Shown: piece by piece, positions 1 to 47,418 of the stretch
Position numbering within the stretch: position 1 is the stretch's first letter
Layout of the letters: every line of letters starts with the position of its first letter
Virus record (IMG/VR): IMGVR_UViG_3300030328_001509
Location: 1-47,418 of that record
Direction: 5' to 3' (one strand)
Source of the DNA: a virus
Length of the DNA stretch: 47,418 bases
Position numbers and translations under genes: made by a program
The notes under the pieces: model-generated
What the model saw: the letters and a program-made list of their open reading frames with translations, nothing else
What the model was told of the DNA's origin: nothing
The model's database searches: none

Positions 1-3000
1 CTCCAAAGCTATTACCAGAGTACATACCAATACAATAATTTCCATTACCTGCATACAAATCATATTTTTGATAACTACTTTCATTGTGTGCTGTAAAATA
101 ATGTCCAGAAGCTAAAGTAAGGTTTCCGTCTAAAGTACCATTGCTATCATTTCTTAAAAGCTGACTACTTTGTAATCCATCTATTTTATCTGCATCTAAG
201 CCACTACCACCACCGTCATTACCAGCGTGCCATACTGTATTCCCACTTATAGCTAATACATTAGTGCTTCCATTAAAAGTAATGCTATCTTCTGAGAATA
301 AACGATTTGCTCCGCCAATACTAAATACTACAGGGTAAGTTCCTGAAAAAGTTGTTCCTTCTATTACTCCCGTAATATCTGATATGTCTGGTTGGTTAGC
401 AGAACTATAATAATAAGAGCCGTGCTGACCATCTAATTTATCAGCATCTAATCCACTACCAGAACCATCATTTGTACTATCCCAAATTTGAGCCCACTGA
501 CGATAAGTTGTATTCCAACCCGTTCTATACCAAAGCCCTTGATTTGTAGCTGAACCTAAAGTAGCTGTTTCTGGAGCATATAATTGAAACTTTCCTCCTG
601 AAGTAACAGCATAACTTAATGCTACACCCCAAGTATAAGCACCAGTCGGTCTATTTGAACCAGTATGACCTGTTACAGAACTAAAATGAACTTCAGTAGC
701 ATTTATATAGTCATTCCAATCTTGAGAAGTTATAGTTTCGGTTACAGCATCGTTTCTTAAAAATTGAGATGCATGTATTCCGTCTAATTTATCAGCATCA
801 AAATTACTACCACCACCACCATTACCAGTGTGCAAATGTTTAAACCAGCTACCTGCTGTACCAGCAGCAATATTTCTTGTATATAAATCTCCAGTGCCAG
901 TACCAGTCATTTGAACTGCTATAGTATTACTATAATATGTTACTGGGTCTCCGTGCCCCATACGAATAGCAGTAAACCAATTACTATTAGGATTTAAAGT
1001 TGTATTGCTATTAGCTTGCCAATATTGAAGTCTACTATCTCCAACGTCACCTGTATTTGATGTAATACTATGGTGATTATGAGTGTTATCTCCTACAACT
1101 GTTGCATTAATAGTTCCTGTAACATCACCAATAAAACTAGGTATTCTTGCGTTAGCAAATGTTCCACTTGTAATCTTACTTGCAGCTAAATTTGGTATTC
1201 TTGCATCAGCAAAAGTTCCAGAAGTTACTTGAGCTGCTGTAACTCCTGTTTGAGTAGTAAGTATATTTGATTGTGAAAATGCAGTCCCACCAGGGTCGCT
1301 TGTTTGTTGTGTAGTTGTAGATTCATCATAAAAAGTTACGCTTGGTTCTCCTTCTGTAATACTATCAATTCTAATATAGTCTAATTCACGCCAACCAGGT
1401 GTATATACCCAAACATCTACTGTGCTTGAATCTGGTGTAGTATATTTAAAATGTGTGTTAGATTTAGCATTACCACTAACTGCCATAGAAGCATCACTTT
1501 GTACATAAGCATAATCAACATCAGCGTTATTATCATTATCTGAATTTAAGTGTAAATGTAAAATACCTGAATCATATCTAGAGGTCCACAATACTTTCAT
1601 ATTATAATCTTTGTAAGAACCTGTAATAACAAGTCTACAAAGTTTATGCCAATATGCAGTACCTGAGTCTCCGTAACCTACTCTTGTCCATAAATTTCTA
1701 TATTGTGTACTAAAATTATCTGTATTTAAATAAACATCGCCATCGCTATTTGCAAGAGATGTTCCATCGAAAGTAAGATTAGATTCTCCATTTAAAGCTG
1801 TCGAACTACTAAATGTTGCTATTCTATTATTACTACCATTTGCTACTGCTGATACTGCACCGCTGCTTTGTGCTACCCAACTAAATGAACCATCTCCATC
1901 TGATGCTAATACTTGTCCACTGCTACCATTTCCTGATACATTTAACTCAGCTGCACCTACATTATTATCTGCTATTGTTGCCGCAGTTACTTGATGTAAC
2001 TCTGCTAAATTACCTAATCCTAAACCAATTCTTGCGTTGTGTGCACTTGTAGCACCAGTACCACCTTCTGCTATTGCTAGTGCTGTACCTAATGTTAAAG
2101 AACCAGGTATATCAACTACTCCACTACCAGTTAATTTCATTCTTACACTGGATTTTAAATCATCACTATCGGCAAATATGAAGTCGCTACTATTATCTGC
2201 CACTCCCATTCTTAAAGCCCTAACACCAGCCCTTTCCATTTTAAGAACTACTGGACTCCCTGTAATATGTAAATTAGCATCTACACTCACCTCGCCTATT
2301 CCCACTCTGCCATTATTATTTATAAATAAATCTGTTTCAGCATTTGTAAAATTAGTTCCAAATCCAAGTCTAATATTAGAATTACCAATAACAGCAAAAC
2401 CTGCACTACCTCTACCATTTGCTATAAGAGTTTCATAGTCATTAATTGTTTTTATTTTATTTGAAGCATTAGTTCCTGTTGTATCAAAGGACAGCTCATT
2501 ACCTACACCTGATATTCTTGTATGTCCTGCTACTTGAAATTTAACACTTGGTGATGCAGTTCCTATACCAACTCTATCAGTAGAAGCATCAGCAAAAAAT
2601 AAATTCGTGTCTGTGTCTCCCTCTACTCTAAAATCAACATTACTACCACTTTCATTTACTACTACCGAATACCCACTTGCTGCTTTTAAATCTAAATTGT
2701 TTGCTCCAGTTGCTGTAACTATTGCTCTACCAGTATCCCAAGATAATATTCCATGTGCTGCTGCACTACCCCAATGTATAGTACCATCATCTTTTAAATA
2801 AATTCTATCTCCTATATCTAAAGTAGCTCCAGGACTTGAAGTTGAAATACCAACTCTATCAGCACTTGCATCTACAAAAAATAAATGAGTGTCTGTATCT
2901 CCCTCAATTCTTGTATCATAAGCACCACCATTTTGGTTTATAGTCATACCTTTATGTATATCAACATTTCCAGATGAATTTATAAATAAAGCAGTAGCAC

Positions 3001-3328
3001 CAGATGTAATTAAAGATATATTATCATTAGCATAAGTAGCGCCATTACCAAAAGTAATAGCTGCAGGAGTACCGCCAGTTTCATTTTCATTAACAATACC
3101 TCTGGTCATTATATAACCATCGTATGATACTAAAGAATCTCCAGTTAAAAACGATGATGTAGCTGTGCTGTTTCCACCACCACTGCCACCAACTTCAACC
3201 ATAGCATTGCCGTCACGTATGTACAATTTATCTGCACTGTAATCATATGCTAATTCAAACTCAGTAAAATCACTGTAAGAAGGTGTACCAGACCCACGTC
3301 TGACCAATATGGTATTATCTACTGCCAT
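1..3328 (-). CDS. Large tail fibre protein, C-terminus beyond window
   Basis: The frame stays open from the ATG at 3328 to the window edge, giving at least 1109 residues; the C-terminus is missing. The start follows a TAAAGGAA ribosome binding site. The N-terminus (MAVDNTILVRRGSGTPSY, then LYIRDGN near residue 38) is the short adaptor-like motif seen at the start of many phage fibres, and the next gene has a related one. The middle is rich in G, S, T, N and D, with repeated R[VI]GI-type units such as ADRVGIS and TDRVGIGTASP. Near the C-terminal end at least three copies of a GLDADKLDG-type repeat occur (about 779-826, 422-470 and 169-221), typical of fibre shafts. The inferred role is host attachment. 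The family type is clear from composition and repeats, but the receptor-binding tip cannot be seen. Confidence 0.85.
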   Translation of the reverse strand, partial: MAVDNTILVRRGSGTPSYSDFTEFELAYDYSADKLYIRDGNAMVEVGGSGGGNSTATSSFLTGDSLVSYDGYIMTRGIVNENETGGTPAAITFGNGATYANDNISLITSGATALFINSSGNVDIHKGMTINQNGGAYDTRIEGDTDTHLFFVDASADRVGISTSSPGATLDIGDRIYLKDDGTIHWGSAAAHGILSWDTGRAIVTATGANNLDLKAASGYSVVVNESGSNVDFRVEGDTDTNLFFADASTDRVGIGTASPSVKFQVAGHTRISGVGNELSFDTTGTNASNKIKTINDYETLIANGRGSAGFAVIGNSNIRLGFGTNFTNAETDLFINNNGRVGIGEVSVDANLHITGSPVVLKMERAGVRALRMGVADNSSDFIFADSDDLKSSVRMKLTGSGVVDIPGSLTLGTALAIAEGGTGATSAHNARIGLGLGNLAELHQVTAATIADNNVGAAELNVSGNGSSGQVLASDGDGSFSWVAQSSGAVSAVANGSNNRIATFSSSTALNGESNLTFDGTSLANSDGDVYLNTDNFSTQYRNLWTRVGYGDSGTAYWHKLCRLVITGSYKDYNMKVLWTSRYDSGILHLHLNSDNDNNADVDYAYVQSDASMAVSGNAKSNTHFKYTTPDSSTVDVWVYTPGWRELDYIRIDSITEGEPSVTFYDESTTTQQTSDPGGTAFSQSNILTTQTGVTAAQVTSGTFADARIPNLAASKITSGTFANARIPSFIGDVTGTINATVVGDNTHNHHSITSNTGDVGDSRLQYWQANSNTTLNPNSNWFTAIRMGHGDPVTYYSNTIAVQMTGTGTGDLYTRNIAAGTAGSWFKHLHTGNGGGGSNFDADKLDGIHASQFLRNDAVTETITSQDWNDYINATEVHFSSVTGHTGSNRPTGAYTWGVALSYAVTSGGKFQLYAPETATLGSATNQGLWYRTGWNTTYRQWAQIWDSTNDGSGSGLDADKLDGQHGSYYYSSANQPDISDITGVIEGTTFSGTYPVVFSIGGANRLFSEDSITFNGSTNVLAISGNTVWHAGNDGGGSGLDADKIDGLQSSQLLRNDSNGTLDGNLTLASGHYFTAHNESSYQKYDLYAGNGNYCIGMYSGNSFG

Positions 3329-3340
3329 ATAATTCCTTTA

Positions 3341-4852
3341 TTAAAATGTTCCGCCATTAATAGTAGCACCTGTAATTGCAGTTGCTGCTACTGAACCAAA
3401 TTTAGCATTACCTAGTGTTCCAGAATATGTTTCGCTAGAAACAGTTGCTTGAGGAATAAATGTAAAAGTATTGTCATCTTCGTCCATACCAAAGAATCCT
3501 GTTTTAGGAGCACTACCTGTATGCCATTTAAATTCAATACCTCTATCTTTTTCATCATCACTAGCAGCATTATCTGCTCCACCTAATGTAAATATTGGGT
3601 CTTCAATAACTACAACTGTAGAATCTACTGTAGTAGTAGTTCCTTTTACTTGCAAATCTCCTTCAATAATAACTTTTTTGTTATTATCTATAGTCATTGC
3701 AGTAGATGCAGTTTCACTATTACCTACACTAAATATAAGTTTTGTAGCGTTAGAAGTAGAACTAAAAGTTCCTGCCGCAACAGCTGAAATAGAAGCTGCT
3801 AACAATCTAGCATCTCCTGTAGTAGCTTCGTCTGGTGCTGCAAAATCTATACGACCTAATACTTCGTTAGCTACTACGTCTGTTTCACCTGTGTATAATC
3901 TTAATATAGCTCCTGTGCCTGTTTTAATTTGAGTGTTTGTTGTTAATGATAACGCTTGGTTAAAAGTAACTCCACCAGTTGAACCAACAGTAAATGCAGT
4001 TGCTCCAGCACTACCACCGTTATTATACTTGTATGTGTTTGATATTACGTTTGTACCAATTAAATTAGTAGTACTAAAAGAACCAGAAGATACTGCGTTA
4101 GTTACCGTAAGACTATCTACGTAAGCATCTTTCCATCTAACGGAACTAGAACCTAAATCTACATCACTATCAGATTGCGGTCCAAATATATTATCTCCCA
4201 AATAAACTTGTTCTGTGTTAGCAGCATAAAAATGTATTTCATCTGCTGTTTCAAAATCAATTTTTGTTTGGTCATCTTCTCCAATTTTAATATCAGTTGC
4301 TAATAAAGATGTTATTCCTGTTTGTGCTGCTGCAACATCTAAATTTCCTCCAGCGTACGTTAATCCAGTTCCTGCTGTATCAGAATTTAACATGGAACCA
4401 TGAACAGCATTAGCTTGAATCGTTGCTGTTCCCCCTGCTGCTACTGCAACATCGCCACTAATTACATCTATAATTTCATCTCTTAATGTAGCAAATGTAA
4501 CTTTTTTCATTGTGCCGTTATCAGATACTGCAAAATGGTCTTGCGAAGCATGCAACCCTGAACTTAGTGTTGATGAAATGCCAGCAACGTCTAAATCTAA
4601 TGTTACACTATTGTCTGTATTTCCAGATGCTACAGTTTTTGTAAGTCCAGTACCATCTGTCAAATCAGATAATAATGGCAAATGTATTGTCGTTGCACCA
4701 TCATCTGTGGTATTGCTTGCTAATTTTCCTATATATAATCTTTTTAAGTGATTTTGAAATCCAATTTCGCCGTAATGCAATCCAGATGGCAACGGAGTGC
4801 TTTGGTCAAAATCACTAGCACTATTTCTTTTTAATTTAATTCTATTACTCAT
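3341..4852 (-). CDS. Tail fibre / receptor-binding structural protein
   Basis: This 503-residue protein begins MSNRIKLKRNSASDFD and has GEIGF and LYIGKLAS within its first 45 residues, the same R-x-K-R ... G-E ... LYIG adaptor pattern as the next fibre gene downstream. The body is low in cysteine and rich in T, S, A, G and D. It contains stretches typical of trimeric fibres (GTGLTKTVASGNTDNSVTLDLDVAGI; SDVDLGSSSVRWKDAYVDSLTV near residues 230-252), and the C-terminus ends NGGTF. It lies 12 bases upstream of the large fibre gene and has a good GGGG-type site before its ATG. A role in the fibre or baseplate region is inferred from family resemblance and context; no enzymatic motif is visible. 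Confidence 0.75.
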   Translation of the reverse strand: MSNRIKLKRNSASDFDQSTPLPSGLHYGEIGFQNHLKRLYIGKLASNTTDDGATTIHLPLLSDLTDGTGLTKTVASGNTDNSVTLDLDVAGISSTLSSGLHASQDHFAVSDNGTMKKVTFATLRDEIIDVISGDVAVAAGGTATIQANAVHGSMLNSDTAGTGLTYAGGNLDVAAAQTGITSLLATDIKIGEDDQTKIDFETADEIHFYAANTEQVYLGDNIFGPQSDSDVDLGSSSVRWKDAYVDSLTVTNAVSSGSFSTTNLIGTNVISNTYKYNNGGSAGATAFTVGSTGGVTFNQALSLTTNTQIKTGTGAILRLYTGETDVVANEVLGRIDFAAPDEATTGDARLLAASISAVAAGTFSSTSNATKLIFSVGNSETASTAMTIDNNKKVIIEGDLQVKGTTTTVDSTVVVIEDPIFTLGGADNAASDDEKDRGIEFKWHTGSAPKTGFFGMDEDDNTFTFIPQATVSSETYSGTLGNAKFGSVAATAITGATINGGTF

Positions 4853-4863
4853 TGTTTACCCCT

Positions 4864-5124
4864 TTATGTAAATGTTCCACCATTTATGTCATTGTCGTCT
4901 ATCCACTTACCTGATGCTGCATCATATTTTAACACTGCTCCATTAGCAGGTGTTGTGATGTTTGTATCAGTTAATTCTGCAACGGTATCTTCTCCGAAAT
5001 TATCAGCATCTGTAATAATTACATCAGCTGTACCGTTATCAATTTTTAATTTATTGTCATCAAAAAAAACTATTTTTTTATATACATCTTTTATTTTATT
5101 TGGTTTTGATAAACTTCCACCCAT
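4864..5124 (-). CDS. Small fibre-associated protein (86 aa)
   Basis: This 86-residue acidic protein lies between fibre genes. Its second half (LTDTNITTPANGAVLKYDAASGKWIDDNDINGGTFT) resembles the repeat units of fibre and head-decoration proteins, where NGAVLKYD..SGKW is a common turn and strand pattern. It ends in NGGTFT, as the neighbouring 503-residue fibre ends in NGGTF and the 157-residue protein has NGGTFET. These shared endings suggest a common modular origin. It may be an accessory fibre subunit or a detached fibre module. No known enzymatic function is seen. Confidence 0.6.
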   Translation of the reverse strand: MGGSLSKPNKIKDVYKKIVFFDDNKLKIDNGTADVIITDADNFGEDTVAELTDTNITTPANGAVLKYDAASGKWIDDNDINGGTFT

Positions 5125-5130
5125 TATATC

Positions 5131-5427
5131 CTACCTGTCGTTATATATCGAACTATTAACTACTGTTGATTTTTCAGTAAAAATAGTTGGTTGTTTAATT
5201 ATAGTTTCCTTATCTGTAAAAATGTTTACATTTATTATTGTTTCTTTATCAGTCATTGTAGATGTTATACTTTTTTTATCTACCTTAGAAACATCAAATC
5301 GTGTTTCTTTATCTGTAAAACTATCATTTATATTATCATCAAATGAATCAGTTAACTCGCTAAATTCTCCATTATTATCTGATAATGAAGCTAATCCAAA
5401 TTGATATTTTCTCCAATTATTAGCCAT
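5131..5427 (-). CDS. Small structural protein with TDKET tandem repeats (98 aa)
   Basis: This 98-residue protein has about five degenerate repeats of 10-13 residues in its C-terminal two thirds. The units start at T38 (TDKET), V49 (VDKKS), T59 (TDKET), T71 (TDKET) and T84 (TEKST), each followed by alternating hydrophobic residues such as IINVNIF or IIKQPTIF. Such a pattern would suit a short beta-solenoid or an extended trimeric stalk. The N-terminus (MANNWRKYQFGLASLSD) is not recognised. It overlaps the upstream gene by one base (TAATG), so translation is probably coupled. A small fibre or chaperone-like accessory is the likely role from position only. Confidence 0.6.
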   Translation of the reverse strand: MANNWRKYQFGLASLSDNNGEFSELTDSFDDNINDSFTDKETRFDVSKVDKKSITSTMTDKETIINVNIFTDKETIIKQPTIFTEKSTVVNSSIYNDR

Positions 5428-5900
5428 TAATCGCCTATCTGTACTATAGTAGCTGTTGCCTCATGAACTCCATCTAGATAAGCAGATGCTTTTATTTTAC
5501 AATTAGCTATAGCAAGATTGTGAACAGGTATACATACCGATTCACCCAATGACAAATGTGCCATGTCTTGACTATTAATTCTTACTATTATATTATTTAC
5601 AGTACCAACAACGCTATCATATTTAACATAGAATGCTTTTACTGCACTAGGAGCAGAACCGCTAGTAGTAGCTGTTCCGTCAAATGCAACGCTATTAGTC
5701 TCTAATGAATTATAAGCATTGCCTAACACTACCCCTACCATCTTCCTAGCTTTAGCATCAGCAAATGTAGTTTCAAATGTTCCACCATTTTTATCTACAT
5801 TTTTTTCAATGCTATATTTTGTATATGTTTTTGTATCTACAGTTTCTGTAGTATGTATTTGTGGTTCTACAGAATTTTTAATAATTAATTTATTTGCCAT
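5427..5900 (-). CDS. Structural protein near fibre genes (157 aa)
   Basis: This 157-residue protein of unknown family starts MANKLIIKNSVEPQIHTTETV after a GGGGAAATT site. The sequence is mostly predicted beta: NNIIVRINSQDMAHLSLGESVCIPVHNLAIANCKIKASAYLDGVHEATATIVQIGD at the C-terminus reads like a jelly-roll or Ig-like virion protein. It contains NGGTFETTFADAKARKMVGVVLGN, in which NGGTF echoes its neighbours. It sits between the connector-type genes and the fibres, so a tail or head-decoration role is likely. No specific homologue is recognised. Confidence 0.6.
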   Translation of the reverse strand: MANKLIIKNSVEPQIHTTETVDTKTYTKYSIEKNVDKNGGTFETTFADAKARKMVGVVLGNAYNSLETNSVAFDGTATTSGSAPSAVKAFYVKYDSVVGTVNNIIVRINSQDMAHLSLGESVCIPVHNLAIANCKIKASAYLDGVHEATATIVQIGD

Positions 5901-5908
5901 AATTTCCC

Positions 5909-6322
5909 CTAATAACTAGATTGTCTAATATGTCTGGTACCGCTAATGCGACCTCTATTAGCATACATCTTACCTTCCTTAACGCCTTTTTCAAATTTTC
6001 TTTCAAAATACGGTGCCATTTGTATTAACTCTGGTTTATACTCATAACCTTTTTGTATTGCTTTATCAACAATATATTGATGAAATTGTTCTGGTAGTTC
6101 ACAATCTTCTCCCATAGTTGAAGAAGCAGAATCCAATGTATTAAAATGAGCGCATTTTTTATAATAATAAAGTGTAACAGTTCTTACTACTGTAAGACTT
6201 GTAAATCTATTTAACTCTGTAGCTAGCGGGTCGTATAATGCTATGCCAATAGCATCTCTTTCTACCCAATATACATTTTGTTTTATATTTCTATTGTATG
6301 AAGTTGAATGATTATTGGACAT
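5909..6322 (-). CDS. Putative neck / tail adaptor protein (137 aa)
   Basis: This 137-residue protein has a mid-region, LPEQFHQYIVDKAIQKGYEYKPELIQMAPYFERKFEKGVKE, of the type found in phage head-to-tail adaptor proteins, where [LP]-E-x-[FY]-H-x-x-[IV] precedes a helix. Near the N-terminus YDPLATELNRFTSL would supply the beta part. It overlaps the upstream 95-residue gene by 11 bases. Position after the capsid and portal genes fits a neck component. The assignment rests on pattern and synteny, and the protein may equally be a minor tail protein. Confidence 0.55.
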   Translation of the reverse strand: MSNNHSTSYNRNIKQNVYWVERDAIGIALYDPLATELNRFTSLTVVRTVTLYYYKKCAHFNTLDSASSTMGEDCELPEQFHQYIVDKAIQKGYEYKPELIQMAPYFERKFEKGVKEGKMYANRGRISGTRHIRQSSY

Positions 6323-6599
6323 TGTCTAAATCCCTATATTTTGGTCTACCTATTAATCTTTTAATACTTTCATCATTACCATCTTCATCTTGTATATCTA
6401 CTGATTTAATTTCTAAAATAGATTCTTTTAATCCATAATATCTTTGATTTGCTACTGTGTCAAACTGAGTAGCTTCCTCTAGCAATAATGTTCTTGCACT
6501 AAATTCATCTAAAGCATCATTTAACATTACTATAATTTCGTTACTACCTAAGTCTGGATGATGTTTTTTAACTTGGTCTATCATTTGTTGTAACTTCAT
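6312..6599 (-). CDS. Putative head-tail connector protein (95 aa)
   Basis: This 95-residue protein opens MKLQQMIDQVKKHHPDLGSNEIIVMLNDALDEFSARTLL, a helical segment of the kind that starts phage head-tail adaptor proteins. YYGLKESILEIKSVDI then resembles the beta hairpin of those proteins, which begins with a YxLP-like turn. The start codon lies inside the end of the 437-residue upstream gene (32-base overlap), and the AGGAGC before it acts as its ribosome binding site. With the 137-residue gene downstream it probably builds the neck between portal and tail. No function beyond structure is indicated. Confidence 0.55.
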   Translation of the reverse strand: MKLQQMIDQVKKHHPDLGSNEIIVMLNDALDEFSARTLLLEEATQFDTVANQRYYGLKESILEIKSVDIQDEDGNDESIKRLIGRPKYRDLDNVQ

Positions 6600-7881
6600 T
6601 TTTTGCTCCTAATTTTACGTAAGGTTGTAAAAACAACACTAAATCCTGCGATACAATTTGATGTTGTTGTACTAACCAGTTATAATCTTGTACTACTTCT
6701 TGAAAATTTAATGTATAATCTTGTACTGCTTCTTGAACTTCTGCTCCATATTTCTGTAAATCTGCTTGATATTTTTGTACATTTGATTGGTTTGTTGCCA
6801 TCAATGCTTGCATTTCTTGCAAAGCATTTGTTATTTTTCTTTGAGATTTTTCAGCTTGATTTTGTACAGATACATTAGTTGCTAATTGTGCAGTAGCTTG
6901 TGCTGCCGCTAAATCGTTTCTAGCATCTGCAATATTTGCTTGTAAATCTCTTTGTGCTTTATCTAGCTCTGCTCTTAAATTTCCTTGATATGAAACATTA
7001 GCTTCATTAAACTCATTAACTTTAACTTGTATATCAGCTTGAAAATCTTGTAATTGCTGTGATGCCTTGCTCAATGCAACTCCTGCTAACTCTACATCCT
7101 CGTTAGTTAAATAAGCATCTACCCCAATATTAGCTGTTGTAAAATCTACTGCACTAGTATTACTACTATCATATAATGGTGCTGCTCCTAAATCTATTTT
7201 TTGTGTTGCAGCTATAGCTTCACTATTAGTTACTGTAGTAGCAGAAGCACCATTGCCAACGTCCGCATTATCTGGACCATTGTAAATTATAGTAGATATT
7301 AAATTGTCGCTAGATGGCGGATTAATAGAACCTAACCCATTGGTTAAATTTGTAAGTGTAGTATTCTTTACATTTAAAAATTTTCTTAACATTTGTTGAG
7401 ACGCATATAAAACAACACCTCTATAAAACTCTGCTGGTAAATTAGCTATAGTGCTTGTACTTCTTGAAACACTAGCAGCTGGAGTTATATGCTCTACTGC
7501 AGCAGCTTGCGCATTTGTAGGAGTAGGATATACATGTAAAGTATTATTTAATACGTAATATTTAGGGTCAAGCTTACTTGTATAATAAATACTATTAGCA
7601 TCATTTAAATCATGTCTTTCTCTAGCGTCTATTTCATTGCATATTCTACTTCTTGCACTGTCACTACGTGTAACGCTACATACTTTCATAACATTTTCTA
7701 ATGATAAAGTAGCTCCACTATCATTTAAATCAGTAGTTGTAGTTAACTTAGGTTCTATTTCTTCGTTGTTCATAATATACTTTACTATAAACTTAACACC
7801 TTCTGTTAAATAAGAATCTGCTTCTGTAGTATAACTACTAATACTTCCTGTTATTGCTTCTATATCTGTTTGAAAACTCAT
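6568..7881 (-). CDS. Structural protein with long coiled coil (437 aa)
   Basis: The N-terminal 200 residues look globular and adaptor-like (YLTEGVKFIVKYIM; then HVYPTPTNAQAAAVEHI and AEFYRGVVLYASQQMLRKFLNVKN, resembling the PxxY/F..A..L core of head-completion proteins). From about residue 270 to 415 it becomes a long A/Q/N/E-rich helix (QVKVNEFNEANVSYQGNL; QRDLQANIADARNDLAAAQA) that should form a coiled coil. It lies after the capsid region, upstream of the small connector genes, so a neck or tail-tube role is likely. The globular and helical parts could be a fusion. It starts after an AAAGGAAAG site. Confidence 0.6.
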   Translation of the reverse strand: MSFQTDIEAITGSISSYTTEADSYLTEGVKFIVKYIMNNEEIEPKLTTTTDLNDSGATLSLENVMKVCSVTRSDSARSRICNEIDARERHDLNDANSIYYTSKLDPKYYVLNNTLHVYPTPTNAQAAAVEHITPAASVSRSTSTIANLPAEFYRGVVLYASQQMLRKFLNVKNTTLTNLTNGLGSINPPSSDNLISTIIYNGPDNADVGNGASATTVTNSEAIAATQKIDLGAAPLYDSSNTSAVDFTTANIGVDAYLTNEDVELAGVALSKASQQLQDFQADIQVKVNEFNEANVSYQGNLRAELDKAQRDLQANIADARNDLAAAQATAQLATNVSVQNQAEKSQRKITNALQEMQALMATNQSNVQKYQADLQKYGAEVQEAVQDYTLNFQEVVQDYNWLVQQHQIVSQDLVLFLQPYVKLGAKNEVTTNDRPS

Positions 7882-7893
7882 TTACTTTCCTTT

Positions 7894-8220
7894 TTAAAAT
7901 GGGTCATCTATGTCAATGACATTTTTAATAATTTTTTTTATTTTACCACTTTTTACCTTACTACCCCAACCTATGCCTTCTGTACCTGGGGGATTCATAC
8001 CATATTCATTTGGATTAATTTCATAGTCTGAATGGTCTACTTCTTGTCTTCTCATTCCTTTTTGATTAGCTTTTGTTTTATTTATTTGTTTGTCAATAGG
8101 TCCTTTTGTCATGTTATCAGTACTATTCCTAGAATTTCTTGCTGTTTTTATTTTTTTACGTAAAGCTTTACCGCCCTTAATTGCTAGTCTTACCCCTGTT
8201 TTTACTAATGGATTTGCCAT
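7894..8220 (-). CDS. Small basic protein downstream of capsid gene (108 aa)
   Basis: This 108-residue protein is strongly basic in its N-terminal half (GVRLAIKGGKALRKKIKTARNS) and contains a turn-rich centre (NPNEYGMNPPGTEGIGWGS) before a lysine-rich stretch and the acidic end VIDIDDPF. No known family is recognised. Basic small proteins beside capsid genes are often minor virion or DNA-contacting proteins, but that is only a contextual guess. It starts just after the capsid terminator hairpin, so it may depend on readthrough or on its own promoter. The AAAAGGAG site 6 bases before the ATG supports the start. Confidence 0.6.
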   Translation of the reverse strand: MANPLVKTGVRLAIKGGKALRKKIKTARNSRNSTDNMTKGPIDKQINKTKANQKGMRRQEVDHSDYEINPNEYGMNPPGTEGIGWGSKVKSGKIKKIIKNVIDIDDPF

Positions 8221-8249
8221 TGTATTCTCCTTTTATGTTAAAATTCTTC

Positions 8250-8273
8250 GGGGGAGTATATTTCAACTCCCCC
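8250..8273 (-). terminator. Hairpin terminator after major capsid gene
   Basis: Minus-strand GGGGGAGT and ACTCCCCC pair perfectly over 8 bp around an 8-base loop, 12 bases after the capsid stop codon. GAAGAATTTT follows in transcript sense. The stem is very GC-rich in an AT-rich genome. The U-tract is short, so it could be a partial terminator or a 3'-end stabiliser that keeps capsid mRNA more abundant than the downstream messages. Confidence 0.75.
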
Positions 8274-8284
8274 TTATTCAACTA

Positions 8285-9724
8285 TTATGCAAACTTCATA
8301 ACAGCGTGTGTTTCTGGTAATTGAACTTCAAGACCTGCTTCTGTAAGAATCATGTCTTTTCTTCCGTCAACATCGTTGTTTTGTACGTTTGTAATAATCT
8401 GAGTGTCTCTAGACTCACCGTTACCAGCAAGTGGTCTATATGCTACGTTGTTTAAATCAACAACTACAGCATGGTTTGCCCAAGGACCTCTAAATAGTGG
8501 TTGCATCACAAAGTTGAGTGTACCGTAAAGGGTATCAACTGTTGTCACAGGAACACCATTAAATAGTTGGTTACCTTTTTCGATACCAACCTGATATGGA
8601 TTATTTGCATAAGCCATAGTGTTTCCTAAGAATGATGTACTACCTAGTTTGTTAAGCCAGTTCATAATTCCTCTAGAAGCCATAACCATCTTCTGGCCAC
8701 CTGCTCCTGATTCTGGGTCAAATAAATCTGACATAGCATCCACAAATTCATCGTAACCTGAACTTGCATATGAAAAAGTTTTAGTTTTTCCATAGATTTC
8801 AGCATAAGGTAAAATACCCCATGTTTTACGTGATTGTGATGTTGATGTTTCATCAACTGAACCGTAACCGAATAATAAAGCATTCTCAATGTCCATCTTA
8901 TGTTCCATAAGTTTTTCTTGATATACTCTCATGTATTCGTTTGCGTCACCTCTATAGCGTGTAGCTAAAGAAGTACCAGAGAATAGAGGTACTGCAGTCT
9001 TAAAGATTTGACAGTATCCTTCTCTTGAATAGAACTCATCTCTCCATCCGTCTGGAGCTGTTCCGCCTTCAGCGTGTGCTGAACCAATTACTTGACCTTC
9101 TGCATCAGCTGCAAATTGTAAAGTATCGTTAGCGTCAATAGTAACTGCACCTGATAACTCAGGGTCATTGTCACTATCAGTCTCTGTTGGGATGTATAGA
9201 GCTTTAATAAATGAAGCAGTTTTAACGTCTTTCTTAGTTGCGTCTGCATCAGCTAGTGAGTCAATTCTGTAATATACTATTACAGCATTTCCACTACCTG
9301 AACCATTAGCTTTGAAAAGACCTTGTAATGCTATTGTTTGTCCTACTGTTAGGAACTCTGGTTTTTTTGTTGAACCTGCAACTTTTCTTCCATACACATC
9401 GTAATCCACTGAAAGGAATAACTGGTCGCCATCTACAATATTTAGACTTGTGTCACTTGATGACCATGTTTTTGCACTTACAGCAGAAGTTACTTTAAAG
9501 TTTCTACGTTGCCATTGATGTCTTTTTTCCAAGAATTTGAAAACAGGGTCATCTGTTGGTTTTTTAGCTACTTTTGATAAGTATGCAAAGAAAGGTGATG
9601 CAGCTGGGTTTAATTCAGCAATTCTTTCGCCGAAATTAAACATTCGTCTGTTGTCATCGATAGAAATCCCCTGCCCACTGGAGTTGATTCCTACACCGAT
9701 GCTACTTGAATATACGTCGCTCAT
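8285..9724 (-). CDS. Major capsid protein (479 aa)
   Basis: This 479-residue protein follows the scaffold gene and is followed by a strong hairpin terminator, the usual arrangement for a highly expressed capsid gene. Sequence features fit an HK97-fold phage capsid: an N-terminal segment (NFGERIAELNPAASPFFAYLSKVAKKPTDDPVFKFLEKRHQWQRRNF), an inserted region at about residues 90-230, and a helix and beta core (FSYASSGYDEFVDAMSDLFDP; GQKMVMASRGIMNWLNKLG). The C-terminal VDLNNVAYRPLAGNGESRDTQIITNVQNNDVDGRKDMILTEAGLEVQLPETHAV is typical of capsid proteins. The Pro-rich first 60 residues resemble the DUF5309-like capsid group, which I recall but cannot test. The start has an AAGGAG site. Confidence 0.88.
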   Translation of the reverse strand: MSDVYSSSIGVGINSSGQGISIDDNRRMFNFGERIAELNPAASPFFAYLSKVAKKPTDDPVFKFLEKRHQWQRRNFKVTSAVSAKTWSSSDTSLNIVDGDQLFLSVDYDVYGRKVAGSTKKPEFLTVGQTIALQGLFKANGSGSGNAVIVYYRIDSLADADATKKDVKTASFIKALYIPTETDSDNDPELSGAVTIDANDTLQFAADAEGQVIGSAHAEGGTAPDGWRDEFYSREGYCQIFKTAVPLFSGTSLATRYRGDANEYMRVYQEKLMEHKMDIENALLFGYGSVDETSTSQSRKTWGILPYAEIYGKTKTFSYASSGYDEFVDAMSDLFDPESGAGGQKMVMASRGIMNWLNKLGSTSFLGNTMAYANNPYQVGIEKGNQLFNGVPVTTVDTLYGTLNFVMQPLFRGPWANHAVVVDLNNVAYRPLAGNGESRDTQIITNVQNNDVDGRKDMILTEAGLEVQLPETHAVMKFA

Positions 9725-9741
9725 CGCTTTTTCTCCTTAAA

Positions 9742-10611
9742 TTAAAATGGATTACGCTTATTGAAACTTCCAATCATCGCATCCATCATTTTATCTTCTA
9801 CGTTTTTACTTGGCGACTGGTCACTAGCTCCTGGCTGTACTCCGATAGGTTTAGGTATACTTAGCTTTTCATTGCGTTGTTTCATTACTGCAGCTTTTTG
9901 TTGAGCTTCTGGGGTTATCTGTGTAACCTGTTGTGAACCTTCGTTCAATTTCAACTGATGTAACTGTACTAAATTATCCAACGATAATGATTCTGGTGAT
10001 GACATTTGGTCTAAAAAGTCATTAGCTTGCTCAGGAGTATAGCTATATTTTGACTGTAAGTCAGATATAACTTTTTGATTCCTAGAAGCAATCTCTTGTT
10101 CTTTTTGTGCTCTTGTCATACTCGCCATAACTTGCTCATTTGAATTTGCTACATACTCTGACATAGATTCCAAATAAGATTCTTGGCTAGCTAAATACTT
10201 TGCTGATGCACTATCAGGGTCAGTTAAAGCTTCAGAACGGTCGAAGTCAGCTGGCTTTGTTGGTTTAACAGGTTTTTCTATAACTGTTTCCTTCTCCACT
10301 GGAGCAGCTTCTGTAGGTTGATTCACTTTTGACATAACATCTGCCATCTGTGATTTTAACATATCTACTTCTGCTTGTCTCTTATCAGCTTGACTTTGCC
10401 AGTATTGAAACTGGTCAGGGTCGTTCTTTGGTTCCATAACAGACTGAGTTTCTTCGGTTTCATTTTGAACTACTTCTTGGCCGACAGGAGCAACCTGTTC
10501 TTGTGCTTGTCCAAATATTTCGTTAAAAATGTCGTCAGAACTAGCAGTTGGCTCAGTCGTTAGGCCGTCTACTACTTGCTCATCCATTGTGTCCATTGTT
10601 TTGTTTTCCAT
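9742..10611 (-). CDS. Scaffolding protein (289 aa)
   Basis: This 289-residue, strongly acidic and glutamine-rich protein lies directly between portal and capsid genes, where phages place their scaffold. It is low in hydrophobic residues at the N-terminus (MENKTMDTMDEQVVDGLTTEPTASSDD). The centre is helical (QYWQSQADKRQAEVDMLKSQMADVMSKV; YLASQESYLESMSEYVAN) and would form coiled coils. The C-terminus ends in KMMDAMIGSFNKRNPF, a basic tail suitable for binding the capsid. I see no protease triad. An AAGGAG site precedes the ATG. Scaffold is the most likely call from position and composition. Confidence 0.8.
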   Translation of the reverse strand: MENKTMDTMDEQVVDGLTTEPTASSDDIFNEIFGQAQEQVAPVGQEVVQNETEETQSVMEPKNDPDQFQYWQSQADKRQAEVDMLKSQMADVMSKVNQPTEAAPVEKETVIEKPVKPTKPADFDRSEALTDPDSASAKYLASQESYLESMSEYVANSNEQVMASMTRAQKEQEIASRNQKVISDLQSKYSYTPEQANDFLDQMSSPESLSLDNLVQLHQLKLNEGSQQVTQITPEAQQKAAVMKQRNEKLSIPKPIGVQPGASDQSPSKNVEDKMMDAMIGSFNKRNPF

Positions 10612-10626
10612 TTTGTTTTCTCCTTG

Positions 10627-12945
10627 TTAACTCTCGTCCTTGTCTAATGGCTCAAAAATATCTTCTTCTTGTTCCATTTCGCCAGGTGACGGGTTCATCA
10701 ACTGTTGTTTTGCATCGTTCAACCTTGCTTTATAAAGCGTGGTTGCCATATCAGCTCTGTTAGAAACTTTGTCTAACTCTCCACTGAATTTTTCTACTTC
10801 AAGTCGTTTCTTAGCGTGTACTTCTTCACGTTGTGCTGTTTGTAAGTCACCCTTAACTTGTTTTAATTCTTCTTGCAACATTTCATTTTGTTGCATTAAT
10901 TGTTTCATTTGACTTGCTCTTCCTAGTACTCCTTCTAAGTCTACAAGTTCTGATTTCTTCAATACTTCTGTTTGGTCTATTAATCCCATCTTATACATTT
11001 CCATATAAGTATTTAACAGTGCCATTCTATTTGTAGGTAATGTAGAGCCAGATACAACTACTACGTCATACTTTCCAACTCCAATGTCATGAAATCTTTC
11101 AACATCTCCATTATCCATTTGTTTATAGAAATTAAAACGTTCTTCTTTTTCTGTTCCATTAGGTTGTACTAGTCTAATTACTTTTTCTTCTGTATATAAT
11201 TGCTGCATTAATGGTATTGCTACTTTAGCAACTTGATTTAACATTCCTTCTATATCATCTCTTCTTGATTTAATTCTACGCTGGCCAAATTCATCTACAA
11301 CTAACGTTCCTCTATAAGTAGACGGTGCACTTTTACCACTACCCTGCATTAATTCAAAAATACCAAATCCATATTCTAGGTCATATTTGGCATCAGCTTC
11401 ATTTTTATAAAGCTCATTTGGCAATGGGACTGGGCCAGCCACAATCGGTGCACCTAACTCTGCGTCAAACTCAATAACGCTAGTTCCCGCTTTACTCCAT
11501 TCTTGTTCAATTTCATTTAAATCTGCAGAACCTCTAGGTATTAATAGCTTTACATTTGTACTCGTACTAGCGTGTGCTATAATTAATGAACGTATTTTAT
11601 TTATATACTCCTGTAAAGGTCTGTATAGTCTTACGTCAGATTCTGGATATGGATTTCTGTGATGTATGTTCATTAATGTAATTATAGGATACTCTTCCGT
11701 TGGTAGTAAACGTTCGTATAAAAGTTTATCTCCTACGCTTACTACAAGCTTTACTCTGCATTCTTCTATTTCATTTGAAACTATTTCTTCCATACCAATT
11801 AACTCTTCCACTGTTAATGGAATTAACAAGGTTGTTGAACCAGGAATACTGTTTTCATCTTCTTCCCCAGGAACTCTTATAGGTTGTTGTGGAACAGGTT
11901 GTCCACTTTGGTCATATTCTAAGTCAGGTAAAACATAATGAAACATTGGACCATCTTTTTCTATAATTTTAAACATATCTTCTACAGATTCTTCTTCAAA
12001 CAATATAACTTCTTCACCTTTTACAGTTTTAACTTTAATATAGTATTTTTGTATGTATTCATCATATTCGTCCATATCTAACAAATGTTCTTGTTGAGAA
12101 AAAGGTTCGTAACAATTATAGTATGCGTGTCGCTCTTTACAGTAACGTTCTATGTATTGCCTTCTATTGTGAACAGTTTCAGTTCCGTCTGTACTAAATA
12201 CTTGTCCTTCTGTTGCTGCTAAATTTGTGACAGGATGTTCGTCTGTTTCGTCAGGATGCAAATTAGATTGTTCAATTATATCTGTAAACTCAGGATATAT
12301 TTGCATTGCTTGTTCATCTGTCATATAAGTAGTAACAATAATATGAGCAGCATCACGAGCATAAGTATCTTTTGCATTTGGGTCTATATATACGTCTAAT
12401 GGATTTATGGATTTGATATACACTTCTCCTTTACCCATATCAGCATCGGGGTCTTGAAATACTTGTAAAACTCCCATACCGCCAACATAGTAATCGTCAA
12501 TAGCTTGTTTTAATTCTTCGTCTCCAGACGATATTTGCCATATATACTGAAATAAATCAGAAAATACAGAAGCAGTTTGTCTGTCAGAATCTTCACGACC
12601 TGTTGAACGAAATTGAGGTGAATTGTATGTAAGTAAAGATTTAGCAGTCTCTACGATAGGATGTACTCTGTTTACAACTATAGGTGCTTGTCCACGTTGT
12701 TCTAAAACATCACGTTCTTCATTTGACCATTGAGCACCAGCTCTAAACTCTACAGATTCTTGAAATTTTTGTGCCCATTGTTCTCTAGCACTTTTATAAT
12801 CAGTAAATAACTCTCTAGTTATTTGTACTTCTTCATGAATTTCTTTTTGATTTATAGCTCCAGTCTTGTAATCAAAGACAAACTCTAGGTCTTTTTTATT
12901 TTGTTTCCTGGTTGCCTGTATTCTTTTTTGTATTTTTTTTGGCAT
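10627..12945 (-). CDS. Portal protein (772 aa)
   Basis: This 772-residue protein lies between the large terminase and the scaffold and has portal features: an N-terminal helical part (FTDYKSAREQWAQKFQESVEFRAGAQW, with PIVVNRVHPIVETAKSLL), a clip/stem region (MNIHHRNPYPESDVRLYRPLQEYINKIRSLIIAHASTSTNVKLLIP near residue 425-470), then GSGKSAPSTYRGTLVVDEFGQRRIKSRRDDIEGMLNQVAKVAIPLMQQLY. This resembles P22-like portals that use Y/R-PLQ-x-x-INKI. The last 100 residues form a coiled coil (MLQEELKQVKGDLQTAQREEVHAKKRLEVE) and an acidic tail, the barrel region. It forms the DNA entry ring. The start is ATG after CCAAAAG-like bases; a 48-residue upstream frame overlaps it. Confidence 0.9.
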   Translation of the reverse strand: MPKKIQKRIQATRKQNKKDLEFVFDYKTGAINQKEIHEEVQITRELFTDYKSAREQWAQKFQESVEFRAGAQWSNEERDVLEQRGQAPIVVNRVHPIVETAKSLLTYNSPQFRSTGREDSDRQTASVFSDLFQYIWQISSGDEELKQAIDDYYVGGMGVLQVFQDPDADMGKGEVYIKSINPLDVYIDPNAKDTYARDAAHIIVTTYMTDEQAMQIYPEFTDIIEQSNLHPDETDEHPVTNLAATEGQVFSTDGTETVHNRRQYIERYCKERHAYYNCYEPFSQQEHLLDMDEYDEYIQKYYIKVKTVKGEEVILFEEESVEDMFKIIEKDGPMFHYVLPDLEYDQSGQPVPQQPIRVPGEEDENSIPGSTTLLIPLTVEELIGMEEIVSNEIEECRVKLVVSVGDKLLYERLLPTEEYPIITLMNIHHRNPYPESDVRLYRPLQEYINKIRSLIIAHASTSTNVKLLIPRGSADLNEIEQEWSKAGTSVIEFDAELGAPIVAGPVPLPNELYKNEADAKYDLEYGFGIFELMQGSGKSAPSTYRGTLVVDEFGQRRIKSRRDDIEGMLNQVAKVAIPLMQQLYTEEKVIRLVQPNGTEKEERFNFYKQMDNGDVERFHDIGVGKYDVVVVSGSTLPTNRMALLNTYMEMYKMGLIDQTEVLKKSELVDLEGVLGRASQMKQLMQQNEMLQEELKQVKGDLQTAQREEVHAKKRLEVEKFSGELDKVSNRADMATTLYKARLNDAKQQLMNPSPGEMEQEEDIFEPLDKDES

Positions 12946-13042
12946 TTATTGCTATATATCCTTTTGGTATTTCTACCTTATCTAAATTATCTAACTTGTG
13001 AATAAATTCATTGAAAGTTAAATAATACTTGTTTTTATCCAT
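12896..13042 (-). CDS. Possible small protein overlapping portal start (48 aa)
   Basis: A 48-codon frame (MDKNKYYLTFNEFIHKLDNL...) covers the gap between terminase and portal and overlaps the first 50 bases of the portal gene. Its first 30 residues read like a small helical protein, but the last part (AINAKKNTKKNTGNQETK) is the portal start in another frame. No clear ribosome binding site precedes it. A promoter-like TTGACA/TAATTT pair lies just upstream. It may be translated, or the region may simply be a leader. Confidence 0.45.
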   Translation of the reverse strand: MDKNKYYLTFNEFIHKLDNLDKVEIPKGYIAINAKKNTKKNTGNQETK

Positions 13043-13057
13043 AAACGTACTATAGCA

Positions 13058-13087
13058 AAATTACGGGAATTTTTAGCTTCTTGTCAA
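13058..13087 (-). promoter_or_regulatory. Candidate sigma70-like promoter before portal gene
   Basis: On the minus strand TTGACA (13087 to 13082) lies immediately after the terminase stop codon, followed by 18 bases and TAATTT (13063 to 13058). A second -10-like TATAGT occurs at 13054 to 13049. The -35 box is a perfect match. It would drive the small upstream frame, portal, scaffold and capsid. Other promoters in this genome look poor, so this one stands out, but a single promoter-like site in AT-rich DNA can occur by chance. Confidence 0.5.
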
Positions 13088-13094
13088 GGATTAT

Positions 13095-14579
13095 TTACAA
13101 TAACTTCCAAGATTTACTAGGTTTTCTATTCCAAGGGTTCTTTTGCTTAACTTCTTCTGACTTATGTGCTGGTTTATAACAATTTTTATTTGCATAATAA
13201 AAACCATCTAGCAAGTCATCGTGCTTACCTCTAGGGTATAAAGTGCACTCGTCAACAAATGCTTGCATATCTTTTTGTATGTATACTTTACCGTTTGCAA
13301 ATAATGGCTGCAAACTTTCTAATCGATATGATTTACTAGTTCTGGGATTTTCTTTTATTTCTAAACCAGGTATAAACATACCTAGTTCTGCTGCTTGTTC
13401 TTTGATATATTGTCTAAGCATTTCTTGATACCCAACCGATTCAATACGTGTTTTAGTACTTTTGTAATTTCTGAAATTATTAATAATCGAATCTGCCAAA
13501 TCCAACGGCGTTGCTCTCTTACGAAAGTAAGGAAGCACATACCTATTATTATCCCCATCGACAGCAATATTAAATATGACACTGAAATCAGCTCCTTTCT
13601 TTGTACTAGATGCAGGGTCGACACCAGTAAACACGTTTACAGGTCTCCTCTCTTCTACTTCCTCACCATTAAGGTTCGTCAGGATGAGAGTTGACAACCC
13701 TTGCTCATCTTTTTCTACGTATCCTTCGTAGTATTTCAGGTCGTCTTTTCTAAATAAATTATCTTCATCTCCAACAATCTGACAAAGGTATTCCCTGTAA
13801 AACACTGATAATCGATTAATACTCTCTAGTTCTTCTTTTTTTTCTTTTAATTTCTCTACGGGCCACACTTCTGGCCATAAACTATAATTATCTTCTAACA
13901 CTGGTCTATACTCTTTTGTGTTCCAACCCTTCATTTCTTTTAAAGTTTCCACCAAACAACGTTCATGTTGAGGAGTACCAATCACCACAATCCTCCCTGT
14001 CAACGGGTCAACCGATGGAACACCAGATTGTAGCAACCAACGTAAGTTATACTCCATAGCTTCTGCAGTCTTAGTATTATTTTCGTCTTCAGGGTCATCT
14101 AAGATTAGAAGAGTAGGTCGTTGATTTCCGTGTTTAATACCACGTATCTGTTGACCTGTACCCTTACATACAATCAAGCTGCCATCTTTTAACTCTACCT
14201 CAGTATTAGTCCACTTCCTTGCAGACTGCATTCCCCAATATCCAAAAAAGTATCTAAACTCCTTAGAATAATCTAATACATCTTTAATAGTACCTAAAAG
14301 CTTGGTAGCATGGGATTGTGTTCGGGAAACCAATACGATTACCTTCACACCAGGAGTGAACATCAAATGAAACAAAGGAAATATCCCAGCTGCTACCGAA
14401 CTTTTTGCATGACCTCTAGGAGCAATGATGTTTATTTGTTTTTCATCATTGTTGAGCAGTTCCTTAGTTAGGTCATAATGAAAAGGTGGTGATTCACTAC
14501 TAAACATATTGGGCATCACCATACGCCCAAATAACAACATATCTTGTTGCATTTCTAATAATATTTTCTTTTTATCCAT
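13095..14579 (-). CDS. terL: Terminase large subunit (494 aa)
   Basis: This is the DNA-packaging motor ATPase and nuclease. Visible motifs are a Walker A-like loop APRGHAKS at residues 53-60, Walker B TLLILDDPEDE at 156-166 (D161, D162), and a coupling motif VVIGTPQHE at 198-206. In the RNase H-fold nuclease part, FTGVDPASSTKKGADFSV carries D321 and the C-terminal RGKHDDLLDGFYYA carries further aspartates. Length fits the family (about 450-550). It overlaps the upstream 36-residue frame by one base (TAATG) and has a GAGG site. It would cut concatemers and pump DNA through the portal encoded next. The Walker A deviates from GxxxxGKT/S as in many terminases. Confidence 0.95.
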   Translation of the reverse strand: MDKKKILLEMQQDMLLFGRMVMPNMFSSESPPFHYDLTKELLNNDEKQINIIAPRGHAKSSVAAGIFPLFHLMFTPGVKVIVLVSRTQSHATKLLGTIKDVLDYSKEFRYFFGYWGMQSARKWTNTEVELKDGSLIVCKGTGQQIRGIKHGNQRPTLLILDDPEDENNTKTAEAMEYNLRWLLQSGVPSVDPLTGRIVVIGTPQHERCLVETLKEMKGWNTKEYRPVLEDNYSLWPEVWPVEKLKEKKEELESINRLSVFYREYLCQIVGDEDNLFRKDDLKYYEGYVEKDEQGLSTLILTNLNGEEVEERRPVNVFTGVDPASSTKKGADFSVIFNIAVDGDNNRYVLPYFRKRATPLDLADSIINNFRNYKSTKTRIESVGYQEMLRQYIKEQAAELGMFIPGLEIKENPRTSKSYRLESLQPLFANGKVYIQKDMQAFVDECTLYPRGKHDDLLDGFYYANKNCYKPAHKSEEVKQKNPWNRKPSKSWKLL

Positions 14580-14689
14580 TAATCCTCTACGACTATGGAA
14601 ACTTTAAAATCTTCTGCGACTTCTAGCAATACTGCTAATAATTCACTTAGATTTGTTTTCTTTCCCGATATCACTATTGTCTTCTTCAT
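14579..14689 (-). CDS. Possible micro-protein between terS and terL (36 aa)
   Basis: A 36-codon frame starts inside the end of the terS-like gene (+1 frame) and its TAA overlaps the terL ATG (TAATG). The product (MKKTIVISGKKTNLSELLAV...KVSIVVED) has a regular strand-helix-strand look and no rare composition. No strong ribosome binding site is seen before the start; it could be reached by coupling from the upstream gene. It would couple translation into terL. It fills the only gap between the two terminase genes. Confidence 0.45.
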   Translation of the reverse strand: MKKTIVISGKKTNLSELLAVLLEVAEDFKVSIVVED

Positions 14690-15440
14690 CTAATTGCCTA
14701 GTTTGTGTAGCTTTTAATTTTTTAGTTTGCGTTTCATAGCTATCTGCAATTTGATGCGACATATCCATTTCTAAAGATTCTGTAACCTGTTTTGTCTTAG
14801 GTTTCATATCTAAAAACTCTGACAGCTCTTTAGCTGCACGTATCATATTACCAGAGTCTTCTTTTACTTTAGCTACTTCAATAGCATCTTTTATTACATC
14901 TAGTACAAATCCTTCATCAATATCCTTATCAATCAAAATATCTTTCAATTTATCCTGTATCATCTTCTTTACCTGTTTCGTTTTAAATAATCTTTTCGCA
15001 GCAATAACGGGATTATCTTGGTCAGGCCTATACAATCTACCTATTTTTTCCCAATCTGGCGATAATCCTGCCATTTTGTACGCTATATACGCATCCATAG
15101 CTATATCTGCACCTTTCTTTTGTACTTCAAGGTCATTATAGCTCTTAGTAGACACTGTACTAAAGTTATTAGACCTCCAATGCGGTTCAAACTCTAGTTT
15201 ACCCCACGCAGTTAGCCATTGTCTGCCGTATGGGTACGTATATTCTACTTTTTCTCCATATACTTTGCGATATATACACTCAGCAACATACCCATCGTCT
15301 GATATCCCATACTCACCTTCCTTTGCTTCCCCCCAATGTTTCCATTTTAAGCCCTTACCCTTAGCTTCTGCCTTAGTATACACACGAAACGTTTGTGGTT
15401 GGAAGTTATTTCTTTTCAGCTTCTTCGTTATTGTTATCAT
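14643..15440 (-). CDS. Terminase small subunit-like protein with N-terminal extension (265 aa)
   Basis: Its position directly upstream of terL and its C-terminal half fit a small terminase, which binds packaging sites and stimulates TerL. KKGADIAMDAYIAYKMAGLSPDWEKIGRLYRPDQDNPVIAAKRLFKTKQVKKMI looks like an HTH-type region, and IDEGFVLDVIKDAIEVAKVKEDSGNMIRAAKELSEFLDM (about residues 174-213) is the helical oligomerisation core seen in TerS proteins. The first 95 residues (FRVYTKAEAKGKGLKWKHWGEAKEGEYGISDDGYVAECI...) are extra and strand-rich, with several aromatics. Total length exceeds the usual 140-200. The start overlaps the preceding 69-residue gene by 35 bases. Confidence 0.65.
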   Translation of the reverse strand: MITITKKLKRNNFQPQTFRVYTKAEAKGKGLKWKHWGEAKEGEYGISDDGYVAECIYRKVYGEKVEYTYPYGRQWLTAWGKLEFEPHWRSNNFSTVSTKSYNDLEVQKKGADIAMDAYIAYKMAGLSPDWEKIGRLYRPDQDNPVIAAKRLFKTKQVKKMIQDKLKDILIDKDIDEGFVLDVIKDAIEVAKVKEDSGNMIRAAKELSEFLDMKPKTKQVTESLEMDMSHQIADSYETQTKKLKATQTRQLDEEDNSDIGKENKSK

Positions 15441-15615
15441 ATTTTTTTTCTAAAAATTTTTTGAAGGGTTCCGTTTCCTTTTTGTACTCAATATACTCTT
15501 GTAATAGTTTATCTAGGTTGAAAACTATAGATTGCGAGGTTTGAATGGTTTTATCCATCTGTGCTATAATGCCTAGCATTTGTTTGTACGTTAACTTATT
15601 CTTTGGTTTCTTCAT
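15406..15615 (-). CDS. Small coiled-coil protein (69 aa)
   Basis: This 69-residue, charged, helical protein (MKKPKNKLTYKQMLGIIAQMDKTIQTSQSIVFNLDKLLQEYIEYKKE) has heptad-like spacing and ends in a lysine/glutamate-rich tail. It has a good AGGAGC site before its ATG and overlaps the following terminase-like gene by 35 bases. No family is recognised. Short helical proteins of this kind are common at the start of phage packaging operons. Confidence 0.6.
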   Translation of the reverse strand: MKKPKNKLTYKQMLGIIAQMDKTIQTSQSIVFNLDKLLQEYIEYKKETEPFKKFLEKKYDNNNEEAEKK

Positions 15616-15703
15616 ATTGCTCCTAATGTAGGGTATAAATAAGATAATTAATCGCTAATATATTCGTAGTTTATACATAAACGTATTTAAATTAGCTAAT
15701 TAG

Positions 15704-15889
15704 TCAGTCTTTCTTTCTAATTTTATATAATCCTAATTTCATCGCTTCTATTTTAGCTGATATTTCTAACTCAGCTTCCATTCTATCGTAAATTAGCATC
15801 ATTTCTTCATTAGCTTCTTCTAAATCTACTTTTATCCACTTACCAGTTTTTTTATCTAATTTTTCTAATTGCTGTTTTTTACGCTTCAT
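15704..15889 (-). CDS. Small charged protein at left edge of divergent region (61 aa)
   Basis: This 61-residue lysine- and glutamate-rich protein (MKRKKQQLEKLDKKTGKWIKVDLEEANEEMMLIYDRMEAELEISAKIEAMKLGLYKIRKKD) would be one long helix after a KTGKWIKV turn. It is the first gene of the leftward block, facing the rightward block across the control region. No family is recognised. Weak ribosome binding site; confidence rests on codon use and its place in the operon. Confidence 0.5.
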   Translation of the reverse strand: MKRKKQQLEKLDKKTGKWIKVDLEEANEEMMLIYDRMEAELEISAKIEAMKLGLYKIRKKD

Positions 15890-15951
15890 CTATAAAACTT
15901 AAGGGTTAACTTTCAAAAATGCAACTAGAATGTGTGTGCGTGATATATAGT

Positions 15952-16080
15952 AAAACTACCCGCCTTCTTTTTTGGTTTAAATTCTTTATTTTCGTTGAAA
16001 TTCAATATTTCGTTATAATTCGTTTACATTGAGAAGGTCGTGTAGTTTTATCTGCCTTCTTTCTTGGTTGCATTTCTTAA
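15952..16080. promoter_or_regulatory. Divergent control region: inverted repeat, direct repeat, -10 box
   Basis: The 235 bases between the divergent gene blocks carry an interrupted inverted repeat: AAAACTAC (15952-15959) and CCTTCT (15963-15968) pair with AGAAGG (16032-16037) and GTAGTTTT (16042-16049). A 25-base direct repeat, GCCTTCTTTYTTGGTT...TTTCTT type, occurs at 15962-15986 and 16054-16078 with four differences. The small palindrome TTGAAaTTCAA (15995-16005) and a perfect TATAAT (16014-16019) lie between. This could be the early rightward promoter with operators, or a replication origin. The TATAAT has only a poor -35 at the right distance. The ATG at 16125 follows an AAAGGAAAT site. 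Confidence 0.55.
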
Positions 16081-16124
16081 ATGTAATCACTTAATAATAA
16101 TAATAATATAAAGGAAATATAGAT

Positions 16125-16433
16125 ATGTTAATAGATTTAAATATTCAGTTTAAGCGTTTTAAGAAATCAACCGATGATAAAGGTAATACATCGTATGATT
16201 TGCTACCATTGACTAACAAGCAAGCAGGTCATGGTTCATTGGTTCAAGTTACTGGTGTAGATAAAGATAAGCAAGACGCTTATGAAACAGCAACTAATCA
16301 ACATCTGCTTGCTTCAAAGGAATTGCGTATATATGACTTCAAGTATAATGAGAAGTATAAGCAATTATCTGGTGTAGCATATGTTGCTAATGCTGGTAGC
16401 ACTACAAGTGTATCAGTTGAAGTAGATAATTAA
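16125..16433 (+). CDS. First early-block protein, unknown (102 aa)
   Basis: This 102-residue protein is the first gene of the rightward block and has a good AAAGGAAAT ribosome binding site. It is moderately basic in the middle and strand-rich: NTSYDLLPLTNKQAGHGSLVQVTGVDKDKQDAYETATNQHL, then KELRIYDFKYNEKYKQLSGVAYV. The last 15 residues (GSTTSVSVEVDN) are acidic. No known motif is seen. As a first early product it might be a host-takeover or regulatory protein, which is only inference. It is followed by a strong 11-bp hairpin. Confidence 0.7.
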   Translation: MLIDLNIQFKRFKKSTDDKGNTSYDLLPLTNKQAGHGSLVQVTGVDKDKQDAYETATNQHLLASKELRIYDFKYNEKYKQLSGVAYVANAGSTTSVSVEVDN

Positions 16434-16439
16434 CTTCAT

Positions 16440-16471
16440 AGTGTGTAGAGGCATTCGTGTCTCTATGCACT
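16440..16471 (+). terminator. Hairpin after first early gene
   Basis: AGTGTGTAGAG (16440-16450) pairs with CTCTATGCACT (16461-16471) over 11 continuous pairs including two G-U wobbles, around a 10-base loop. It begins 7 bases after the stop codon of the first early gene. Only TTTAAATACCC follows, so it lacks a proper U-tract; it could be an attenuator, a 3'-end stabiliser of a short abundant message, or part of the adjoining RNA domain. Confidence 0.5.
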
Positions 16472-16502
16472 TTAAATACCCTACAAGTAAAAAAATGTAA
16501 AT

Positions 16503-16735
16503 AATTAAATATACTCACATTCGTAGATAATAAAAGCAATGCTTGGCTTTAATCTACCCTATTGTCAAAACTGATAGTCAAGTCAGTAGTTGAGTTAGTC
16601 GATGTCCATATGGATGGGAAAACCTCTGATGTGTAATAGGATATTTGTTAAAAGACACAAAGCAGTCATTGACACAAATATTATGGGGAAACGACGGTTT
16701 CACTTGTGTAAGTCCCATTGTGAGTGTATTTAATT
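16503..16735 (+). ncRNA. Large helix-closed RNA domain (candidate structured RNA)
   Basis: AATTAAATATACTCACA (16503-16519) pairs with TGTGAGTGTATTTAATT (16719-16735): 17 continuous pairs with one U-G wobble, closing about 200 bases. Inside are GTAGAT/ATCTAC (16523-16528 with 16552-16557) stacked on AAAGC/GCTTT, a short ACTGA/TCAGT stem, the palindrome TCCATATGGA, and ACACAA/TTGTGT enclosing GAAAC/GTTTC. No gene with a ribosome binding site occupies the stretch. The next gene's AAAAAGG site and ATG (16757) lie just outside the closing helix. I do not recognise a known riboswitch or ribozyme class. Confidence 0.6.
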
Positions 16736-16756
16736 TAATTAAAAAGGAATAGAAAA

Positions 16757-16915
16757 ATGATTGAACAACTTGAAGCGGATTTGTATAATTCTGAAAGAGA
16801 TTTAAAAAGGTTGCAATATCTTCATGGAACAAAAGATTGTCAGGATGACATCTTAAAGTTAAAAGGTAGGATTGAACTACTAAAAGAAATAATAAACGAA
16901 AAAAAAGGAAAGTAA
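16757..16915 (+). CDS. Small coiled-coil protein (52 aa)
   Basis: A 52-codon frame (MIEQLEADLYNSERDLKRLQYLHGTKDCQDDILKLKGRIELLKEIINEKKGK) with a clear AAAAAGGAA site. It is almost wholly helical, with heptad hydrophobics, and should form a helical hairpin around GTKDCQDD. The stop codon lies 1 base before the next ATG. No known family; DNA- or protein-binding small early proteins of this look are common in phages. Confidence 0.6.
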   Translation: MIEQLEADLYNSERDLKRLQYLHGTKDCQDDILKLKGRIELLKEIINEKKGK

Positions 16916-16916
16916 T

Positions 16917-17150
16917 ATGAAAAGTGCACGATATCATTTGATATGTGAGTTAAATAATCGTTGGAATGTGCAAACAGGACATCGTTTATTCAAGTTCAGT
17001 AAAGTAAGAAGTATGAGACTATTAATACATATATCAGATAATTGTCATACAGTTGAACAAGTTCATAGAACATTGTCAGACCATATGCAATATGACGCTA
17101 TATTCAATAGCAATAGTGTTGAAAGCAACAAAGTGTTTGCTTACAATTAA
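16917..17150 (+). CDS. Unknown basic early protein (77 aa)
   Basis: This 77-residue protein (MKSARYHLICELNNRWNVQTGHRLFKFSKVRSMRLLIHISDNCHTVEQVHRTLSDHMQYDAIFNSNSVESNKVFAYN) is basic and histidine-rich. It starts 1 base after the preceding stop with a GGAAAG site. The FKFSKVRSMRLLIHISDNCHTVEQVHRTLSDHM stretch could be a strand plus helix fold. No recognisable motif. Early-block location suggests a regulatory or host-interaction role, but nothing in the sequence proves it. Confidence 0.55.
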   Translation: MKSARYHLICELNNRWNVQTGHRLFKFSKVRSMRLLIHISDNCHTVEQVHRTLSDHMQYDAIFNSNSVESNKVFAYN

Positions 17151-17171
17151 TTACAAGAGGCAAGAAATATT

Positions 17172-17206
17172 AGGGGAATAGTCATAGATTATTTCCCTTT
17201 TATTTC
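17172..17206 (+). terminator. Hairpin with U-rich tail in early block
   Basis: AGGGGAAT (17172-17179) pairs with ATTTCCCT (17191-17198), 8 pairs with one G-U, around an 11-base loop. TTTTATTT follows within 17198-17206. This is the most terminator-like of the early-block structures. It would end transcription after the 77-residue gene or reduce it before the membrane-protein gene. Confidence 0.6.
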
Positions 17207-17258
17207 GTATATTCTCACACAAAAAAACAATAAAAGATAAATAATATAGAGGAAAATA

Positions 17259-17618
17259 ATGAGTAAAGATACATTAGCATTAATAGTGGTTATATTAGGA
17301 ATAAGTGTTATAAGTTATTTAGCGTGGGTTGTAGATAGTTACAAACCAGCAGTAAGTAATGTAATGTCTTCAAAATATACACCAGAAAAGGTAAAAGACA
17401 GTGAAATACCTGATATACCTGAACTTTCTGATGAAGAATTAAAAGAGTCTGCCAAATTACATAAATCATATGTTAAAGAAGCAGAAGAAGAATCAGAAAG
17501 AAAAAGCATAGAAAATATGCGTAATGAAGTGCAACAAATCTTAGACGAAATAGTAGAAGAAGATAGCACTGTTACGATTACATTTAATATGCAATGGACC
17601 CCCAGTTGGGTTAACTAA
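17259..17618 (+). CDS. Membrane-anchored acidic protein (119 aa)
   Basis: This 119-residue protein has an N-terminal membrane segment (residues 5-25, TLALIVVILGISVISYLAWVV) followed by a charged domain (residues 45-105), with many glutamates in KESAKLHKSYVKEAEEESERKSIENM. It ends with a strand-like TVTITFNMQWTPSWVN. An AGAGGAAAA site precedes the ATG. A single-span inner-membrane protein with a cytoplasmic helical tail is the simplest reading. In phage early regions such proteins may act in superinfection exclusion or membrane-associated replication, but there is no direct evidence. Confidence 0.65.
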   Translation: MSKDTLALIVVILGISVISYLAWVVDSYKPAVSNVMSSKYTPEKVKDSEIPDIPELSDEELKESAKLHKSYVKEAEEESERKSIENMRNEVQQILDEIVEEDSTVTITFNMQWTPSWVN

Positions 17619-17639
17619 AAAGGAAGTTAGTTATTTATA

Positions 17640-17718
17640 GTGGTGGCAAGGTTTTGTTTTTTTTCATGGGTATTTGTTGTAATAGGCAAATACTTCACTT
17701 CCTTTCCCTTGCCAGCAC
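17640..17718 (+). ncRNA. Helix-closed RNA domain before 75-residue gene
   Basis: GTGGTGGCAAGG (17640-17651) pairs with CCTTGCCAGCAC (17707-17718), 11 pairs and one G-G mismatch, enclosing a second hairpin GTATTTG/CAAATAC (17670-17676 with 17687-17693). The enclosed arm between is T-rich. The next gene's AAGGAAAA site and ATG (17756) lie outside, 3' of the domain. No known class is recognised. Confidence 0.55.
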
Positions 17719-17755
17719 ACCCCTGATAAGATTTAATAACATAAGGAAAAATAAT

Positions 17756-17983
17756 ATGGAAAATAAACAGGAACTTTATGGTAATATGAACATTAAAGAA
17801 TTACATAAGTGTTCAGTTACCTCAAAAGAAGTAATAGATAGAGATACGATTTGGTTAGTATATTATGATGAAGATAATGACGAATTGTATAGAACAAGAG
17901 TAGAAAAAGTAAAAGAAAGATGGAACAAAGAAGCGGAATATGCATTAGATAAATATAATGATAATAAGGAGAGTTATAGATGA
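17756..17983 (+). CDS. Unknown acidic early protein (75 aa)
   Basis: The frame is open upstream, but the AAGGAAAA site 4 to 5 bases before this ATG makes MENKQELYGNMNIKELHKCSV the real start, giving 75 residues. The C-terminal half is acidic and helical (VYYDEDNDELYRTRVEKVKERWNKEAEYALDKYNDNKESYR). Its TGA overlaps the next ATG (ATGA). No family is recognised. It follows one of the helix-closed RNA domains. Confidence 0.6.
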   Translation: MENKQELYGNMNIKELHKCSVTSKEVIDRDTIWLVYYDEDNDELYRTRVEKVKERWNKEAEYALDKYNDNKESYR

Positions 17984-18192
17984 AAATAGAAAAGTTCTTA
18001 AATAAAAAACTTGAACACGCACAATCTGGTTCAACATGGTTTTGGTTACAAAACATTTCCTATTTAGAACAATATCTAAACGAAGATGGAACGCTTGACG
18101 AAATAACAATGCAAGGTGAGTTCAATGAAGAAATAGATATTGTTAAAGAATGGATAAAAGAATGGAAGGAAATAAATAATGAAGAAAGATAA
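17980..18192 (+). CDS. Unknown small acidic protein (70 aa)
   Basis: A 70-residue protein (MKIEKFLNKKLEHAQSGSTWFWLQNISYLEQYLNEDGTLDEITMQGEFNEEIDIVKEWIKEWKEINNEER) with an aromatic cluster around residue 20 and a glutamate-rich helical end. It overlaps its neighbours by 4 and 14 bases, so all three are probably translated together. AGGAGA precedes the start. No function can be inferred. Confidence 0.6.
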   Translation: MKIEKFLNKKLEHAQSGSTWFWLQNISYLEQYLNEDGTLDEITMQGEFNEEIDIVKEWIKEWKEINNEER

Positions 18193-18496
18193 TATAACAT
18201 ACATTGATGGAACAGGAAAAGAAGTTACAACCAAAGAAAAGTATACTAAATTTCCTTACGAAATGGAAGAAGCGACATTCTTAGAAGAAGGTCACGAATT
18301 GTTAACAGTGATGAACCCTTTTAGTGGGGAAAAATACAAGTTAACACCAGTTGAAGAAAGTGTTTATTCAATGATTATGGGCTCACAAATGATGCCTATG
18401 TATATGACAAGTCCTGGATTACAAAAAATTGTAAGACAAGGATTAGATTGGTTTAGAGATAACAATGCAAAAGCGTATATGACGCTATTAGATTAA
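18179..18496 (+). CDS. Unknown protein with methionine-rich segment (105 aa)
   Basis: This 105-residue protein has a phage-typical look: NITYIDGTGKEVTTKEKYTKFPYEMEEATFLEEGHELLTVMNPFSGEKYKLTPVEESVYSMIMGSQMMPMYMTSPGLQKIVRQGLDWFRDNNAKAYMTLLD. The segment KLTPVEESVYSMIMGSQ to KIVRQGLDWFRDNN looks helical and appears in early proteins of several marine phages as far as I recall. The methionine-rich loop MMPMYMTSPGL is striking. Overlap with the upstream gene (14 bases) and ribosome binding site GGAAGGA within it support the call. Function unknown. Confidence 0.6.
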   Translation: MKKDNITYIDGTGKEVTTKEKYTKFPYEMEEATFLEEGHELLTVMNPFSGEKYKLTPVEESVYSMIMGSQMMPMYMTSPGLQKIVRQGLDWFRDNNAKAYMTLLD

Positions 18497-18504
18497 TAAT
18501 AATA

Positions 18505-18565
18505 ATAATAATGGAACGAACGGCGTTATACGCTAGGTGAGGTGTGGAGTGGGTTCCATTATTAT
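18505..18565 (+). ncRNA. AT-rich hairpin domain, 13-bp stem
   Basis: ATAATAATGGAAC (18505-18517) pairs perfectly with GTTCCATTATTAT (18553-18565), 13 bp, continuing loosely in the flanking AAT repeats. The loop holds a tight GCGT/ACGC stem (18523-18526 with 18530-18533). The next gene's AAAAGGAG site and ATG (18587) follow directly. It starts 8 bases after the previous stop. Confidence 0.55.
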
Positions 18566-18586
18566 AATAATAAAAGGAGAGTACAA

Positions 18587-19309
18587 ATGATAGATAGAAC
18601 TATGTGGTTCTTATATAACAGACTTGGTGAAAGTGGTAGACTAACACCAAATATAGATTCAATATCTGAAATGTTCTTTAACTATTGGAAGTTAATGAAT
18701 GTAATAGATATTAACACACAAACATTAAGTGCTATTGATATATACAATGGTCTTAGTGCTTGTTATGATAAGTCAGCAAAATCAACAGCAAAAAATCTAT
18801 ATGAATATGGTGAAGTTGCAACTAACGCCGATTATCGTGTTAGTTATTACGAACAAGACCACGAAATATACGATGTGTATGCTTGCTGCACAAATCTAAA
18901 TGAAGTATTAATTGAGGGTGCAGACCCTGAATTTGATGATACAGAACCATTTAGAGAAGCACTGAATGAAGTAGCATTTGAAGATATAGATTATGAAGTT
19001 GAAAGTGAAACATTTACTTTGAACGAAGACTCTATTGAATGGTATAAAACTGTTCATCCAGGTGATGATAGGTTAGTTAGCTATATGTATGATACAGGCA
19101 AAAATCTTGAATGGGATGATATTGAAGAGTTCCTTCACGATAAACTTGCTTTAGTTGAAGCACAAAATGCTGATTTGCATCAATCACAAATTAGAAAGTT
19201 TATGTTAGATAGACTTTCTAATCAAAACATTGATATCATAGATGGTTTAGAACAAACTGAAAATGGTATGAAAGAAGTTGACCCTAATACAGGCGAACTT
19301 CAAGACTAA
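18587..19309 (+). CDS. Unknown acidic protein (240 aa)
   Basis: The frame is open from 18542, but AAAAGGAG directly before the ATG at 18587 places the start at MIDRTMWFLYN, giving 240 residues. The protein is acidic and helical (FFNYWKLMNVIDINTQTLSAIDIYNGLSACYDKSAKSTAKNLYEYGEVAT; then DRLVSYMYDTGKNLEWDDIEEFLHDKLALVEAQNADLHQSQIRKFMLDRLSNQNIDIID). It has six cysteines or fewer and no catalytic motif I know. It is one of the larger early proteins. A virus-specific takeover or replication accessory is possible. Confidence 0.65.
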   Translation: MIDRTMWFLYNRLGESGRLTPNIDSISEMFFNYWKLMNVIDINTQTLSAIDIYNGLSACYDKSAKSTAKNLYEYGEVATNADYRVSYYEQDHEIYDVYACCTNLNEVLIEGADPEFDDTEPFREALNEVAFEDIDYEVESETFTLNEDSIEWYKTVHPGDDRLVSYMYDTGKNLEWDDIEEFLHDKLALVEAQNADLHQSQIRKFMLDRLSNQNIDIIDGLEQTENGMKEVDPNTGELQD

Positions 19310-19506
19310 TTTGTCAGGTGGTCCGATAACAGGAATATCCTGATGATTGCGTAGAGCACATAAGACGACAATAGTTGCAGTGCAATACTCACATAGGATG
19401 ATACATGGAAGAGCTCCAGTAGATGCCCAGTGAGTTAAATCAGAATAGAGGTAAGTATGGTTATCCTACTAACACAACTAGCGGACTTACCTCAGTTCTG
19501 ACAAAT
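19309..19506 (+). ncRNA. Large helix-closed RNA domain with competing 3' stem
   Basis: ATTTGTCAG (19309-19317) pairs with CTGACAAAT (19498-19506), 9 bp, starting at the preceding stop codon. Inside are CAGGA/TCCTG (19330-19334 with 19338-19342) and the strong GAGGTAAGT/ACTTACCTC (19448-19456 with 19485-19493), which is extended by CAGAA/TTCTG (19441-19445 with 19496-19500). The CTG at 19498-19500 can join either the closing helix or the 3' stem, so two folds compete. The next AAGGAG site and ATG (19529) are outside. Confidence 0.55.
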
Positions 19507-19528
19507 ATTAATAACAAGGAGAAATAAA

Positions 19529-19894
19529 ATGGGAAGATATTACCACGGAGATATAGAAGGTAAGTTTTGGTTTGCAGTACAGTCATCTGATGATGGTGAA
19601 TATTTTGGTATGCGAGAATCAGATTATTCTATTCAGTATTATTCTGATGATTTAGAATTAGCAGAAGAAGGTGTAAAAGAATGTTTAAAAGAATTAGGTA
19701 AATATAAAAAAGAAATAGATAAATATTTTACTGAATATTCTTCATACACAGATGAAAAACTTGCAAAAGCATTAAATATAAGTGTTGATAAATTAAAAGA
19801 AATGCTTGTATGGTATGCAAGATTACGATTAGGCAGGCAAATAGTTGCTTGTATAAAAGAACAAGGTTCTTGCTATTATGAAGCAGAACTATAA
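19529..19894 (+). CDS. Unknown protein of a family common in phages (121 aa)
   Basis: The opening MGRYYHGDIEGKFWFAVQSSDDGEYFG is a phage protein signature I recall from diverse phages. It is followed by helical segments (LAEEGVKECLKELGKYKKEIDKYFTEYS; TDEKLAKALNISVDKLKEMLVWYARLRLGRQIVACI). In the last part KALNISVDKLKEML looks like a helix-turn-helix, so nucleic-acid binding is possible. Length 121 fits the family. An AAGGAGA site 4 bases before the start is good. No experimental function is known to me. Confidence 0.7.
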   Translation: MGRYYHGDIEGKFWFAVQSSDDGEYFGMRESDYSIQYYSDDLELAEEGVKECLKELGKYKKEIDKYFTEYSSYTDEKLAKALNISVDKLKEMLVWYARLRLGRQIVACIKEQGSCYYEAEL

Positions 19895-19908
19895 AAAGGA
19901 GAAATAAT

Positions 19909-20358
19909 ATGGGATTAGACCAATACGCAGGTACAATGCGTGAAAAAGTGTATGAATATACAACACCAGAAGGTGATAAAAAAGAAGAGAAATATCAGAT
20001 GGCAGGTCCATTTGAATGGCGTAAACACGCAAGATTACAAGAGTTTATGAACACCCTTTATATGGAAAGAAATAAACTTAAATCAAAATGGGAACAAGAC
20101 AAAATTAATGATGAAGAATATGTCTGGAATCCTATATCTTGGAATCAAATAAAACTACTAGAAGATGACATTGACAAATTAGAAGAAGCTATAAACAATG
20201 GATATTGCAGATACTTTTGTGATGGTGGATTCTACTGGGGTCACGAGTTCCAAGAAGAAGCAGCAAAAGACTACAAAGACAAAGATTTAGAATTTGTAGA
20301 ATTTGCAAGAGAAGCATTAGCAGATGGTGAAACAGTCATCTACGAATGCAGTTGGTAA
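19909..20358 (+). CDS. Conserved phage protein, MGLDQYA family (149 aa)
   Basis: The start MGLDQYAGTMREKV and FEWRKHARLQEFMNTLYMERNK are typical of a small phage family (residues 1-60), followed by a helical dimer-like segment (NQIKLLEDDIDKLEEAINNGY) and CRYFCDGGFYWGHEFQEEAAKDYKDKDLEF. The F-[YE]-W-R-K-H motif is conserved in the family. An AAAAGGAG site 4-6 bases before the ATG supports the start. Exact role is unknown, although the family appears near replication genes in many phages. Confidence 0.7.
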   Translation: MGLDQYAGTMREKVYEYTTPEGDKKEEKYQMAGPFEWRKHARLQEFMNTLYMERNKLKSKWEQDKINDEEYVWNPISWNQIKLLEDDIDKLEEAINNGYCRYFCDGGFYWGHEFQEEAAKDYKDKDLEFVEFAREALADGETVIYECSW

Positions 20359-20380
20359 TTTAATAATAAAAATATAGAAA

Positions 20381-20428
20381 GTTGATATGGACAGATACCA
20401 CATCGTTGATATGGACAAATACCATATC
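20381..20428 (+). repeat. Tandem 24-bp repeat with hairpin potential
   Basis: GTTGATATGGACAGATACCACATC (20381-20404) is immediately followed by GTTGATATGGACAAATACCATATC (20405-20428): 22 of 24 bases identical, and each copy can fold GATATGG/CC[AC]NATC. The second copy pairs perfectly (GATATGG with CCATATC, 7 bp, 7-base loop). The repeats sit between the stop codon at 20358 and the following structured region. Confidence 0.75.
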
Positions 20429-20481
20429 GTAAAACTCAATGATGGACCGAAGGCAGCCTAATACCTTTAACATAATCGGTT

Positions 20482-20637
20482 GGGGACAGAGTTTCTTTCT
20501 ATATAATAATTGTCCCCTAGTGATGGCCTGGTACCTCACTGAGCACCGAGATAAAGAACTGTTGCTAGGTTCGCAACGATTAACCATTCTCAATGGTGTG
20601 TGGGGTATAAATCTAGATGGTAAACACAGCTAGGGGA
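20482..20637 (+). ncRNA. RNA domain with mutually exclusive stems
   Basis: GGGGACA (20482-20488) can pair with TGTCCCC (20511-20517), but TCCCCTAG (20513-20520) can instead pair with CTAGGGGA (20630-20637) just before the next ribosome binding site. Within the closed stretch are GTTGC/GCAAC (20561-20565 with 20573-20577) and ACCATT/AATGGT (20583-20588 with 20592-20597). The two alternatives share the bases TCCCC. The region is GC-richer than its neighbours. The AATAAGGAGG site and ATG (20660) are just 3'. The layout suggests a switch, but no ligand class is recognised. Confidence 0.55.
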
Positions 20638-20659
20638 TAATAAACAATAAGGAGGTCTT

Positions 20660-20848
20660 ATGCCTTGGAAAGTAATAAATGGAGAACCAAAGTTCTTTGT
20701 AGAAACAAATGTAAAACATAATAAAAAGTGGCGTACAGAAGCTAATAAAGAGTTTTATGAACGCTTTGGACATTGGTATTGGTTTACAGGTTATCAAAAA
20801 AGAAAAAAGAAAGGTTGGATAGAACAATATGATAAAAACAGACACTAA
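20660..20848 (+). CDS. Unknown basic aromatic protein (62 aa)
   Basis: A 62-residue basic protein (MPWKVINGEPKFFVETNVKHNKKWRTEANKEFYERFGHWYWFTGYQKRKKKGWIEQYDKNRH) with several tryptophans and a lysine-rich end. The AAGGAGG site 6 bases before the ATG is the strongest in the block. It follows the RNA domain with alternate stems. The aromatic cluster WYWFTGYQ is distinctive, but no known family is recognised. Confidence 0.6.
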   Translation: MPWKVINGEPKFFVETNVKHNKKWRTEANKEFYERFGHWYWFTGYQKRKKKGWIEQYDKNRH

Positions 20849-21089
20849 AGACATGGATGATATGTGGGTATGCGATTATTGCGGTACAGAAGATGTAGAT
20901 GAAAGAGCTTGGGTTAATATGAACACCCTTGAAGTATCGCAACCAGATGATTATACTAATTTCTGGTGCAATTGTTGCAATGATGAAGTAAATCCAATAT
21001 CATACTTTGAATTTAAAGAAAAGATTGCTGAAGAATGCGGAGGCAATAAAGATAAATATGATAAAATAATGGATGGGAGTAGAATGTGA
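20829..21089 (+). CDS. Small zinc-ribbon-like protein (86 aa)
   Basis: An 86-residue acidic protein with two cysteine knuckles: WVCDYCGTED near residue 15-18 and FWCNCCNDEV near residue 47-50. CxxC...C-x-C-C fits a zinc-ribbon fold. The start overlaps the upstream gene by 20 bases. The C-terminus (KEKIAEECGGNKDKYDKIMDGSRM) is helical and acidic. Such small zinc proteins in phages often bind nucleic acid or host RNA polymerase, which I can only suggest. Confidence 0.6.
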   Translation: MIKTDTKDMDDMWVCDYCGTEDVDERAWVNMNTLEVSQPDDYTNFWCNCCNDEVNPISYFEFKEKIAEECGGNKDKYDKIMDGSRM

Positions 21090-21337
21090 AAAGTAGAAAT
21101 AACATAACATTAAATGATGATGGTAGAATAGACGCTTCTATAAGAATAGATGTATATTATTCTTTTGACGAAGAAACTGGATATCATCTAGATACTGATA
21201 GTATAACAGCAGAGTTTGAAGAAAGATTATCTGAAATAGAAGATGATATATCAAATCTAAATCACGAACGTGATGACCATTTGAGAACAAAACACATGGA
21301 GTTTCCTGAAAGAGAAACTAATGGTGTTGAATTATGA
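21086..21337 (+). CDS. Unknown acidic protein (83 aa)
   Basis: An 83-residue protein starting MKSRNNITLNDDGRIDASIRIDVYYSFDEETGYHLDTDSITAEFEE, strand-rich at the N-terminus, then a helical RLSEIEDDISNLNHERDDHLRTKHMEFPERE. Its ATGA overlaps the preceding stop by 4 bases, and the following gene starts in its stop (ATGA). No known motif; coupled translation with its neighbours is likely. Confidence 0.55.
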   Translation: MKSRNNITLNDDGRIDASIRIDVYYSFDEETGYHLDTDSITAEFEERLSEIEDDISNLNHERDDHLRTKHMEFPERETNGVEL

Positions 21338-21501
21338 ACAAAGTAACTGACAAAGAATGTATGGATGCAATAGAGTATTTCTGGTGTATGGATATGTTAA
21401 ATAATGGTATGAATAGCGATGAAAGATTTTATTGCAAAATACTAATTAAAAAAGTTGCTGAATCATTAAATCTTATATTGGAGGAAAACAATGGAAAATA
21501 A
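21334..21501 (+). CDS. Small unknown protein (55 aa)
   Basis: A 55-codon frame (MNKVTDKECMDAIEYFWCMDMLNNGMNSDERFYCKILIKKVAESLNLILEENNGK) starting in the ATGA overlap with the preceding gene and ending 11 bases inside the next gene. Three cysteines and many methionines are unusual. Its position between two clearly coding genes and lack of stops support it. The GGAGG for the next gene is inside its 3' end. No family is recognised. Confidence 0.55.
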   Translation: MNKVTDKECMDAIEYFWCMDMLNNGMNSDERFYCKILIKKVAESLNLILEENNGK

Positions 21502-21880
21502 TACAAGAATAATAAAGAATATACAAAACACTTTAAAAATGGTTCGTGAACAGCTTGATTCTGAAAATGCAATACCAAAAAAAGCAAAATACACATCGTT
21601 GTTAGTAGATGATATTGCACAACGATTAGATATTGGTGCTGAAAAATATGGTATGCAAGTACCAATAGAAGAATCAGATGGAAGAATATTTACACAAGAA
21701 GCATATGAAGAATTATGTGATGCTATTGTGTATTTATCTTCTATAGGATTAAATCTAATCAGTAAAGCAAAAGATGATGACGAGCGTTATCACGCACATA
21801 TGATGGGTAATATATTGTTTAACACTTGTTATCAAACGATTAAATATATGGAGTTGATATATGAAAAAGAAACGATATAG
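21491..21880 (+). CDS. MazG-like / dNTP pyrophosphohydrolase-like protein (129 aa)
   Basis: The central part RLDIGAEKYGMQVPIEESDGRIFTQEAYEELCDAIVYLSSIGLNLI (residues 45-90) resembles all-alpha NTP pyrophosphohydrolases of phages. E70, E73/E74 and D77 sit in the EAYEELCDA pattern, which in this family coordinates magnesium. The family hydrolyses (d)NTPs to the monophosphate plus pyrophosphate, for example dGTP/dATP or signalling nucleotides such as ppGpp. Length 129 fits. A GGAGG site precedes the ATG. No exact substrate can be deduced; confidence is moderate because the family is divergent. Confidence 0.5.
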   Translation: MENNTRIIKNIQNTLKMVREQLDSENAIPKKAKYTSLLVDDIAQRLDIGAEKYGMQVPIEESDGRIFTQEAYEELCDAIVYLSSIGLNLISKAKDDDERYHAHMMGNILFNTCYQTIKYMELIYEKETI

Positions 21881-22112
21881 AAAAGATGAATTACAATTAC
21901 TTGCAAAGCAATTTGTAATGAAAAGAATAGAAGGGTTTGAGATAGAAGAACAACGTAAATATTATCTTGAACCTAAATTAGTAGATGAATGGTCGTACTA
22001 TGTATATTGTACCTGGAGAGAAAATACTATGATAAGAGGTTGGGACTTAAGATATCTTGATGACACACCCCTTGGTATGCCTGCAGTTATGGATAAACGT
22101 AGGTATGAATAG
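21861..22112 (+). CDS. Unknown basic protein (83 aa)
   Basis: A basic 83-residue protein (MKKKRYRKDELQLLAKQFVMKRIEGFEIEEQRKYYLEPKLVDEWSYYVYCTWRENTMIRGWDLRYLDDTPLGMPAVMDKRRYE) overlapping the MazG-like gene by 20 bases. An N-terminal basic helix is followed by a mixed strand-helix half with a WSYYVYCTW aromatic stretch. Family unknown. It precedes the hairpin upstream of the annealing-protein gene. Confidence 0.6.
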   Translation: MKKKRYRKDELQLLAKQFVMKRIEGFEIEEQRKYYLEPKLVDEWSYYVYCTWRENTMIRGWDLRYLDDTPLGMPAVMDKRRYE

Positions 22113-22120
22113 ATAAAGTA

Positions 22121-22161
22121 ATTGGATTAGTGAGTTATTATATGTAACTTACTAGTCCAAT
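22121..22161 (+). promoter_or_regulatory. 17-bp hairpin in leader of annealing-protein gene
   Basis: ATTGGATTAGTGAGTTA (22121-22137) pairs with TAACTTACTAGTCCAAT (22145-22161): 17 continuous pairs with two wobbles, 7-base loop. No U-tract follows (it runs into AATAATAAAA), so it is not a normal terminator. The AAGGAG site and ATG (22190) lie just 3', matching the layout of the other early-block RNA elements. It could be an RNase III-type processing site or a stabiliser. Confidence 0.6.
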
Positions 22162-22189
22162 AATAATAAAAATATAATAAGGAGATTAT

Positions 22190-22756
22190 ATGAAATTTAA
22201 AGGTAGAGAATATACCGAAGTAAAAGATAGACTTATCGCATTCGCAGATGAGTTTCCACAAGCATCAATACAGACAGAACTAATTAGTGTAAGTCAAGTT
22301 ATTGATACACCTACAGGAGAAACCTGTAATGAATATGTTGTTAAAGCAACAGTAATTCCAAATCCAATACAAGAACCAGAATGGGTTTATATTGGTCACG
22401 CAGCTGAACGTGATAACACAGGATTTGTTAATAAAACATCAGCATTAGAAAATGGTGAAACATCAGCAGTAGGTCGTGCATTAGCATTTGCAGGATTTGG
22501 TGGTGATTTTGCTATTGCTAGTAAAGAAGAAGTAGATAATGCTAAAGCTAAACAAAAACAAATTAACCCTACTATCAAATCATTAGAGGCGATGGATAAG
22601 GCAGCAAGATTAGCTAATGAAGCAAAGAAACTTCCAGAAGAAGATTACTTGCGTTATAAACAAAAACGTCAAGCTGGATTCTTTGATACAAAACTTAAAG
22701 TAAGTCAAAGTACAGAATACTTTGAATCGTTAACGAAGAAAAAAGGAGCTAAGTAA
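22190..22756 (+). CDS. ERF-like single-strand annealing protein (188 aa)
   Basis: The segment GFVNKTSALENGETSAVGRALAFAGFGGDFAIASKEEVDNAKAKQKQ (residues 84-130) matches the ENxETSAVGRAL core of ERF/Sak-type single-strand annealing recombinases. The N-terminal strand-rich half (YTEVKDRLIAFADEFPQASIQTELISVSQVID) fits the family. The protein would bind ssDNA and anneal complementary strands during replication and recombination. Context supports this: SSB follows directly and primase-helicase is two genes on. Length 188 is near the family range. Good AAGGAG site before the ATG. Confidence 0.75.
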   Translation: MKFKGREYTEVKDRLIAFADEFPQASIQTELISVSQVIDTPTGETCNEYVVKATVIPNPIQEPEWVYIGHAAERDNTGFVNKTSALENGETSAVGRALAFAGFGGDFAIASKEEVDNAKAKQKQINPTIKSLEAMDKAARLANEAKKLPEEDYLRYKQKRQAGFFDTKLKVSQSTEYFESLTKKKGAK

Positions 22757-23296
22757 ATGGCTATAACTGGAACAAAAGTGAAAACCAACACTTCCAATAA
22801 AAATTGGTTTGTAAATCAATGTCGTATTGTTGAAGCAGAACAAATTGATTCACAATACAACGACTGTAGTATTAGATTAAAACTAGAAGATAAAGACAAT
22901 GGATATAATTACACTACATTTATCAATCAGAACTTTGAAAAAGATGTGAATGGTATTGTAACTGGAATGGCATTTCCAGAAGATTTAAACACTCTTTATC
23001 TTGCGTCTGGAAAAGATATAAATGTATCTGATGTAGGCGAAGTCAATGTTGATGTATTAATTGATGGTGAAGTTGCTGTTATAAATTATGCAGCTAATGG
23101 TAAATACAAAAGAGCTACATGGGGTGTAGTATCTAATCCTAATGATACAGATGAGTTAGAAAAGAAATTTATGGCTCAGATAGCAAAAGGATATCCTAAA
23201 AACTATCAAAACCCACAAGAAACAATGGTTGAAGAAATGCTTGGTAATAGAGAACCAGCAAAGAAAACTGAAACTGTTGATGACCTTCCTTTCTAA
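22757..23296 (+). CDS. Single-stranded DNA-binding protein (179 aa)
   Basis: The protein (179 residues) starts 0 bases after the preceding TAA. Its body is OB-fold-like (RLKLEDKDNGYNYTTFINQNF; KDINVSDVGEVNVDVLIDGEVAVINYAANGKYKRATW). It ends in the acidic tip ETVDDLPF, the typical SSB C-terminal tail that contacts replication partners. It would coat ssDNA for the helicase and annealing protein. Its stop overlaps the next ATG (TAATG). An ERF-SSB-helicase order is typical of a phage replication cassette. Confidence 0.75.
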   Translation: MAITGTKVKTNTSNKNWFVNQCRIVEAEQIDSQYNDCSIRLKLEDKDNGYNYTTFINQNFEKDVNGIVTGMAFPEDLNTLYLASGKDINVSDVGEVNVDVLIDGEVAVINYAANGKYKRATWGVVSNPNDTDELEKKFMAQIAKGYPKNYQNPQETMVEEMLGNREPAKKTETVDDLPF

Positions 23297-23556
23297 TGAC
23301 TGCAGAAGGTATAATATTAAGATGGATTGACAGTAGAGCTAATTCTTCTGACCCTTGGTTTGCTTCCTATGATTTGGAAGCTGAAGTACCAGTATACGGA
23401 AGATTAGCTCATCAAAAAGTACATACCCCAAGTACTTATTCTAGGGCGTTTAGAAAAATTCGTGAAAGTAATACTTTAATGCGTTTAGGTCTAGAATTAG
23501 AAGAAACTGTTATCCCAACAACAAAGGTTAAAGGATGGAAAATAAAGAGACTATAA
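23296..23556 (+). CDS. Small protein before primase-helicase (86 aa)
   Basis: An 86-residue protein starting in the TAATG overlap with ssb. RLAHQKVHTPSTYSRAFRKIRESNTLMRLGLELEETVIPTTKVKGWKIKRL resembles a winged-helix: a helix-turn-helix like TPSTYSRAFRKIRE and a following wing. DNA binding is therefore plausible. It overlaps the helicase gene by 22 bases. It may be a replication accessory or helicase loader; no family match is certain. Confidence 0.55.
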   Translation: MTAEGIILRWIDSRANSSDPWFASYDLEAEVPVYGRLAHQKVHTPSTYSRAFRKIRESNTLMRLGLELEETVIPTTKVKGWKIKRL

Positions 23557-25322
23557 TTGAAATTATCAATGGTAGTGTCTCTAATAGAAATCGTATAGGT
23601 ACCATCGATGAATTTAATAAGTTAGTTAAAAGTAATGCGTGGAATGGTGAGATGTATCGCAGCTATTATAGCTTTGATGAAACACTAAGTCAACACATGG
23701 AAGTTAACAGAACAGTTAAAGGATTCGATGGTTTAACCTATTTAGATTCTATTATATTAGATGTAGACAAAGGCAATATTGCCGATGATGCATTCCAACC
23801 TTATCTGTTGCAATGTCTAGAAGAAATTACAGATTTAGGCATTGACAAATCTCACGTGAATATATGGTTTAGTGGTAATGGATATCATGTAGAACTATTA
23901 AATGTATTTGGCTTTCAACCTAGTAGATTATTACACGAAAAAGTAAAACTTACTATGAAAGAACATTTATCATTTGCAGATAGTATATTTGATAAAACAC
24001 GTATCATTAGAGCACCATGGAGTTTAAACAAAAAGACAGGACTATATAAAGTGTTTATTCCATATAGTCTTATCTGGAATCTGAAGTATGATGATGTTAA
24101 AAACATGGCTACAGATTATAAATCATATAAACACTGGAAAGAAGATGGTTGGTACGACACATTAAATGTTGATAAAGAAGTAGAACCGTACTTACAGAAC
24201 TTAATTGTTTCTACATCACAAGCAGTTAGCACTGGTGGATACAAAAGTAAAGATACTACGTCAGTAGTTACTTGTATGCAACACGCTTTCAATGAAGGAC
24301 CAATAGAAGGACAACGTAATATGAAAATGATGCGTATGTCTAGCACCTACAAAAGAGCAGGTGTTCCTTATGTAGTTGCCTTAAATGGTATGCTGCAATG
24401 GTCTAATGGTACTATGGATGATGAAGAAATAATTAGAACTGTAAGTAATGTATTTGATGGTAATTATCAATATGGCTGCAATGATGTAATTATGTCTGAA
24501 TATTGCGACCCAAAGTGTATTCATTTCAAAAGAAAAGATTATACGTTGGATATCAAGAATGTAGAAGATATGACTAAATCATTAGTAGAATATTTGAAAA
24601 ATGATATTACCAAAAAGTCAATTAATATGGCTGATATATTTAACTGCCAAGACTATATTATAAAACCAGGGGAATTAGTTGTATTTTCTGGTGATACTGG
24701 TATGGGTAAATCTGCATTTGTACAAAATGTAGTAGTAGGAGCACTTAAAGATACATTGTTCTTATCATTAGAGATGAATGAATTTCTAACATTTAGAAGA
24801 TTTGTTCAAATAGCTAATAAGAAAACTGAAGGATGGGTAATAGACCAAGTAACGTCTAATCCAGACATATCGTTTGAAGAACAATTAGGTCATATACAAG
24901 TAATGACAATAGCACCAGAAATAGAAGCTATTAAGAAGGTGATTGCTACGCATGAACCTAACATCTTAGTAGTAGATACTACTGATGAGGTGCACGTTGA
25001 TAGGGTAGAGTCTGAAATACAAAGACAAAACATTATCATTGGTGCATTAAAAGAAATGGCACAGAAACATAATATAATTATTATAGCTGTGCATCACGTT
25101 AACAAGATATCTGCAGCAGGTAACACCATAGCATTGCATTCATTGAAAGGTAGTACTAATGTTGTACAGAAAGCAGATAAAGTAATTATGGTTAAAGGTA
25201 ATCGTGATGAAAAAGCTAGAGTTATAGCTAGTGAGAAATCAAGAGATGATGGCAAATTTGAAATGACAGCACTCTTTGATTACGAAACGATGACTTTTAG
25301 GCAAGTTGATTGGAGTCAATAA
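23535..25322 (+). CDS. Fused archaeo-eukaryotic-type primase and DnaB-like helicase (595 aa)
   Basis: This 595-residue protein combines two domains. Residues 66-180 look like an archaeo-eukaryotic primase (AEP) core: LDVDKG with D76 and D78, SGNGYHVE at 113-120 (H118), and TRIIRAPWSLNKKTGLYKVFIP at 155-176, the three motifs of the AEP fold. Cysteines C247, C315, C324 and C328 follow in a helical region like a metal or iron-sulphur site of PriL-type domains. Residues 380-585 are a RecA-like helicase: Walker A GDTGMGKS (386-393), SLEMN, Walker B ILVVDTTDE (D481), AVHHVNK and the LKGS...KADKVIMV and EKSRDD motifs of DnaB-type helicases. It would prime and unwind at the fork. No TOPRIM is seen. 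Confidence 0.85.
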   Translation: MENKETIIEIINGSVSNRNRIGTIDEFNKLVKSNAWNGEMYRSYYSFDETLSQHMEVNRTVKGFDGLTYLDSIILDVDKGNIADDAFQPYLLQCLEEITDLGIDKSHVNIWFSGNGYHVELLNVFGFQPSRLLHEKVKLTMKEHLSFADSIFDKTRIIRAPWSLNKKTGLYKVFIPYSLIWNLKYDDVKNMATDYKSYKHWKEDGWYDTLNVDKEVEPYLQNLIVSTSQAVSTGGYKSKDTTSVVTCMQHAFNEGPIEGQRNMKMMRMSSTYKRAGVPYVVALNGMLQWSNGTMDDEEIIRTVSNVFDGNYQYGCNDVIMSEYCDPKCIHFKRKDYTLDIKNVEDMTKSLVEYLKNDITKKSINMADIFNCQDYIIKPGELVVFSGDTGMGKSAFVQNVVVGALKDTLFLSLEMNEFLTFRRFVQIANKKTEGWVIDQVTSNPDISFEEQLGHIQVMTIAPEIEAIKKVIATHEPNILVVDTTDEVHVDRVESEIQRQNIIIGALKEMAQKHNIIIIAVHHVNKISAAGNTIALHSLKGSTNVVQKADKVIMVKGNRDEKARVIASEKSRDDGKFEMTALFDYETMTFRQVDWSQ

Positions 25323-25504
25323 TGATAAGATTGGACACAGTGAATAACTCTAATATAATAATGCAACGTATTACATTATTATATTTATTCCAATTTGGTG
25401 TATCATTCCAAGAAGAGGAAGGACAGCATTTTTGTATTATATTTGCTGTAGGACCTATTGAGTTAAACTTTACATTGAGGTTATGGAATGGCACACAGAA
25501 ATAA
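25322..25504 (+). CDS. Small protein downstream of primase-helicase (60 aa)
   Basis: Starts in the TAATG overlap with the helicase stop (25322) and overlaps the following nuclease by 17 bases, so it is probably co-translated. MIRLDTVNNSNIIMQRITLLYLFQFGVSFQEEEGQHFCIIFAVGPIELNFTLRLWNGTQK is strand-rich and mildly hydrophobic. An upstream in-frame ATG at 25310 lies inside the helicase and is less likely. No family is recognised. Confidence 0.5.
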   Translation: MIRLDTVNNSNIIMQRITLLYLFQFGVSFQEEEGQHFCIIFAVGPIELNFTLRLWNGTQK

Positions 25505-25820
25505 AATACGTGGTAACAACCTAGAACGTGAGATTGTTAACGCAGCTAAAGAGGAAGGGCTCTCTGCAAAGAGGGCCTATGCCTCTGATGGTAGGTCACT
25601 AGGATTTAGTGAAGTCGTTGATTGTCTTGTTGAGGATTGGACCATACAAGCAAAACGTAGAAAGAAAATAGCACAATGGTTATACCCAGATTACCATGGC
25701 GATGATGTAGATGCGGTGGTAACAAGGATGGATAGGAAAGAAGCGTTAATTATAATGCCTCTTGGAAAATGGATAAAAATGATGAAGGAGATAAAAGATG
25801 GCGAAAGTAAAACTAAGTAA
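25488..25820 (+). CDS. PD-(D/E)XK nuclease, resolvase-like (110 aa)
   Basis: This 110-residue protein has the PD-(D/E)XK layout of archaeal-type Holliday-junction resolvases: NNLEREIVNAAKEEG with E13/E15, KRAYASDGRSLGFSEVVDCLVEDW with D45, and IQAKRRKK with Q54 and K56. The DGRSLGF...VDxLV...Q-A-K order matches that family. It would resolve branched DNA before packaging or assist replication. The last part (MDRKEALIIMPLGKWIKMMKEI) is a helix. Overlaps its neighbours by 17 and 23 bases. The position after the replicative helicase supports the call. Confidence 0.7.
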   Translation: MAHRNKIRGNNLEREIVNAAKEEGLSAKRAYASDGRSLGFSEVVDCLVEDWTIQAKRRKKIAQWLYPDYHGDDVDAVVTRMDRKEALIIMPLGKWIKMMKEIKDGESKTK

Positions 25821-26040
25821 AGAAGAAATAGAAATGGTTTTAAAAGCTTTGGCTAATATAATAACTATAAAACATAGGTATAGTGGAATTAATGTAGATT
25901 TAGATACAGATGTTTTAAGACAAGTATTACATAAGCTAGAAAATCCTTTTATGGTAGATTATAATAAACAAAATAAAATTATAAGAGGATTAGAAGATAA
26001 ACAACCCAGAATAGGGAATTGTGAGTGTTGCGATGACTAA
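25798..26040 (+). CDS. Unknown small protein with terminal cysteines (80 aa)
   Basis: An 80-residue helical protein (MAKVKLSKEEIEMVLKALANIITIKHRYSGINVDLDTDVLRQVLHKLENPF...) ending GNCECCDD. It overlaps the resolvase-like gene by 23 bases and shares its opening helix with the next small protein (KEEIEMVLKAL here, KEELLIMRSAL there), suggesting a tandem duplication. Terminal C-x-C-C could bind a metal or form disulphides. No function is known. Confidence 0.6.
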   Translation: MAKVKLSKEEIEMVLKALANIITIKHRYSGINVDLDTDVLRQVLHKLENPFMVDYNKQNKIIRGLEDKQPRIGNCECCDD

Positions 26041-26176
26041 ATTTACTAAAGAAGAGTTATTGATAATGAGGTCTGCATTGCTTAATTTCAAGAAAGCACC
26101 TTGGGTATCACCAGGTGAGCATAAGATTATTAAGAAAATGTTAGAGAAAATTCACGAACTATTTGAAGAAGAATAA
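26033..26176 (+). CDS. Small helical protein, possible paralogue of preceding gene (47 aa)
   Basis: A 47-codon frame (MTKFTKEELLIMRSALLNFKKAPWVSPGEHKIIKKMLEKIHELFEEE) starting 8 bases inside the end of the previous gene. The layout, K-E-E-L...L then a P/G-containing turn then a second helix ending in acids, parallels the preceding 80-residue protein. It is followed by the structured leader of groES. No family is known; the similarity suggests small paralogues. Confidence 0.55.
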   Translation: MTKFTKEELLIMRSALLNFKKAPWVSPGEHKIIKKMLEKIHELFEEE

Positions 26177-26180
26177 TAAT

Positions 26181-26307
26181 TATTCCCCCTCAACTATTAA
26201 CACGCTTTAAAAGGAAGCGGGTGGTGAAAATCCATTCTTACCTTTAAAGCAAATACATCTTGGTTGGCACTGAATGTATATGATATATTAACAATAGAGG
26301 GGGAATA
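26181..26307 (+). promoter_or_regulatory. Multibranch RNA leader before groES gene
   Basis: TATTCCCCCTC (26181-26191) pairs perfectly with GAGGGGGAATA (26297-26307), 11 bp. Inside, GCTTTAAAAGG (26204-26214) pairs with CCTTTAAAGC (26241-26250), 10 bp with one bulged A, and ATACAT pairs with ATGTAT (26253-26258 with 26274-26279). This makes a three-way junction directly after the preceding stop. The AGTAAGGAG site and ATG (26321) follow 1 base after. It may regulate GroES production or process the message. No class I know fits. Confidence 0.6.
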
Positions 26308-26320
26308 GTAAGGAGACAAT

Positions 26321-26569
26321 ATGAAACCATTAAGAAATGAAGTTGTAATTAAGCAGCAATCTAAAGACAATAAAACAGAAGCTGGTATTATATTAACAAC
26401 CGATGAAGTAATAAAAGAAAATGTTGGTGTAGTTACTGCAAAAGGTAAAGATGCCGATGAAGTAGAAATAGGAGATAAAGTATTGTTTGGTCCAGGATTT
26501 GTAGTCCAAGACATAGATAAGCAAGAAGTTTTGTTTATGAGTCAAGACAATATACTTTGTGTTCTGTAA
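26321..26569 (+). CDS. groES: GroES-like co-chaperonin (82 aa)
   Basis: This 82-residue protein matches the Cpn10 family: MKPLRNEVVIKQQSKDNKTEAGIILTTDE has the N-terminal strand and the mobile loop (TEAGI near residues 21-25) that contacts GroEL, and GVVTAKGKDADEVEIGDKVLFGPG (about 46-67) is the conserved GVV.. GDxVLF core. It is slightly shorter than the usual 95-97. No GroEL gene is seen, so it would work with host GroEL to help fold phage proteins such as capsid, as phage T4 gp31 and RB49 CocO do. A structured leader precedes it. Confidence 0.9.
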   Translation: MKPLRNEVVIKQQSKDNKTEAGIILTTDEVIKENVGVVTAKGKDADEVEIGDKVLFGPGFVVQDIDKQEVLFMSQDNILCVL

Positions 26570-26946
26570 TGGATTATAATTCTGATTTCCAGTATGATTT
26601 AAAATTTGGTCAAGAAGGAGAAACTGAAATAGCTGCATTATTAAATGATTGCAATGTTGAAGTTAAACGTGACAGACAAACTCAAAAGACTGGTAATGTA
26701 TACATAGAATACGAATCAAGAGGTAAAGCATCTGGTATTGCAACTACTAAAGCTGATAAATGGGCTTATATATTGCAAGATGGTTGTATTTTAATTGTAA
26801 ACACAGAATTATTAAAAAAAGCATTGCGATATCTAATTAAAGCTAGACTTTGTGTTAAAGGTATGCCTGGCGGTGATAACAATACATCGTTAGGTGTGCT
26901 AGTAAGTGTAGAAAGATTAATGGAAGGAATAAGGAGTGTCAAATGA
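26569..26946 (+). CDS. PD-(D/E)XK endonuclease-like protein (125 aa)
   Basis: The start is taken at 26569 (TAATG overlap with groES) rather than the in-frame ATG at 26557 inside groES. The protein has GQEGETEIAALLNDCNVEVKRDRQTQKTGNVYIEYESRGKASGIATTKADKW: E17/E20, E31-V-K33, and TGN.[FY]IEY..RG..SGI.T...W, the pattern of a phage PD-(D/E)XK endonuclease family. The C-terminal half is helical and basic. It is the second nuclease of the block. It may degrade host DNA or process replicative intermediates. Confidence 0.7.
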   Translation: MDYNSDFQYDLKFGQEGETEIAALLNDCNVEVKRDRQTQKTGNVYIEYESRGKASGIATTKADKWAYILQDGCILIVNTELLKKALRYLIKARLCVKGMPGGDNNTSLGVLVSVERLMEGIRSVK

Positions 26947-27083
26947 AAGATGATAAAACCTGGAGTTTAACCAAAGAATATGAATTAAATAAAAATAATT
27001 ACATATTTACCGATAAATTTCCATTAAAACGCATATTATCTGATTTATCTAAAGAAAATGACAAATTAAAGAAAAAAAGATGA
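26943..27083 (+). CDS. Last early-block protein (46 aa)
   Basis: A 46-codon frame (MKDDKTWSLTKEYELNKNNYIFTDKFPLKRILSDLSKENDKLKKKR) starting in the ATGA overlap with the nuclease gene. Basic C-terminus, helical. It is the last gene of the rightward block, and its stop is followed 6 bases later by an 11-bp stem. No function is seen. Confidence 0.5.
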   Translation: MKDDKTWSLTKEYELNKNNYIFTDKFPLKRILSDLSKENDKLKKKR

Positions 27084-27088
27084 CGAGA

Positions 27089-27154
27089 ATAGGGCTATAC
27101 GGCGATAAAATATATTTTTGATATAAAGTATCGTCACTCCTTTTATAGTCCTAT
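27089..27154. terminator. Convergent stem between early and late blocks
   Basis: ATAGGGCTATA (27089-27099) pairs with TATAGTCCTAT (27144-27154), 11 pairs with one wobble, and inside it GGCGATA (27101-27107) pairs with TATCGTC (27129-27135), 7 pairs with one wobble. It lies 30 bases before the end of the giant leftward gene and just after the last rightward gene, so it could stop transcription from both sides. No long U-tract is present on either strand, though the stem is A/T-flanked. Confidence 0.6.
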
Positions 27155-27183
27155 ATCGTTTGAATTAGAGGGTAAAACCTATA

Positions 27184-30100
27184 TTAATCGTCATTTTCAT
27201 TCTGTTTTCTAAGTTCTGCTAGTATATCCTCTAATTCTTCCTGTTTAAAGTAATCTCTAGAGTATGCATGAACTTTATGAAGCGGCAATCCTGTTAAAAA
27301 GTCTGGAGCCATAGCTGGAGACTTGATAGTTCTATAAATATCTTTACTTAATCTACCAAATGGGAAATATGTATGAAATTGATAATTCCAGAATTTATCA
27401 TAATTACCATTAATCATTGCAGTTAATGGTGGTAATATAAATCTACTTACTGGTGGTGTAACGATAGCTAATGGTGCTAGTGATGGATGAGGGTATTGAC
27501 TAAAGAATGCTCTATCTTTCATTTCTTCATCACCAAATATTAATTCAGAAGTATCTTGCATCCAAGACATAGGTGGTGATAAAGCATATTCAAATATAGA
27601 TGATGCAAATATATTAGCCATAGCTAATGCAAATACATCTGCTGTAAATTGATTATTAGCTCTTTTTTTCTTTACTTCGTTGTTCCATATTTTTTGATTA
27701 GCACCTTGACTATATATGTCTATTCTTCTACCAATACTATTCCAGGCGTAAGGATGGAAACGTGTCATAATTCTACCTAGATTAGTGTTGGAAAAATTAG
27801 GTCTTTGAGTTGCGTGATAAACAAACTGTGATGCTTTTACAGATTTTCTAGCAATGTTTAATATAATAGGGTCATTAAAAGCCATGTCTTTTGTAATTTC
27901 TGGTCCTAGTATTTGTCTTGCATTAATAATAGAAGCTAATGCAGTTCTGGTTCTTAATATCATTTCAGATTTTTTCATAAAAAATGAACCAACATCAGTC
28001 AAACCTTCTACAACACCAAGTTCTTTAATAGCTTCTCCCATTGTTCTTGAATGTAATGCAGCTGCTTCTTTATCACTCATATTTAAATAGTTATTACCTT
28101 TAGCGTCTTTTTCTCCAAGTATTTTTCTAACTATTAAATCTCTAATACGACCTCTATCTACTTGTGCTTTCTTTTGACTGTAATAACCTTCAGTAACAAG
28201 ACCATCTTCAATAAAACCTTCTCTAAATAACCAGTCTATAATATCATTATAACTTTGTATTTCAACTTTTTTTCTTCTACCTTGCGCATCTACAGTGTAA
28301 TAGAAAGAACCTTTTAAGAAAACATTGTTTAATAACCATGCTTCGTTGTTAGCTTTTCTAAATGCAGACCATCCTTCGTCTACAATGGTATTTGAGAAAC
28401 CTCCATAAAAATTAGTAATAGCCGATTTAGGGTGTGATAATAAAGATACCATTTCAAATTTACCTTCTAATTCACTCCAAGCTTTTGCTTTACGTACTAA
28501 CCAATATCTTCTAGCTGTTCCACTTTTAGGTGCATCTTTTAATATATTACCACCAAAAGCATCATTAATTCTTTCAAAAAATCCTACTACAGATTCATCA
28601 CTAAATACATCATAAGCAGTATTAAATCTACCTATTTTGTTTATATTCTCTGGTTGTAATATTTCTTTCAAATTGTTTTTTCTAATATTTAATATAGCAT
28701 TTGATTTTTTTGCAGAGTCTGTTATTGCATCTACTTGTGCTTTTTGTGCTTTTGTTAAACCAAAATTGACATCAACTAAATCTAAAAATCTTAAATCTGG
28801 ATTACTTAAATGACGTTTCTCTTTCATTTTTTTTCTATCTAAACCTGAGTCTATATAAGCTTGAATTAACATAGCTTCACCTTTTTTAATACCATGAAGG
28901 TTAAAATTACGCAATGAAGGAAATCCATTGTTATTACTAAATACATCTAATATGTATGAATGCCATTGTTTATTTAAATCCATTCCTTCTTTATCTTTAC
29001 CAAAAGGATTTTTTTCTAAAAATTGGTCTGCAATAAGTTTTAATTTTATGTTTTGTACTTGTCTTACCCAGCTGCTATATGTTGCTTGTAAATAACGTTC
29101 TGTAGCACTAAAATCTGTTCTCCAACCTGGAAGTTCATCTACGCTTCTAGAGTTCACAATGTTTCTATTGCTATTATCTACTTGTATTTCAGGTCTAGTA
29201 TTTAATAAACGTAAACTAGACTCTTCACCTATAGAGAGTTCAAGGTCAACACCAGTTATCATTTCTTTGTCATAAAATTCTTTATAAAATGTTTTTGTTA
29301 ATGCTATAGCAACATCTTTACTAATTAAACCTGCTTCATATTCTATTCTAATACCGCTTGGTAATTTTTCAACTACAAATTTTTCACCATTTTTTCCTAT
29401 TACTTCATTTATTTTTGATTCTATTTTCTTTTTAATATGTTCTTTATTTACATCTCTTAAACCTTGGAAATCCATACCTCCAATATGTGGAACATAACTA
29501 TCTACTTCTCCAGTTTTTTCGTTTATAAATCTACCTAAACCTATTCTAGTATTTATATTATGTAATTCATTAATTCTTTTTAAAACTGTTTGTATGCTTT
29601 CTGCTTTACCATTTACAGTAATTCTAGGTTTTTCAAATTCTTTTTTACTCAATTCTTTATTAAAGTTTACATCAGGAAAATGTGTTTTTAACATATCTTT
29701 TACTAATAAATTATGTTCTATAAAACGTGCATCTGCTACGGAAAATGTTTCTCTTAATATTTGTTCTACATTACCTGGACCTAAATCTAAAATACCTTTA
29801 AAAATAGCATCTATTTTTTTGACATCTGACATAATACCATTTTTGTCGAACAATAAACTTTTTAATTCATTAACTTCTGCTTTAATTATATTGGAAGTAT
29901 TATTTTCTACTTTACTCAAATCAACACGTTCATTTTCTGGTATATTATACTTATCTACTTCAAAACCTGCTTGTTTTAATTTTCTACGTATTCTTGGACC
30001 CTTACTTACAATTACATCATTGTAAACTTTAGTCATAATTTCTGTATATCTTTGATTCATTAAATCTAAAACTTCGTATGGTCCTACTTTTTTTGTTTTA

Positions 30101-33100
30101 CCAGGATTTGCTGGGTCTTTAATTTCAAATTCTACTTTTTCTTTTACAAGTGCATCTATTAATTTCTTTTTTGCTAACCACAATTTTTTAATATTAGCTT
30201 GTGCGTCAACAGATTTTCTTAAATATATAGGTCCTTTACCATCAGAGTATTCACGTCTAAACTGCATACCGCTATATAATAAATCAAAATGTGTACCAAT
30301 TAATTTACCGCTATCTAAAGTTGCCCAATCAAAATTTTCTTTTAACAAAATATCTTTAGTCCATCTATTAAATGTGTTTTGTATCTGATGGAATGTATAT
30401 TGTATTTCATTACCATATCCTAAAGTAGTAGTAGGAACTTTACCAGATTTAAATGTTATATTACCATTTTTATCTTTTACAATATTATCCACTCTTTTAA
30501 ATGTACTATCTTTTTCAAATTCTGTAGCTCCAGCTATGTATTCTTCTGTATAACCTTTACTTAATATATGGTCTCTACCTGCAGGTCCTCTTCTTACTTT
30601 AGGGTCATATAAAAAGCTTTTAATCCAACCTGGTGTAGTAACTGCCTCTATATAATTCATCAATGATTGCAGCTCTTTTATTGTAATCTCTTCAAAAGGT
30701 TTACCTGTTACAACACCACCTTGAAAAGACTCATACAATGGTTCTATGTAATCTTTAATACCAGGTCTGCTTTCTAATAAACTGTGAAATTCTAGCATTG
30801 TAACAATAGATTCTTCAGTTATATTAGGGTCGTTAGCTCTTTTTAATAAAGCATCTTCAATATTAAACTCTTTAATTTTACCATAATCTGACTTTTTAAT
30901 TTGTATTTCTTCAGATAACGTAGGTTTTTCTATTTCTTTTTCTATTTCTTTAACTGCTGGTTCTTCTTTTTTATCTATTTCTTCTTGACGTTCTCTTGAC
31001 TTTACAATAAAACTATCTAATTCATAATGAAATCTTCTGGTGCTTTCTTTGCTTATACCAGGACTTTGAAATATTTGGTCAAATTGTCCTTGTACATCAT
31101 TTAAAATACCTTTTTGTACTCTGTATAAATTATCTAAATGTGGACCATCTCCGTATTTTTTATATTCTGTTTTAATTTTTTCAGATATTTCTCTTAACCT
31201 TTTCAACTCTACGTTTAGTTCTACTTTTTTTCTACCTTTACCAGATATGTCCATTTTCGTAAATGATTCTGGCACTACATTTCCAAGCAATGCAAAGTCA
31301 TAAAACAATTCTAACTCTTTTACTATGTCTTCTTTTAATTTAGAGTTCTTATAACCAAAAGATTCTACATAACGTACAAAACCTTGTTTTTGTGCTGTAA
31401 TATATTTAGTAACATTTAAAGGATTGACTTCTTCTCCGTTGTTAGCTGTATTAGTATTCATTTTATTTAGCAACAAATATGATTGTCTATTTTGTATTTT
31501 TAATTCATATGCTCTGTTTGTTATTTCTTTTAATATATCAATACCTTTTCTACCTTGCAATTCTGGTATTTGATTTAATATCTCTAAAACTCTTTCTCCT
31601 TGTTTTACCATTAGGGTTACACCGATTATTTCATTTAATCTTGCTTCTAATTTTGTAGGGTCTGTAGATAATATATCTTTTTCATTTTGCGATAAACTTG
31701 TAGAATAATAATCTATTAGCTTCAAACTTTTTAAAATAGGACTATCTTTAATATTTTTTTGAGCACCCTCCATAATACCTATTAAATTTTTTACATCAGC
31801 ATAATTAGTATAACTAAATGGTGATAAATCAAACTCTTCATACTTAGCTAAATTTCTAGCTATTTGTGTATAATAATTATTAATAGGGGTTCCTTCATTG
31901 TTTTTGTCAAAATAATTTAAAAAGTCTCTAGACACTTGTACAATTTCAGTAAGGTCTGCTTTATCGTTTAACATTCTGTGAAATTTTCTAAAAGCTTGCA
32001 ATCCAGAAGCTCCATATTTTTTGTTAAACATAGAATAAAAAGATAAATTGTAAGAACCCACTGCTTCACCTTCACGCATTATATCGAAATCTACACCTAA
32101 TTCTATTTTATTTTTAGGTCCATATATTTGCTCAGAGTTTGGCAATTCTGTAAGGTTGGGATTTCTATACTCAAAAAAATCGTTAAATATTTTTGTCAAA
32201 CTATCCCTTGGTTTTAATATGTCTTTATAACCTGCACTATCAGCGTGTATGTTAGCACCAACAATAGATATTTGTTTTAACCTTTGAAATCCAGGGTTAT
32301 TTTCTTTTAATATAATTTCTGCACCATCTCCTAAATCTATTTTACCACCATTTTCTTTAGCCATTTGCATAAAAATTTGCAGTTGAGTAGTACCATTTAT
32401 GATTTGACCCATGCCGCTTTTACCTTCGTAAGATGTTTCACCTATTCCTAGTCGTGTTCTAGTGCTAAACATTTTTGATATATCAGAAGGAGCTTCTTCA
32501 GCACCAAAATATCTAATAGCAATATCTAAACTACCATCTTCGTCTTTTAATGGGTATAGCTCTCCATTTTCTTTTTCAAATTCACGTTGTATTTTTTTGT
32601 TAGCAAAAGCATCTTTAATATTTTTTGGTAATGATTGATAGCCGACAACCTTATCTCCGTCTTTGTCCATACCACCTTTCATCATATCATTGTATTCATT
32701 TGAATAATAACCGTGACTTCCTCCGTCTTCAACAAATCCACCAAACTCTAAAATTCTAATTGCTCCATTACTAGAACTAGGTGAACGCATAATAGCATAA
32801 ACTAACGCATCTTTAACTTCTCTATAACCTTCTGCTCCAGGAGCTAATTTCCCACCAGGTTTAACTAAATCCCATGCTTCTTCTAATGTCATTTCTTCTT
32901 TTGTAATTTCACCAGTTTCTTTATTAATTCTTTCTATTAATACAGGGTCAGTTTTAGCACCAGAACCTCTTTTAAATTCTTTTGTACGTATACCACCTTC
33001 TGCCATTTGTTGTTGTGAAAAAGGATATGCAACAGCATGAAACCCTGTTTCTACGTTAAGTCTAGTACTTCTGTATATTATATAGTTACCTAAAATTCTA

Positions 33101-36100
33101 TTTAATAAAGGTTTATTACCTTCTCTCATTAAATAAGATATAGCATAATCTGCACGTTCAGCACCTATCATAAAATTATTTGTCTTAGTAAGTTCTGCCA
33201 TATCTGCTAATACATAAGTTTCTTTTAAAGCAAAATCTTCAGATTGACTTTTTCTAAATAATTGTCTTGCTGCCCACCTACCAGAAGGAGAATCTAAATT
33301 TTCTTGTATTTCTTTAACAATAACTGTTGTATCTAGTTTGTCTATATCTATATCAGACAAATCTCTTCTGGCAAATTTATCAGAATCTTTAGCAAGTTCT
33401 ATAAATTTTTCTGTCAATTCTTTGTCACCTACTAAATTTTCAGTACGTAATGCAGCCATAGAATCAAAAAACTGTTCATTGAATATTGGTCTACCTGCTT
33501 CATCTAATTCTAAGCTAGTGTTTTTATCTATAAATTGTTTGTATAGTTTTATATTACGAGTTTTTACTTTTTCTTTTACATCTACGTTTATACCTATTTC
33601 ATCTGGTCTTACTTTGAATATAGTTTCTTTACCATTAGACTTATATTTACCAGAAGCTACATCGTATGTCATTTCACCTGATTGTATGTTACCTCTTTGC
33701 TTTGCAGCAGAATCATACATAAGCATATGTCTGTTATTTTCTACTAAATAATCATTCATTTTATTATCTGCTCTATATAAACCTGCTTTTAATTTTACAT
33801 GACCAGCACCATTTCTAGGCGATGTATGACCTACAGGTTTCATAAAAAAACTAAAGGAATCTATGTCATATATTTTACGCATTCTATCAAAGACATCTTG
33901 TCTAACATATATAACTCCGTCTAATGCAGACTTTTCACCCTTGGGGTTAAATGGGGCAGGGTCTTCCATAATAGACATATTAAAAAATCCTTCTTTTTCT
34001 ACTTTGTCAAGAGGAATACCAAGTAATTCAGGTATATCTTTTATTGGTATAGGTAAATCTATACCCTGTGATAAAGGTTGATATTTATTAATTTTTGCAG
34101 CACTTTGTGGAAAATTATTTTTTGGATTTAAATAAGTTCTTAAAGCTTTTTCTACTTTCGCAAAATCGTTTAATTCATTTCTAGTAATTAAACCATTGTC
34201 TAGCAATTCGTAAATTGCATTAGCAGTAGTTTCTTTATACTCTATTTTATTCGTTTTATCAGAATCTGGTGCATATTCTTTTATTACTTTGTCTAAAGTT
34301 TTAATAAATGTATTAATATCGTAATTTTTATTAAAAGGTAATTTCTGTATAACAATCATACCAGAATCTTTGTTAGCACTATGTATGTATTGATTAGAAT
34401 CTTCCATAAGTTTTTTATTCATATCCATAAAAAATTCTACACCTTCAGCACCAAAGGGTTCTATCAATTCTTTTTTAGTAGGTTGTTCTTCTATTCTTTC
34501 TACTCTACCTGTTTCAGGATTAATTTCTTCTTTAACAATAGGTTCTTTATCTAAATCAGGAACTTCTCTTTCTATGTATCTTAAAACAACTCTAACTCTA
34601 TCGTCTCCATACATTTTATTTATTTTATTAGGAGCTTCTTTAACTAGTATTAAATTTCCTCTAGAGTCAGACTCTCTACCGCCTGGTCCTATTTCTTGTA
34701 CAATGTCATTAACATCTAACATAATATTGTTACCTAACCTGTAAGTAACTTTTTTCATAAAAAATTGTTTAAATCCTTTAGGTATGTCTACTTCTGGATA
34801 AATTTCTTTAAATCCTTTTACAAAACCTTCATAGTTATTTAAATTTTCATTTATTTTTGTAGTTAAATCTCTAGCTAAATCTTCGTATTGTAATGAAGGA
34901 TATTTTTCTATAATTTGATTATATAAAGTTTTTGTAATAGTATCTTTAACAATGTTGTCATTTAAATCTTGATTTTTAATTTCTCTTATAATTGTATCAA
35001 ATCCATCTAATACAGGTCTGTTTGCTTCATCTACATTTTCTTGTTTAACTTGTTCTGAGTCTTTAATTTCTTTTTCTATACGTTCTTTAAACGAAGCTAA
35101 TTTAACTTCTACTTCTTCTTTGTTTAAATTTAAATATTTAAAATCTTCTTTTAACGATTCTGATAATGCTTTATGTTGTTCTGCGGTTATATTTTCTAAA
35201 TCAATATTTTCTTCTTGTGCTTTGCGTACATACTCTACACCCATCAAATCGTATGCACCTTGTATTTTATCTTTTTGCTGAACATACAGCTCGTTAAAAT
35301 GTCTATCTATGTAATCTTTAGATTCTTTTGGTAGTTCTTTATATTCTTTTGTTTTTAATAAACCTTCTTTTGATTTTGCTAAATTTGCATTACCTGGTAT
35401 AGGGTTTGTAGCTAGGAATTTAGTAGCTTTATTTTCTGCTACTGACCTTCCACTAGCACCAAAAAAGAATCCTAATGAATACTCATATATTTGTTCTGGC
35501 AAAGGCATCTGGTGGTAACTAGCTAAACCACCTGTGTAAGCAGAACCTAAGACACCTCTTGCAAATAAATTTTGTACAGCTTCTTTTTCAGTAGGTCTTT
35601 GAATCATTTTACGAATAGCTTCTTCACCTAATTTTTTTGTGTTAGGATTAGCTAATAGTTTACCAATATTAACATACTCTGATATACCACCAAATACAGC
35701 ACCTGCCATAGCACCATGCATAGCAGACTCTACCATACCTGCAGGACCTTCTTTTCTAGCACTAACACCCAATGCTATACCAAGATGTATACCATCATGT
35801 GCAACTTTTCTAAATCGTTCGTTTCCTAATAAACCTTTATTCAAAAATCCTGATGCTAATAAACCATTTTTATCTAAAGATTTTTGTGCATTATCTATTA
35901 CAAAATCAGATATACGCATTGGTACTGACCTTAAAAAGAATTGTTTTTCACCTGTTAAAGGGTTAATACTTTCTTTACGTAAATCAAAATTACCAATCTT
36001 TAATTTTTCAGCAATCTGTTGTGTTTTTTTAGTATATGCTTTAGTACCACGGTCTATAAGTTTTTTAGCCTGCATAGCACCGCCTTCTTTAATAGCAGTG

Positions 36101-36513
36101 TATCCTACGCCTTTACGAATTTGTCTTCTTACTATAGAAGCGGGTACAGATGCACCCATTGTCATAACACCAGCAATAACGTCAGGTGCTAAACCTATTA
36201 AGTGTCCAACTTTATTTGCTATAGATTCTTTAGAAGTATCTGCGTCATCTGCCCATCCAAAAGTAGTAAAACCTTCAGCAAATCCAGATACAAATTGATT
36301 TAAAACAGAACCAAGGGATTCTTCTGCTGCAACCATGTCTCTATTAAATGGAACATCAGCAGCTTTCATAACACGTTCTATATAATCTGTGTCATTCGCA
36401 TTAAAGCTGGTAGGATTGTTTTGATATGCTAAATACAAACGATTTACATAATCGTTTTGACTTATCGTTCCTCCCTTAACGAGCTCATTTAAATAACGTA
36501 ATTGGTCGTTCAT
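27184..36513 (-). CDS. Giant virion protein with DxDGD RNA-polymerase-like core (3109 aa)
   Basis: This 3109-residue protein is the largest gene of the window, placed directly after the ejection-type proteins. The N-terminus is hydrophobic and glycine-rich (APDVIAGVMTMGASVPASIVRR; VSARKEGPAGMVESAMHGAMAGAVFG). The centre carries a two-barrel RNA polymerase signature: MLMYDSAAKQRG near residue 930-941 (K938), then R1243-S-P1245, then MDKDGDKVVG with D1283, D1285, D1287 (DxDGD, magnesium triad). The R-to-D spacing of 40 residues is close to that in multisubunit beta' subunits. After it come LGIGE (1355-1359) and ANIHADSAGYKD (1420-1431), like the downstream motifs of crAss-like phage polymerases. 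The C-terminal 500 residues are hydrophobic and resemble large ejected proteins. I infer an injected virion RNA polymerase; flanking domains are unassigned. Confidence 0.7.
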   Translation of the reverse strand: MNDQLRYLNELVKGGTISQNDYVNRLYLAYQNNPTSFNANDTDYIERVMKAADVPFNRDMVAAEESLGSVLNQFVSGFAEGFTTFGWADDADTSKESIANKVGHLIGLAPDVIAGVMTMGASVPASIVRRQIRKGVGYTAIKEGGAMQAKKLIDRGTKAYTKKTQQIAEKLKIGNFDLRKESINPLTGEKQFFLRSVPMRISDFVIDNAQKSLDKNGLLASGFLNKGLLGNERFRKVAHDGIHLGIALGVSARKEGPAGMVESAMHGAMAGAVFGGISEYVNIGKLLANPNTKKLGEEAIRKMIQRPTEKEAVQNLFARGVLGSAYTGGLASYHQMPLPEQIYEYSLGFFFGASGRSVAENKATKFLATNPIPGNANLAKSKEGLLKTKEYKELPKESKDYIDRHFNELYVQQKDKIQGAYDLMGVEYVRKAQEENIDLENITAEQHKALSESLKEDFKYLNLNKEEVEVKLASFKERIEKEIKDSEQVKQENVDEANRPVLDGFDTIIREIKNQDLNDNIVKDTITKTLYNQIIEKYPSLQYEDLARDLTTKINENLNNYEGFVKGFKEIYPEVDIPKGFKQFFMKKVTYRLGNNIMLDVNDIVQEIGPGGRESDSRGNLILVKEAPNKINKMYGDDRVRVVLRYIEREVPDLDKEPIVKEEINPETGRVERIEEQPTKKELIEPFGAEGVEFFMDMNKKLMEDSNQYIHSANKDSGMIVIQKLPFNKNYDINTFIKTLDKVIKEYAPDSDKTNKIEYKETTANAIYELLDNGLITRNELNDFAKVEKALRTYLNPKNNFPQSAAKINKYQPLSQGIDLPIPIKDIPELLGIPLDKVEKEGFFNMSIMEDPAPFNPKGEKSALDGVIYVRQDVFDRMRKIYDIDSFSFFMKPVGHTSPRNGAGHVKLKAGLYRADNKMNDYLVENNRHMLMYDSAAKQRGNIQSGEMTYDVASGKYKSNGKETIFKVRPDEIGINVDVKEKVKTRNIKLYKQFIDKNTSLELDEAGRPIFNEQFFDSMAALRTENLVGDKELTEKFIELAKDSDKFARRDLSDIDIDKLDTTVIVKEIQENLDSPSGRWAARQLFRKSQSEDFALKETYVLADMAELTKTNNFMIGAERADYAISYLMREGNKPLLNRILGNYIIYRSTRLNVETGFHAVAYPFSQQQMAEGGIRTKEFKRGSGAKTDPVLIERINKETGEITKEEMTLEEAWDLVKPGGKLAPGAEGYREVKDALVYAIMRSPSSSNGAIRILEFGGFVEDGGSHGYYSNEYNDMMKGGMDKDGDKVVGYQSLPKNIKDAFANKKIQREFEKENGELYPLKDEDGSLDIAIRYFGAEEAPSDISKMFSTRTRLGIGETSYEGKSGMGQIINGTTQLQIFMQMAKENGGKIDLGDGAEIILKENNPGFQRLKQISIVGANIHADSAGYKDILKPRDSLTKIFNDFFEYRNPNLTELPNSEQIYGPKNKIELGVDFDIMREGEAVGSYNLSFYSMFNKKYGASGLQAFRKFHRMLNDKADLTEIVQVSRDFLNYFDKNNEGTPINNYYTQIARNLAKYEEFDLSPFSYTNYADVKNLIGIMEGAQKNIKDSPILKSLKLIDYYSTSLSQNEKDILSTDPTKLEARLNEIIGVTLMVKQGERVLEILNQIPELQGRKGIDILKEITNRAYELKIQNRQSYLLLNKMNTNTANNGEEVNPLNVTKYITAQKQGFVRYVESFGYKNSKLKEDIVKELELFYDFALLGNVVPESFTKMDISGKGRKKVELNVELKRLREISEKIKTEYKKYGDGPHLDNLYRVQKGILNDVQGQFDQIFQSPGISKESTRRFHYELDSFIVKSRERQEEIDKKEEPAVKEIEKEIEKPTLSEEIQIKKSDYGKIKEFNIEDALLKRANDPNITEESIVTMLEFHSLLESRPGIKDYIEPLYESFQGGVVTGKPFEEITIKELQSLMNYIEAVTTPGWIKSFLYDPKVRRGPAGRDHILSKGYTEEYIAGATEFEKDSTFKRVDNIVKDKNGNITFKSGKVPTTTLGYGNEIQYTFHQIQNTFNRWTKDILLKENFDWATLDSGKLIGTHFDLLYSGMQFRREYSDGKGPIYLRKSVDAQANIKKLWLAKKKLIDALVKEKVEFEIKDPANPGKTKKVGPYEVLDLMNQRYTEIMTKVYNDVIVSKGPRIRRKLKQAGFEVDKYNIPENERVDLSKVENNTSNIIKAEVNELKSLLFDKNGIMSDVKKIDAIFKGILDLGPGNVEQILRETFSVADARFIEHNLLVKDMLKTHFPDVNFNKELSKKEFEKPRITVNGKAESIQTVLKRINELHNINTRIGLGRFINEKTGEVDSYVPHIGGMDFQGLRDVNKEHIKKKIESKINEVIGKNGEKFVVEKLPSGIRIEYEAGLISKDVAIALTKTFYKEFYDKEMITGVDLELSIGEESSLRLLNTRPEIQVDNSNRNIVNSRSVDELPGWRTDFSATERYLQATYSSWVRQVQNIKLKLIADQFLEKNPFGKDKEGMDLNKQWHSYILDVFSNNNGFPSLRNFNLHGIKKGEAMLIQAYIDSGLDRKKMKEKRHLSNPDLRFLDLVDVNFGLTKAQKAQVDAITDSAKKSNAILNIRKNNLKEILQPENINKIGRFNTAYDVFSDESVVGFFERINDAFGGNILKDAPKSGTARRYWLVRKAKAWSELEGKFEMVSLLSHPKSAITNFYGGFSNTIVDEGWSAFRKANNEAWLLNNVFLKGSFYYTVDAQGRRKKVEIQSYNDIIDWLFREGFIEDGLVTEGYYSQKKAQVDRGRIRDLIVRKILGEKDAKGNNYLNMSDKEAAALHSRTMGEAIKELGVVEGLTDVGSFFMKKSEMILRTRTALASIINARQILGPEITKDMAFNDPIILNIARKSVKASQFVYHATQRPNFSNTNLGRIMTRFHPYAWNSIGRRIDIYSQGANQKIWNNEVKKKRANNQFTADVFALAMANIFASSIFEYALSPPMSWMQDTSELIFGDEEMKDRAFFSQYPHPSLAPLAIVTPPVSRFILPPLTAMINGNYDKFWNYQFHTYFPFGRLSKDIYRTIKSPAMAPDFLTGLPLHKVHAYSRDYFKQEELEDILAELRKQNENDD

Positions 36514-37670
36514 TAATATACTGTATCGTCAATTACGTTTTTATCTCTACTAGGATGTGTTAAATCTAATGCATTCAACTCATCTATAACATCAGATTTT
36601 TGATTTTTCTGTCCATATACTTGGTCTCTTGTAAGTTCACCTATAACATTTGTTTGGTAATAATTGTCAAAATTAACTATTACTTCATTTTGTGCTTTGT
36701 ATGTTTTTAGATTGTCTTCCGTACCATATTGTTCTATTAAACTTAGCCATTCATCAGTAGGTTTGATAAGTTTTAATTTACCCTCTATTTTTTCTTTAGT
36801 AGCTAAAGCATTAGGCATATTTAAATTTAACCCCGCAGATATTTCGGATGCAGGACCTTGTAAATTTACAATCAAACCTCCTCTATTTTTTAACCATTCA
36901 TCTATAGCTTTTTGTCTTGTATCTAATAGTGACATACCTGCAACGTCTTCATAACCTTTACCAACAGCTCCTTGGATTTCAGCTGTCGTTTCCAAAGCAT
37001 CTGCAACAGCTGGTATTCCTAACGCTGCAGTTAATAAATACCCACCTGTTCTAGCAGCTGGATGTGGAGCCTTTGTTGCTGCACTTGCAAGCCACTTAAG
37101 AGATAAAGCAGCAGCACCTGCCGTTACAGTACCTTGTAGAATGTCTCCTGCTTCGTAATCAAATATTTTTTCTCCACCTAAACCTTCAAAATCTTGTAAA
37201 TCTGTAATACTCAACTCTCCGTTTTGCTCTTTTAACAATATCAGGTCAGCTGCGTTTCTAACTTTTTCTTCTGCTCTTTCATTTCTACTTAAATTTTCCA
37301 TAAAAATAGTACCATCCGATGTCAATCTAAATGATTCTGATTGTCCCAGTGCGTCAATTTTAGATTTAGCTATATCCACTTTAGCTTGAAACTCTAAATC
37401 GTCTATTTGTTGGTTACGTTTTTCTTCTCTTAACGCTTTCATATCTGGGTCTGTTGCCATAAATTTATTTTGTGCTTGATATAATGCTAACGCTGAATTA
37501 TTACTTTCTATAGCCATTGCTTTTTCATGTTGAAACTTTGCTTCAATCATAGATTTTTCAAAAGCCATAGTTTCTAATCTGTCTTGAGCTTCTCTATAAG
37601 GTTCATTAAATTCTTTTAACGCACCTAAAATTTCAGAAAGATTCATTATAGTTTCTCTACTTCTACTCAT
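36513..37670 (-). CDS. Ejection / internal virion protein (385 aa)
   Basis: A 385-residue protein whose TAA overlaps the giant gene's ATG (TAATG). The start has GGAGG 8 bases before the ATG. The N-terminal third is helical (DRLETMAFEKSMIEAKFQHEKAMAIESNNSALALYQAQNKF); the middle has a glycine/alanine-rich hydrophobic segment (QGTVTAGAAALSLKWLASAATK; GGYLLTAALGIPAVADAL) that could insert into a membrane. Such a helical-hydrophobic profile next to the transglycosylase and giant protein is typical of podovirus ejection proteins that form a channel in the host envelope. No named family is certain. Confidence 0.65.
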   Translation of the reverse strand: MSRSRETIMNLSEILGALKEFNEPYREAQDRLETMAFEKSMIEAKFQHEKAMAIESNNSALALYQAQNKFMATDPDMKALREEKRNQQIDDLEFQAKVDIAKSKIDALGQSESFRLTSDGTIFMENLSRNERAEEKVRNAADLILLKEQNGELSITDLQDFEGLGGEKIFDYEAGDILQGTVTAGAAALSLKWLASAATKAPHPAARTGGYLLTAALGIPAVADALETTAEIQGAVGKGYEDVAGMSLLDTRQKAIDEWLKNRGGLIVNLQGPASEISAGLNLNMPNALATKEKIEGKLKLIKPTDEWLSLIEQYGTEDNLKTYKAQNEVIVNFDNYYQTNVIGELTRDQVYGQKNQKSDVIDELNALDLTHPSRDKNVIDDTVY

Positions 37671-37671
37671 T

Positions 37672-38295
37672 TTAGTATCCTCCGTACATAGACAATAAAG
37701 ATTGTCCGTAATTTGATTTTATTCCTTTTTCAGCAGCATATCTGTCTAATTCAAATCCAGCTGACTGTATGTCTCTTACAGCACTAGCTTCTCTCATTTG
37801 CAATCCGAATGCTGACTCTTGTAATTTTAAACCTCTCATTTCTTGTTCACGTTGAAATTGGTTTTGACTTTGGTCCATTAATTGTTGACCAGCTCCACTA
37901 CCTGCTAAATTAGTTCTACCTAAACCACCTAATGCCTGTTGCTCTTGTATACCATATTGGTCGATAGCTCTAGATTGTTCCATGCCTGCAGCTTGATTCA
38001 TAAAACTTCTTTGTTGTGCAAACTCTGCTGCTTGTCCTGATTGAGCACGTTGCAAAGCACCGTATTGTTCGTTTAATAAAATTCTAGCACGTTCTCTTTT
38101 TCTACGTTCACGTTTACGTTTTCTTCTACTTCCAAAAAATCCTGCTAATGCTCCTATACCAATAGCTGCCCATCCCCAACCTGGAATAGCTGCTAATGCT
38201 CCTGCTGCACTACCTCCAGTTGCTGCAGTATTAACTGCTACATTAGTAGCAATATTTGCACCTGTTTGTATAGCTGTGTTTTCACCGTCTCCCAT
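37672..38295 (-). CDS. Internal virion protein with membrane segment (207 aa)
   Basis: A 207-residue protein with a hydrophobic span (SAAGALAAIPGWGWAAIGIGALAGFFG, about residues 29-55), a basic patch RRKRKRERRKRERAR after it, then a glutamine-rich helical half (QYGALQRAQSGQAAEFAQQRSFMNQAAGMEQSRAIDQYGIQEQQALGGLG). This resembles T7 gp14-type ejection proteins in composition. The stop codon lies 1 base before the next ATG. It probably helps form the transenvelope channel for DNA entry, together with the neighbouring proteins. Confidence 0.65.
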   Translation of the reverse strand: MGDGENTAIQTGANIATNVAVNTAATGGSAAGALAAIPGWGWAAIGIGALAGFFGSRRKRKRERRKRERARILLNEQYGALQRAQSGQAAEFAQQRSFMNQAAGMEQSRAIDQYGIQEQQALGGLGRTNLAGSGAGQQLMDQSQNQFQREQEMRGLKLQESAFGLQMREASAVRDIQSAGFELDRYAAEKGIKSNYGQSLLSMYGGY

Positions 38296-38951
38296 TATTT
38301 TTTTCCTCCGTATTCATCAATTAATTTATCTGGATGTGCAATAAAAACTTGTCCTAAGTCATCCATGGTGTTTTGTATAGTCCAATTTACCATTTTTGAT
38401 GCTTGTTTTTTAGCATTTTGATATATCATTTCATCTCTTCTTTCGTTTTCTTGCATCATAAAATTTTGTATAGTTTTGTCGTAATAATTTGCTTTACTAG
38501 GCATATCTGCATCTGCTCCTGCCCAATGTGATTTTAACCAAGCATCTTTTAATGTAAACTCTGGAGTTCCTAATTTGTCTAATGGAAAACCACCTTTCTG
38601 TTCTTTATCAGCATAAAATATTTCTGTCTGTAACTCTGGTGATAACTGAGTAAAATCAGGATTATCTAAATCTATCCCTTCTAATTCTTTTCTAAATCTT
38701 TCTGGCATAACACCACCATAAGCTTTGTCACTATAAAATCTTTTATATCTAACTAATGCATCTTTAGCTGCACCTGAACCACCATCACTTGTTTTTTCAT
38801 ATTGATATACTCCTCTTCCTGGTCCACCGCTAGTTTGTGCTATATTTTTACCCTTAGATTCTAACTCTGCTACTTCCATAGCATGTAACTGCAACATTTC
38901 TGCTTGGCTAGCTCCTCTTTCTTTTGCTATAATTTCAATTACTGATTGCAT
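38295..38951 (-). CDS. Virion transglycosylase-like protein (218 aa)
   Basis: Residues 21-52 read QLHAMEVAELESKGKNIAQTSGGPGRGVYQYE: an E in AELESKG (E31) followed by GPGRGVYQYE (43-52), the pattern of lysozyme/transglycosylase-like virion enzymes that cut peptidoglycan during infection. The rest (SDKAYGGVMPERFRKELEGI; TLKDAWLKSHWAGADADMPSKANYYDKTIQNFMM) is helical and ends with a basic C-terminus. It overlaps the following 207-residue gene by one base and belongs to the ejection set. Catalytic type is inferred from pattern only. Confidence 0.65.
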   Translation of the reverse strand: MQSVIEIIAKERGASQAEMLQLHAMEVAELESKGKNIAQTSGGPGRGVYQYEKTSDGGSGAAKDALVRYKRFYSDKAYGGVMPERFRKELEGIDLDNPDFTQLSPELQTEIFYADKEQKGGFPLDKLGTPEFTLKDAWLKSHWAGADADMPSKANYYDKTIQNFMMQENERRDEMIYQNAKKQASKMVNWTIQNTMDDLGQVFIAHPDKLIDEYGGKK

Positions 38952-38961
38952 AATATTCCCT

Positions 38962-39453
38962 TTAACTTGTTATTGTTATAATAAAATCGTTAGTTACTTT
39001 ATTTTCTACTTCTCCATCTTTTAAATAAATATTTACTTTATTTTCTGGTAATTTTTCTACAGGTGGTGCAATATCTATCTTATCATATACTTTTGTTTCA
39101 GGGTTATATAACCTAACTAAATCTGGGTCTTTAGCTTCAAAAGCTTTTAATCTTTTATCTTTAAAATATTCTGTGCTTGTATCCATATTGTATTCTCCAA
39201 ACATTCTTTCACCTACTCTAGATAATAAATTATCACCAGCACCTTTCTGGTCATGAAATTTTCCTTTCATATACTCATCACGAAATTGTTTTTTTACATT
39301 ACCAACTGCTTTCATACCTTCATAAACTACTTGTCCGCCTTTAACTCCAGCTACAATATCTGTCAACACTCCTCCATCTTGAGGTTCTTCTCTGTATATT
39401 TGACTTAATTGTCCTCTTACTTGTGACATAATTAACCCTATTCTACTTGCCAT
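38962..39453 (-). CDS. Small structural protein (163 aa)
   Basis: A 163-residue basic protein (MASRIGLIMSQVRGQLSQIYREEPQDGGVLTDIVAGVKGGQVVYEGMKAVGNVKKQFRDEYMKGKFHDQKGAGDNLLSRVGERMFGEYNMD...) with helical N-terminal half and a strand-rich, valine- and lysine-rich end (PVEKLPENKVNIYLKDGEVENKVTNDFIITITS). It lies between the tail protein with FN3-like domains and the transglycosylase. Structural or ejection-linked role likely by context only. A GGAGC site precedes the ATG. Confidence 0.55.
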   Translation of the reverse strand: MASRIGLIMSQVRGQLSQIYREEPQDGGVLTDIVAGVKGGQVVYEGMKAVGNVKKQFRDEYMKGKFHDQKGAGDNLLSRVGERMFGEYNMDTSTEYFKDKRLKAFEAKDPDLVRLYNPETKVYDKIDIAPPVEKLPENKVNIYLKDGEVENKVTNDFIITITS

Positions 39454-39463
39454 AATTTGCTCC

Positions 39464-41086
39464 TTATCCTTGTCCTACGCACGTTATATCTAAATCTGTA
39501 TTTGTATTTGAATTGTTTGTAAATGTAACATCTTGCGTGGTGTTGTTATTAACGCTTTTAGTTCTTTGGTAATAAAATCTTACATAATACGTTTGATTAC
39601 TAAAACTTCCACTATGTGTTATAGTTTTGCTAGCACCGTATGTTAAATGATTTGTTCCAGGGTCTCCACTTGTACTCACATCACACCATAAAATTCCGTT
39701 TAAACCAGATTGACTGCAAGTTATAGCAGTATTCCCTACGCCACTATTTAATGTTACTTGATATAATTGTGAAAAATCTGAACCATTAAAACCAAGTCCA
39801 GTTAAAGTAAAATCATTTGGTATGTTAGACCACGCACCTGCTGCAGTTGTAGTTACATTTTGTGTAGTGCTCCAAGCACTCGTATGTAAAGGACTGCCTG
39901 TATTGCTACCATTTTGTGCTCTTGCTCTAATATAATACGTTGTACTGGAGTTTATATTGCTATTAAATGTAGCTGTTCCCGTAGCAGAACTTGCTGTTGT
40001 AGTACCTTTTACGCTTGGAGTAATATACAAAGTTTGCAATGCTCCTGAATTAAAAGTGTTTACTGTATCTATTTGTACTTTCCAATGTCTTGTTACATAT
40101 GCTTCTGCAGATAAATTGACTATTACAGAATTTAAAGTTGCAGATTTTGTAAAAGCAGGTATAGCTGGAACGCTTGAATATTTTCCAATAATATCTCCAT
40201 CGTCATCTATATTTAAAATTACATCTAATGTTGCATCTGTAGGATGGTCTTGACCAAACCAACCTCCTGTGTAACTATCGCTATGGTTGCCATTGTCGTT
40301 AAAACTACCGCCTGTTCCATAAAAATTTACTGCTTGACCTTGGTCTGTGCCGTACATTTTAGAAGCATTTACAGTAAAATTAATATCATCAGTGTATAAA
40401 CTTCCTGCTGTTGCAGCAGTGTTATTATTGTCAATGTCAACTCCTTCAGCTGCTTCAAGTAACTCAGAACTAGTGTAAGGCAAATTAGTAGAAGAACTTT
40501 GTCCTATCTGTCTAGATAAATGGTCTAATGGTCTAAGTAAATATGCTGATATAGTAGAAGCTGTATCTTCAGTGTTAAAATCATTTACAGCACCTGCATT
40601 AAAAAAGAACATTTTATATGTCCAAGCTCCAACTGCTTCACTTTGCAAATTATCATTATAAAAACTATTAGATGTTCCTTCGTTTAATAATACTCCAGGA
40701 GCTGTAAAAGATGCTCCTGCTGCTGAAGACCTGTATAATTTATGACTAACTGTATTAGCACCGTATTCCCATGTAATGCGTAAAGTTTGGTTTGCTACTC
40801 TAGTAACTTCTATAGCACCAGATGGTAAACCAGGTGATGTCTCTTCACCTGCTGTTACACTTGACTCTGTTGGAGCAACACTTTGAGTAATATTTTGTGT
40901 TAAATCCATTTTAAACCAACCGTTAAATGTTTTAATATAAAAACTTTTATTACCAGCATTGTTTACTATAACCGTATCTCCATTGCTACCTTCTTTATTA
41001 TTAGGTATACTATTTCTTTCTTTTGCAGGAGTGCTGTACTGCTGCTCTGCTTCACGTTTTTGTATAGTTTCAATATCTTTTATCAT
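39464..41086 (-). CDS. Tail protein with fibronectin-III-like domains (540 aa)
   Basis: Residues 35-62 (NGDTVIVNNAGNKSFYIKTFNGWFKMDL) have the GDxVxxN...YIK..GxW motif of phage tail proteins. Residues 88-185 and 305-415 look like fibronectin type III domains (LRITWEYGANTVSHKLYRSS; TTYYIRARAQNGSNTGSPLHTSAWSTTQNVTT). Residues 418-536 form a beta module shared with the Hint-domain fibre of the same block: GAWS.., SGDPGTNH, VTFTNNSNTNTD. Overlaps the 819-residue gene by 4 bases. Adhesion or fibre scaffold role is likely, probably on the virion surface. Confidence 0.7.
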   Translation of the reverse strand: MIKDIETIQKREAEQQYSTPAKERNSIPNNKEGSNGDTVIVNNAGNKSFYIKTFNGWFKMDLTQNITQSVAPTESSVTAGEETSPGLPSGAIEVTRVANQTLRITWEYGANTVSHKLYRSSAAGASFTAPGVLLNEGTSNSFYNDNLQSEAVGAWTYKMFFFNAGAVNDFNTEDTASTISAYLLRPLDHLSRQIGQSSSTNLPYTSSELLEAAEGVDIDNNNTAATAGSLYTDDINFTVNASKMYGTDQGQAVNFYGTGGSFNDNGNHSDSYTGGWFGQDHPTDATLDVILNIDDDGDIIGKYSSVPAIPAFTKSATLNSVIVNLSAEAYVTRHWKVQIDTVNTFNSGALQTLYITPSVKGTTTASSATGTATFNSNINSSTTYYIRARAQNGSNTGSPLHTSAWSTTQNVTTTAAGAWSNIPNDFTLTGLGFNGSDFSQLYQVTLNSGVGNTAITCSQSGLNGILWCDVSTSGDPGTNHLTYGASKTITHSGSFSNQTYYVRFYYQRTKSVNNNTTQDVTFTNNSNTNTDLDITCVGQG

Positions 41087-43542
41087 CGTCTTACTTTTTC
41101 TCTGTAAACTATTTGCATATCATTAATTTCAAAACCTCCGTTAACAACAGCATTTCCACCAACCTCTTTTACTTGTAGTTGCAATGCAAAAGATTTAATA
41201 TCTTTTAAATTTGCTTTTGTCACATTACTTCCATTTACTTCTAATTTTGCTGTGGTAAAACCACTTGTACCAGTATGGTCTAAAGCACTAATTAATTCAG
41301 CATTTCCGTCTACGTCTGGTACTCCATATACGTTTATTCTGCTAGTAGATGGTTGTTTGTAGTTTATATATATAGTATTAATATTTTTTTTAGTATCAGG
41401 ATTTCCAAAATCAATATCTTTTGTTTGTAATAACACATCTCCATTACTTCCTGATAAATTATCAGAACTATCATCCCATTTTTTTAATGTACTAGTATTG
41501 CTATTGCTTGTTAAAAACACCATATTACCACTGTTATCATTAACAATGTTAGACATAGAGTGTAATGTTTCTTTGTTTTTTAAAGACCAAGACATTGATT
41601 TAATATCAAATTGTAAAATAACATTTGCATAAGTATTAAAAATAAATAAACATTTTTTTTCTGGTAAATATCCAATAGTTGCATCACTATGGTAGTATGT
41701 TGTACTCCAATTAGATAATCTTGGTTGCCCTGTTTCATTTAAATTAATATCTCTTACACGTTTACCGTCATATAAATACACAGAAGTTTTATTAAACCAC
41801 GCAATAAATCCTTCACCTTTCACAACATGGTAATCTTTTTCACATCCTCTAAAATTAAAAGTTCCTTCTAAATATTCTATATCTCTAGATATATTAATTA
41901 AATACATAGTATTTCTTTTAAATTGTAATAACTGATTACCCAATGTTTCTAATGCTACAATTTCATCACCATCGTTTACTTCAACATCTATAAAATTATT
42001 TTTTCTAAATACGTCAAATTGATTTACATCAGATTTTAATACAGTATCTGACTTAATTACTTTATTAGTACCATCATAATACGCTACATTGCCTATATAA
42101 GCTCTTCTATTAGCTATAGCAGACGTTTTAAACGCTGACCCTGCTCTACCTATTACTGATTGATTTAAGTTTAAATATGGCTCATTTTTAGATAAACTTA
42201 ATAATCCTTGTGTAATCATCCAATAATTACTACCGTCATTACCGTGTCCTGTTGGCCATATATAGTGTTTTCTAGTACTATTAAATATTTGACATATTTT
42301 ATAACTATCAGCACCACCTAAACGTATTCCTTTTTGAAAATCAATATCTAATAATAAATATTTTTGTTGTACTGCGTCTACTTGTGTGCCTACATGATTT
42401 TTATTCATTAATGCCCAATACACTTTTATACCTGATTGTCTAGGATTGTCTGGCAATCTACCTGTTAATGCTAAATGTAAGGGTCTTTTAAATGATGTAT
42501 TAACAGCAGTAAAGGTAGGTTGCTTTATATCTCCTATGTACACTGGATATGATTCTTGATTTTCATCATAAACTATAGAAGCAAATAACCCGTATACTAA
42601 TTTTTGGTCAGGAGTATAAACAGAAATATTAGAATTAATTGAACCTATTCCTTTGTCTGTTGCTGATGTATCGTTATTAAAAAAAGCATACAAACAAAAT
42701 GTTCCATGACCTCCAGATAAATCCATAGCATCATCTAATAAAGTGTTTGTAGCTGCAGCAGTTCCAAGTTTTGCATCTGAAATATATCCGTTACTATTTG
42801 TTCCTGTAACTATATTTAAATCTCCAGCTACTTCATTTCCTCCTACTGTTGTAGTAGTATAATTTAAAACTATTTCTGATGTACCAGGATTAAAGTTTTT
42901 ACCATAATAATTTTCAGGGTCATAGCCATATCCGTCTCCTGATATACTGCTTTTTAATGGTGCTATATACATATCTTCAACGTAATATTTATTTTGCAAA
43001 TGACCTATGTCATCTATACCGCCGTTAGTAGTAGCAGTAGAATTACCCATGTTATATGTTTTGTTTATATAGCCAAACCATTTAGGAATATTGTTAGAAG
43101 CATCTGTTTTAGTTGCAGATAATCTTAATTGACCGTCAATAACATAGCCATCAATAGGCGATGCTGTACCACCATAACTAAATTGACCTAGGTCTTCATC
43201 TTTTTCATTAGTAGGACCTAAATTGTAAAAATCTATTTCTCTAGAATGAGCATCATTAATAAAAAGAATTTCGTGATTAGATAATGCAGGGTCAGTATCA
43301 TCTACATCTCTATCAGTGGAAAGATATATTAAACCATTACCCGCATTAAAAGTACTATGCGTTTCATCATAATTTCCAGAACTGTAATAATTGTCTACAT
43401 TTCCAAATAACTTTAATTTACCAGGAGTTTCATTATCTAAATTATTTAATACTGCAAATTCATTTGCTGCAATATCTCTGGCATTAGTATTGTTATTTAA
43501 TCCTCCACTAAAATTATTTATATTTACGCTTTTTTTTGCCAC
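41083..43542 (-). CDS. Tail hub / stabilisation-type protein (819 aa)
   Basis: The start KKSVNINNFSGGLNNNTNARDIAANEFAVLNNLDNETPGKLKLFGN is the pattern of podovirus tail tubular or stabilisation proteins (FxGGLN...RDI...E...NN.D...PGKL..G), comparable with P22 gp10 or T7 gp12. The long body is beta-rich, with RAYIGNVAYYDGTNKVIKSDT, KNNFIDVEVNDGDEIVALETLGNQLLQFKRNTMYLINIS (about residues 510-550) and a kelch-like string FIAWFNKTSVYLYDGKRVRDIN. It probably forms the tail tube that closes the portal. A 45-residue gene overlaps its start. Length is typical for this group (700-900). Confidence 0.8.
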   Translation of the reverse strand: MAKKSVNINNFSGGLNNNTNARDIAANEFAVLNNLDNETPGKLKLFGNVDNYYSSGNYDETHSTFNAGNGLIYLSTDRDVDDTDPALSNHEILFINDAHSREIDFYNLGPTNEKDEDLGQFSYGGTASPIDGYVIDGQLRLSATKTDASNNIPKWFGYINKTYNMGNSTATTNGGIDDIGHLQNKYYVEDMYIAPLKSSISGDGYGYDPENYYGKNFNPGTSEIVLNYTTTTVGGNEVAGDLNIVTGTNSNGYISDAKLGTAAATNTLLDDAMDLSGGHGTFCLYAFFNNDTSATDKGIGSINSNISVYTPDQKLVYGLFASIVYDENQESYPVYIGDIKQPTFTAVNTSFKRPLHLALTGRLPDNPRQSGIKVYWALMNKNHVGTQVDAVQQKYLLLDIDFQKGIRLGGADSYKICQIFNSTRKHYIWPTGHGNDGSNYWMITQGLLSLSKNEPYLNLNQSVIGRAGSAFKTSAIANRRAYIGNVAYYDGTNKVIKSDTVLKSDVNQFDVFRKNNFIDVEVNDGDEIVALETLGNQLLQFKRNTMYLINISRDIEYLEGTFNFRGCEKDYHVVKGEGFIAWFNKTSVYLYDGKRVRDINLNETGQPRLSNWSTTYYHSDATIGYLPEKKCLFIFNTYANVILQFDIKSMSWSLKNKETLHSMSNIVNDNSGNMVFLTSNSNTSTLKKWDDSSDNLSGSNGDVLLQTKDIDFGNPDTKKNINTIYINYKQPSTSRINVYGVPDVDGNAELISALDHTGTSGFTTAKLEVNGSNVTKANLKDIKSFALQLQVKEVGGNAVVNGGFEINDMQIVYREKVRR

Positions 43543-43651
43543 TTAAGTTTATCCTTTTTGTTTTTCTACTACTTAATAAATTAAACATTCTCCTAGTAGT
43601 ATTTGTAGATACTCCAGCAACAGGTCTACCTATGCTTTTACTTGTTACCAT
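43514..43651 (-). CDS. Small basic protein overlapping tail gene (45 aa)
   Basis: A 45-codon frame (MVTSKSIGRPVAGVSTNTTRRMFNLLSSRKTKRINLSGKKKRKYK) that fills the gap between phosphoesterase and tail protein, overlapping both (14 bases upstream, 29 downstream). Highly basic, with LSSRKTKRINLSGKKKRKYK at the end. The lack of any other use for the gap and typical codon pattern support it. Could be a small virion or DNA-binding protein. Confidence 0.5.
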   Translation of the reverse strand: MVTSKSIGRPVAGVSTNTTRRMFNLLSSRKTKRINLSGKKKRKYK

Positions 43652-44405
43652 CTATCAATTCTCCCCAAACAGTAGTTTTACCATCAGTAATTTCAACTAC
43701 TTCTACTTTAAATTCTCCATTATCAAACCAATCTACGATAGCAAAAGCGTGACCCCAATTATGTAATCTACCTTTTAACCACCTATTGTTTTCATGGTCC
43801 ATCTTTTTTAGACAACCCATTGCCCAAGCACCAATGTTTCCATTTAGCTTGGTCAATGTGTGTCTTTGTATATCATGAGTATGTCCATACATTACATTCT
43901 CACCATATGTTTCCAAGTGCTTTTTTGCATGGTATGTTGTTGCAAAAGCACCATGAAAGAACGCTAACTTACCTATCTCTATAGGGAGGTTGTGTTCTTT
44001 GTATTTGTATCCTCTCTCTTTGATTCTACACTTTTTTTCAAAATTGTAATCGTTGAGATAAGGATACTTATTAGCAAAATTATCCAACCAGAGGTCGTGG
44101 TTACCTTGGAGTAAATACTTTTCTTTACATCCCACTTTTTTAAGTACTTCATCCCACTCATCTAATCCTTCATTTACTAATCTTATATCTTCTTCTACTA
44201 ATGGAAGCTGAAACTCTAAAGGAGGTAACTTCTTGTCCTTGTATCGCCAAGCTGATACCGACTCCCATTCTCCAACATCCCCAAGGTTTACAAACACCTT
44301 TGGTTTTATTTTCAATATTGCTTTTTTAACACATTCTACTGCAGCTCTATCTTCTAATGGATAATGCTGGTCTGGTATTACAATACCACGCTTTTTAAGT
44401 TTCAA
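43638..44405 (-). CDS. Calcineurin-like metallophosphoesterase (255 aa)
   Basis: All motifs of the metallophosphoesterase superfamily are present: PDQH (D12, H14), NLGDVGEW (D43), LLQGNHDLW (G101 N102 H103 D104), FFHG (H151) and YGHTHD (G174-H177). The domain spans about residues 7-230. Family members hydrolyse phosphodiesters or phosphomonoesters using two metals. Phage homologues may cleave nucleic-acid ends, cyclic nucleotides or protein phosphates; the substrate is unknown. It sits in a late/lysis block rather than in the replication block, which is unusual. Confidence 0.85.
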   Translation of the reverse strand: MKLKKRGIVIPDQHYPLEDRAAVECVKKAILKIKPKVFVNLGDVGEWESVSAWRYKDKKLPPLEFQLPLVEEDIRLVNEGLDEWDEVLKKVGCKEKYLLQGNHDLWLDNFANKYPYLNDYNFEKKCRIKERGYKYKEHNLPIEIGKLAFFHGAFATTYHAKKHLETYGENVMYGHTHDIQRHTLTKLNGNIGAWAMGCLKKMDHENNRWLKGRLHNWGHAFAIVDWFDNGEFKVEVVEITDGKTTVWGELIDGNK

Positions 44406-44414
44406 TGAAACCTC

Positions 44415-44573
44415 CTATTTTTTAAGTAATGCTTTTTTAACTTCACCCCAAAGCTTGTCGTCAAGCTTATTAGATGACTTAGATACTAAAAAGTCACCAA
44501 GGTGTAAGATAATAGCTTTTAGTAATTTCTCTGTTCCTAAACTAGTTAGTAACTTTCCTACTATTGGTCCCAT
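44415..44573 (-). CDS. Small protein with amphipathic helix (52 aa)
   Basis: A 52-codon frame (MGPIVGKLLTSLGTEKLLKAIILHLGDFLVSKSSNKLDDKLWGEVKKALLKK) starting in a TAATG overlap with the 65-residue gene. The first half is amphipathic and may associate with membrane, and the second is basic. Position beside holin-like and thioredoxin-like genes suits a lysis-associated small protein, without proof. Confidence 0.55.
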   Translation of the reverse strand: MGPIVGKLLTSLGTEKLLKAIILHLGDFLVSKSSNKLDDKLWGEVKKALLKK

Positions 44574-44770
44574 TATTTGTCCTCACAATCTTCTTTGCAA
44601 GCGTCTAGGCCTTTCATATATCCTTGATGCTCTACAATCATTTGTTTAATCTCTCCCAATCTACCTTGGGCTTCTTGTATATCCTGTACAAGTTTGTTAT
44701 GCTGTTCAACCATTGTTTCCATTTGGGTCTCAGCTTCTTGTCTTAGGTCTACTTTTTTTTCTTTTGCCAT
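44573..44770 (-). CDS. Small coiled-coil protein (65 aa)
   Basis: MAKEKKVDLRQEAETQMETMVEQHNKLVQDIQEAQGRLGEIKQMIVEHQGYMKGLDACKEDCEDK is almost all helix with heptad repeats and a C-terminal C-x3-C. It overlaps the next gene by 1 base (TAATG). An AGGAG site precedes it. In phages similar sequences are minor virion proteins or chaperones; no family is certain. Confidence 0.6.
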   Translation of the reverse strand: MAKEKKVDLRQEAETQMETMVEQHNKLVQDIQEAQGRLGEIKQMIVEHQGYMKGLDACKEDCEDK

Positions 44771-44793
44771 GTTAATGGTCTCCTATTATGTTG

Positions 44794-44922
44794 TTAATAA
44801 TTCTTATTAAAAATATTTTTTATTTTCTTTTTAACTCTTTGTTTAGCTACATTTATTGCTAGTTTACGTAACTTAGGTCGTTTAATAACCTCTTTAACGA
44901 TTTTTTTCTTTATATCTAGCAT
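44794..44922 (-). CDS. Small lysine-rich protein (42 aa)
   Basis: A 42-codon frame (MLDIKKKIVKEVIKRPKLRKLAINVAKQRVKKKIKNIFNKNY), strongly basic and amphipathic, that starts right at the stop of the 47-residue gene (TAAATG). Such a cationic amphipathic helix could bind membranes or nucleic acid. No better explanation exists for this stretch. A weak ribosome binding site lowers confidence. Confidence 0.45.
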   Translation of the reverse strand: MLDIKKKIVKEVIKRPKLRKLAINVAKQRVKKKIKNIFNKNY

Positions 44923-45066
44923 TTAACTGCCCTGTCCTCTATTTCGTTTTTTATAATACTTTTTACTGCATTTAGTACCATACTTAGTGTTATTAGACAT
45001 TCCCTGACGAGTTTTCTTTTTTCCATTCGTGTGTTTAACATTTCCTGTTCCAAATACTTTACGCAT
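44923..45066 (-). CDS. Small basic protein (47 aa)
   Basis: A 47-codon frame (MRKVFGTGNVKHTNGKKKTRQGMSNNTKYGTKCSKKYYKKRNRGQGS), glycine-, lysine- and arginine-rich, likely disordered. Starts 17 bases after the thioredoxin-like gene's stop and ends 1 base before the 42-residue frame. Composition suggests a nucleic-acid-binding or virion-associated basic protein. No family is recognised. Confidence 0.45.
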   Translation of the reverse strand: MRKVFGTGNVKHTNGKKKTRQGMSNNTKYGTKCSKKYYKKRNRGQGS

Positions 45067-45083
45067 GATGCCAAATATAAAAC

Positions 45084-45473
45084 TTATTTTATTTCTTTCC
45101 TAATCTTATTAAATATTTCTTGTTCATCGAATCTCATGCTAATACCAGGTTCATATCTCATAACCTCTTTACCTTCTTTTAAAATAATAATAGTAGGCAC
45201 TACTTTAACTTTCCATTCTTTTTGAATTACTGCACCAATAGCTTTATTGCTTAAATCTATTTCTGCTACATAACAAAGTTTAGATAACTTTTCTACCTTT
45301 ACTCTGTTTTGGTAATTCCAAGATGCATTAACTTGCACTACTGCACATTCTTGCACATTAAGTGCTTGTATTTCTTGAAAACTTTTTAAATTAACTGACT
45401 GTGAGTGCAATGATGATTGCAACGCAACCAACCCAAAGAATCCAAAAAATAAATTGTAATATTTTTTCATCAT
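45084..45473 (-). CDS. Secreted thioredoxin-like protein without CxxC (129 aa)
   Basis: Residues 1-26 look like a signal peptide (KKYYNLFFGFFGLVALQSSLHSQS). The rest has a thioredoxin shape: VVQVNASWNYQNRVKVEKL (residues 45-63), then VAEIDLSNKAIGAVIQKEWKVKVVPTIIILKEGKEVMRYEPG with the cis-proline P93 in VVPTIII. The catalytic WCxxC site is replaced by W52-N-Y-Q-N, so disulphide chemistry is unlikely. Family members without CxxC often act as chaperones or scaffolds. It would act in the periplasm or membrane surface late in infection, close to holin-like genes. The divergence could mean a phage-specific role. Confidence 0.65.
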   Translation of the reverse strand: MMKKYYNLFFGFFGLVALQSSLHSQSVNLKSFQEIQALNVQECAVVQVNASWNYQNRVKVEKLSKLCYVAEIDLSNKAIGAVIQKEWKVKVVPTIIILKEGKEVMRYEPGISMRFDEQEIFNKIRKEIK

Positions 45474-45482
45474 AATGTTTCC

Positions 45483-45779
45483 TCATTTGTTGTTCATGTC
45501 TATTAATGTCTCAGTAATAGCTCTTGTATCCTGTTTAATATCATCTACTTTTTCTTCAAGTTTTTCAACCTTACTTTCAGTATTAACAATACTATCACGA
45601 ATCATTTGGTCTTTTAAGTCGTATTCCATTCGTGACACTTCTGGTTCTGGCAATAGTTTAGCTTCTTCAATATCGCCTTGAAGAGTAAACCACATACCAA
45701 CAATCATACCAATAGATACAACTACGCTAATTGCTGTTTCTATACTTAGACTAAACTTAGTATCTTTACTTACTTCCAT
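45483..45779 (-). CDS. Membrane protein, holin-like (98 aa)
   Basis: MEVSKDTKFSLSIETAISVVVSIGMIVGMWFTLQGDIEEAKLLPEPEVSRMEYDLKDQMIRDSIVNTESKVEKLEEKVDDIKQDTRAITETLIDMNNK has one hydrophobic span (residues 12-32, IETAISVVVSIGMIVGMWFTL) and a coiled-coil tail. It is followed by another short membrane protein, a common holin/antiholin arrangement. A GGAG-like site precedes the ATG. Lysis role inferred from topology and position only. Confidence 0.6.
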   Translation of the reverse strand: MEVSKDTKFSLSIETAISVVVSIGMIVGMWFTLQGDIEEAKLLPEPEVSRMEYDLKDQMIRDSIVNTESKVEKLEEKVDDIKQDTRAITETLIDMNNK

Positions 45780-45788
45780 TGTTATCTC

Positions 45789-45989
45789 CTATAATAAACC
45801 TAATAAAATTGCTGCTAACAAACCAATACCAGAAATACGTGCAATGTTTTGTTCATTTCTACGCACTCTGCCATTTTGCTCTTTTACTAATTGTTTTATC
45901 TCTTTTATATCATGATAAATGTCAATTACTTGAGCTTCTATTACAGCAACTCTTTCAGCCATTTGTTCTCTATATTCACTAACTTTCAT
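45789..45989 (-). CDS. XhlA-like membrane protein (66 aa)
   Basis: MKVSEYREQMAERVAVIEAQVIDIYHDIKEIKQLVKEQNGRVRRNEQNIARISGIGLLAAILLGLL has an N-terminal coiled coil and a C-terminal hydrophobic span (residues 53-66), like small haemolysin/holin-type (XhlA) phage proteins. It overlaps the 24-residue gene by 4 bases (ATGA). Pairs with the 98-residue neighbour as lysis candidates. No endolysin gene was seen nearby, so lysis may depend on the virion transglycosylase or on a gene beyond the window. Confidence 0.6.
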   Translation of the reverse strand: MKVSEYREQMAERVAVIEAQVIDIYHDIKEIKQLVKEQNGRVRRNEQNIARISGIGLLAAILLGLL

Positions 45990-46060
45990 TTTTTCTTCTT
46001 ATTATTCTTTTTCTTTTTAGGTCTTCCTGGTTTTCTATATGTCCCTGGTCCTTTTGGCAT
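45986..46060 (-). CDS. Micro-protein MPKGPGTYRKPGRPKKKK type (24 aa)
   Basis: A 24-codon frame (MPKGPGTYRKPGRPKKKK... ) with the strongest ribosome binding site in the region (GGAGGG 5 bases before the ATG) and a GRPKKKK motif that resembles AT-hook-like sequences. I recall similar tiny proteins in cyanophages and other marine phages. It overlaps the next start by 4 bases (ATGA). Basic and disordered, probably DNA- or virion-associated. Confidence 0.6.
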   Translation of the reverse strand: MPKGPGTYRKPGRPKKKKNNKKKK

Positions 46061-46061
46061 A

Positions 46062-47180
46062 TTACCCTCCTATCTCTGAATGAACTAATACGCCACCTGC
46101 AAAAAAGTTATTATTTTTTGTAAGTATTGTATAAGTTTCTGTTTCGTCTGGACTTATTAAATATTTATCTATCACCTTAATAGAATCCATAAATCTAATT
46201 CTATCTCCTTTTTTAATTTCTTCAGCTTCCAGTCCATACAATTCTTTTGCTTTAGATGTATCTAAACAAACCATAGTACCGTCTTCTTTGTAGATAGGGT
46301 GGTCTTTAGTAATTGACAATCCTTTATTCACAGTAGATGTATTTCCGTGTGTGTATTGTATATCTTCCATATCTTCAAACCTATAAACCACTAAGTCGCT
46401 GTGCATTGGCTTTTCTATTTTTAGTATTTCTACTTCTTCAACAGAATTTGTTTCAAAATTATAAGACATAACCATATCGCCAACTTCTAGTTCGCTTATA
46501 TGTTTATAGTAATCAATGCAATTTACTGGTACTGCTTCGTGTATACAAAATCCACCAAAGTTAGTAACATTTGTGAAGCAAGTTACATCAGTATTACTTG
46601 TATTATTGTTTGTAAAAGTTATAGTTCTATTTACTGTTTCTGTTACATTACTATGTGGCATAAAAGCAAACCTCGCATTACAAACCACGCTTCCAGAAAA
46701 ATTCAATCCAGTATACTCTCCGTTTAAAGTTTTGAAATCAGAGTCAAAAGTAGTTGAACCACTATTTGTTCCAGGGTCACTACCTGCACCTAAAGCAATT
46801 CTTAAACTACCTTTAGCAACACCAGATGTAACGGAATTTGTTACACTCATAGTACCACTTGCATCAGTCATTGAGTTTGTAGTGTTTGCGTGTGTCGTAA
46901 TGCCTTCTCCTGGCTCTAATCCAATAAATCTAATTGTAGTATCACTCCAAGTACCAAACGAAGCGTTAGCTGCTGCTGCATCATGGTCATAACTATAAAA
47001 TTCAGTCATAGCGTGAGGAGCAGAACCATCTGGTCTATCACTACTTGCGTTTACAGTATTGATAGTTGCAACAGTCCCATCAGATAATTCTTTTAAAGAA
47101 CTATTTGCGGTTGTTCCACTCCTTCCAAATTCTCCATTAATATCATTAATGCTAATTTGCCCTGAAGATGTAAGAGTCAT
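46062..47180 (-). CDS. Tail protein with C-terminal Hint (self-processing) domain (372 aa)
   Basis: Residues 1-70 match a phage tail N-terminal motif (SGQISINDINGEFGRSGTTANSSLKELS). Residues 75-201 form a beta module shared with the 540-residue tail protein. From C212 the sequence follows the Hint (hedgehog/intein) fold: C212 as nucleophile (GGFCIHEAVPVNCID), ISELEVGDMVMSYN..., block B ITKDHP with T291 and H294, EIKKGDRIRF, and the end NNNFFAGGVLVHSE with H367. The terminal Asn of inteins is replaced by Ser, so splicing is unlikely, but N-S shift cleavage at C212 is possible. Starts in the TAATG overlap with the upstream gene. Confidence 0.8.
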   Translation of the reverse strand: MTLTSSGQISINDINGEFGRSGTTANSSLKELSDGTVATINTVNASSDRPDGSAPHAMTEFYSYDHDAAAANASFGTWSDTTIRFIGLEPGEGITTHANTTNSMTDASGTMSVTNSVTSGVAKGSLRIALGAGSDPGTNSGSTTFDSDFKTLNGEYTGLNFSGSVVCNARFAFMPHSNVTETVNRTITFTNNNTSNTDVTCFTNVTNFGGFCIHEAVPVNCIDYYKHISELEVGDMVMSYNFETNSVEEVEILKIEKPMHSDLVVYRFEDMEDIQYTHGNTSTVNKGLSITKDHPIYKEDGTMVCLDTSKAKELYGLEAEEIKKGDRIRFMDSIKVIDKYLISPDETETYTILTKNNNFFAGGVLVHSEIGG

Positions 47181-47371
47181 TATGCGTCTTTAATTGCTTG
47201 GTATTCTACTAATTCAGCTTCTACATCTGTTAACAATGCTTCTAATCTTGCTTTTTCAGCTTCTGCATCTGCTATAGCCATATCAACATCTTTAGTTTCT
47301 TCATAATCCATAACAGTAACATCGTTACCATTTGCATTTTGCATTACTCTAGTATGTTTAATTGAAACCAT
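47180..47371 (-). CDS. Small helical protein at window edge, start uncertain (63 aa or more)
   Basis: MVSIKHTRVMQNANGNDVTVMDYEETKDVDMAIADAEAEKARLEALLTDVEAELVEYQAIKDA ends in a long helix (from about residue 29). The frame stays open to the window edge beyond this ATG (VISEASAVESPEPGK upstream), so the gene may be longer and truncated here. An AGGGA 3 bases before the ATG is a weak ribosome binding site. It overlaps the Hint gene by 1 base. Fibre-chaperone-like or assembly role possible from position. Confidence 0.5.
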   Translation of the reverse strand: MVSIKHTRVMQNANGNDVTVMDYEETKDVDMAIADAEAEKARLEALLTDVEAELVEYQAIKDA

Positions 47372-47418
47372 TTTCCCTGGTTCTGGTGATTCTACAGCTG
47401 ATGCTTCACTTATTACTT

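Follow-up and report, generated by a model that had tools for sequence, protein, structure and literature searches.

The window, by which we mean the whole stretch of DNA analysed here (47,418 nucleotides, IMG/VR record IMGVR_UViG_3300030328_001509), is a genome of about 47 kb from an uncultured phage, and it encodes on its minus strand a giant protein whose open reading frame is complete from ATG to stop (Table 1). The giant gene is the last of a leftward run that also holds tail-type proteins and a metallophosphoesterase of phrog_221; the large terminase, the portal and the major head protein lie on the same strand. A cluster of small genes that points rightward faces it and includes a DnaB-like helicase (23535-25322) with a primase-like N-terminal match. 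An earlier note on this DNA had described the giant as sitting next to ejection proteins; the position of its small neighbours agrees with this, but they match no PHROG.

Table 1. Features of the giant gene and of its surroundings, with window coordinates and the basis of each assignment.
Feature	Position	Strand	Basis
Probable virion RNA polymerase, extended at both the N- and the C-terminus (giant ORF, 3109 aa)	27184..36513	-	ORF, relatives, dN/dS
Conserved N-terminal part, residues 1-400, putative role in carriage or membrane passage	35314..36513	-	
Modelled polymerase region, residues 723-1612	31678..34347	-	AlphaFold2 and Foldseek
Approximate beta-like barrel (DPBB-B), residues 844-989	33547..33984	-	Model strands; limits from predicted secondary structure
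K892, invariant lysine	33838..33840	-	26 of 26 cores
K938, lysine of the earlier note	33700..33702	-	Pattern in relatives; hhalign against crAss polymerases
Approximate beta'-like barrel (DPBB-A), residues 1153-1292	32638..33057	-	Model strands; limits inferred
R1243-S-P1245	32779..32787	-	Both R and P in all 26 cores; RxP also in every aligned crAss polymerase
D1283-K-D-G-D1287, predicted Mg2+-binding triad	32653..32667	-	Invariant; aligned with DFDID of gp66
Candidate bridge helix (37 residues, 1351-1387), carrying GKxxxGxxxN	32353..32463	-	Model helix 629-665
Conserved C-terminal residues 2474-3109, largely helical in a low-confidence model	27187..29094	-	
385-aa protein directly upstream of the giant, possible ejection protein	36513..37670	-	Position only; no PHROG
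207-aa protein, possible ejection protein	37672..38295	-	Position only; no PHROG
Metallophosphoesterase in structural cluster	43638..44405	-	PHROG match (phrog_221)
Large terminase	13095..14579	-	phrog_38, E 1.6e-85; other carriers 61-78%
Portal	10627..12945	-	phrog_156, E 1.5e-65
Major head protein	8285..9724	-	phrog_1328, E 5.3e-30
Rightward cluster, putative early region and likely first template	16125..26946	+	ORF list, helicase match

The same note had proposed a virion RNA polymerase on the basis of K938 (in DSAAKQRG), R1243-S-P1245, D1283-K-D-G-D1287, LGIGE and ANIHADSAGYKD, all of which are indeed found in the giant. When the giant protein is shuffled (20,000 shuffles), DxDGD arises in 5.1% of the sequences, and an RxP placed 30-45 residues ahead of it in 0.17%, so that the motif needed outside evidence. 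Its reality is settled, at the level of sequence, by conservation among relatives. In an alignment of 26 cores, made of the window and 25 relatives that are 17-64% identical to it, D865, G866, K892, G1029, R1243, P1245, F1257, G1259, F1260, G1281, D1283, D1285, G1286, D1287 and Q1293 were invariant in every core. Relatives selected with the pattern GxDxDGDx[VI]xx[FY]Q conserve G1281, the DxDGD residues and Q1293 partly by construction, whereas RxP, F-x-GF, D865-G866 and K892 were not part of that pattern. Moreover, the triad is present in three close homologues from IMG/VR that were found independently of the motif: L002, whose core is 96% identical to that of the window, and L003 and L004 (62-68%). 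K938 seemed variable in the MAFFT alignment owing to a one-residue shift; by eye, the pattern K-P...K-x-G...[S/A]-x-x-K, which includes K909 and K938, is present in the relatives. A regular expression for the three lysines matched 47 of 50 relatives with several matches misplaced, and this count was left unused. LGIGE fared less well, for it is present but not conserved; the conserved element is GKxxxGxxxN just after it, on a predicted helix of 37 residues. The dN/dS ratio against L002 is 0.08 for the whole giant and 0.06 for the core, and the gene is under purifying selection.

The predicted structure points in the same direction. Residues 723-1612 were modelled with AlphaFold2 from the alignment of 26 sequences at a pLDDT of 82.4 and a pTM of 0.80, and the best fold match in the PDB was 6VR4, gp66 of phage phi14:2 (Foldseek E 3.5e-8, TM-score 0.45), followed by QDE-1. 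All 17 Foldseek matches at E<=0.001 were two-barrel polymerases; weaker ones included gp64 of phage P23-45 (about 600 aa, E 0.015) and 8h2m (E 0.07). In a viral library, the top matches were unnamed proteins (A0A516LW39, E 3e-26) and then crAss-like giants, with a phi14:2 structural protein lower in the ranking. In the model, the beta-like barrel holds D865-G866, K892, K909 and K938, and the helix that follows the DxDGD barrel, with its conserved G1364, K1365, G1369 and N1373, is by its position a candidate bridge helix. A comparison of alignments with hhalign agrees with the fold: the window family (A3) and nine crAss-type polymerases (A4), in which three invariant lysines, RxP and DxDxD come in that order, align from K938 opposite the lysine of STVKVG through DxDGD opposite DFDID, a span of 308 columns with E 8.4e-5 and a probability of 60%, while the C-terminal alignment used as a control (A5) gave E 0.48 and a probability of 0.1. 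Because the fold match, the conservation and the profile comparison concur, the presence of a two-double-psi-barrel RNA polymerase in the giant, as the earlier note had predicted, is well supported by model and sequence alike. The proposed limits were also borne out, the polymerase being only the central third of the chain.

Plain searches did not reveal this kinship. No useful match came from Pfam, PHROGs, PDB sequences or INPHARED when the giant or its core was the direct query, and for the giant Pfam and PHROGs returned no polymerase match; no named phage with a sequence-detectable relative of the core was found; and in bacterial and archaeal genomes the DxDGD pattern came with no convincing RxP context among the matches listed. 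In terms of classification, the core is predicted to have what defines the two-barrel class (the overall fold, DxDxD with an upstream RxP, and the lysines of the beta-like barrel), together with the homology beyond the DxDxD region that marks the crAss-like (gp66) family, here distant. The T7-like single-subunit core of the Schitoviridae (N4-like phages) is not what we found, as the significant fold matches are to two-barrel enzymes only, and a scan of the larger proteins of the window and of one relative showed no T7-like or N4-like polymerase, in line with the earlier note.

Related giants are carried by about 58 IMG/VR contigs, as judged by a motif scan. The pattern G-M-D-x-D-G-D-K-V led to giants on further contigs, and a protein search of these records gave significant matches in open frames of 2996-3119 aa. 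The looser pattern given above matched 68 stretches, about 3 being expected by chance as estimated from the pattern probability, and 59 of them, on 58 contigs, encode a giant-type protein with RxP, F-x-GF and G-x-DxDGD; the remaining matches were unrelated proteins or had no readable frame. In some relatives the DxDGD region takes the form GGADFDGDAV. Full-length relatives have 2996-3412 aa, are only 20-25% identical between deep branches, and share conserved stretches near residues 1-350, 800-1430 and 2600-3100. The N-terminal part holds 47 positions invariant among nine divergent giants (within residues 1-399) and a single hydrophobic stretch (105-123). The C-terminal part is the most conserved stretch of the giant; its last 700 residues were modelled at a pLDDT of 61.6 and had no fold match in the PDB. 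The core seems to tolerate insertions. L032 has an AlkB-type 2OG-Fe(II) oxygenase and a weak DUF4326 match inside or beside it, a SLOG-type domain occurs in L091 (phrog_768) and, by sequence, in L061, one member matching cpYpsA, and a phrog_9995 domain follows DxDGD in L040, a similar stretch preceding the first barrel in L003 and L035.

Divergent genomes that carry the giant have their terminase, portal and head protein in common with the window (61-78%, 46-48% and 25-29% identity, respectively). In two of them, G012 and G013, the terminase is 78% identical to that of the window and the polymerase core (L042 and L091) only 22% and 19%, so that, by these sequences, divergence is far more rapid in the polymerase than in the packaging enzyme of the same genomes. 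One contig, IMGVR_UViG_3300030329_002114 (88,986 bases), encodes two different giants (L031 and L032; 3080 and 3031 aa) along with two terminases that are 63% and 61% identical to that of the window; it has the appearance of a chimera or of two linked genomes of ~44.5 kb each.

The closest known counterparts are the crAss virion polymerases and gp66 of phi14:2, whose details we took from the deposited sequence and later papers. Besides the best fold match and the profile match, they share with the window family the conserved lysines, RxP and DxDxD in the same order, and g066, annotated in phi14:2 from virion proteomics, stands likewise at the end of a leftward structural cluster that holds a phrog_221 metallophosphoesterase. 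They differ in that gp66 has DFDID where the window has DxDGD, that phi14:2 has separate large genes (g065, g066 and g067) instead of one chain of 3109 aa, and that its genome is of 100 kb and not about 47 kb. P23-45 offers a second parallel, since in its gp96 a virion two-barrel polymerase and the tail tape measure protein form one fusion, for which a coupling to DNA entry has been suggested (PMC10770324). It too has the two-barrel core within a giant virion protein and a DFDGD motif; however, the phage is long-tailed, the core stands at the N-terminus of a tape measure protein with 5,002 aa, and the fold match of that core to ours (8h2m) is the weak one. N4 gp50 (Schitoviridae, PMC12633501) resembles the giant in architecture, as an ejected protein of about 3,500 aa with the polymerase in its middle third, but that polymerase is a T7-like single-subunit enzyme and not a two-barrel one. 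QDE-1, the RNA interference polymerase, is a single-chain two-barrel enzyme like the core, but cellular and without virion parts. Finally, YonO of the Bacillus subtilis phage SPbeta, which we set beside the window by its description in PMC5467207, is a single-chain relative of multisubunit polymerases, and, at about 100 kDa, no giant.

Taken together, we consider it very probable that the giant is a single-chain, two-barrel, DNA-dependent RNA polymerase that is packaged in the virion and ejected from it. What was established computationally, from models and alignments, is the match in fold and the conservation of the catalytic signature. Packaging in the virion is likely from gene position and analogy, because the place of the gene in phi14:2, the polymerase-associated proteins reported in crassvirus virions (PMC10172136) and the P23-45 fusion are analogous, and since no further phage polymerase turned up in the proteins scanned; the use of DNA as template, the ejection and the early role are what we infer from the nearest known enzymes. 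In the proposed mechanism, the catalytic core would occupy about residues 840-1400, with the beta-like barrel contributing K892, K909 and K938, the beta'-like barrel binding Mg2+ through D1283, D1285 and D1287, and the bridge helix coming next. The conserved N- and C-terminal parts would serve for retention in the particle and for passage through the tail with the DNA. Once inside the cell, the core could start transcribing the rightward early genes with no need to wait for the host polymerase.

A true two-barrel polymerase could instead be left out of the particle and made after infection for the middle or late genes, as P23-45 gp64 is. Two-barrel enzymes outside virions do exist (PMC10770324) and gp64 is among the weak matches of the core model, but gp64 has neither the giant size nor the conserved N- and C-terminal parts, and the giant gene ends a structural cluster as it does in phi14:2, which makes an unpackaged enzyme unlikely. 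We give still less credit, indeed very little, to the idea that the core copies RNA or makes replication primers in the manner of QDE-1 without transcribing the genome: QDE-1 is the second-best fold match and the scan of the window's larger proteins recognised no DNA polymerase, but the enzyme that matches best comes from a phage and is DNA-dependent, and the primase-like match belongs to the helicase. That DxDGD is a calcium-type loop or a chance motif of a structural protein, as its frequency in shuffles and the unrelated proteins with the same pattern that surfaced in our scans could suggest, is barely credible against the two-barrel fold match, the invariant RxP and K892, and the match to the crAss profile.

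If the giant is a packaged polymerase, as we favour, its kind is known; what would be new is a deeply diverged lineage of probable virion polymerases and its layout, with a crAss-type core within one chain of N4 size and a genome of roughly 44-48 kb. We found no description of this lineage and layout in the literature searched, whose coverage was incomplete. Probable packaged two-barrel polymerases would thereby no longer be confined to one long-tailed thermophage and the crAss-like phages (about 90-100 kb) but would include a widespread group of uncultured phages of roughly 44-48 kb for which no close named relative was found. It is also suggested that placing a polymerase centrally within a giant ejected protein arose at least twice, with unrelated polymerases. 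More tentatively, and at somewhat less than even chances, these proteins could form a lineage of their own among giant ejected proteins, one in which DNA-ejection parts and a two-barrel core were united in one chain, convergently with the T7-type giant of N4, and which forms a fast-diverging platform able to take up other enzymes such as the AlkB-type oxygenase and the SLOG-type domains. One molecule would then perform both genome entry and first transcription. The compact core (about 900 residues) could be expressed for the study of how such enzymes start transcription, and the question is raised of why, within one genome, the polymerase should have diverged so much more quickly than the terminase.

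As for the phage itself, its portal and head protein belong to phrog_156 and phrog_1328, whereas those of phi14:2 belong to phrog_6547 and phrog_11589, and because of this difference, which is one of PHROG assignment only, we do not place it in the Crassvirales. Its terminase is about 26% identical to that of the closest named phages among the matches listed. Upstream of the first rightward gene (16125) lies a pair of 30-nt direct repeats (15957-15986 and 16049-16078), 80% identical and 92 bases apart. The stretches searched in relatives did not contain the pair, and as early promoters it makes a weak case, with at least two matches arising in 10 of 100 shuffles. Two further leftward frames deserve mention: a 129-aa ORF (45084-45473) that looks thioredoxin-like (VKVVPTIIILKEGKEV) and whose N-terminus is signal-like, and a 372-aa ORF (46062-47180), matching no PHROG, whose C-terminal half, from FCIHEAVPVNC to FFAGGVLVHS, appears by eye to be of Hint or intein type.
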